This document shows positions 1-33,790 of a stretch of DNA of 33,790 nucleotides, in pieces (the stretch's first letter is position 1; each line of letters opens with the position of its first letter). Position numbers and translations under genes: made by a program. A model generated the notes under the pieces. The model worked only from the letters and a program-made list of their open reading frames with translations. It ran no database searches and was not told the DNA's origin. The stretch is taken from IMG/VR virus record IMGVR_UViG_3300007512_000122, positions 1 to 33,790 of that record; one strand, written 5' to 3'. This stretch comes from a virus.

Positions 1-2
1 TG

Positions 3-1655
3 TACCCCACCGTGAAATATTATAGAAATTATACAAACTCAGAGTACAAAAACGAGTATGGAGGGGGCACTTGGGGGTCAATACAATATACGGAAGACCG
101 CAACATCAGCGCGCTGCCTCATTTCTTACGGGAAAATATCGACGGCGTAGAAGATGATGTCGAGATATTTGGGGTAACCGCCGGCACCACACACACGACT
201 CACGATTTCATAAGGAATTTTGATTTTTTCGATAAGCTAACAATCGACGGAGAGCCGTACCGCCTCATGGCATTTGAGTTCCAAGAGTTATCAAAAAACC
301 AGCGCACTGATTACGACTATGAACCAACCTTCAACGATTATTTGATGTTCTCGGTTGTCGTGGAAGATAAAACGAAAGACGTCTATGACTTGCTTATTTC
401 TCAATATATGTCAATGAGAGACACGTTCATTGAGTATTATGATGCTGCATATGAATTTTGCAGCTACAACAACGTTGATGGCAACTTCAACACATTTTTT
501 CAGACAGCCATGGAACAACAAAACTCAGAGGAACCTGAACAAGCCCCATGGATTATGGCGCCAGTTATATATTATTTTCATGTTGATCTACTAACGGATG
601 CATTTGGCGGAAGCTTCGATAAGATAATCGATGCTGCTATTCGCGAAAGTGAAGGCATAAATCCAACTACAGGAAGATTGGAGGACGTAAAAACGTTTAG
701 AGAGAAGATAGAAGAGCTATACAACATAAACTATGAACCCTCCAATCCAGAGGGACTACCAGCACATGCTGAGGGGTTGCGCAACTCGCGCACAATCTTC
801 GGCGGCGCCGGAAAAACATATTTTCCGCTCCCGGAATTGAAGACCGACATGCCGGTTGGTGCCCAAATTAGCACCATGCCTACCGAGCTGGTCGTGGGCG
901 ACGTCGACCCTGACGATATCTTCGGAGAAGATGACCAAGGCGGCGCCGTGACGCCGTTCACCCGCGGCGGTCTAAAGATGGTCAAGATGGCATTTGGATT
1001 TAAACAGATCCCCAAGCACAGCACCGATCACGATTCTGATGGATACATTAGGATTACGCCTGTTGGCGGACTTCAAGAGCTTCCCAATGGCGAAAACGCC
1101 ACCGCCTCAACCGCTGCCACGCTGGAGCAAATATGCTCCCCTTACGGTCGCGACAAAGCCGACGCAACCGGGATTTACCTGTATAATAGTAATTGGGATT
1201 ACGATGGTAACAAATGTAGACCAAGCACAGAAAAATACCGCACAGTGTGGCTTTATCCCGGCATTACATATACCATTATGTGGTATGCGCGCGCGACTGA
1301 AGGCGGAACCGCATACGGCGGCGATCTCGCGCCACTGATCTACACGACTGCCACAATCACTGTGCCTACGGGAGAGCCCGGCACCGGTGGAGCCGACATA
1401 GAGGGTTCTGAAGAAAATAGTGGTCAGAAGATCGACGATCAAGCACAACTAACGGACAGTCGTTATAATTACTATGTCTTACGCGCCGGCTGTAAGCGAA
1501 CCAATGCCTTCGAGGGTGCGTCACGCCGCGGACTTTTTGGCAAGACCAAATCCTCATTCTATGATGCGGACCAGAGCTTGTGGGAAAATATCGAGGCGGA
1601 ACCAGATTGGCGGACCTTCGCCGGTTATAAATTTACTGCACCATATGGCACCTAA
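3..1655 (+). CDS. Virion structural protein, probably 5'-truncated
   Basis: The reading frame is open from the window edge. A GTG at 12 is the first possible start, but no ribosome binding site is visible before it and no in-frame stop precedes it, so the gene probably begins upstream. About 550 residues are present. The protein is acidic and rich in Tyr, Phe and Asp, with no signal peptide or membrane segment. Around residues 400-450 a beta-rich stretch (YRTVWLYPGITYTIMWYARA) looks like a fibronectin-III or Ig-like strand pair, which is common in phage tail appendages; this is my reading, not a firm domain call. It heads a run of seven structural-looking genes in the same orientation. I do not recognise the family; a baseplate or tail-appendage role is inferred from context only. 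Confidence 0.7.
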   Translation, partial: YPTVKYYRNYTNSEYKNEYGGGTWGSIQYTEDRNISALPHFLRENIDGVEDDVEIFGVTAGTTHTTHDFIRNFDFFDKLTIDGEPYRLMAFEFQELSKNQRTDYDYEPTFNDYLMFSVVVEDKTKDVYDLLISQYMSMRDTFIEYYDAAYEFCSYNNVDGNFNTFFQTAMEQQNSEEPEQAPWIMAPVIYYFHVDLLTDAFGGSFDKIIDAAIRESEGINPTTGRLEDVKTFREKIEELYNINYEPSNPEGLPAHAEGLRNSRTIFGGAGKTYFPLPELKTDMPVGAQISTMPTELVVGDVDPDDIFGEDDQGGAVTPFTRGGLKMVKMAFGFKQIPKHSTDHDSDGYIRITPVGGLQELPNGENATASTAATLEQICSPYGRDKADATGIYLYNSNWDYDGNKCRPSTEKYRTVWLYPGITYTIMWYARATEGGTAYGGDLAPLIYTTATITVPTGEPGTGGADIEGSEENSGQKIDDQAQLTDSRYNYYVLRAGCKRTNAFEGASRRGLFGKTKSSFYDADQSLWENIEAEPDWRTFAGYKFTAPYGT

Positions 1656-1665
1656 TAATAAGTTT

Positions 1666-1673
1666 TATAAATT
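1666..1673 (+). promoter_or_regulatory. Weak late-promoter-like TATAAATT box
   Basis: The 57-base gap between 1655 and 1713 holds TATAAATT, seven of eight matches to the T4 late promoter core TATAAATA, about 40 bases before the next start codon. The gap is otherwise A/T-rich with a Shine-Dalgarno AAGGA just before 1713. A/T-rich spacers match this box easily by chance, so this is only a candidate. Confidence 0.2.
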
Positions 1674-1712
1674 GTACAGCTTTCTATTTATTGTTGAAAA
1701 GGAATTTTTTAA

Positions 1713-2294
1713 ATGGGACTCTCCACAACTTTAAGCTCCGGACTCCTACAAAGCAAAAGCAGTCGTCGGCGCATAAAGAACGCTAACAATCTTCAGGTGA
1801 TCGACGGTCAAGTCTATTCGCCAGCCCACGACTTTGACCAATTGACGATTAGAAAAATTAACAAACGAATGCAACGGGCGGGACTAAAAAACAACAGCAA
1901 TCCGAACGTCAGCGTTCAAAATTTAGCATCCGGAGTTCTACAGATAGCCGGCATTTCACTCACAACTCACACAAATCGAAACAAAATAGATTTCTCGCTG
2001 ATCGCATCTCAACTGGACACGGAAACGTTAGACAATCCAAATATTTTGAATCCGTCACAATATACAAATATTCAAAAAAGAAAAATAACATTAGGACCGA
2101 TGTTTCCCAATTTAAACGATCCTATATATGTGCTCGATGACGCGCCCCCCATAAGAAAACAAACTCAAATGGAAGCAATCGCGTCAGCCGAAACTGTGCC
2201 GAATTTAATATCTATAGCTTATGACATGAATAAGATAACCGAAGATCCACGTCAGCCCACATTGAGAAACTTTACAAGATACGGAGGGGCATAA
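1713..2294 (+). CDS. Hypothetical virion-associated protein
   Basis: A 193-residue protein with an ATG start and AAGGA upstream. The N-terminus is basic (SSRRRIKNANN) and followed by a mostly polar sequence with scattered hydrophobic segments. I see no catalytic motif, signal peptide or membrane helix. It sits between two structural genes and ends four bases before the next start, which points to co-expression with the appendage/baseplate genes. I do not recognise the family. A small adaptor or tail-associated protein would fit the position, but nothing in the sequence demonstrates it. Confidence 0.65.
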   Translation: MGLSTTLSSGLLQSKSSRRRIKNANNLQVIDGQVYSPAHDFDQLTIRKINKRMQRAGLKNNSNPNVSVQNLASGVLQIAGISLTTHTNRNKIDFSLIASQLDTETLDNPNILNPSQYTNIQKRKITLGPMFPNLNDPIYVLDDAPPIRKQTQMEAIASAETVPNLISIAYDMNKITEDPRQPTLRNFTRYGGA

Positions 2295-2297
2295 GAA

Positions 2298-3059
2298 GTG
2301 ACTAGTGAATACGAAGCTGAAGTCGGTGGTGGCGACGGCTACACCCCAAGGAGTTCGGAGGGCATTCTCCGCGACGTCGCTGTCGACCCCAGCACTGAAC
2401 TGAGATACCAATCCCGCAAGACCGTAGTGCCAGAGAGCGAATTTTGCCTTTTATTTACAGTTACTGCGAATAGTCTCGATAGTGATGGGCTTATTAAGCC
2501 GAATTCTGTAGAGCCTGTTTGGTATAATCAGGACGCAACCGATGATCTATTTACTGAAGCTCTGACTGGTGAAAATCAATTTGATACAATCCTGCAGGGT
2601 TTGGGCAACGAAGCTATTGGGATTTGCAATTATGAGATAATGGGCGCCCAAACGTTTACCGAAGCGTACCAATACGAAATGTTTAGGAATGTCGCCGCAG
2701 TTCAAAACTTTGCTGCCGAAGATTCATCCGGCGGGGCAACTTTTCTAACGCCGACACCTTCTTATTATGAGGCTGCTGATGAGTGGAGGGTGGAGTATAC
2801 TCCCGAAGAAGTGCAAGGTTTGATAGACAGATTTGGTGGCGTCCCGGGCTCCACCTTTGAAGAAGTAATATCCGAGAAAATGCGCTCTTTAGCGATAGAA
2901 GTTCTCCAAACTTTCCCCAGTCGAGATCTCCACTTTTCTAAAGCGAAATCTTTAATGTTAAGAACGTCAAATTTGGCTGCTTTCGCAGTTTCTGAAGGAG
3001 ATCAGAATGTAACTCTGTCACTTGAAAGAATGGGCGCCGATTATGGGAGTTCTGCGTGA
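2298..3059 (+). CDS. Hypothetical virion structural protein
   Basis: A 253-residue protein with a GTG start, preceded by GGAGG at 2283-2287 inside the end of the upstream gene. It is acidic, with several Tyr/Asp/Glu-rich stretches, and has no membrane segment or enzyme motif. Its stop overlaps the GTG of the next gene (GTGA at 3056-3059), so the two are probably translationally coupled. Coupling to a 925-residue structural protein suggests it is a partner or adaptor in the same particle substructure. The family was not recognised. Confidence 0.65.
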   Translation: MTSEYEAEVGGGDGYTPRSSEGILRDVAVDPSTELRYQSRKTVVPESEFCLLFTVTANSLDSDGLIKPNSVEPVWYNQDATDDLFTEALTGENQFDTILQGLGNEAIGICNYEIMGAQTFTEAYQYEMFRNVAAVQNFAAEDSSGGATFLTPTPSYYEAADEWRVEYTPEEVQGLIDRFGGVPGSTFEEVISEKMRSLAIEVLQTFPSRDLHFSKAKSLMLRTSNLAAFAVSEGDQNVTLSLERMGADYGSSA

Positions 3060-5833
3060 GTGAATACATTAAAATAACGACCATTGACACCAATCTTGTC
3101 TCTGGCTCGCAAGATAAGACTAGGAATATGATCGGTGGTTATTGGCACGTAATGTCTTCAGAAGACGAAGCCGACTATGGATCGTCGTTGATATACAGCG
3201 AAACACCTTCCACAGACACAGGTACGACAGTCACGCCGGCACACTCAAGTGAGTTTGATATGCATCCCGAGGCGCCGTGGACCACGGCTTCTGCTGATTC
3301 TATTGCGCCGAACTACAGGATTCCAGTCCGCGTAATTGGCAACCCTGATATAGTTAAGGATGACGTACACTGGGCTGCAATTTTGGCAGGAGGCACTTAT
3401 GGCACATCTTCATATGATGGAATCTTATCCAACGGCACCTTCGACGCGCACAATTTTACGATGGAAGTGCCATATTCGAAGCTCGACGCAAAAAACATAA
3501 CGCCGGAAAACTATGCAGACTATGATTATTACGACATAAAATGTAACTATCAAGACTACTATCCACAATATGAAACTTATGTACAAGGTTTAGACAGTGA
3601 TTTACTGATCCCCAATTTCTATATTTTAGAAATGTATAGGCAAAAATATGAAACTGATAACTTTGACGAAGAACTTACAGATTTTGTCACCGCCGGCAAC
3701 AGCCTCTCTGTTGATCCACATGATATACTTGAGGATTACTTCGGGACTTACCCACCACCTTATGTGATGAGCGCAAGGTCAATAGCGGGGGTTGATCTCC
3801 CCAGGGGCACCTTCCTTTATCGTGACGCCACTAGAAATGCGCGAGATTATTTGACAGGCACTCTCCCGAACAGCGAGCTATCAGGCGCCACTTTCGATTA
3901 TATCACCGGTCGATTCTCGAACTTTTTATTTAATGAGGAAGCACAAGGACAGTATAACCAGACAGTCATGGAGGATAACGCAGTGAACAGGGCACCCTTC
4001 TATGTTTCGATGGATATTCCTGCTATCGGGGATAATACCATGCGAAGCACCTTTGCAGGTTTAGGATTTGAGGATATGTTTTTGTCGAATCTCCGTGCGC
4101 ACTTTGAATCGACCGCTATCCAATCCACCTCGGTCGAAGACTACCCAACCACAGCACTTATCGAGAACGATGCGCTGGTAGACGGATCCATCATTCCCTT
4201 TGGGCAGACACGAAATGTATCATATCGTAGTGTTGATTACTTAGAATTCCTGCTTAATTGCGCCAATATGGCATCTTTTAGCGCTTTGAGCGATCAATAT
4301 TTGTTTGAGCCTTTGACACCAGAGACTTTAATGCTAAGAAATTTTAACGGCGCCTACCGCTTCGCCAAAAGCACAACAGCGTTTGCTGTGTTAAGCGCAG
4401 CAGTCGCTGAAATGAACTCGGAACCATTAGCGTGTGTCGGCGGATCCACGATAAATTATGTCGACTTTTTAGCCATGGCAGAAGCCTCCGTGTCCGCGGA
4501 CACTCTCGCATATAGAATAGCGAAAACTAACGCCACTAGGGGAGCCTTCGTTCAAAATGTTTTTCTGTCTAACCCCCACCCCAACAGGGTATCGTACTAT
4601 GACACACAAGTTCGTTACGGCGAGACGTATACATATACCACATATGCTTATGTGCTTGTGAAGGGCTATAACTATCGATATACTAATCTATTGGGGACTC
4701 GTTTGATAGGCGACGCAGATCACACATTATCAAAAGTGGCGTCAGCCCTTGGGTTAGAGTTGGAAGCCCTCGGCGAGAATGATGCGACGCGTGATGCTGT
4801 TTCTCATGCACATGGCGAAGACTATTTCAACAGCTTCGTGCAAGTTGCAACAGGAGCCGACCATTGTCTAGAGTTTTTTAACTTGTCAAATGGTGCTGCA
4901 TCCCCGCAACTGTATGTGGCGGCTGATGAGAACCCGCTTATTGTCGCAAATGCATTTAGTACCAATGCACAAGTGCTAAGCGAAAACAGGTATATGGCAG
5001 ATTTCTATCTAAGTCTTGAGCCTTCGTGGAAAATAATGGAAGTGGAAGTGGCGAGCAAGACAATTACAATTTTGGATCACATGCCATCCGCGCCGGATAT
5101 TACACCCTACCAAAGGATGGACGATTCTCAAATAATAGGATTTTATGCTAACCTTGAGTCGTTCACGCCATCTCTTTTTCCGACGTCCATAGATCCAACA
5201 CAAGAGGAGCAATATAAGCAAGATTATCTACGTTCGTATAACCTGCTGGATTCCGAAAATGCTCAATTCCGCTCAGTTTCAAGAGCGTCGTCTTTAGAGG
5301 TTTATAGGATCGACAAGAAGCCCGCATCTATTTCGGACTTTGCTGGAAAACTCGTTGCAACCAAAGATCTATCGGTAACAATGTACGGAAGCACAAAAAC
5401 CAATTGCTTCTACGAAGAAAAAATACGAGCCAACAAGAAATACTATTATTTATTTAGGTTTCTAAACGAACACGGAATCAGCGGTCTTATATCGCCGATA
5501 CATGTAGCAGAATTAGTTAATGATGGGGGCTACAAATATTCCAAATTTAATGTATTATATGAGACAGAACTCACTCAGTCTGATGACGCGGTAGTTTCCG
5601 AACCATTTAAAAAATTAATGAGAATTATTCCGAACGCCCGACACATATTTATGGACGATTCCGAAGTTGACTATGAGCAAGAAGCATCAACTCAATTGGA
5701 GAACGTAAAGATTGGAACAGGTGTTGATGATACGATCTGGGACACACCCTTCAAAGTGCGCCTAACCTCTAAAAAAACTGGCAAGAAAATAGATCTTAAT
5801 ATTACATATAGAATAAGAGAGAGCAGCTACTAA
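3056..5833 (+). CDS. Large virion structural protein with FN3-like C-terminal region
   Basis: A 925-residue protein with a GTG start overlapping the previous stop and GGGAG at 3045-3049. It is Tyr-, Asn- and Asp-rich without enzyme motifs. Two stretches read like fibronectin-III or Ig-like strands: RYGETYTYTTYAYVLVKGYN (about residues 520-540) and NKKYYYLFRFLNEHGISGLI (about 795-815), each a Tyr-rich strand followed by a turn. Such modules decorate phage tails, baseplates and fibres. It ends in a TAATG junction with the next gene. A baseplate-wedge or tail-appendage component is plausible from size and neighbours, but I could not match it to a named T4 protein. Confidence 0.7.
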   Translation: MSEYIKITTIDTNLVSGSQDKTRNMIGGYWHVMSSEDEADYGSSLIYSETPSTDTGTTVTPAHSSEFDMHPEAPWTTASADSIAPNYRIPVRVIGNPDIVKDDVHWAAILAGGTYGTSSYDGILSNGTFDAHNFTMEVPYSKLDAKNITPENYADYDYYDIKCNYQDYYPQYETYVQGLDSDLLIPNFYILEMYRQKYETDNFDEELTDFVTAGNSLSVDPHDILEDYFGTYPPPYVMSARSIAGVDLPRGTFLYRDATRNARDYLTGTLPNSELSGATFDYITGRFSNFLFNEEAQGQYNQTVMEDNAVNRAPFYVSMDIPAIGDNTMRSTFAGLGFEDMFLSNLRAHFESTAIQSTSVEDYPTTALIENDALVDGSIIPFGQTRNVSYRSVDYLEFLLNCANMASFSALSDQYLFEPLTPETLMLRNFNGAYRFAKSTTAFAVLSAAVAEMNSEPLACVGGSTINYVDFLAMAEASVSADTLAYRIAKTNATRGAFVQNVFLSNPHPNRVSYYDTQVRYGETYTYTTYAYVLVKGYNYRYTNLLGTRLIGDADHTLSKVASALGLELEALGENDATRDAVSHAHGEDYFNSFVQVATGADHCLEFFNLSNGAASPQLYVAADENPLIVANAFSTNAQVLSENRYMADFYLSLEPSWKIMEVEVASKTITILDHMPSAPDITPYQRMDDSQIIGFYANLESFTPSLFPTSIDPTQEEQYKQDYLRSYNLLDSENAQFRSVSRASSLEVYRIDKKPASISDFAGKLVATKDLSVTMYGSTKTNCFYEEKIRANKKYYYLFRFLNEHGISGLISPIHVAELVNDGGYKYSKFNVLYETELTQSDDAVVSEPFKKLMRIIPNARHIFMDDSEVDYEQEASTQLENVKIGTGVDDTIWDTPFKVRLTSKKTGKKIDLNITYRIRESSY

Positions 5834-6861
5834 TGGCTTTTCAGGACACATCATACACCATCATATTGGACGCAGTGTTGACCGACATCGGCAGAAAAAG
5901 AATGGTCCAAGGGGACTTTAAAGTTGCTAAATTCGCCATGGGAGACGACGAAATTGATTATGGCTTGTGGGCGCCCGGAGACAGCTTTAGCGCTCAGACG
6001 AACATCGAAAATACTCCAGTTTTGGAAGCGTTTGCAGGACAAAACGCGGCAATTTTGCACGGACTTATAGATTACGGACGTTTGGATATTTATTTCGTGC
6101 CCGAGGTTGTTGTAAATCATGACAGAGTAGCAGAATCAGCAACCCCCTACCCGGATCACAAAGTGGGGAGATACTATCTGTCAGTGAATGATGAAACCAC
6201 AGAAAAACTCAAGTTGAGTACAGCGCTGGCTTCGGATAAATATATTTTAGAAAGCAATTCTGAGTTGAAAACCAAGCTTTTAATTGAGTCAGGAATAAAC
6301 ATTTTGGGGACAACATCGATCCCAGACGACAAATTGGCAAAAGAAAGATATGTGACGCAGATGAACCTATATGATTCATACTTCATTATTTCTGTCGATT
6401 CAAGATTTGTTGAGAACGTCCTAAGTCAACCCCAAGGTTCATATTTTAAGACCGACGCTTCCAATAATCTATACATGAACTTCGAACCCCTACAAAGGAA
6501 CATCAAAGTATCATTAGCACCAGTCGTAGATTACTATGAGAGTTACAGGATTCCTGCAGTAGACACTGAAATATTTGGCGGCAATAGCGGTACCGGCACA
6601 AGTGTGAGGAATGCCAATTCAGCCCTCATAGGTCCCCGCGGCACAGTAATAGCACTTAATTTTAACATTTTCAATGAACTATGTGGAGACTCGACAACAA
6701 CCGCTGACGACTCCTATTATATTTTTGGTACAAGAAGCTCCGATCTTTTTAGCGACGGCAATTTGTACGATTATATTGATACTACTATATACATTGAAGG
6801 GCTGTCGAGTAACGCCCGGCTTCAAATACCGATAAGGATCACTAGATATGCCGGTACGTAG
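5833..6861 (+). CDS. Structural protein, paralogue A of the DAVLTxxGRKRM family
   Basis: A 342-residue protein starting at an ATG that shares its A with the preceding TAA. Residues 1-45 contain ILDAVLTDIGRKRM followed by KFAMGDDEIDYG, nearly identical to the start of the gene at 6933 (ILDAVLTETGRKRM, KFALGDDEINY). The C-termini also match: LYDYIDTTIYIEG and IPIRITRY here against TYDYIDTVVYVVG and LPARIIR there. The middle regions diverge. No membrane segment or catalytic motif is visible. This is a tandem duplication of a structural protein, and the two may occupy equivalent or pseudo-symmetric positions in a tail or baseplate. I recall this N-terminal signature from unannotated structural proteins of large marine phages but know no defined role for it. 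Confidence 0.75.
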   Translation: MAFQDTSYTIILDAVLTDIGRKRMVQGDFKVAKFAMGDDEIDYGLWAPGDSFSAQTNIENTPVLEAFAGQNAAILHGLIDYGRLDIYFVPEVVVNHDRVAESATPYPDHKVGRYYLSVNDETTEKLKLSTALASDKYILESNSELKTKLLIESGINILGTTSIPDDKLAKERYVTQMNLYDSYFIISVDSRFVENVLSQPQGSYFKTDASNNLYMNFEPLQRNIKVSLAPVVDYYESYRIPAVDTEIFGGNSGTGTSVRNANSALIGPRGTVIALNFNIFNELCGDSTTTADDSYYIFGTRSSDLFSDGNLYDYIDTTIYIEGLSSNARLQIPIRITRYAGT

Positions 6862-6873
6862 AGCAAAGAAATG

Positions 6874-6887
6874 TACTTATATAAGTA
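6874..6887 (+). promoter_or_regulatory. Perfect 14-base palindrome in a rare intergenic gap
   Basis: The 71-base spacer 6862-6932 separates the two paralogues and contains the perfect palindrome TACTTATATAAGTA. Its A/T-rich centre loosely resembles a phage late promoter box. It lies about 45 bases before the next start codon, a sensible distance for a promoter or operator. The function is unproven; it could equally be a protein-binding site or a remnant of the duplication. Confidence 0.3.
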
Positions 6888-6932
6888 GAACAAACAAAAT
6901 ACCAACTATTTATGAAAGAGAGGAAATAATAA

Positions 6933-7934
6933 ATGGCTTTTTTGGATAACTCCGGCGACATCATACTTGATGCAGTATTAACTGAGACCGGTCGCAAACG
7001 AATGGCAAACGGCAACTTTGGCATTTCGAAATTTGCCCTAGGCGATGATGAAATCAACTATACAACCTATAACAAGAATCACCCATCAGGCTCGGCATAC
7101 TATGACTTAGAGATACTTCAGACGCCCGTATTAGAGGCGACTACCCAGATGAACTCTAACATCAACTATGGTCTACTGTCTATCACAAATACCCAGCTAC
7201 TTTATATGCCAGCAATTGACATGAATGAACTGCTTCCAGATCTGGCAGTATTCAAGACCGGAAGTGTTTATTATGTTGCCACCAACCAAGCAACAGCAAA
7301 CAAGCTAGCTCTCGCCACCAGCATTGGCAATACTAAGTATATTTCAAAAGCCACCGGTACGCCGCAGAGAGACGGTAGAATTATTTTGTTCGAATCTGGT
7401 ATCAATAACTCGAAGCTGGCATCTACTGCGGCAAATCGCAGCAAGTTTTTGGTGTCAACCGACATGGTAGATAGCAGTTTTACGGTTCAAGTAGACGGTC
7501 GCTTTATCGCGTCAGTCGCCGGACTCGCCGCCAATAGCACTTTTACAAACGATTTTGAGGATAATCTCGTGGCAAACCTATCCGTAGGCGCTGGCAGCAT
7601 CAGCGGTGTCGCCGCGACGGGTCTAGCCAATTACAACAACTTTACTGTCCCCGGCATAACCGACGCGATAACAGACACATCATCAGGGGCTTCTCAGTGG
7701 AGTGCCCTCAACGGACCCAAAGGGACCATCGGTGGCGTGGTCTTCAACACCGTGAGCGAATTGGGATCCACGGACACGAGATCCTCTCTTTATAATGATT
7801 ATGGAGTAATCAGTGCCACGCCATTCGGAGGCTCCGACACCTACGATTATATAGATACGGTTGTTTACGTTGTCGGCAACAACACATCTGCCGTGATCCA
7901 ATTGCCGGCTAGAATTATCAGGAACGTTAGTTAA
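6933..7934 (+). CDS. Structural protein, paralogue B of the DAVLTxxGRKRM family
   Basis: A 333-residue paralogue of the preceding gene, with an ATG start behind AGAGGA. The conserved N-terminal block (ILDAVLTETGRKRM, then KFALGDDEINY) and C-terminal block (TYDYIDTVVYVVG) flank a diverged centre that is richer in Ala, Ser, Thr and Gly (for example AGSISGVAATGLANYNN). A low-complexity, beta-prone centre suggests an exposed domain, while the conserved ends probably dock to the particle. It is separated from paralogue A by a regulatory-looking gap, so the two may be expressed at different levels. Its role in the virion is inferred from neighbours only. Confidence 0.75.
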   Translation: MAFLDNSGDIILDAVLTETGRKRMANGNFGISKFALGDDEINYTTYNKNHPSGSAYYDLEILQTPVLEATTQMNSNINYGLLSITNTQLLYMPAIDMNELLPDLAVFKTGSVYYVATNQATANKLALATSIGNTKYISKATGTPQRDGRIILFESGINNSKLASTAANRSKFLVSTDMVDSSFTVQVDGRFIASVAGLAANSTFTNDFEDNLVANLSVGAGSISGVAATGLANYNNFTVPGITDAITDTSSGASQWSALNGPKGTIGGVVFNTVSELGSTDTRSSLYNDYGVISATPFGGSDTYDYIDTVVYVVGNNTSAVIQLPARIIRNVS

Positions 7935-7950
7935 AATTAGGAGTTTATAA

Positions 7951-9099
7951 ATGCCTGTACAGAATTATGAAAATATCGACACAAACACAGATGTCACGAC
8001 AACCCGGACGCTATTACACGAAGTAATACCGCTGACGGGCACAATTGTTTCGGGCACCTACAGTGATCTTAACATCAAAAACTATTCTCACGGGATGTTC
8101 CAGTCGACTTACGACTATCCTTATCTAAGCTCCTCGGCTAACCATCTCTTTGATGTTACTTGCGGCTTTGATGAGGGAGCCGCTGTGACAGGCTCAGCGC
8201 AAACTCTCTCTGCGTCAGCGCGCTATAGTGGCGTACAGGTCGCCAAAAAGATCAACATGTATAACCAATTCTCTCAAGTACTTTTGGGATATACGGGCAG
8301 CAACAACACTGTTGAGATTTTTGAGAGCGACTTGAATATCAGCGACAATTCTGCGCAGATGACATCGTGCTATTTCGTTACGCTATCGCGCCTTCTTATG
8401 AAAGAGCAAATTAAGAAAGGCACCTTCAGCATGACGCTCGGCACAGGATCTCACAGGAATGCCGGCGCGAATTATCCCATCATGTCTGCATATTCTATCA
8501 CGCTTATCGATGCTTCCGCCTCGTCCGGCGATAGCGGAGGCTACAAGTCCGGACTCCCCGGCGGTGACTACGGCGTCCTATATGTGTCTGGTTCTCAATA
8601 CAGTACAACAGGAATAGCGGTAGGCAACATATGGTATCAGGCAGGAGTTATTGTATTAACTAGCTCGGTATTTGGAACAGGATCCACCGGCGCCCCCCGG
8701 CAACCGAATCAAATTCCGACAGCCATAGTCTCTGAATCGATGGGCGGCGCCACCTACACAGCCATTCAAACAATGGTTACGGGAACCATTACAGGTTCGT
8801 GCGACATTGTGCGTGAGAGAATCCAAAACATCTCGTTTAACAATACAACCGAGATCAACTCTAAGATTTACTTCTGCCGCGTTCCGCACAACAAGTATAA
8901 CTATAGCTCGAACCCCACATATACTAGCGCAAGTAAAATCAGAGTGAAAGAAAAGGCGTCAGATCCACCAATTAGCTACATTACAACCGTGGGTCTGTAT
9001 AATGCTAGCAACGAACTCTTGGCGGTCGCTAAGCTTTCAGAGCCGCTTCGAAAAGATCCTACGAACGAGATCACGCTAAGAGTTAGATTGGATTACTAA
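7951..9099 (+). CDS. Virion appendage protein with a C-terminal module shared with the next gene
   Basis: A 382-residue protein with an ATG start behind AGGAG. It is Ser/Thr/Gly/Tyr-rich, typical of fibrous or beta-rich tail proteins, with no signal peptide. The last ~170 residues align with the end of the next gene. Shared landmarks include a VIVLT strand, an NISFN segment, an NYSSNPTY segment, and a terminal run with YITTVGLYNASNELLAVAKL. The N-terminal half is unrelated to the neighbour. This arrangement of variable N-terminus and common C-terminus is what one expects of two subunits using the same docking or trimerisation module. A tail-fibre or baseplate-fibre role is inferred. Confidence 0.7.
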   Translation: MPVQNYENIDTNTDVTTTRTLLHEVIPLTGTIVSGTYSDLNIKNYSHGMFQSTYDYPYLSSSANHLFDVTCGFDEGAAVTGSAQTLSASARYSGVQVAKKINMYNQFSQVLLGYTGSNNTVEIFESDLNISDNSAQMTSCYFVTLSRLLMKEQIKKGTFSMTLGTGSHRNAGANYPIMSAYSITLIDASASSGDSGGYKSGLPGGDYGVLYVSGSQYSTTGIAVGNIWYQAGVIVLTSSVFGTGSTGAPRQPNQIPTAIVSESMGGATYTAIQTMVTGTITGSCDIVRERIQNISFNNTTEINSKIYFCRVPHNKYNYSSNPTYTSASKIRVKEKASDPPISYITTVGLYNASNELLAVAKLSEPLRKDPTNEITLRVRLDY

Positions 9100-9101
9100 A
9101 A

Positions 9102-10535
9102 ATGGCGTTCCGCAAGATAGGAGAAAACGACTTCTTTCTTAACACGATGAAGGCGCAGCCGCATAATAAGTTTTTCATTTTCGACACTTACGTATACTAT
9201 AATAACGAGTCGTTAGTGACGGGATCCTCCGGCAACCGGAACACGGGCTCGCAAGCACGCACAGTAAAGAATGTCCCTCGCGGCTTCGTTAGTCTATATG
9301 AATACAACATAGATCGCCCCCATTCAGGTAACGTGGGAAGATCGAACTGGGCGAACCGAAACATCGCCGGCGGCGGAAAGACCGCTGCAGTGATCGAGGG
9401 TCCGGTAGCGTTCGGCTACCCCGGCGGCGTTATGGGGCTTCATTCATCCGCAAGCTATAATGCATTGAAGCAAGCCTATGACGACACCACCGAGCCCGTC
9501 ACATTCTTGCCAAACAACGGCACGATATACGCATATATTTCAAAAGACAGCGCCCGCTCGTCCTTCAAAACAGTAGCGCCAGTTTCATATAATACTGAAT
9601 ATTCCTACGGCGCAGTCCAATCGTTCCAATATCCTCTGTCCTCGTCCATTACACGCGAGTATATCGAAACCCCCTCCTCTTCAGCAGGGGTCTACAATAA
9701 GCACTACGTCGCGTTACGGAATCGCTTAAACTTTTACGGCGCCAGAAGCCAGCAATATATTGTGAAGGGACCCACTTGGGACAAAGACACTCAAACCCTT
9801 AATATGATTCACATTCCATCTATTTTCTATGGAACGAAAATTGAACCCGGCACCGTCTCCTTGAAATTCTACTGGACAGGCTCGTTAGTTGCCGAGTTAA
9901 GAGATGATCGTCGCAACGGAGAGCTTATTCAACAATCAGATACTGACGATGGAACGGGCGTACTCGGATACAGTGGAAGTTGTGCTGGGGTTGTTATGTA
10001 TGACGAAGGAATCGTTATTTTAACTGGCTCGTGGGATATGAGCGATCAAACTGCAAGGCTAATTGATGCCTCCGCGGTCAAACCCAAATGGATCTATTGG
10101 GGCGTTGGAGCAAATGACGGGACCGTGAAAGGTTCTGGTGGCATAGACTCAACATTTGCCAATGTCTCCTTCGACATGTCCTTTAAGGGCAATACCGAAA
10201 CTCAGGTGATGACACTTTTTGCGCATGCGCGCCGCGGCGAGGCAAACTATTCCAATAATCCAACTTTTCTAAAATTTGGACAAGAGAAAGTTAACTACAC
10301 GTCATCTCATGTATATCAAGAAAATCCAAATCTGCTGATGAAGAACACCGTTAGCTCAAGCTTCGGCACGACCAATAATTTTGATTATACGTCTTCGTTC
10401 GAAAGGCAGGTATACATTTCGCGCATCGGAGTATATGACAAAAGCAAGAATTTAATTGGATTGGCAACACTTTCAAATCCAATTTTAAAAAAAGAAGATC
10501 AAAGCTATACATTCAAATTGAAGATGGATGTATAA
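9102..10535 (+). CDS. Virion appendage protein, C-terminal paralogue of the previous gene
   Basis: A 477-residue protein whose ATG lies two bases after the preceding stop; no strong ribosome binding site is seen, so translation may depend on coupling. The N-terminal ~280 residues are Gly/Ser/Tyr-rich and distinct from the neighbour. The C-terminal ~200 residues carry the shared module: GIVILTG, NVSFDMSF, ANYSNNPTF and ISRIGVYDKSKNLIGLATL. The protein probably forms a fibre or baseplate component together with the previous gene product. It is the last structural gene before a switch to DNA-metabolism genes. Confidence 0.7.
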   Translation: MAFRKIGENDFFLNTMKAQPHNKFFIFDTYVYYNNESLVTGSSGNRNTGSQARTVKNVPRGFVSLYEYNIDRPHSGNVGRSNWANRNIAGGGKTAAVIEGPVAFGYPGGVMGLHSSASYNALKQAYDDTTEPVTFLPNNGTIYAYISKDSARSSFKTVAPVSYNTEYSYGAVQSFQYPLSSSITREYIETPSSSAGVYNKHYVALRNRLNFYGARSQQYIVKGPTWDKDTQTLNMIHIPSIFYGTKIEPGTVSLKFYWTGSLVAELRDDRRNGELIQQSDTDDGTGVLGYSGSCAGVVMYDEGIVILTGSWDMSDQTARLIDASAVKPKWIYWGVGANDGTVKGSGGIDSTFANVSFDMSFKGNTETQVMTLFAHARRGEANYSNNPTFLKFGQEKVNYTSSHVYQENPNLLMKNTVSSSFGTTNNFDYTSSFERQVYISRIGVYDKSKNLIGLATLSNPILKKEDQSYTFKLKMDV

Positions 10536-10877
10536 ATGAAGCCCATTGTAATTTTAGCACCAAGGTTTCTCAAAGCGATATCGTGGGTAATCGATATCTG
10601 CGCCATTACCCTATATCCCTTTATAATTGCGCGAGAAGAAATGTCCGAAGACGTTTTAAATCACGAAAGTATACATATCGCTCAACAAAAAGAATTACTT
10701 GTGGTATTCTTTTATATATTGTATGGCTGGGACCACCTAAGAGGCTTTGTGAAATACAGAGACAAAAACAAAGCATATTTTCAGATTAGATTTGAACAAG
10801 AAGCTTACGAACACATGTATACGCAAACTTATTTAGACACTCGACAGTCATATAGCTGGAAAAACTACAAGGTATAA
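10536..10877 (+). CDS. Small HExxH zinc-metallopeptidase-like protein
   Basis: A 113-residue protein starting immediately after the preceding TAA. Residues 43-47 are HESIH, the HExxH zinc-binding and catalytic motif of metallopeptidases (His43, Glu44, His47). A downstream acidic cluster, FEQEAYEH at 86-93, could supply the third ligand. Two hydrophobic stretches (about 12-31 and 54-63) flank the motif and may be membrane-associated or form the core of a minimal fold. At 113 residues it is shorter than most free-standing metallopeptidases, so it may be a minimal peptidase or an inactive relative. Possible substrates are virion or host envelope proteins; this is speculation. The neighbour downstream is a RuvC-like resolvase. 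Confidence 0.6.
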   Translation: MKPIVILAPRFLKAISWVIDICAITLYPFIIAREEMSEDVLNHESIHIAQQKELLVVFFYILYGWDHLRGFVKYRDKNKAYFQIRFEQEAYEHMYTQTYLDTRQSYSWKNYKV

Positions 10878-10878
10878 A

Positions 10879-11445
10879 ATGATTTTAGGGGTTGACATTT
10901 CAACCAGCATCACTGGCTTTGCTATTGTTGCTGACGACCAGATTCTTTATTATGATTCAGTTGATTTGAGGAAGTATAAGGATATATTTGAAAAGACTAT
11001 TGTGTTGAAAGAAAAGCTTTTAGACTTGTTCGAGATGTACCAGTGCGATAATGAAGCCTTTGTGGGATCCTCAGAATATCCCATTGAACACATTTATATT
11101 GAGCAGTCTCTTCATATGTTCATGGGCGGAAAATCGTCCGCCAAAACCCTATCAACTCTCACTCGCTTTAATGGAATCGTATCGTGGTTAATTTATGAAT
11201 TGTTTGAGATCAAACCAAAGTTCATTGGCGCCTCATCCGCACGCAAGCAAGCTGGCATTAAAGTCCCGAGAGGACAAAAGGCAAAACAAGTTGTGCTGCA
11301 GCACTTATTGGAGAATGAGCCAGCATTTAGTATTGAGTATACCAAGCACGGAAACCCGAAGCCAGAGTCCTATGATAGGGCTGATGCTATCATAGTTGCC
11401 AAAGCTGGCTATAGGGTAGAACAAAATAATCAAGAAAAAGCTTGA
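10879..11445 (+). CDS. RuvC-like Holliday-junction resolvase (RNase H fold)
   Basis: A 188-residue protein with the acidic residues expected of RuvC-type nucleases. Asp6 lies in the first strand (ILGVDIS), Glu75 in HIYIEQSL, and Asp166 and Asp169 in YDRADAIIVA. A basic segment (KVPRGQKAKQVV) precedes the last motif, as in family members. RuvC enzymes cut four-way junctions symmetrically with two metal ions. In a phage this would debranch replicated, recombined DNA before packaging, the job T4 gives to the unrelated endonuclease VII. It follows the HExxH gene by one base. Its stop codon overlaps the -35 element of the promoter for the next gene. Confidence 0.8.
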   Translation: MILGVDISTSITGFAIVADDQILYYDSVDLRKYKDIFEKTIVLKEKLLDLFEMYQCDNEAFVGSSEYPIEHIYIEQSLHMFMGGKSSAKTLSTLTRFNGIVSWLIYELFEIKPKFIGASSARKQAGIKVPRGQKAKQVVLQHLLENEPAFSIEYTKHGNPKPESYDRADAIIVAKAGYRVEQNNQEKA

Positions 11446-11470
11446 CGAGCTATTTAAACGATGTTAATAT
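11442..11470 (+). promoter_or_regulatory. Sigma70-type promoter for the FKBP gene
   Basis: TTGACG (11442-11447) and TAATAT (11465-11470) are separated by exactly 17 bases. This gives a leader of about 30 bases before the ATG at 11507, with AGGAG at 11497-11501. A short inverted repeat (ATGAT, ctttc, ATCAT; 11478-11492) lies just after the expected start site. This suggests transcription by host RNA polymerase. Confidence 0.7.
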
Positions 11471-11506
11471 ACATAAGATGATCTTTCATCATACCTAGGA
11501 GATAAA

Positions 11507-12061
11507 ATGAAAGTAACAAATGGACATAACGTAAAAGTCCACTACAGGGGTACCCTCACTGATGGTACCGAATTTGATAATTCGCGGGTACGCGGCGAGA
11601 CACTCGATTTTGAAATCGGTTCTGGTCGCATGATTCTCGGATTTAACAACGCAGTTGTTGGAATGAGTGTGGGGGAGACAAAGACGTTTACTCTCGCACC
11701 GGACGAGGCGTACGGTCTACGTAATCCGAACGCCTTCCAGCCAGTACCGAAGACGGCATTTGGTCCAGATTTCGAGTTTTTAGTTGGCGAAACTATTCAA
11801 GGAAATGGTCCTGCAGGTCCTTTCCTTGCTAAGATTCACGAACTTCAAGAAGACAATGTGATTCTGGACATGAACCATCCCCTCGCTGGCGAAGAACTCA
11901 CCTTTGAGATTGAGTTGATGTCTGCCGAGTCCGAGACTACCACCGCTAACTGGTCTGCTTCAATGAAAAAAGCAGAGCTTCTAGAGGTTGCAAAGTCCCG
12001 TGGGTTGCCAGTCAACACCAAGTCCACAAAGGCTCAGATTATCCAAGCACTTGGAGCTTGA
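11507..12061 (+). CDS. FKBP/SlyD-type peptidyl-prolyl isomerase with C-terminal SAP/HeH-like domain
   Basis: A 184-residue protein. Residues 1-72 and 126-140 form an FKBP core (VKVHYRGTLTDGTEFDNS, GFNNAVVGMSVGE, DEAYG). The intervening ~73-125 region corresponds to the insert-in-flap chaperone domain of SlyD-type enzymes. Such proteins catalyse prolyl cis-trans isomerisation and chaperone folding. The SlyD histidine-rich metal tail is absent. Instead residues 151-184 (KKAELLEVAKSRGLPVNTK...) read as a helix-extended-helix of the SAP/HeH/LEM type, often involved in nucleic-acid binding. The gene has its own promoter and terminator, making it a monocistronic unit and probably well expressed. 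It may assist virion-protein folding or act on a DNA-bound target. Confidence 0.85.
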   Translation: MKVTNGHNVKVHYRGTLTDGTEFDNSRVRGETLDFEIGSGRMILGFNNAVVGMSVGETKTFTLAPDEAYGLRNPNAFQPVPKTAFGPDFEFLVGETIQGNGPAGPFLAKIHELQEDNVILDMNHPLAGEELTFEIELMSAESETTTANWSASMKKAELLEVAKSRGLPVNTKSTKAQIIQALGA

Positions 12062-12080
12062 TTAATTCTGATCGGCAAAT

Positions 12081-12107
12081 AAAACCTCGCTTCGGCGGGG
12101 TTTTTTT
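12081..12107 (+). terminator. Rho-independent terminator with UUCG tetraloop
   Basis: AAAACCTCGC, the loop TTCG, then GCGGGGTTTT form a 10-pair stem (one G-U pair) closed by a C-UUCG-G tetraloop and followed by seven T residues (12101-12107). It lies 20 bases after the FKBP stop codon and directly before the next promoter. Confidence 0.9.
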
Positions 12108-12109
12108 GC

Positions 12110-12138
12110 TTGACAGCCAAGCCACCATATGTTAGATT
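12110..12138 (+). promoter_or_regulatory. Sigma70-type promoter for the primase gene
   Basis: TTGACA (12110-12115) and TAGATT (12133-12138) are separated by 17 bases and begin three bases after the preceding terminator's T-run. The predicted start site near 12145 leaves only about eight leader bases before the ATG at 12153, so the GAGGG at 12145-12149 would sit at the very 5' end of the transcript. Confidence 0.65.
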
Positions 12139-12152
12139 GTATATGAGGGCAT

Positions 12153-13091
12153 ATGAATAAGAAAGAAGCGAAGAAGATCCTACATGCAGCAATTGGAAAC
12201 TACGCAGACAAAGGCAGCGAACTACTTTTCGCGTGCCCGGTCTGCAATCACCACAAGCGTAAGTTCTCTGTTAATCTCGATAAAGGTTTTTATAAGTGCT
12301 GGGTTTGTGATTATCGCGGTCGCAATCTTAGGCGTGTTGTTAGGCGTTTTGGTTCGTATACACAACTACAGAAATGGGACGAAATTACGAACAGGTCAGA
12401 TCTTGAGAGATTTGCTGATCTCTTTATGGAACCAGAGCGTCGAGAAGACGCGGAAAAACCGGAACTCCCGGAAGAATTCGTAAGCCTCTGTTCGGACAAT
12501 ATCCCCGCCACAGGCATGTATGCGCTTAGATATTTACAAAAGCGCGGACTTACCAAGACGGATATTCTTAAATGGAAAATTGGATATTGTTTTAGCGGAG
12601 AATATCGTAATAGGATTGTTATTCCTTCTTTTGACAGCGAAGGAGACGTAAGTTACTTTGTTGCGAGAGCCTATAACGGCGACTCATACAAGTATAAGAA
12701 CCCGAAGGCTTCAAAGAATATTGTATTTAATGAACTATATATCGATTGGAACAAAGACTTAGTTTTAGTCGAAGGAATTTTTGATGCTATTATCGCCGGA
12801 AACGCTGTACCTATCTTGGGTAGCACGTTACGAACTGGTTCCGAACTGGTCCGAAAAATCGTCACAAACGATACCCCAATCTACATCGCCCTCGACCCCG
12901 ATGCGCGAGACAAAGAAAACAAAATCATCAAAACACTTCTTAAATATGATATCGAAATGTATAAGATCGATGTTTCGGACTACGAAGACGTAGGGTCCAT
13001 GTCGAAAGAAGTTTTCGAAGAAAGAAAAAAGAACGCTGTATTTATAGATAATGACAACTATTTACTGTTGAATTTGCTATCAGCACTATAA
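12153..13091 (+). CDS. DNA primase with N-terminal zinc finger and TOPRIM domain
   Basis: A 312-residue protein. Cys28, Cys31, Cys49 and Cys52 (CPVC and CWVC) form a DnaG/gp61-type zinc ribbon that selects primer sites. A DnaG-like catalytic region follows (RIVIPSFDSEGDVSYFVARA, 154-173). The TOPRIM motifs are Glu207 in LVLVEGIFDA and Asp248/Asp250 in ALDPDAR. Primases make short RNA primers for lagging-strand synthesis and usually work with a replicative helicase, which is not encoded in this window. The length is close to T4 gp61 (342 residues). It has its own sigma70-type promoter, so it may be expressed early. Downstream genes follow with a good ribosome binding site and no visible terminator. 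Confidence 0.88.
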   Translation: MNKKEAKKILHAAIGNYADKGSELLFACPVCNHHKRKFSVNLDKGFYKCWVCDYRGRNLRRVVRRFGSYTQLQKWDEITNRSDLERFADLFMEPERREDAEKPELPEEFVSLCSDNIPATGMYALRYLQKRGLTKTDILKWKIGYCFSGEYRNRIVIPSFDSEGDVSYFVARAYNGDSYKYKNPKASKNIVFNELYIDWNKDLVLVEGIFDAIIAGNAVPILGSTLRTGSELVRKIVTNDTPIYIALDPDARDKENKIIKTLLKYDIEMYKIDVSDYEDVGSMSKEVFEERKKNAVFIDNDNYLLLNLLSAL

Positions 13092-13101
13092 GGAGAACAG
13101 C

Positions 13102-13614
13102 ATGTCCAGATGGGGAAAACCAAGAAAAAACGTCAGGAGAATCGACCCACGATACTTTATGGATGAGAAGGCAGAAGTAATCAAGGAAGAAAAAGAAGTC
13201 ACGCGCATGAAGGAGATTGCTGGCGTAGGCGCCGGCGCACCGTCGCCCTCCGCACGTCGAACCCCACGATTACAAACTCGCGAACCTGACATGACACAAG
13301 CACAAGAGCTTGCTCAAGTCCTCGCCCAAAGTCCGGCAGTCATGGCTGCTGTACAACAGGCAGCGAAGGATCCCGAAGTCCAAGCCGCTGCGCAGGAAGG
13401 TGCAGCGGAGGCAGACGCAATGCAAGAAGGCGACGGGGTGCTTGGGGGTAATCCATTATCGGATGCAGCCCTAGCTACCGGACTCGGCGCCGGCGGAATC
13501 ATGATGATCGGCGCTGCAGCAGTCGCCACGCCGGCAGTATTTGCGCTGGGATTAACCGGAGGCGTGGCGTTAATGGCAATCGGAATATTAGTTAGCCAGA
13601 TCGTCGAACAGTAG
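13102..13614 (+). CDS. Tagged protein with IDPRYFMDEK N-terminus and hydrophobic C-terminus
   Basis: A 170-residue protein with an ATG start behind AAGGAG. The N-terminal segment IDPRYFMDEKAEVIKEE (residues 14-30) recurs almost exactly at the start of the unrelated gene at 21418. The central region is Ala/Gln-rich and low in complexity. The last ~45 residues are Gly/Ala-rich and hydrophobic (TGLGAGGIMMIGAAAVATP, then VFALGLTGGVALMAIGIL), like two transmembrane helices. A membrane-active or particle-internal protein is possible. The tag ends in the triplet IKE, compatible with a T4-type prohead-protease site. Function not recognised. Confidence 0.7.
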   Translation: MSRWGKPRKNVRRIDPRYFMDEKAEVIKEEKEVTRMKEIAGVGAGAPSPSARRTPRLQTREPDMTQAQELAQVLAQSPAVMAAVQQAAKDPEVQAAAQEGAAEADAMQEGDGVLGGNPLSDAALATGLGAGGIMMIGAAAVATPAVFALGLTGGVALMAIGILVSQIVEQ

Positions 13615-13629
13615 CTAAGGAATAAACAA

Positions 13630-13770
13630 GTGAAAATCACCAAATCCCGACTTAAAGATATTATCGAAGAAGAGCTTAGTAATTATTTGTCCAACATATA
13701 CAAATGGTGCCCCTCGGGAAGCAAATGTTCTCCGGAGAAGAAAAAGACAAAGTGGTGGAAAGGAAGATGA
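13630..13770 (+). CDS. 46-residue tagged micro-protein (GTG start)
   Basis: The GTG at 13630 follows AAGGA (13617-13621) and opens a 46-residue frame beginning MKITKSRLKDIIEEE, the same tag found on six other genes here. It continues into a short basic tail with two Cys residues (WCPSGSKCSPEKKK) and ends in TGA at 13768-13770. That stop overlaps the ATG of the next gene (ATGA). The recurring tag, ribosome binding site and coupling together make it a convincing gene despite its size. The body is too short for an enzyme; it may be little more than a targeting helix plus a cationic Cys-containing peptide. Confidence 0.75.
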   Translation: MKITKSRLKDIIEEELSNYLSNIYKWCPSGSKCSPEKKKTKWWKGR

Positions 13771-14681
13771 AGATCACAAAAACGCAGCTTAAACAAATCA
13801 TCAAAGAAGAGCTAAGTTCGATAGAGGATCTTGAAGCCCGGCTTGCCGGCATGGATGCGCGCAGAGACGACGACACTCAGAAAGTCAAACACAGAGACGC
13901 TAGAGACGAGCTAAATGAAATAGCCCGAACCCTACAACAAATGTTTGAGTTGTCAAACCTTATGGTGCAGAAGAAGTCAGAACACTTTCAGAACACAACT
14001 GTTTATGGGTTACCCATCCGAGAACAAGGTGCCCTTAAGGAGTTGGCTGATATTACTAGAGAATACGCCAAGCATGTAAAAGGTGCCGAATCAGAGCCAG
14101 TGACTGAAGGTCGAGGATCTGGGCATTCTGAAGTCTTAAGGCATACAAACGATGCAGTCGAGCGTATAATTAAGAAGGTTGGCTCACTAGGAGATGAGCT
14201 TGTATCCGGCGCCACTCGCGGAGGACCGTACGAGAGGATGCCAGTTGACATGTATATAGATGGCTTCGACAACTACGACGAACCCCGAAAAGTGCTCAGA
14301 GAACAAGCATTAAAATTGCGATTCGCGATTGAATATGGTTTAGATCGCCCGGTACCACCCGGGATTAGAGATAGGCTTAAAAAAGAGATCAAATCGGGAT
14401 TCCTTAGTAATATGCGCGGACTTAAATCAACATATAGAGAACACATGCTGAAGATCGTTAAAGAGGAAGTCGAAGCCGCACTGGAGGAGAAAAAGATGCA
14501 AGAAGCCCCCTCAGAAGAAAAGGATGATTGGATCCAAGATGCAGAAAAAGATATTGAAAAGAGCGGCACAGAAGGTGTCTGCACCGGCGATAAGTTTGGC
14601 GGACCTACTTGCAAGCCGGGAACGAAGAGATATAATCTAGCCAAAACATTCCGCAAGATGGCAAAGGACAAAAAGAAATGA
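13767..14681 (+). CDS. Tagged protein, MKITKTQLKQIIKEE family
   Basis: The start is placed at ATG 13767, not the upstream in-frame ATG at 13704. The former gives the tag MKITKTQLKQIIKEE at the N-terminus, follows GGAAG and forms an ATGA overlap with the preceding micro-gene. The protein has 304 residues, is highly charged and predicted largely helical, with no recognised domain. Near the C-terminus is CTGDKFGGPTCKPGTKRYN followed by a Lys-rich tail, a Cys-pair motif that partly recurs in other proteins of this window. It ends in an ATGA overlap with another tagged gene. A candidate internal head protein by its tag; biochemical role unknown. Confidence 0.75.
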   Translation: MKITKTQLKQIIKEELSSIEDLEARLAGMDARRDDDTQKVKHRDARDELNEIARTLQQMFELSNLMVQKKSEHFQNTTVYGLPIREQGALKELADITREYAKHVKGAESEPVTEGRGSGHSEVLRHTNDAVERIIKKVGSLGDELVSGATRGGPYERMPVDMYIDGFDNYDEPRKVLREQALKLRFAIEYGLDRPVPPGIRDRLKKEIKSGFLSNMRGLKSTYREHMLKIVKEEVEAALEEKKMQEAPSEEKDDWIQDAEKDIEKSGTEGVCTGDKFGGPTCKPGTKRYNLAKTFRKMAKDKKK

Positions 14682-15016
14682 AGATTACAAAAGAACAATT
14701 GCGTAAGATTATCGCGGAAGAGGTCGCCAATGAAGGCGTCGTGAAAAAGCCTTTCGATGACTCCATGATCACTCACGATGATTATGAGCAGTCTGACGAG
14801 CCTTCTCGCGACGATACTGGCGAGCCTCCTCTTACACAACGATCACAACGCAAACTTAACCACAATCATATGCTGGCGAGAATTAACGACGCAAAGCTTT
14901 ACCTTCAACAACAAGGCGATCCAGTAGCGTCAGAGCTTTCTCAAGAGTTAGATCAGGTAATATACAGCATGGAACTGTTAAGTGATTATTTTATGGGCGA
15001 TATGCCCTCTGAGTAA
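14678..15016 (+). CDS. Tagged protein, MKITKEQLRKIIAEE family
   Basis: A 112-residue acidic protein whose ATG overlaps the previous stop (ATGA). The N-terminus MKITKEQLRKIIAEEVANEG is the shared helix and contains the I-x-E triplet (IAE). The rest is polar, with an Asp/Glu-rich middle and a helical C-terminal half (RINDAKLYLQQQGDPVASEL). No catalytic motif is visible. It is the last gene of a three-gene tagged run before a promoter, and no obvious terminator follows. Its function is not recognised. Confidence 0.7.
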   Translation: MKITKEQLRKIIAEEVANEGVVKKPFDDSMITHDDYEQSDEPSRDDTGEPPLTQRSQRKLNHNHMLARINDAKLYLQQQGDPVASELSQELDQVIYSMELLSDYFMGDMPSE

Positions 15017-15032
15017 TGGCACAAAAAAATAC

Positions 15033-15061
15033 TTGACAGCCTCTACTGAACAAGATATACT
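15033..15061 (+). promoter_or_regulatory. Near-consensus sigma70-type promoter for the Mre11-Rad50 fusion
   Basis: A consensus TTGACA (15033-15038) and TATACT (15056-15061) are separated by 17 bases. The expected transcript start is near 15068, about 30 bases before the TTG start codon at 15098. The -10 element lies in the middle of a long inverted repeat, suggesting repression. Confidence 0.8.
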
Positions 15062-15074
15062 TGTATAGTAGAGG
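15040..15074 (+). promoter_or_regulatory. 35-base inverted repeat over the -10 element (probable operator)
   Basis: Arms CCTCTACT-ga-ACAAG (15040-15054) and CTTGT-at-AGTAGAGG (15060-15074) match at 13 of 15 positions around ATATA. The repeat spans the spacer, the -10 box and the expected start site, which is a classic repressor-operator placement. Because transcription would begin inside it, a hairpin in the full transcript is less likely than a dimer-binding DNA site. Confidence 0.6.
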
Positions 15075-15097
15075 CACATTTGTGCTCGGAGGGAAGT

Positions 15098-18000
15098 TTG
15101 AAGTTTGCACACATCAGTGACACTCATATCAAAAATTTGAAGTATCATTACGAATATAGAATTGTATTCGAACAATTATACCAGACGCTGCGAGAGCAGG
15201 AAGTCGATTACATCGTTCATTGCGGAGATATCGCACACACAAAGACACAGATCTCACCAGAGTTTGTGGAAATGTGTTCTGATTTCTTCCGCAGTTTAGC
15301 GGAGATTGCACCCACATATATTATATTGGGCAACCACGATGGCAATCTAAAGAATAGTAGTCGCCAAGACGCATTGACGCCGATTGTAGATGCGTTAAAC
15401 TTGCCAGCTCTGCATCTGCTCAAAGAATCTGGCGAAACCCACATAGACGATAAGTTCTGTTTGAATGTGCTTTCAGTCTTTGATCGAGATAATTGGACAA
15501 AGCCAAGCGATACTGATAAAATCAACATCGCCCTGTATCACGGCTCAATCAGCAACTGTAAGACTGACATGAACTGGACAATGAGAAATGGCGAAGATAC
15601 TCTAACTATCTTTGAAGACTTTGATTTCGCCATGCTCGGCGATATTCACCGTCGTCAATATTTAGATGAAGTAGGTCGCGTTTGGTATGCCGGCTCAACT
15701 GTACAGCAGAATCATGGCGAAACAAATGATAAGGGGATTCTCATCTGGGATATCCAGTCAAAGGATGATTGGGAAATCGAGCCCATTGTGCTTAAGAATC
15801 CAAAGCCATTCTTTACAATTCCTTTAACGATGAAGGGGCGCATGCCACGCAAGATTGATGTGCCAACCGGCGCTCGTCTGCGCTTGGTGAGCAACAACAA
15901 TCTTCCGCTCAATGTGATGAAGCGCGCAATGGATATCGCCAAACACCGATTCAAACCGGAGAGCATCTCGTTTTTGAACAGAGCCACCGGTGAACGCGGA
16001 AATGTTGAAGATATTACAGACGGACTCAAGACCGAGAACTTGCGAGATCCAAAGATTCAGGAAGAACTTATCGATGAGTACCTTAAGGACTATCAGGTGC
16101 CCTCTGAGACGCTCGAAAAAGTTTATGAACTCAATCGGGCTTACAACAAAATTATTGAGGAGACAGAGGAAGTCTCGCGCAATGTAAACTGGAAACTTAA
16201 GACCTTTGAGTTTGACAATCTGTTTAATTATGGAACAGACAATTCAATTAATTTTGAAAATATGGGTGGTATCATCGGCATCTTTGGAAAGAACTTTTCC
16301 GGAAAGAGTTCTGTGATTGATGCTGCATTATATACTTTGTTTAATACGACGTCCAAGAACGAACGCAAAAACTTAAACGTCATTAATCAGAACAGAGATT
16401 CATGCGCAGGCAAGCTCACTATCGAGTCAAACAATAAGGTCTATACGGTTGAAAGGAAATCAGAGAAGTACGTTAAGAGGCTTAAGGGCGAGGAAACCCT
16501 AGAAGCCAAAACCGATTTGAATTTTGAAGTATATGATCGCATCACCGAAGAAACAACATCTCTGAACGGAACAACGCGAAATCAGACAGATGCAATTATC
16601 AGAAAGCATTTTGGTTCTATCGATGATTTCATGGTATCTTCGCTAGCCTCGCAGCATGGTGCGTTAGCATTTATTGATGAGGGCTCTACTCGACGTAAAG
16701 AGATCATTGCTAAGTTCTTGGACCTGGAGATTTTTGAAAAGAAGTTTAGGATGTCCAAGGAAGACTCGGTAGAAGCCAAAGTCTTGATTAAGAAGCACGA
16801 AGACCGAGACTATGGGGCAGACATCACCGCCGCCACGAAGGAGTTGAATAAGTATCAGAACAAATCAGAGAAGAACAAGAGCCTCTGTGAATCCTTGCGT
16901 ATTAAGCTTAATACATTGACGGATGTTGTGCGCTTATTGGAAGAACAAATCAAAGCGACTCCCTCGGAAGTGGTGGACATTACTAACTTGCGCAAAGAGC
17001 ACAAAAAGAAAGTTAATTCTATTGTTGCTTTGGGCGAAACAATCAAAGAACAATCGCAGTTCATATCTCTCAAGAGCGAGGAAATCGCGGCAACCGAGAA
17101 GCTACTCGGCGCGATAGATCACCAGAAGAACCTTGAGAATAAGTTGTCGATTGAGAAATTAGATGAAACGATTGCCTCGTTAAATCAAGAACTAGAGAGT
17201 ATCGTTAAGAAACAGAAGCTGCTAGAGGGAATCCCGTGCGGTGATTCGTTCCCAACGTGCAAGTTTATTAGAGATGCACACGTCTCAGTTGCCACAAGGG
17301 ATATTGCAGCTAACGAGCGCGATAAGTCCATAGAAGCCCGCAGCGCATTAAATCCCGAAGAAATCGAGTTGGAGATTGAAGAACACAACGCTTTACAAAT
17401 AAAGTCTTTAAATTTTGAAAAAGAGATTTCTGAGTTGAAGCTTAAGCGAGAGCGCAACAAGGCTACAAAATCTAAGATAGAATTATCTTTGAAAGATATT
17501 ACTAATCAAATTAAGGAATACGAAGAAAATAAAGAAGCAATTGAGAATCTTGAGAAACTTATAAAGGAAAAAGATAAGCACCAAAAAGACATGAACAGTA
17601 AGCAGAATGAGATAACGACTTGCGAACAAGAGACTTTAGATATCGTTAAACTCGTTGGTTCTTGCGAACAAAAGATTGAAAACTTGCGAGAGCAACAAAC
17701 TGAATACAAAGAACTACAGAACTCATATGCAGCCTACGATCTGTTTATGCAGTGCATGCACCCAAACGGAATTGCATACGATGTGATTAAAAAGAAGATT
17801 CCTGTTATCAATCAAGAGATAGCGAAGGTGTTGGCAAATATTGTAGATTTTGAAATTTTCTTTGAGAGTTCTGGTAATAAGTTTGACATCTTTATCAAGC
17901 ACCCTCTATACGACGAGCGCCCTATTGAAATGGCGTCTGGCGCAGAGAAAACCATGGCGGCGATGGCAATTCGTTTGGCTCTTCTGAGTGTCTCTTCACT

Positions 18001-18205
18001 GCCCAAAAGCGACTTATTCATCCTCGACGAGCCCGGCACAGCATTAGATGAAGAAAATATGGAAGGTTTTATTAGGATCTTAGAACTAATTAAAGTGTAT
18101 TTTAAGAACGTTTTGTTGATCTCGCACCTTGATTCGCTCAAAGACTGTGTTGACATGCAAATTGTAATTGAAAAGAAAAATGGATATGCAAGAGTAAACC
18201 AATAA
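15098..18205 (+). CDS. Single-chain Mre11-Rad50 (SbcD-SbcC, T4 gp47-gp46) recombination nuclease/ATPase
   Basis: A 1035-residue polypeptide. The start is placed at TTG 15098, which follows GGAGG (15088-15092) and gives the family-typical MKFAHISDTHI; an in-frame TTG at 15080 lacks a binding site. Residues 1-~340 are a calcineurin-like nuclease with all motifs: D8/H10, GD43-44, GNHD78-81, H148 and GDIH181-184. Residues ~365-1035 are a Rad50-type ATPase. They carry a P-loop GKNFSGKSS (~397-405), a long coiled coil, a hook-like Cys714-x6-Cys721 at its apex, an ABC signature SGAEKTMA (~947) and Walker B DLFILDEPGTALDEE (~972). The complex resects DNA ends for recombination-dependent replication. 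T4 encodes the two halves as separate genes, 47 and 46; here they are continuous in one frame. Confidence 0.92.
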   Translation: MKFAHISDTHIKNLKYHYEYRIVFEQLYQTLREQEVDYIVHCGDIAHTKTQISPEFVEMCSDFFRSLAEIAPTYIILGNHDGNLKNSSRQDALTPIVDALNLPALHLLKESGETHIDDKFCLNVLSVFDRDNWTKPSDTDKINIALYHGSISNCKTDMNWTMRNGEDTLTIFEDFDFAMLGDIHRRQYLDEVGRVWYAGSTVQQNHGETNDKGILIWDIQSKDDWEIEPIVLKNPKPFFTIPLTMKGRMPRKIDVPTGARLRLVSNNNLPLNVMKRAMDIAKHRFKPESISFLNRATGERGNVEDITDGLKTENLRDPKIQEELIDEYLKDYQVPSETLEKVYELNRAYNKIIEETEEVSRNVNWKLKTFEFDNLFNYGTDNSINFENMGGIIGIFGKNFSGKSSVIDAALYTLFNTTSKNERKNLNVINQNRDSCAGKLTIESNNKVYTVERKSEKYVKRLKGEETLEAKTDLNFEVYDRITEETTSLNGTTRNQTDAIIRKHFGSIDDFMVSSLASQHGALAFIDEGSTRRKEIIAKFLDLEIFEKKFRMSKEDSVEAKVLIKKHEDRDYGADITAATKELNKYQNKSEKNKSLCESLRIKLNTLTDVVRLLEEQIKATPSEVVDITNLRKEHKKKVNSIVALGETIKEQSQFISLKSEEIAATEKLLGAIDHQKNLENKLSIEKLDETIASLNQELESIVKKQKLLEGIPCGDSFPTCKFIRDAHVSVATRDIAANERDKSIEARSALNPEEIELEIEEHNALQIKSLNFEKEISELKLKRERNKATKSKIELSLKDITNQIKEYEENKEAIENLEKLIKEKDKHQKDMNSKQNEITTCEQETLDIVKLVGSCEQKIENLREQQTEYKELQNSYAAYDLFMQCMHPNGIAYDVIKKKIPVINQEIAKVLANIVDFEIFFESSGNKFDIFIKHPLYDERPIEMASGAEKTMAAMAIRLALLSVSSLPKSDLFILDEPGTALDEENMEGFIRILELIKVYFKNVLLISHLDSLKDCVDMQIVIEKKNGYARVNQ

Positions 18206-18217
18206 GGAGTCAACAGC

Positions 18218-18748
18218 ATGAAAATTACCAAATCGCAGCTTCGAAGCGTAATCAGAGAAGAAATAGAAAACACCGTCGATGAGGGTTTTGTGGACTCTAT
18301 CAAGGGCGCCCTCGGTCTTGGCGGCAAGAAAGCAGCCCCAGCAGCCGATCCAATGGCAAATGTCCCAGAAGATGAGCGCGAAGACTATGAAGAATTTCGT
18401 AGTGGAGGCGCCGCCGGTCAATTCAAGTGGGAAGATGCCCGAGGACAGAACTTCGACGATACGAGTTCATATGAGGCTTACCAGGACTTCTTAAAATGGA
18501 GAACCAAGCATGTAGCTGACTCCGAACAACATCGACAGGCTCAATGGGATATTGAGCAAGCCAGGAAGAAGCGCGGCTCTGGAAGATCGTCGTCATCGTC
18601 GTCGTCGTATCGACGTGATAAATCCCCTGCCCATCGCGCATCCAGCGCTGTTGGTTCATCTAACCTTGCTTACGGCGAATCCATAGAGAAGATTAAGGAC
18701 ATTATTAGAGAAGTGCTACAAGAGATTCAAGGAGATAAAAAACAGTGA
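18218..18748 (+). CDS. Tagged protein, MKITKSQLRSVIREE family, with Ser-rich linker
   Basis: A 176-residue protein with an ATG start behind AGGAG. The N-terminal tag MKITKSQLRSVIREEIENTV is followed by a Gly/Ala-rich segment, an acidic and aromatic middle, and a seven-Ser run with surrounding Arg residues. The C-terminus carries a second tag-like amphipathic helix (SIEKIKDIIREVLQEIQ). Copies at both ends would suit a protein that self-associates or is cut more than once. No enzyme motif is visible. It ends in a GTGA overlap with the ParB-like tagged gene, implying coupled translation. Possibly an internal head protein. Confidence 0.72.
   Translation: MKITKSQLRSVIREEIENTVDEGFVDSIKGALGLGGKKAAPAADPMANVPEDEREDYEEFRSGGAAGQFKWEDARGQNFDDTSSYEAYQDFLKWRTKHVADSEQHRQAQWDIEQARKKRGSGRSSSSSSSYRRDKSPAHRASSAVGSSNLAYGESIEKIKDIIREVLQEIQGDKKQ
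18587..18607 (+). repeat. Trinucleotide repeat encoding seven Ser residues
   Basis: Seven consecutive Ser codons, six TCG and one TCA, sit in the linker of the tagged protein at 18218. The run could vary in length by slippage but stays in frame. Confidence 0.8.
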
Positions 18749-19770
18749 AACTTTTAATGGAAAACTGGCGTAAATTTGTTAATGAACAAGAAGAAGCCGC
18801 ACAACAAGGATTTGCCCAAATAACTCCCGATACTAATATTGGAGCCGTCAAGGCTGATGAACTCTGGAGGCAGCTTGTGTCCGGACAGGAGAGTCCGCTC
18901 TATAATGCGATGAAAAATGCCACTGGCTGGGCAAGCGGCGTCTTGGGCACCCCAGAACAAGTTAAACAAAGGTTTGGGCAGATTGGACAAGAAGCCTTCA
19001 TAGCGAGAGTTCAACAAGTTCAAAAACTGATCTCTACAGCAAAAACAGCTAAATTTAATATGCCTGCTCTGGAGGGCGGAGACGCCGATGCAGTAGTAGA
19101 TGCACTAAGCGATCAAGATGGCGCCTTGGGAGTTGATCTAAGTTCGAAATTTGCGAACCAAATCGAAAGCTTTAAAGAGTGGTGGGAGGCACTACCCGAG
19201 CCGATTAAACAGATGTACGAAGCAGGGAAGATCCCATCTGTAGAACAAGTACAGCAAGCAACCCAACAGACCCCCCAACAAAACGTCAGTGAAGACAAGT
19301 TTCCACGATTTGGAAAAGGTCCAATGCCCGGCGCCCCCGCTGTTGGAGAAAAAGAACAAATCAATCTTAAAAATATTAAGGGCGCCGCATTGGCGTTCTT
19401 AACCAAAGGGATGCTCGACGGCGCGCCGGGTGACGCTGTAGCCGTTGAAAAAGACGCCGGCGCCACAAACTCAAAAATGATTCCAACGCAAAGTAATATT
19501 TTGGCAGCTAAGTCACTATTATTTGCATACAACAATCCAGCAAAACAACTCAAAGATATGGGCGGAGCCTTTGTCACTAGTGATGGAAAGATTCTCGACG
19601 GTCACCATCGTTGGTCAGGCGCCCTTATCGGTACCGGTGGTGCACTTCAGCATACCGGCGTTCATATTGTTAAGGCGCCAGCCGATGCAGTCATCCCTCT
19701 TTTGGTTACGGTAGGGAACGCACTTGGTCGCCAGCAAAAGGGTCCCAATCCCGAAGACGAAAACCAGTAA
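18745..19770 (+). CDS. Tagged protein with C-terminal ParB-like (DGHHRW) domain
   Basis: A 341-residue protein with a GTG start, AAGGAG at 18729-18734 and a GTGA overlap with the preceding gene. The N-terminus MKLLMENWRKFVNEQ belongs to the second tag type and resembles the T4 internal-protein leader. A helical middle and a Gln/Pro-rich linker (about residues 170-185) follow. The C-terminal ~140 residues contain GKILDGHHRWSGAL (about 281-294), the hallmark of the ParB/sulfiredoxin-like fold, which binds nucleotide and in some members cuts DNA. A prohead-targeted ParB-like protein could be injected with the DNA. The next gene is FtsZ-like, so a partition-like partnership is also conceivable. 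Both ideas are inference. Confidence 0.72.
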   Translation: MKLLMENWRKFVNEQEEAAQQGFAQITPDTNIGAVKADELWRQLVSGQESPLYNAMKNATGWASGVLGTPEQVKQRFGQIGQEAFIARVQQVQKLISTAKTAKFNMPALEGGDADAVVDALSDQDGALGVDLSSKFANQIESFKEWWEALPEPIKQMYEAGKIPSVEQVQQATQQTPQQNVSEDKFPRFGKGPMPGAPAVGEKEQINLKNIKGAALAFLTKGMLDGAPGDAVAVEKDAGATNSKMIPTQSNILAAKSLLFAYNNPAKQLKDMGGAFVTSDGKILDGHHRWSGALIGTGGALQHTGVHIVKAPADAVIPLLVTVGNALGRQQKGPNPEDENQ

Positions 19771-19785
19771 AATAAGGAATAAACA

Positions 19786-20934
19786 ATGTCTGATAACGAA
19801 AATAAAGATGACAAAAACGAATTTGATTTTCTGCCTCCCGCAGAGCCACCACCCTCCTTTAATCAGGAGAAAGACCACTATCACGAAGAAGTCGCAGCAG
19901 AGGATTTCGGCATGGTTGAGGACTTCGGTCTCCAGATGGAATATTCTGATGAAGATCTCCTCCCAGAAAACACTGCCCCTTCTTCGATTAATGTGGGCTT
20001 TGTTGGCGTTGGCGGCGGAGGCAACAAAATGGCGAACGCCTTCATTGAACTTGGATTCAACAAAACACTGATGGTAAACTCCACAGGGAAAGACATTCCG
20101 AAGAACGTCGAAGAAGATCACGTCGTTCTTATCCCCGATAGCGACGGCATCGGAAAGAACGTCGTTTACGGCAAAGAGATTCTTTCCCAAAATGGCGCCA
20201 TCGTTGAAGATGCACTTCGTATTAAGCTTGGAAAAGTCGATTGGCTTTTCGTTATGGCTGGTGGAGGCGGCGGAACCGGCAGTTCGGTAACCGCGCTGCA
20301 GCCAGTCTTCGAAAGATATATGCAATCAGTTCAGGCTTCTGGAAAAGTGGTCTATATTGTTTCTTGGCCAACCGCGCAAGAGGCACTGAACCCGACTATC
20401 GCTCGCAACGCGCTTACGCTCGTGAATGACGTTGCCCGCCATCCGCACATCGTTCTCGACAACGAACGTGCCACACGATTACTCCGCGGCAGAATCGGCA
20501 TGCTTGGCATGTATCCTGTCGCTAACACAACATTTGCTAAGTCACTTGCTCAAGTTTTAAAACTCTCCACCGAGGATTCACCGATCCAATCTTTCGATTC
20601 TAAAGATTTGGAAACTTGCTTGAGCAATAATGGCAGAGCCTTTATGGGCTCAACAATGATAAAAGATCCAAATACAGCAAAGCTTGGATCGGTGATCCTT
20701 CATAACTGTATGAATCGTTCTGCGTGTCCGCCCCCCAAGGGGAAGGCAGGCGCCGGTTCGTTAGTGTTGGTGGTCTCGGAAGAGATGGTGGCTGACCCAA
20801 AGGTCAGTAAAAACATTGAGTCTGCAATCGCTTATGTCGGCGGTCGGTGCGAGACACTTTTCTCTGGCGTTTACGTGCGCAAGAATGTGCCCGGATTGAT
20901 TGCGATACTAAGTATGAATGGATTAGCAACATGA
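19786..20934 (+). CDS. FtsZ/tubulin-like GTPase
   Basis: A 382-residue protein with an ATG start behind AAGGA. The first ~66 residues are an acidic, Pro-containing extension without a recognised domain. The rest follows FtsZ order. The T1 loop is VGFVGVGGGGNK (70-81), the T4 tubulin signature AGGGGGTGSS (158-167), and IVLDNERATRLL (222-233) stands where FtsZ has IVIPN. The T7 loop region IQSFDSKDLETCLSNNGRAF (267-286) aligns with FtsZ NVDFADV...SEMGMAMMG and keeps both acidic residues (Asp271, Asp274). FtsZ and tubulins form GTP-dependent filaments in which the T7 loop of one subunit activates the next. In jumbo phages PhuZ filaments position DNA and capsids. Whether this protein builds filaments or interferes with host division is unknown. 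Confidence 0.87.
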   Translation: MSDNENKDDKNEFDFLPPAEPPPSFNQEKDHYHEEVAAEDFGMVEDFGLQMEYSDEDLLPENTAPSSINVGFVGVGGGGNKMANAFIELGFNKTLMVNSTGKDIPKNVEEDHVVLIPDSDGIGKNVVYGKEILSQNGAIVEDALRIKLGKVDWLFVMAGGGGGTGSSVTALQPVFERYMQSVQASGKVVYIVSWPTAQEALNPTIARNALTLVNDVARHPHIVLDNERATRLLRGRIGMLGMYPVANTTFAKSLAQVLKLSTEDSPIQSFDSKDLETCLSNNGRAFMGSTMIKDPNTAKLGSVILHNCMNRSACPPPKGKAGAGSLVLVVSEEMVADPKVSKNIESAIAYVGGRCETLFSGVYVRKNVPGLIAILSMNGLAT

Positions 20935-21395
20935 ACAAACTATTTGAAAATTGGCGAAAGTACACAAACGAAGCAGCATACGAACCCGGTCGTGCTGTTG
21001 CCGATATTGATACTGGCGAAGATTACATGAGCCCCGAAGAAATTAGGGACGAAGAGGTACAAGACTTGGCTGACAAGTTTAATGTCGAAGCCTTCGTTGA
21101 GATTGCTAGCGATGGAAAGCCTTCTATTATAGTAAAGCACCAAGACGGCAAATTGTCAATGTATAACGACACAGAAGAGATGTACAAAGAGTTAGCAAGC
21201 CGACAAGAAATGAATGAAGCAGCTGAACCACATTCAGCCTCTCACGTCGTTAAAAAGATGATGAAAACAGGACTAAGTGCTAAGGAAGCGCTAAAGAGTT
21301 TAACTCATGATCTTTCTGATGAAGAAGCTGAGCGTTGGCTTGAGCGCCACAAGGATGAAATGGATAGTGCTGAACAAGATTTAGCAAGCCGATAA
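20931..21395 (+). CDS. Tagged protein, ENWRKYTNE type
   Basis: The start is placed at ATG 20931, which overlaps the FtsZ-like stop (ATGA); a longer in-frame extension to 20847 would lie wholly inside that gene. The 154-residue protein begins MNKLFENWRKYTNEAAYE, matching the leader of the ParB-like gene and the T4 internal-protein leader. It is acidic and helical. The middle (VEAFVEIASDGKPSIIVKHQ) looks like a small beta-hairpin domain, and the C-terminus has a helix pair ending in ERWLERHKDEMD. No catalytic motif is visible. Coupling to the FtsZ-like gene suggests co-expression. Confidence 0.75.
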   Translation: MNKLFENWRKYTNEAAYEPGRAVADIDTGEDYMSPEEIRDEEVQDLADKFNVEAFVEIASDGKPSIIVKHQDGKLSMYNDTEEMYKELASRQEMNEAAEPHSASHVVKKMMKTGLSAKEALKSLTHDLSDEEAERWLERHKDEMDSAEQDLASR

Positions 21396-21417
21396 TAAAT
21401 ATAAAAGGAATAATATA

Positions 21418-21741
21418 ATGGCATTTAGAAAAAACAAGAAGTTCATTGATCCTCGTTACTTTATGGACGAGAAGACTGATATTATTAAAGAAGAGATTGA
21501 GGAGGCGCGCCTTCCTGCATGGGAACGCCCGGTCCACACACCGCCCGAAGAAGAAAGATTTACTGGCGGCTCCATTGATATTGAACCACTCTCCGATGAA
21601 GAACAAGAAGCTTCTTACGATGCCTATTACGAATTGCATAGTTTCTTGCTGGATTCGGACCTCCCCGGCAACAAACCATCAGATAAGCTACGTCACGCCC
21701 TTCGTTGGATTGCAAAATTTGAAAAGCAAGGTATGGGTTAA
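21418..21741 (+). CDS. Tagged protein, IDPRYFMDEK type
   Basis: A 107-residue protein with an ATG start behind AAGGA. Residues 10-26 (IDPRYFMDEKTDIIKEE) repeat the N-terminal motif of the gene at 13102. The remainder is acidic, with a C-terminal helical segment (DKLRHALRWIAKFEKQ). It ends four bases before a gene carrying the MKITKSQLKEII tag. Two unrelated bodies with the same leader argue that the leader has its own function. No other domain is recognised. Confidence 0.7.
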   Translation: MAFRKNKKFIDPRYFMDEKTDIIKEEIEEARLPAWERPVHTPPEEERFTGGSIDIEPLSDEEQEASYDAYYELHSFLLDSDLPGNKPSDKLRHALRWIAKFEKQGMG

Positions 21742-21745
21742 CAAC

Positions 21746-22603
21746 ATGAAAATCACAAAATCACAACTCAAAGAAATTATACGAGAGAATATCGACTCGC
21801 TTCCGATTGAGAATTTAATCGGCGGAATCAGCAGTCTCGTCGACGGCATGGATCCGGAGTTGGTGGGTGTTGTTTTCACCACTGTCTTCAAGGAGATGGA
21901 GGGAGGCAGTCCGCCACCCGAAACAAGTGAAGAGCCGGAAGCGACCCAACAAATTGGCTTTGATAGGGAACCTGAAGAAGTATCCAATAGAGCACCAGAG
22001 CGCATCGGCTTCGAAGAGAGCTTGATAAAAGTAATCAAAGAAGAAATGAGTACCGATTCCGCCCTTTTAAGCGCGATCAATAAATTAGCAGACAAGATTG
22101 ATAACTTAGATGTTAGTGTTGATTACTTAGCCGCTTCTGTTACCGGCGAAGATCCTCTCTCTCTTGGGTATGGACAGGCAGCGTTTGGCAGAGCCGCCCG
22201 CAAGAAGAAGATTCAACCGCCGGCGGAATTAGCCGAGATCATCGAACAAGAGATCGCAGAGGCGCTAGGTACGGGCAGAATGGCTCCAGTAGCTCGCACT
22301 CTCTCTCGCGCAGGGATCGCCCAGCGCTCAGAACCAACAAGAACAGAGTTGATGAAATTAATAGCTGCCTTAGACACCGGAGACCCAGAGGAATTACAAC
22401 AACTAGCCGATATGGTGGCACAACTCATGGACGCAGCTAGCGAAAATATTGAACAAGATTACGGCTTAGAAGAGGTGTCTTCCGAGAAGCAACGCCGCTG
22501 GGCTTGCGCACAAAAAGACAAGCCCGCCGATGAAAGAGCAGACAGCTTATCCGCAGCAGAGGCAGAAGAGATGTGTACATCCAAAGTGGAAGAAGACGCA
22601 TGA
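21746..22603 (+). CDS. Tagged protein, MKITKSQLKEIIREN family, with internal tag-like helices
   Basis: The start is placed at ATG 21746, giving the shared tag at the N-terminus; the same frame stays open upstream to 21446, but that part overlaps the previous gene. The protein has 285 residues. Beyond the first helix it contains two similar amphipathic helices, ESLIKVIKEEM (about 92-102) and LAEIIEQEIAEAL (about 161-173), which could be further cleavage or assembly sites. The C-terminus is Cys-containing (QRRWACAQKDKPADERADSL). No enzyme motif is visible. It is the last tagged gene before the lysis-like genes. Confidence 0.75.
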   Translation: MKITKSQLKEIIRENIDSLPIENLIGGISSLVDGMDPELVGVVFTTVFKEMEGGSPPPETSEEPEATQQIGFDREPEEVSNRAPERIGFEESLIKVIKEEMSTDSALLSAINKLADKIDNLDVSVDYLAASVTGEDPLSLGYGQAAFGRAARKKKIQPPAELAEIIEQEIAEALGTGRMAPVARTLSRAGIAQRSEPTRTELMKLIAALDTGDPEELQQLADMVAQLMDAASENIEQDYGLEEVSSEKQRRWACAQKDKPADERADSLSAAEAEEMCTSKVEEDA

Positions 22604-22646
22604 CCGGAAGAGGAAGGCTTAGTTTAAGCTAATAATTGGAGACAAG

Positions 22647-22844
22647 ATGATGGAATATGTACAAGGCAAACTAGACAGATTAGTCGAGAAAATGATTTCT
22701 CGGAAGTTTCTTGTATGGCTAACCGCAACAGGACTCCTCGCATTTTCAGACTTACAGTCGGGCGACTGGGTAATTATTTCAGCAATTTACATTGGGGGTC
22801 AAACTGTCATCGATGGTATCGCTAAACTTAAGGGTGTCGCGTGA
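22647..22844 (+). CDS. Holin-like small membrane protein
   Basis: A 65-residue protein with two possible adjacent ATGs (22647 and 22650) behind GGAG. It has a short amphipathic N-terminus and two hydrophobic segments, FLVWLTATGLLAFSDL (about 22-37) and WVIISAIYIGGQTVIDGIA (about 41-59). Size, membrane pattern and position directly before a spanin-like gene fit a holin, the protein that permeabilises the inner membrane to time lysis. Holins have little sequence conservation, so this is a context-based call. Its stop overlaps the next start (GTGA). Confidence 0.55.
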   Translation: MMEYVQGKLDRLVEKMISRKFLVWLTATGLLAFSDLQSGDWVIISAIYIGGQTVIDGIAKLKGVA

Positions 22845-23227
22845 ATTGGTCGGCAGTAATTAAATTTGGTTTAAAGTACTGGCGAGAACTGCTGGTCGTT
22901 GGCTCCCTCCTTGCAGTTGTAATTAAGACACAGCTTGATTATCGTGCGCTTAATAAAGCGTATGAGATTTCGCAACAAAGCCTCCAAGAACAAGTAGAGG
23001 GTTTACAAAAGATTCACGAGGAAGAACTTAAGAAGCGAGACGCGGCATTGAGGAGCTACCGTACAACTCTTGAAGAAATCGAAAGAGGCTATTTAGAATC
23101 TCAAGAAGAAGTCGAAAGATTAAAAAAACAGAAAAGAGATCGTTTAGAGAAAAGCTATTCATCGAACCCGGAGGATTTAGCCAATGAGATTGTTAATACT
23201 TATGGCTTTGAGCGCACTGCTGAGTAA
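22841..23227 (+). CDS. Rz-like inner-membrane spanin
   Basis: A 128-residue protein with a GTG start overlapping the previous stop. It has one N-terminal membrane segment (LLVVGSLLAVVIKTQL, about 17-32), then a long charged coiled coil (about 35-110) and a short C-terminal tail. This is the architecture of i-spanins (Rz), which are anchored in the inner membrane and reach through the periplasm to fuse it with the outer membrane at lysis. The next gene starts inside its 3' end in another frame, as Rz1 genes often do. The sequence itself is not diagnostic, but topology plus context is good support. Confidence 0.65.
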   Translation: MNWSAVIKFGLKYWRELLVVGSLLAVVIKTQLDYRALNKAYEISQQSLQEQVEGLQKIHEEELKKRDAALRSYRTTLEEIERGYLESQEEVERLKKQKRDRLEKSYSSNPEDLANEIVNTYGFERTAE

Positions 23228-23615
23228 TCCGGCACTCGGCGCCGACAACGGAAGGTTTACCTTTTTGGGGAAAAATCAATGCGCGCCATACGAGGGTGTC
23301 CTGTTCGACCCAAAAGCAACCGCTCACATCCTTGCGGATCGGTTTGCCTTAAATAACGATTGCGAGATAAGGATGAAATATCAACTGGATATACAAGCAG
23401 CAGACTATGATCTACAATTACAAAACTTACAGATTCGCCACGAAGCCCTTTTGCAAGAATATGTTTTACGAATTGATTCGCTAGAACGCGAGAGTGGTGC
23501 GCTAGCAAATGCTCTTAAAAAACAAAGTAAAAAAAATCCTGCACTTTGGGTGACAATTGGGGTAGCATCTGGAATAGCACTAAGCTACGGTGCATATAAG
23601 GTGTTTAATGAGTGA
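23184..23615 (+). CDS. Signal-peptide protein with C-terminal membrane anchor, possible spanin partner
   Basis: A 143-residue protein with an ATG start behind GGAGG (23170-23174), overlapping the Rz-like gene by 44 bases in a different frame. Residues 1-20 form a signal peptide (MRLLILMALSALLSNPALGA) with a typical type-I cleavage site and no lipobox Cys. The middle has two Cys residues and a coiled-coil-like helix. Residues ~120-138 (ALWVTIGVASGIALSYGAY) form a C-terminal membrane segment. Position suggests an o-spanin equivalent, but classical Rz1 is a short lipoprotein. This one would instead be held by a C-terminal helix, so its role in lysis is inferred. Confidence 0.6.
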   Translation: MRLLILMALSALLSNPALGADNGRFTFLGKNQCAPYEGVLFDPKATAHILADRFALNNDCEIRMKYQLDIQAADYDLQLQNLQIRHEALLQEYVLRIDSLERESGALANALKKQSKKNPALWVTIGVASGIALSYGAYKVFNE

Positions 23616-23994
23616 GAAAGATTTAAATGAGGTAGCTGCCATTGAGCGCGCAATCGCTGCGAAATATGGTGAAGAAGCCATTAAAAATCCTCGGTCCGAT
23701 TGGGACGAGACCAAAGAAAAAGAATATCTTCAGCAAATGAAAGAACTCTATCGCCACGCTTCTAAGAATAAAGAGTGGGAAGAAAAAGTCGACGTTAATG
23801 GGATAAAGGTTACAAAAAAACTACTTAATAGAGAATCTTTAAAAACTTGTCCTGTCTGCGGAAATTTTCCAAAGAGTGCAATGGATGATGTCTGTCTTGT
23901 AAAATTTGATTGTTGCAATAATTGTTACATTGAATATGTAGAAGATAGAGAAGAAAGATGGAAAAAAGGCTGGAGACCAAATGAGAATCAATAA
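23608..23994 (+). CDS. Small zinc-finger-like protein
   Basis: The start is placed at ATG 23608, overlapping the preceding stop; an in-frame ATG at 23590 is possible but lies deeper in the neighbour. The 128-residue protein has a charged helical N-terminal half. The C-terminal half carries CPVCGNF and then FDCCNNCYIEY, together a likely four-Cys zinc site. It ends with a basic/aromatic segment (REERWKKGWRPN). Such a fold could bind nucleic acid or protein. It overlaps the next tagged gene by 14 bases. It could be an adaptor or regulator; I do not recognise the family. Confidence 0.65.
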   Translation: MSEKDLNEVAAIERAIAAKYGEEAIKNPRSDWDETKEKEYLQQMKELYRHASKNKEWEEKVDVNGIKVTKKLLNRESLKTCPVCGNFPKSAMDDVCLVKFDCCNNCYIEYVEDREERWKKGWRPNENQ

Positions 23995-24286
23995 ATCACA
24001 ACTTAAACAAATTATTAGAGAAGCAATTGCTGAGTCCGACATCGGAACTGCCGTCTCGGACCTCGGCGGCTCTGCAAAGACGACCGTCAAGAACCAAGCA
24101 GTGCAGAAGTTTATCGAGCAGGTGGGTGTGCGCCTATCGAAGGTTAGCCGCAGCGCCCAAGTAGAATTTTTAAAAGGCTTGATGCAGACGCTTGACATCG
24201 ATCCATCGCTACTAACACAAGTGAAGACCGCTGTTCAGAAAGACCAAAGAGCTGCCGCCGCAGCACCACAAGGAGAACCCCAATAA
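23981..24286 (+). CDS. Tagged protein, MRINKSQLKQIIREA family
   Basis: A 101-residue protein whose ATG lies inside the end of the previous gene. The N-terminal MRINKSQLKQIIREAIAESD is a clear variant of the shared tag, with the triplet IRE followed by Ala, very like the T4 leader cleavage context. The body is helical (VQKFIEQVGVRLSKVSRSAQ), ending in an Ala/Pro-rich tail. No catalytic motif is visible. It joins the next gene by a TAATG overlap. Confidence 0.72.
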   Translation: MRINKSQLKQIIREAIAESDIGTAVSDLGGSAKTTVKNQAVQKFIEQVGVRLSKVSRSAQVEFLKGLMQTLDIDPSLLTQVKTAVQKDQRAAAAAPQGEPQ

Positions 24287-24837
24287 TGGCAACAGTTTAC
24301 GAAATAGTTCAAGGCTTATCACAAGCCGCAGCAAACGCATATGACGGTGCGCTTGGAGAAGATCAGTCGCCAGTAACCGTAGGCGCCCTGCGCAGAGAAG
24401 AGGGCAACGCCCTTATCGATCAGAGGGTCATGGACGGCTTCAACGTGAAGTTTTACGGAGACATGATGTGTCTCACATATCAGTCCGATATTCAACTCAG
24501 AGAGGTTTATGCCGGCGGATTTGAAGAAGAGATTGAGCAAAGACTTGTTGATATTTCTGGATGGCTCAAGAAAGAGTATAAGAGAATCACTGGCGAATCA
24601 GTCAAGCTGACCAAAGAGGGCGAAGCTGATGTGCGCGTTGAGAACTCTTCCCGTGTTCGTTCATGGGTTGTGGCTAAGCTCCACTTTCGCGTTGGTGGTC
24701 TATCCGAGCAAATGAACGTCGACAACAGCGGCTCCACCAATCCCGTAGAGGCTAGCTGGAAAAAGTTTTTGGATCTTGGTGGCTGGAATGGCGAAGGCGG
24801 CAAGCGCCCCGACAACGATAAAAGAAAGAAAGAATAG
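24286..24837 (+). CDS. Conserved-looking hypothetical protein upstream of the terminase
   Basis: A 183-residue protein with an ATG sharing its A with the preceding TAA, behind AGGAG. It is mixed alpha/beta with a hydrophobic segment (VKFYGDMMCLTYQSDIQL) and a later RSWVVAKLHFRVGG strand; the C-terminus is Gly-rich and basic. There is no tag and no membrane helix. Position just before the packaging genes would suit a small terminase, neck or head-completion protein, but nothing diagnostic is present. It resembles, from memory, unannotated proteins of other large aquatic phages. Confidence 0.65.
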   Translation: MATVYEIVQGLSQAAANAYDGALGEDQSPVTVGALRREEGNALIDQRVMDGFNVKFYGDMMCLTYQSDIQLREVYAGGFEEEIEQRLVDISGWLKKEYKRITGESVKLTKEGEADVRVENSSRVRSWVVAKLHFRVGGLSEQMNVDNSGSTNPVEASWKKFLDLGGWNGEGGKRPDNDKRKKE

Positions 24838-24840
24838 ACA

Positions 24841-25098
24841 ATGAAATTCTCCAAATTATACCTTAAGCAGATCATCAAAGAAGAGATCTCAAGTGTTTTG
24901 CGCGAGGGTCATTATCATGATATGGGCGGTGAAGACGAGACATATGATGTCCTCGATCCCCACGGAATCGAAGATATGTCCGATGCTGAGCTTGTCGACA
25001 TGATGCATGTAGATGGAATGGAAGAAATGATTGTTCTGGACGGAGAAGGGGATCTTGCAAATCGCGAAGAAGTTATAGCAGCATTGAAAGATGTATGA
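24841..25098 (+). CDS. Tagged protein, MKFSKLYLKQIIKEE family
   Basis: An 85-residue acidic protein beginning MKFSKLYLKQIIKEEISSVL, a divergent but clear member of the tag family. The body contains Met- and Asp-rich helices (MSDAELVDMMHVDGMEEM) and no recognisable domain. Its stop overlaps the terminase start (ATGA at 25095-25098), so the two are translationally coupled. Being tied to the packaging motor fits a head-related function; a small terminase is unlikely at this size and acidity. Confidence 0.7.
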   Translation: MKFSKLYLKQIIKEEISSVLREGHYHDMGGEDETYDVLDPHGIEDMSDAELVDMMHVDGMEEMIVLDGEGDLANREEVIAALKDV

Positions 25099-26678
25099 CG
25101 TTCCAATTAGACAAAAAACAACAAGTTAAAGAAATACTTAAATGCGGGAAGGAACCCGCTTATTTTTTAAAGACTTACGCAAGAATTTCCCATCCCATGT
25201 ATGGGCTTATTTTATTTGATACTTATGATTTCCAAGACGACCTTCTTAAAGATTTTAATGATTATCGCTTTAATGTTATTTTAAAGGCGCGCCAGTTAGG
25301 GATTTCAACAATCACTGCTGGCTATATTGTTTGGTTGATGTTGTTTCACCGTGACAAATCAATTCTTGTTATGGCGACCAAATTTGCAACAGCGGGCAAC
25401 TTAGTAAAGAAGGTCAAGGGCGTTATGCGCAACTTGCCAGATTGGCTTAAGATCGCCACAATTGACGTGGATAACCGGACTTCCTTTGAGCTTTCTAATG
25501 GGTCATCTATCAAAGCAGCGTCTACCTCTGGTGATGCCGGTCGTTCTGAGGCACTGTCTTTGCTGGTTCTTGATGAGGCTGCACACATTGAAGGACTTGA
25601 AGAACTGTGGACCGGTCTGTATCCTACACTATCAACTGGTGGGCGATGCATAGCACTTTCAACGCCCAACGGGGTCGGTAACTGGTTCCATAAAACATGT
25701 ATGGATGCTGAAGGCGGCAGCAATAACTTTAACCTTACAACACTCCAGTGGGACGTTCACCCCGAGCGTGATGAAGCTTGGTATAAGAAAGAAACCAAGA
25801 ACATGTCAAAACGCCAGATTGCACAAGAGCTTGAGTGCAATTTCAATACTTCTGGCGAGACTGTCATAGACCCTGACTGTATGAAGTGGCTATTAGAAAA
25901 TGTTAAAGAGCCAAAGCACAGAACCGGCTTTGATCGCAATTTCTGGATTTGGGAAGAATTCGATCCCACATGTAACTATCTTGCGGTGGCAGATGTTTCG
26001 CGAGGCGATGGCGCTGACTATTCAACATTACACATGATTAAATTAGAGACGCTGGAAATCGTGGGCGAGTATCAAGGGAAGCCAACGCCCGATATGTATG
26101 CAAACTTCTTGAATCAAGTAGGGAGAGAATTTGGAAATGCGATGCTTGTAGTAGAGAACAATAACATCGGTTACACGGTTCTCGATAAACTCGTTGAACA
26201 CGGTTATCCAAATTTGTACTACTCTATTAAGTCTACACATGAGTATATAGAGCAACATCAAGCAGAAGTTAGAAACTCTGCCGTTGCCGGGTTCACAACC
26301 TCAATGAAGACGCGCCCGCTCATCGTTGCGAAATTAGAGGAGTTTATCAGAAACAAACTAATTAAGATATATTCATCTCGCACAATTAATGAGATGAAAA
26401 CTTTTATTTGGAAGAACGGTAAACCACAGGCAATGAAAGGATATCATGATGATCTCATCATGGCGCTAGCGATTGCTTGCTGGGTGAGGGACACAGCATT
26501 GCAATCAAACGCACGAGACCTAAACTATCAAAAAGCTTTTGTGAATGCCATTGTTACTTCGAAGACTTCTATGAACACTCAAATTAACGGACAACAAGGC
26601 TACAAAAAAGATAATATTTTTGATAAAATGGGTGAAGCAAAAGAATTATACGATCAGTATAAATGGATTATTAAGTGA
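25095..26678 (+). CDS. terL: Terminase large subunit (gp17-like packaging ATPase/nuclease)
   Basis: A 527-residue protein close to the size of T4 gp17 (610 residues). The ATPase domain has KARQLGIST (about residues 64-72), a deviant Walker A lacking the usual GKT lysine but with an upstream Lys/Arg as in many terminases. It also has Walker B LLVLDEAAHIE (about 154-164) and a coupling motif LSTPNG. The C-terminal RNase H-like nuclease has acidic residues in VADVSRGDGADYS, VVENNNIGY and YHDDLIMALA. The enzyme docks on the portal, pumps DNA into the prohead and cuts the concatemer. It is followed directly by the portal gene. Confidence 0.95.
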   Translation: MTFQLDKKQQVKEILKCGKEPAYFLKTYARISHPMYGLILFDTYDFQDDLLKDFNDYRFNVILKARQLGISTITAGYIVWLMLFHRDKSILVMATKFATAGNLVKKVKGVMRNLPDWLKIATIDVDNRTSFELSNGSSIKAASTSGDAGRSEALSLLVLDEAAHIEGLEELWTGLYPTLSTGGRCIALSTPNGVGNWFHKTCMDAEGGSNNFNLTTLQWDVHPERDEAWYKKETKNMSKRQIAQELECNFNTSGETVIDPDCMKWLLENVKEPKHRTGFDRNFWIWEEFDPTCNYLAVADVSRGDGADYSTLHMIKLETLEIVGEYQGKPTPDMYANFLNQVGREFGNAMLVVENNNIGYTVLDKLVEHGYPNLYYSIKSTHEYIEQHQAEVRNSAVAGFTTSMKTRPLIVAKLEEFIRNKLIKIYSSRTINEMKTFIWKNGKPQAMKGYHDDLIMALAIACWVRDTALQSNARDLNYQKAFVNAIVTSKTSMNTQINGQQGYKKDNIFDKMGEAKELYDQYKWIIK

Positions 26679-26686
26679 GGCGATAA

Positions 26687-28714
26687 ATGGCAAACAACAA
26701 TAGAAATAAATCAAGAGGCAAAAACCCAGCGAACGAAGACTCAAATCTCTTTAAAGCGCTGACGAGATTGTTCTCGGGACCAATCGTTAATTATCGGTCT
26801 CAATCCGGTCGCAAGATCCGGCGGCAGCATATGGACAAATATGCTGCACGGTTCAAGTCTGCATCCGGTCAACAGTTTAAGAAAGCCTTATACAATCCTC
26901 TTGATACAATTGCCACCAATGCAATTGCAAATCAGCGCCGCTCCGAGAGATACATCGATTTTGATCAGATGGAGTATATGCCAGAAATCGCGTCCTCCAT
27001 GGATATCTATGCCGATGAGATGACCACCTACTCAGACTTGCGACCGATGCTTAGTATCAAGTGTCCGAATGAAGAAATCAAAGCAGTCTTAGCAATTCTT
27101 TTTGACAACATTCTTAGCCTTCAATACAATCTTTTTGGCTGGGCACGGACAATGTGTAAGTATGGAGACTTCTTTCTCTATCTCGACATTGATGAGAAGT
27201 ACGGCATCAAATCAGTTATTGCACTCCCTTCCCCAGAAATCGAACGCTTGGAAGGAGAAGACTCCACGAACCCCAACTATGTGCAATATCAGTGGAACTC
27301 TGCCGGAATGACGTTTGAAAATTGGCAGGTTTGCCATTTCCGTATTCTCGGAAACGACAAGTACATCCCGTACGGCACCTCTATCCTTGAGCCTGCCCGC
27401 CGCATCTGGCGCCAACTGACGCTTATGGAAGATGCGATGATGGCGTATCGTGTTGTTCGGTCTTCCGAGCGCCGAGTGTTCAAGATCGACGTAGGCTCGA
27501 TCCCCCCACAAGATGTCGAGCAGTATATGCAAAAGATTGTAACACAACTCAAGCGCCATTCGGTAGTAGATCCTAGCACAGGTAGAGTGGACCTTCGTTA
27601 TAATCCGATGAGCATCGAAGAAGATTACTTTATTCCAGTGCGCGCTGGCTCTGTCACTGACATTCAAAGTTTAGCCGGCGCACAGAATATTACACAGATT
27701 GACGATATTAAGTATCTGCGCGATAAACTGTTCTCTGCGTTAAAGATTCCCCAAGCATATCTTGCCATGGGCGAAGGAGCAGCAGAAGATAAGACCACAC
27801 TCGCACAGAAAGACATTCGATTTGCACGCACAGTCCAGAGGCTTCAGCGCGTTATTATCGCTGAACTAGAAAAGATATCTATTATTCATCTTTATACTTT
27901 AGGATTCCGCGGCGACGACCTGTTAAGCTTCAAATTGGCACTCAACAATCCGTCCAAGATTGCAGAGCTTCAAGAAGTGGAACACTGGAAAGCTAAGTTT
28001 GATATTGCCGGCGCAGCCACCGAGGGTTACTTCTCTCGTCGTTGGGTTGCTGATAACATCTTTGGCTTGTCTCACGAAGAATTCGCGCGAAACCAGAAAG
28101 AAATGTATTACGACCGTAAGCACGATGCAGCACTCCAAGCTGTTGCCGAAGGCGGCGAAGCCGCAGCAGGCGGCGGAGGACTCGGCGGAGGACTCGGCGG
28201 AGGACTTGGTGGTGACCTCGGTGGCGGTGACCTCGGGGGAGATGATCTTGGAGGCGGAGACGATCTGGGCGGTGATCTGGGTGGTCCGGAAGAGATGCCG
28301 GCAGGTGATGCTGGTGGAGGCGCCGAGGGCGGAGGAGAAGAGTCTCCACTTCTCGCAGTTCCCCCGGGATCGCGAAATGAGCCCCGTCTTACTCCGGGCG
28401 CAAAGGGGAAAGTATATCACCCCACCACTATCGATCAGCGAAAGGCTGGAGCCCGAAAACGCTCAAATGCCGCTAAATATTCTAGAGAAAAAGCCAGCGC
28501 CACACTGCGAAACGTTTTCCCCGGCGCGGAGATCAACAAGATCCCCAGCGCAGCAGCAGGGATTTACGAGCAAGAACAGTCTATTTATAACTTGAGAGAA
28601 CAAACCGAAGAAGATAAGTTGTTTAACATCAATGATTCTCTTAGGGTATTGATCCAAGATTTAGAAAATAAAAAATTATTAACGGAGCAGAAGAAAGATG
28701 AAGACAAAACATAA
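26687..28714 (+). CDS. gp20: Portal protein (gp20-like)
   Basis: A 675-residue protein with an ATG start behind GAGG. Typical T4-type portal features are a region with YIDFDQMEYMPEIASSMDIY (about residues 86-105), the segment IPQAYLAMGEGAAEDKTTLA (about 354-373), and position right after the large terminase. Portals form a dodecameric ring at one head vertex that nucleates assembly, anchors the motor and lets DNA pass. The length exceeds T4 gp20 (524 residues), partly because of a Gly-rich segment at about 486-553 that lies after the core fold. It overlaps the next gene by 17 bases. Confidence 0.93.
   Translation: MANNNRNKSRGKNPANEDSNLFKALTRLFSGPIVNYRSQSGRKIRRQHMDKYAARFKSASGQQFKKALYNPLDTIATNAIANQRRSERYIDFDQMEYMPEIASSMDIYADEMTTYSDLRPMLSIKCPNEEIKAVLAILFDNILSLQYNLFGWARTMCKYGDFFLYLDIDEKYGIKSVIALPSPEIERLEGEDSTNPNYVQYQWNSAGMTFENWQVCHFRILGNDKYIPYGTSILEPARRIWRQLTLMEDAMMAYRVVRSSERRVFKIDVGSIPPQDVEQYMQKIVTQLKRHSVVDPSTGRVDLRYNPMSIEEDYFIPVRAGSVTDIQSLAGAQNITQIDDIKYLRDKLFSALKIPQAYLAMGEGAAEDKTTLAQKDIRFARTVQRLQRVIIAELEKISIIHLYTLGFRGDDLLSFKLALNNPSKIAELQEVEHWKAKFDIAGAATEGYFSRRWVADNIFGLSHEEFARNQKEMYYDRKHDAALQAVAEGGEAAAGGGGLGGGLGGGLGGDLGGGDLGGDDLGGGDDLGGDLGGPEEMPAGDAGGGAEGGGEESPLLAVPPGSRNEPRLTPGAKGKVYHPTTIDQRKAGARKRSNAAKYSREKASATLRNVFPGAEINKIPSAAAGIYEQEQSIYNLREQTEEDKLFNINDSLRVLIQDLENKKLLTEQKKDEDKT
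28170..28340 (+). repeat. Gly-rich low-complexity repeat in the portal gene
   Basis: Iterated GGCGGAGGACTCGGC-like units and degenerate GGTGACCTCGGT units encode repeats such as GGGLGGGLGGGLGG followed by GGDLGGGD and GGDDLGG. The repeats become more acidic along the segment, which is in frame throughout. They probably encode a flexible linker or a loop in the head interior. Confidence 0.85.
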
Positions 28715-29531
28715 TAAAAAAAGAAACACCGCTTTTGTTTATGAAGCCTTAATCAAAGAAGCTACATTGTCGATAATCAAAGGAGACGCCGAGCGAAAGC
28801 AGAGCGTTGTTAATGTGATTAAGAAACATTTTGGAGCCAAGACCATTCTGAGAAAAGATTTAGAGTGTTACCGCTCATTATATGAGAACCAAAACCTAAC
28901 CAAAGAAACATCCGAGAAGATCCTGCGCGAAGCCAAAATGCAAAAGATGCTTGTAAACCCTGCAGGACTCTTCGCTGCTCAGAGTGCAATGATTCATGAC
29001 GTCAATAAAGAAATTGACACCAAGGTCTTTAACAATTTTGTTCCCAATTACAAAACTTTAGCTACCATCGATCAGATTTTTAATATCAAAACTGATCCGA
29101 AGAGTGTAATCATGCTCGAAAACGAAATCGTCACCAACATGACACAGGCAGCACCAGACAACACAGAGCCCGAACCAGTTGATAAATTACTCCTTAATAC
29201 GTTTGTCACAAAGTTTAATGACAAGTACGGAGAGAGTCTCCGCGAAGAGCAACAGCAGCTTTTAAGCACCTATATCTCGTCTTTTGTTGATAATTCTCTT
29301 GCGCTTAAAATGTATCTTAACGAAGAGATTGCGCGGCTTAAGCAAGAATTAGAGGGCGCCTCCGCGACCGAGTGCTTTAAAGATGACGAAGTAATGGTAC
29401 AGAAGGCTAATCAAGTAGTCGAAAAGCTGAACAAGTTTGCGCAAGAGCCTCCCTCTGATGCAGTGTTGTTCACCGTGCTTAAAGCACAAGAATTAGTAGG
29501 GGAGATCTATAACGATGGCGCTGACGATTAA
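28698..29531 (+). CDS. Hypothetical head-module protein
   Basis: A 277-residue protein whose ATG lies inside the end of the portal gene, behind GGAG. It has a basic N-terminus (MKTKHNKKRNTAFVYEALIK) and is predicted largely helical with charged amphipathic stretches, no Cys-rich motif and no membrane helix. In T4 the portal is followed by the small core genes 67 and 68, so a prohead-core or scaffold-associated role is reasonable by position. There is no sequence match I can name. The 17-base overlap with the next gene implies coupled translation. Confidence 0.65.
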   Translation: MKTKHNKKRNTAFVYEALIKEATLSIIKGDAERKQSVVNVIKKHFGAKTILRKDLECYRSLYENQNLTKETSEKILREAKMQKMLVNPAGLFAAQSAMIHDVNKEIDTKVFNNFVPNYKTLATIDQIFNIKTDPKSVIMLENEIVTNMTQAAPDNTEPEPVDKLLLNTFVTKFNDKYGESLREEQQQLLSTYISSFVDNSLALKMYLNEEIARLKQELEGASATECFKDDEVMVQKANQVVEKLNKFAQEPPSDAVLFTVLKAQELVGEIYNDGADD

Positions 29532-30054
29532 GATCGGAAGAGGACACCAGTCGGCAGTCGTCCGATTGGAAATGGATTTGCGAAAGAGTCTCAACGGAGA
29601 TCTCATGATTTTTGATCATGGAGATATCGACATTGTGTTGTCTCCCTCTAAAAATAAAATTGTAGCATTTCCCAAAGAGACGATGAATGATATGGTATAT
29701 GGTGCACAAAATCGTCTATTTGCCCACTTGCGCAAAAAGGGACTAGTGATCCCAGAGTCAATTCAAGCCGGAGCCTTTTACGGCTCGTTTGAGGCGACAA
29801 TGGAAGAGCCGTTTAAAGAGAGCCTGAATGCGGCTAAGTTCACACTTATCAATATCTCGAACTTTATTAACGAAGAACGTCCGTACTTTGAAGCCACAGA
29901 AGCGATTGTCTCGATGACGGACGACGAACTGACGCACCCAGACAACACAGACTCCACCGAGTTAGGCGAGGTACCTCAATCAACTGAGAAGGGCTCGATT
30001 CGACCCGGCTTTACCCGAGATCCCTATTCCTTAAACTATCTATATACAATCTAG
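29515..30054 (+). CDS. Hypothetical head-module protein
   Basis: A 179-residue protein with an ATG start and a strong AGGGGAG ribosome binding site inside the previous gene. The N-terminal half (IKIGRGHQSAVVRLEMDLRK, then a GDIDIVLSPSK segment) looks beta-rich; a helical middle follows and the C-terminal tail is acidic then Pro/Arg-containing. It occupies the gp67/gp68 region of the T4 order but does not resemble those proteins by eye. A prohead core component is inferred from position only. Confidence 0.65.
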   Translation: MALTIKIGRGHQSAVVRLEMDLRKSLNGDLMIFDHGDIDIVLSPSKNKIVAFPKETMNDMVYGAQNRLFAHLRKKGLVIPESIQAGAFYGSFEATMEEPFKESLNAAKFTLINISNFINEERPYFEATEAIVSMTDDELTHPDNTDSTELGEVPQSTEKGSIRPGFTRDPYSLNYLYTI

Positions 30055-30063
30055 GAGAGAGCA

Positions 30064-30993
30064 ATGTCAGAAATGCATTTAATTATGAATGGGTGGCGAG
30101 GTTACCTCCTCCAAGAGTATAAGAACCAAACGCTTTTTGAAGACACAGCATATATTGCGGGCGTACTTGGGATCGTACTCCCTCTTACTGAGTCGGGCAA
30201 TATTGCCCCTCTAAGCGAAGAACTTAAAAAACAAATTCTGCATGAGCAAATGTTGTTTGAATCCTTTTGGGATGACGCGGTCCAAACGGTTAAGGACGCC
30301 GCCGGAAAAGTTGCCGGCAAGTTTATCGACGCTGCCGAGGGGATTAAAAAGTTTGGCAAAGAAGGTTGGGCTATCGTAAAACAACTGTATCGAGTTGCAA
30401 CAAACCCAGATCTAATTCCCAATTTCACGGGCGCCATATGGAAAGTAAATTTAAGACACAAGTGGCGCACCGGTCTAAAGCCCATATTGGAAGATTTAAT
30501 ACAAAGATTGCCGACGTGGGATATGCCCAACTTTGCTTCTATCGCACAAAGAGCCTTAGACACTATAAATAAAGTAATCGAGTCGGTTAAATCCCTGTCA
30601 GGATGGAAGAAGGCAATCGCCACTGCTGGATTATCCATAGGGTTTACGTGGATATGGGAAAAGGTTAAAGATTTTATAGAAGGCTATAGAACGTGGAGTA
30701 AAAAGCTTGAATCGGATGAGAGTGAAGGAATGGCAGAACAGTTTAAGACTTGGCTCAAAGCCGCAGTCAACAGCACCTTTTTAAATGTTTTAAAGACTCA
30801 GTTTGTTGGAATGGTAGAAAAACTCATTTCAGTATCTACGGGCGTCAAGGGATGGTGGGATGCAGCAGTCTCTGCAGTCGGCGGCGTCCAGTTGGTTATC
30901 AAAGCCCTCGGCACTTCTTTATCGAGATTCTCGCGCTACACGGGCGGTGGAAAAAAGATAAACCTTAGCAAGTACACTGCTGCTACAACTTAA
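30064..30993 (+). CDS. Candidate internal head protein with NGWRGYLLQE leader
   Basis: A 309-residue protein with an ATG start behind GGAGAG. The N-terminus MSEMHLIMNGWRGYLLQEYK resembles the ENWRKF-type tag and contains the triplet LQE. The body is helical and rather hydrophobic. It includes KKAIATAGLSIGFTWIWEKV (about 179-198), which may be membrane-active, and several Trp-containing amphipathic helices. The C-terminus is basic (GGGKKINLSKY). A head-packaged protein that helps DNA entry would fit, but this is inference; a scaffold component is the alternative. Confidence 0.65.
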   Translation: MSEMHLIMNGWRGYLLQEYKNQTLFEDTAYIAGVLGIVLPLTESGNIAPLSEELKKQILHEQMLFESFWDDAVQTVKDAAGKVAGKFIDAAEGIKKFGKEGWAIVKQLYRVATNPDLIPNFTGAIWKVNLRHKWRTGLKPILEDLIQRLPTWDMPNFASIAQRALDTINKVIESVKSLSGWKKAIATAGLSIGFTWIWEKVKDFIEGYRTWSKKLESDESEGMAEQFKTWLKAAVNSTFLNVLKTQFVGMVEKLISVSTGVKGWWDAAVSAVGGVQLVIKALGTSLSRFSRYTGGGKKINLSKYTAATT

Positions 30994-31008
30994 ACATTAG
31001 GAAACAAA

Positions 31009-31332
31009 ATGGAATTATTGACATTTGTCTTGTGTGCCTACGGGCTCACTCAAATTTTAGTATATAGCGATCTACCCGCTTTACAAAAATTACGCCCCCC
31101 AAAGGACGCCGCCGGCGGCTATGGCAAGGTATTTCACTGCCCTATGTGCATGGGATTTCACGTCGGATGGCTTTTGATGCTGCTTTCCCCATACACAGAA
31201 CTATTTAGTTTTGACGTTTCCGTATTCAATTTCTTCCTTCTTGGATGGTTATCTTCGGGAACATCCTATATATTAAACATGGTCTTTGGAGACAACGGAG
31301 TTAAACATGAACACAAATACTTGGACAAATAA
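31009..31332 (+). CDS. DUF1360-like membrane protein with CPMC motif
   Basis: A 107-residue protein with an ATG start behind AGGAA. It has an N-terminal hydrophobic segment, then FHCPMCMGFHVGWLLMLLS (about 42-60) and a second hydrophobic region with FFLLGWLSSGTSYILNMVFG (about 75-94). The C-x2-C-x2-F-H pattern before a membrane helix and the later GTSYILN segment resemble DUF1360, a small membrane protein family of unknown function. The pair of Cys residues could be redox-active or bind metal. A membrane protein just before the prohead protease is unexpected and may be an inserted auxiliary gene. Confidence 0.6.
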   Translation: MELLTFVLCAYGLTQILVYSDLPALQKLRPPKDAAGGYGKVFHCPMCMGFHVGWLLMLLSPYTELFSFDVSVFNFFLLGWLSSGTSYILNMVFGDNGVKHEHKYLDK

Positions 31333-31375
31333 ATGGATGCTGCAGCCCGTTAGGCGTTGCTGCAAAGGATCCTAA
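31307..31375 (+). CDS. Possible 22-residue peptide between DUF1360-like gene and protease
   Basis: An ATG at 31307 with GGAG at 31297-31300 opens a 22-codon frame ending at TAA 31373-31375, two bases before the protease GTG. The product would be small, Trp- and Cys-containing and basic at the end (QPVRRCCKGS). Spacing of binding site, start, stop and the next start is what a real coupled gene would have, but at this length it could be accidental. Confidence 0.35.
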   Translation: MNTNTWTNKWMLQPVRRCCKGS

Positions 31376-31377
31376 CT

Positions 31378-31983
31378 GTGGGTCAGAAGTTACTTAGAGA
31401 ATATTATGAACTCTGCGAAGGCGGCATTTGTCAAGACTTGCTGACTGAAGAAGAGAAGGCATATGTCGCTGATGGCGGCATGTACCTTACTGGAATTATT
31501 CAGAAAGCAGACACAGTTAACGGCAACGGTCGAGTTTATCCTCACAAGGTCCTCATGCGCGAGATAAAGAACTATGAAAAATTAGTTAGCGAGCGCCGAG
31601 CTTTGGGAGAGTTGGACCACCCTGACGACTCTGTGATCAACCTTAAGAACGCGTCCCACATGATGACCAAAGTTTGGTGGGACGGCAAAAATGTGATGGG
31701 CAAAGCCAAAGTGCTCGATACTCCGTCCGGTCAGGTCTTAAATTCCCTAGTGAAAGCCGGCGTAAGCATCGGCATTTCGTCTCGGGGAATGGGTTCTGTA
31801 TCGGAATCCGCCGGCAACACAGTTGTTGAAGACGATTTCCAGCTTATCTGCTTTGATTTTGTATCTGAACCTTCCACGCCCGGCGCCTTTATGATGAAAG
31901 AAGCTAAAGGATACACCAACAGAGTGTTCACCAAAGCGGACCGCATCAACAGATTATTAAACGAGGTACTTGAAGATGAGTGA
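31378..31983 (+). CDS. gp21: Prohead core protease (gp21-like, S77 family)
   Basis: A 201-residue protein, near the 212 residues of T4 gp21. I chose GTG 31378 (AAGGA at 31364-31368) over an in-frame TTG at 31357. Landmarks of the herpesvirus-assemblin-like fold are NGNGRVYP (48-55), catalytic His81 in GELDHPDD, catalytic Ser at 134 or 135 in GISSRGMG, and FVSEP after it. The enzyme sits in the prohead core, cleaves scaffold, internal and capsid proteins after hydrophobic-x-Glu triplets, then degrades itself to make room for DNA. Its substrates are probably the tagged proteins in this window. It overlaps the next gene by eight bases. Confidence 0.92.
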   Translation: MGQKLLREYYELCEGGICQDLLTEEEKAYVADGGMYLTGIIQKADTVNGNGRVYPHKVLMREIKNYEKLVSERRALGELDHPDDSVINLKNASHMMTKVWWDGKNVMGKAKVLDTPSGQVLNSLVKAGVSIGISSRGMGSVSESAGNTVVEDDFQLICFDFVSEPSTPGAFMMKEAKGYTNRVFTKADRINRLLNEVLEDE

Positions 31984-33790
31984 CTGGAGTAGTTTTAAAG
32001 ACGCTAAAAAGCGCAGCGACGCATGGAAAGGCTTTTTAGCCGAGAGTGTTGAGCCTAAGATCAAAGAAGATGTTCCTCTTGATGAGTTTTTCGGAAAACT
32101 TAAGTGGGGAAAGACCGGAGGAAAACACGGACTTAGCTATGACAAGCATCAATATACAGGCGATCTGGTATGCAAGCCGGGCGACAAATGTGCCGGCGGC
32201 GATGGAGAGGAAGAGGGCGCAGGCAACGAGCCTGAAACTTATAACGCCGACGACGTAGCTGCTCTTTATAAGGCAATTGACGACATCCGTCGAATTTTAA
32301 ACGTAGAAGTTAAGCGCGATGTATTATATAACGAACTTGAAGACCTTATTACAAACCCTCAAGGAAATAATTATACAATCGAGGAACAATCAATTCACAA
32401 GGCATCTGTAATTCTTAGCCGGATGCCCAAGTTGGGTCCCAACGGCGAGTTGGACGTAAATAAATACCCAAATCTTGCTAAAGTATTCAACGCTGCGCTC
32501 ACTACACAAAAGACCAAAGACCATCTCTATAAGATTCTTGCACGTGCCGGCTTCTTCGGCAAAGAAGGGAACGACCTTCCCAACTGGTTTAAAAAATCAA
32601 AGCCCAAGCAGCAAGAACCCCAAAAGCCCCAAGAACCACAAGCGCCCCAAGAGCCACAACAGCCACAACCGCAGGGTGGCACACCCGGTCAAGAGGAAGA
32701 GCCAGAAGATGGGACTCAGGCGCCGACCCCCGTCGACGTGGAAGAATATCCGGACGCAGTGGTCGGCGACTGTAGCAAAATCAAATTCAAGCCAAAGCCC
32801 AGCAATCCCGGCTACACACTAGCATACTTTTTATCGGCGATAAAGAATGAGTATCAAATAGCACCGGAGAAGTATAAAGAACTGCGTGACTATATGGTCA
32901 AGCAAAGCGTCAGTGCCGGCATCATTAAACAAATGGATGCAGACAGCACTATCCGAGAATACATCGCCGGCGTAACTACCCCTGAAAAATCTCCACGCAA
33001 AGGGCGCAAAGTTAAGGGAAGTGACTCAAAGCCGGCTAAGTCGCATGCAGTTGACTTTTCTGGCATCTTTAAGATCTTTGCCGACCAAGAAGTTGCACAA
33101 GCCATTTATGATTGTTGCAAGACTCAATTGCGCGAAGGCGGTTGGGACATCGGTACCGGTGTTGAAGAGCCAGCAATCGACCCAGAGGGCACCACCGATA
33201 CGGATGGAGAAGACGAAAGTGTTATAGATAAAGTTCAAGATTTAGCAAACACGCCCGCTGTTAAAGCGGTCGAAGGTTTGGCTAGCGTATTGTCACTGGT
33301 GCCCGGCGCCAATATACCGGCGTCTATCGCAGAATCTCTCATTAATATAGCACAAGGGGATTTGAAATCGGCGGCATTGGCACTGTTTTCCCTCATTCCC
33401 TTTGGAAAGATCGCCGCGAAAGCTGGCAAGTTTGGACCATTGGTCCTTAAGTTAATACCTCTAGTTAAAGCTATGGACAAAGTCCGCGGCGCCCAAGGTG
33501 CCAAGGATGCTATCATAAATGCTCTAGAGGCAGCAGGCATCGAGGCATCGGTCGAAGATGTACAAGAGGGTGTTAACAAGGCGCTCGAACTGTATGACAA
33601 GGTTGCCGACAAGCCCGGAATGGAAGAGTTGAAAAAACTAGGCGATAAGTACATTGAACCCCTCAGAGATCTCAGCGCAATGCTCGGTACCGCGCCGGGC
33701 GAAGCTCCCCCTGAAGGGGCGGAAGATATAGCCCCCGCCGGCGCAGAAGGCGAACCCGGCGAGGAAGGCGCAGAAGACGCAGAAGGCGAA
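31976..33790 (+). CDS. Large internal/core head protein, 3'-truncated by the window
   Basis: The frame opens at ATG 31976, inside the protease gene's end, and runs without a stop to the last base, giving 605 residues so far. The leader contains DAWKGFLAES, aligning with the T4 internal-protein leader QEFIAEA and the L-x-E cleavage triplet. A Cys pair (VCKPGDKCAGG) lies near residues 65-75, a Pro/Gln repeat linker near 211-233 (QEPQKPQEPQAPQEPQ), and a hydrophobic region with SVLSLVPGANIPASIAESLI and ALALFSLIPFGKIAAKAGK between about 417 and 500. A very acidic Ala/Gly/Glu tail follows. It sits in the scaffold (gene 22) slot, but the composition suggests an internal or injected protein as much as a scaffold. 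Confidence 0.8.
   Translation, partial: MSDWSSFKDAKKRSDAWKGFLAESVEPKIKEDVPLDEFFGKLKWGKTGGKHGLSYDKHQYTGDLVCKPGDKCAGGDGEEEGAGNEPETYNADDVAALYKAIDDIRRILNVEVKRDVLYNELEDLITNPQGNNYTIEEQSIHKASVILSRMPKLGPNGELDVNKYPNLAKVFNAALTTQKTKDHLYKILARAGFFGKEGNDLPNWFKKSKPKQQEPQKPQEPQAPQEPQQPQPQGGTPGQEEEPEDGTQAPTPVDVEEYPDAVVGDCSKIKFKPKPSNPGYTLAYFLSAIKNEYQIAPEKYKELRDYMVKQSVSAGIIKQMDADSTIREYIAGVTTPEKSPRKGRKVKGSDSKPAKSHAVDFSGIFKIFADQEVAQAIYDCCKTQLREGGWDIGTGVEEPAIDPEGTTDTDGEDESVIDKVQDLANTPAVKAVEGLASVLSLVPGANIPASIAESLINIAQGDLKSAALALFSLIPFGKIAAKAGKFGPLVLKLIPLVKAMDKVRGAQGAKDAIINALEAAGIEASVEDVQEGVNKALELYDKVADKPGMEELKKLGDKYIEPLRDLSAMLGTAPGEAPPEGAEDIAPAGAEGEPGEEGAEDAEGE

What the first reader, a model, noticed from the sequence alone, without database searches (positions are those of the whole stretch)
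13630..25098. Seven unrelated proteins share an MKITKSQLKQIIREE N-terminal helix
Genes starting at 13630, 13767, 14678, 18218, 21746, 23981 and 24841 begin with near-identical 15-residue amphipathic helices (M-K/R-I/F-T/N/S-K-x-x-L-K/R-x-I/V-I-x-E), then diverge completely in length and composition. Several sit at ATGA overlaps that fix the start. A shared leader on unrelated bodies acts like a sorting signal. Most contain an I-x-E triplet, like the T4 prohead-protease site. I know of no described function for this leader.
Basis: partly seen in the sequence, partly recalled or inferred. Interest (0 to 1): 0.88.

Follow-up and report, generated by a model that had tools for sequence, protein, structure and literature searches.

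The report
Phage capsid-packaging address tags
Seven unrelated proteins of an uncultured T4-type phage begin with the same short tag, which most likely loads them into the phage head and is then cut off so that they can be delivered into the host with the DNA; similar tags occur in many environmental phages and point to candidate host-takeover proteins.

Summary
All seven genes start with the leader, all seven have I-x-E at residues 12-14, and a profile built without the window scores these starts 20-49 bits against -5 for the next. The window is a T4-type phage fragment with terminase, portal and gp21 prohead protease. In 16 records I found 138 carriers of this leader A and 55 of a second leader B (MKLLMENWRKFLNEE), three of them in the window. 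Leader A is most conserved at E14, I12 and L8; aligned by the Glu these are residues 10, 8 and 4 of the T4 capsid-targeting sequence, linked by mutants to processing and targeting. Capsid protein and gp21 of these phages carry similar LLRE-like sites. One body bears leader A in one phage and B in others; relatives of the window's 18745 C-terminal domain bear T4-type leaders. Leader-B bodies include SAM lyase, ADP-ribosyltransferase, kinase and GNAT matches. Best explanation: propeptides that load proteins into the head and are cut off by gp21. A new, expanded variant of a known kind. Packaging and cleavage are inferred, not shown.

The parts
13630..13671 (+). Leader A of the 46-aa gene 13630-13770 (GTG start), VKITKSRLKDIIEE; putative cut after E14
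   Evidence: 31.3 bits
13767..13808 (+). Leader A of gene 13767-14681 (304 aa), MKITKTQLKQIIKE; putative cut after E14; ATGA overlap with 13630-13770
   Evidence: 49.0 bits
14678..14719 (+). Leader A of gene 14678-15016 (112 aa), MKITKEQLRKIIAE; ATGA overlap
   Evidence: 41.6 bits
18218..18259 (+). Leader A of gene 18218-18748 (176 aa), MKITKSQLRSVIRE
   Evidence: 37.5 bits
21746..21787 (+). Leader A of gene 21746-22603 (285 aa), MKITKSQLKEIIRE
   Evidence: 39.2 bits
23981..24022 (+). Leader A of gene 23981-24286 (101 aa), MRINKSQLKQIIRE
   Evidence: 29.1 bits
24841..24882 (+). Leader A of gene 24841-25098 (85 aa), MKFSKLYLKQIIKE
   Evidence: 20.0 bits
18745..18786 (+). Leader B of gene 18745-19770 (341 aa, GTG start), VKLLMENWRKFVNE; the body ends in a ParB/sulfiredoxin-like domain
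   Evidence: 43.1 bits; model and fold search
20931..20972 (+). Leader B of gene 20931-21395 (154 aa), MNKLFENWRKYTNE; ATGA overlap with the FtsZ-like gene
   Evidence: 31.7 bits
30073..30117 (+). Leader B-like N-terminus of gene 30073-30993 (or start 30064), MHLIMNGWRGYLLQE; glutamate one residue later than in the others
   Evidence: 25.3 bits
31976..32044 (+). Looser B-like N-terminus (...SDAWKGFLAE) of the large gene directly after gp21; the gene runs off the window end
   Evidence: similarity judged by eye
13102..13614 (+). Gene with a third shared N-terminus (RRIDPRYFMDEK...IKEE), shared with 21418
21418..21741 (+). Gene with the third shared N-terminus (KKFIDPRYFMDEKTDIIKEE)
31357..31983 (+). 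gp21-type prohead protease (start uncertain: 31357 or 31378); from 31378 it begins VGQKLLREYYE, with an LLRE site
   Evidence: phrog_207 E 2.8e-57
25095..26678 (+). Large terminase
   Evidence: phrog_2 E 7.6e-55
26687..28714 (+). gp20-type portal protein
   Evidence: phrog_213 E 9.4e-72

Best explanation
The leader is a capsid-targeting propeptide of a T4-type phage. During head assembly it binds the prohead core and brings otherwise unrelated proteins inside. The gp21 prohead protease then cuts after the glutamate of the [I/L/V]-x-E at residue 14 and frees the body inside the head. The freed bodies stay as internal proteins and are probably delivered into the host with the DNA, as T4 IPI-III and Alt are. 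Leader A (MKITKSQLKQIIKEE) and leader B (MKLLMENWRKFLNEE) are alternative addresses that do the same job. Shown here by computation: the shared leaders, their register and conservation, the presence of gp21, similar motifs at the capsid-protein cleavage column and at the gp21 N-terminus of the same phages, leader swapping on one body, and T4-type leaders on relatives of one cargo domain. Inferred: core binding, cleavage, packaging and injection.
For: (1) Start-specific signal: over 16 records 137 of 67,474 start positions score at least 24 bits for A against 6 of 1,243,268 non-start positions; for B 52 against 4. (2) Modular: 138 A carriers in 106 body families, 55 B carriers in 39. (3) In leave-one-position-out scoring the three most conserved positions of A are E14 (3.80 bits; E in 136 of 141), I12 (3.48; 132 of 142) and L8 (3.25; 135 of 142), with K2 and T4 (3.23 each) just behind. 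B is strongest at W8 (5.78), then K2, R9, F/Y11; E14 is E in 43 of 56 and the x before it is the least conserved of positions 2-14. Aligned by the Glu, residues 8, 11, 12 and 14 are residues 4, 7, 8 and 10 of the T4 IPIII leader, which mutants link to targeting (4, 7) and processing (8, 10) (passage of PMC9026906). (4) The column aligned with residue 65 of T4 gp23, the end of the 65-residue piece that gp21 removes (passage of PMC9958956), is E in 13 of 13 capsid proteins; the 11 environmental ones read LLRE (8), LLKE (2) or VLRE (1), like the IIKE/IIRE of leader A. gp21 itself begins with LLRE or close (LIRE, VLRE, LLQE, VLQE) in 12 of 13 cassettes. (5) gp21 (phrog_207) is in 31 of 39 leader-bearing records of at least 50 kb against 1 of 12 neutral-pattern records of that size, or 2 of 13 if the leader-bearing record G002, which the neutral pattern also hit, is kept: p 7e-5. 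(6) Leader swap: one body with leader A in L079 and leader B in L070 and L167. (7) Of 51 relatives of gene 18745 distinct at 90%, 6 start with a T4-type MK...[FYW][ILVC]xE, apart from B carriers, against 12 of 2,473 background genes at the called start: p 8e-7. (8) Leader-B bodies match SAM lyase (3 of 53), and one each ART-PolyVal/DUF3990, protein kinase, GNAT, NUDIX, guanylate kinase, amidase. Gene 18745 has a ParB/Srx-like domain, a superfamily reported in injected polyvalent proteins (passages of PMC5512222). (9) Leaders are more alike within than between genomes (A 0.625 vs 0.563; B 0.474 vs 0.406; none of 1,000 permutations reached it). (10) In the GTDB genome contigs the exact leader-A pattern occurs in only 9 stretches of 5 MAGs.
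Against: No virion proteomics exists for this phage that I know of, so packaging and cleavage are unproven. Leader A is not similar in sequence to the T4 leader; the link is register, motif and exchange. L-x-E is not rare in these propeptides: three further columns of the capsid alignment also have L/I-x-E in 12 or 13 of 13, so motif agreement alone is weak. Of the 39 leader-bearing records 8 lack a gp21 match. Three of these lack portal and terminase matches and one is cut at the portal; G018 has both but only one leader; G059, G063 and G067 were not checked further. The gp21 control is confounded, because large T4-type records are likelier to have both. The T4-type leaders sit on proteins that share only the C-terminal ParB/Srx-like part with 18745 (match from residue 140 or 218), and most relatives were classed 'other' by the strict rules (50 of 64). 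Carriers are not enriched for T4-like late-promoter motifs (A 3 of 116, B 1 of 37, others 102 of 2,342). Leader-A bodies are almost all without Pfam match. Identical leader residues within a genome use different codons in 44% of cases against 58% expected, so some copies are recent.
Confidence: 0.8

Rival explanations
1. Leader A is a core-assembly helix: its carriers are themselves prohead core or scaffold components (like T4 gp67/gp68) that are cut up and discarded, and only leader B marks injected cargo.
For: A-carrier bodies are short (whole proteins median 114 aa), mostly acidic (74% with net negative charge) and nearly all without Pfam match. A conserved protein one or two genes after gp21 begins with a similar helix, MKKSELKxxIKxxVKExxxE, clearly in 10 of 13 cassettes and doubtfully in one more (G003); one cassette (G001) ends before it. 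It is the best hhalign match to leader A of six head-region families (P 0.0017).
Against: 26 A carriers in 24 body families in one phage (G003) is far more than a core should need. A body carrying A in one phage carries B in others. The hhalign probability is only 15.7%.
Confidence: 0.13
2. The leader docks the proteins to another place in the infected cell (membrane, replication factory, or the phage's own FtsZ-like filament) and is not cleaved.
For: A short N-terminal helix on unrelated proteins is also how other docking tags look (general knowledge). The window encodes a tubulin/FtsZ-family protein between carriers (19786-20934).
Against: The near-strict I-x-E in a fixed register, similar sites in the capsid protein and gp21, and T4-type leaders on relatives of one cargo domain.
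Confidence: 0.05
3. The leaders are by-products of recombination: a gene-start cassette (ribosome-binding site plus first codons) copied in front of new genes, with no function of the peptide.
For: Within-genome leaders are more alike, and codon identity is above what independent spelling would give.
Against: 44% of identical residues are spelled with different codons. Conservation is position-specific, strong at E14, I12 and L8 and falling after residue 15.
Confidence: 0.02

Closest known systems
T4 capsid-targeting sequence (CTS) of internal proteins IPI, IPII, IPIII (and the propeptide of Alt)
   Same: Short N-terminal peptide shared by unrelated bodies of one T4-type phage, ending in I/L-x-E, with gp21 encoded by the same phage; conserved positions coincide when aligned by the Glu; T4-type versions sit on relatives of the ParB/Srx-like domain of window gene 18745.
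   Different: Leaders A and B differ in sequence from MKTYQEFIAE and have 14 residues up to the Glu against 10 in IPIII; many more carriers per genome (26 A in G003; 13 A plus 8 B in G002); bodies are different; packaging not shown.
P1 DarB N-terminal capsid-targeting signal
   Same: An N-terminal signal of more than 9 and fewer than 30 residues sends a large injected protein and a reporter into the head (passages of PMC9024508).
   Different: Another phage group; sequence relatedness not tested here.
Polyvalent proteins injected by phages (ART, ParB/Srx and GNAT domains)
   Same: Leader-B bodies carry some of the same domains: ART-PolyVal, GNAT, ParB/Srx-like (passages of PMC5512222 and PMC7824862).
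   Different: Those are multidomain proteins; the B carriers here are mostly shorter (median 188 aa) with a cleavable-looking tag.

Membership tests
T4-type capsid-targeting sequence | Short N-terminal peptide shared by otherwise unrelated proteins of one phage | tested here: met
   Seven A and three B carriers in the window; over 16 records 138 A carriers in 106 body families and 55 B in 39
T4-type capsid-targeting sequence | Ends in the gp21 site L/I-x-E | tested here: met
   7 of 7 in the window; E14 in 136 of 141 and I12 in 132 of 142 A leaders; E14 in 43 of 56 B leaders
T4-type capsid-targeting sequence | Phage encodes a gp21-type prohead protease and T4-type head | tested here: met
   gp21, portal and terminase in the window (the capsid gene lies beyond its end); gp21 in 31 of 39 leader-bearing records of at least 50 kb; gp23 in 22 of 30
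T4-type capsid-targeting sequence | Sequence similarity to the T4 IP leader (MKTYQEFIAE) | tested here: inconclusive
   Leader A shares only the aligned positions; strict leader B carriers L390 and L418 also fit the T4-type motif used. Relatives of one cargo domain carry T4-type leaders in 6 of 51 cases, and A and B swap on one body
T4-type capsid-targeting sequence | Protein is incorporated into the prohead core and found in virions | not testable with these tools
   Needs virion proteomics
T4-type capsid-targeting sequence | Leader is cut off by gp21 during maturation | not testable with these tools
   Only motif agreement with capsid-protein and gp21 sites is shown
T4-type capsid-targeting sequence | Leader is sufficient to send a foreign protein into the head | not testable with these tools
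   Reported for T4 IPIII and P1 DarB by others (passages)

The most novel reading that the evidence does not exclude
Environmental T4-type phages use a modular packaging code. Several interchangeable address tags (A, B, the DPRYFMDEK type, FDLKKFLVEN, T4-type), each read by a matching partner in the prohead core, load dozens of different effectors per virion. Leader A may derive from, or pair with, the conserved helix of the protein encoded just after gp21. If so, a search for these tags would list the injected arsenal of most uncultured T4-type phages.
Probability: 0.35. Interest if true: 0.82.

Novelty: new variant of a known kind. Interest (0 to 1): 0.67.

Why it matters
T4 internal proteins are known to disarm host restriction, and in T-even phages many were found by their shared leader (passages of PMC12373910). 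Two further tag classes with a fixed register and a predicted cut site would turn part of the unannotated genes of environmental T4-type phages into a list of candidate injected proteins: matches to SAM lyase, ADP-ribosyltransferase and kinase families, a ParB-like protein, and about a hundred families of small proteins nearly all without a Pfam match. The packaging claim is directly testable by virion proteomics.

Tried and rejected
Tried without result: tblastn of a 26-residue leader peptide against INPHARED (no match at E 10) and of the 18745 protein (no match at E 0.001). N-termini of the cultured relative Mel-JY01 (40 genes of its first 49 kb) showed me no clear leader A or B by eye. RM378 and Pelagibacter phage HTVC008M were fetched but their N-termini were not examined. 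Late-promoter enrichment was negative. PDB sequence and fold searches for 18745 gave nothing significant; only the library of predicted viral structures gave ParB/sulfiredoxin matches (E 3e-5). phrog_3014, a second protease family, did not recover a protease in the five gp21-negative records. A search for a paper on the isolate immuto listed nothing on topic. Rejected: signal peptide or membrane anchor (leaders are strongly charged and have no hydrophobic core; judged from the sequences); chance; general cellular motif.

Limits of the counts. The 16 records were chosen because they carry leader A, so the counts say nothing about how common it is among phages. In the neutral scan I looked only at the 80 listed stretches and took 23 of the 24 listed records of at least 30 kb; the one left out, L319, is the leader-bearing record G002, which has gp21 (with it 3 of 24; p 2e-7 against 25 of 30). 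For one search I took 30 of the 39 leader-bearing records of at least 50 kb; the other nine were added (6 of 9 positive). A size-limited control entered as 1 of 11 was a miscount (1 of 12, or 2 of 13 with G002). The 18745 relatives are the best 80 of 200 loci, and one search peptide was the leader-B start itself, so leader-B counts among them are biased. My first T4-type count (10 of 64 against 18 of 2,473) allowed more start positions than the background and held a near-duplicate pair and one likely internal start; the recount with equal rules is 8 of 51, of which two are leader-B carriers, so I use 6 of 51. Rows left out: 80 of the 93 start hits went into (7 of the duplicate record G001, 3 crossing piece ends, 1 nested start and 2 weak ones left out); 53 of 55 B carriers went into (2 cross piece ends); G001 was left out because it repeats the window. 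The 106 A families come from single linkage without low-complexity filter, which chains 18 acidic bodies into one.


Full report
What is there. The window is an IMG/VR virus record of 33,790 bases. It carries a large terminase (25095), a gp20-type portal (26687) and a gp21-type prohead protease (31357), so it belongs to a T4-type phage. A profile built from 141 distinct leaders of other records places exactly these seven above every other start in the window, with a gap of 25 bits to the next. No pair of their bodies matches directly better than E 0.043.

How widespread. One of these contigs, NHDW01000006 (305,838 bases), also holds a gp21 match; in a second MAG the gp21 match is on a different contig than the leaders, but its leader contig PBIO01000025 has the same length (101,404) as an IMG/VR viral contig. 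I read 16 records in full (11 including G001, which repeats the window, 5, plus the window, minus G001). In these, 138 proteins carry leader A and 55 carry leader B. The signal is specific to gene starts: 137 of 67,474 starts against 6 of 1,243,268 other positions for A, and 52 against 4 for B, at 24 bits.

The second leader. A comparison of N-termini within each of ten records, with an internal-segment control, brought out leader B, MKLLMENWRKFLNEE, on other genes of the same phages (its output was cut in the middle). It has the same spacing as A: a large hydrophobic residue at 8, basic residues at 9-10, hydrophobic residues at 11-12, any residue at 13, Glu at 14. The window has three B carriers (18745, 20931, 30073), a looser one in the gene after gp21 (31976), and two genes with a third shared start (13102, 21418).

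Why a capsid-targeting propeptide. When each position is scored with that position left out, leader A is most constrained at E14 (136 of 141), I12 (132 of 142) and L8 (135 of 142), with K2 and T4 close behind. Leader B is most constrained at W8, then K2, R9 and F/Y11; E14 is E in 43 of 56. In T4, IPIII residues 4 and 7 matter for targeting and 8 and 10 for processing, and gp21 cuts after L/I-x-E (passages of PMC9026906). Aligned by the Glu these are positions 8, 11, 12 and 14 of the leaders. [quoted passage not shown] In the 11 environmental phages the site reads LLRE (8), LLKE (2) or VLRE (1), close to the IIKE/IIRE of leader A. Three other L/I-x-E columns in the same region are nearly as conserved, so this agreement is supportive, not decisive. 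The gp21 proteins begin with the same kind of site, for example MGKKLLREYYE, in 12 of 13 cassettes (starts by my own caller), and T4 gp21 is reported to remove its own first nine residues.

Exchange of leaders. One body of about 65 residues carries leader A in L079 and leader B in L070 and G014 (L167). The three proteins are mostly unalike up to E14 and closely alike soon after it. Relatives of window gene 18745 (80 best of 200 loci) show several kinds of start. In a count with equal rules for relatives and background, 6 of 51 relatives distinct at 90% begin with a T4-type start such as MKSFNEYITEA or MKNIPTFSEFINED, not counting two leader-B carriers that also fit the motif, against 12 of 2,473 background genes at the called start (p 8e-7). 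Others have B behind a short prefix, or A-like helices by eye. The T4-type ones share only the C-terminal, ParB-like part of 18745. This is the most direct bridge to the known T4 signal.

What the cargo is. Of the 80 A carriers scanned and 57, very few match Pfam, and none a replication or phage structural family. Of 53 leader-B bodies, three match SAM lyase (at least one of them below the family's cut-off), and one each ART-PolyVal and DUF3990 (one protein), protein kinase, GNAT, NUDIX, guanylate kinase and amidase. A separate SAM-lyase search found six places in five of 30 records. Two have strict leader B (G010, G020) and one a B-like start (G023: EKWKSFLNES). One keeps IIIKES before the body but lacks leader B (L375 in G028). 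Two on the other strand were not read (L370, L374). The ART-PolyVal search found one place, the B carrier in G014. The AlphaFold model of 18745 shows residues 2-21 as one helix at lower confidence (pLDDT 63-66) in front of a confident body, whose C-terminal part resembles phage ParB/sulfiredoxin proteins. A ParB domain of that superfamily occurs in P1 DdrB, which is put into the head in processed form, and in other proteins held to be injected (passages of PMC5512222). T4 Ip1-3 share only their leader and inhibit different GmrSD restriction enzymes (passages of PMC12373910).

Controls and weak points. gp21 is in 31 of 39 leader-bearing records of at least 50 kb and in 1 of 12 records of that size chosen by a neutral pattern, or 2 of 13 with G002, which that pattern also hit. 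Of the eight negatives, G014, G025 and G026 lack portal and terminase matches and G021 is cut at the portal; G018 has portal and terminase and one leader; three (G059, G063, G067) were not looked into. The comparison is confounded by phage type and size. Leaders are more alike within a phage than between phages, as expected if each phage's tags match its own core. Late-promoter motifs are not enriched, and amphipathicity is modest. A protein encoded just after gp21 starts with a similar helix, but the profile match is weak.

What is known and what is new. Capsid-targeting sequences are known from T4 and P1. I found no paper describing leader A, leader B or their spread in environmental phages in five searches; these cover only the open PMC library, and apart from the papers whose passages I cite I saw only search listings. 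I therefore call this a new variant of a known kind. The steps shown are sequence facts. Core binding, cleavage, packaging and injection are inferred.

Noticed in passing
window 19786-20934: Tubulin/FtsZ-family protein (Pfam PF00091, E 1.4e-8) encoded between leader carriers.
   Followed up: partly
window 22647-23615: Three small membrane or secreted-looking genes that read like a lysis cassette (holin, spanin-like), set among the carriers; judged from sequence only.
   Followed up: no
window 5833-6861 and 6933-7934: Two adjacent proteins with similar N-termini (IILDAVLTxxGRKRM); single genes with this start occur in other records.
   Followed up: no
L130:10992-11381, L139:9732-10124 and eight other gp21 cassettes: Conserved 124-143 aa protein (cut off at 45 aa in G024) one or two genes after gp21 begins with a helix similar to leader A (MKKSELKxxIKPLVKECIxEVLxEEGxLS).
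   Followed up: partly
L124 (Flavobacterium phage immuto): A cultured phage with two leader types of its own: MKKSQLRxIIKEA-like (7295, 7881, 18189, 28356) and FDLKKFLVENKLTxNS-like (8807, 22632, 23633).
   Followed up: partly
L366:18966-19130 (T4 gene 61.1): T4 gene 61.1 starts MKTFKEFIKED, close to the IPII/IPIII leader MKTYQEFIAEA; it may be a further internal protein.
   Followed up: no
L393, L396, L398, L402, L409: Relatives of 18745 in other phages have an extra N-terminal motif TLxE[IVL]YG[FY] or close before an A-like helix.
   Followed up: no
L378, L382, L384 (NHDW01000006.1) and L379, L381 (PBIO01000025.1): Contigs with many leaders filed in bacterial MAGs of GTDB look like phage contigs binned into the MAGs: one holds a gp21 match, the other has the length of an IMG/VR viral contig.
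   Followed up: partly
G003 and G005: Two gp23-type capsid proteins encoded in tandem.
   Followed up: no
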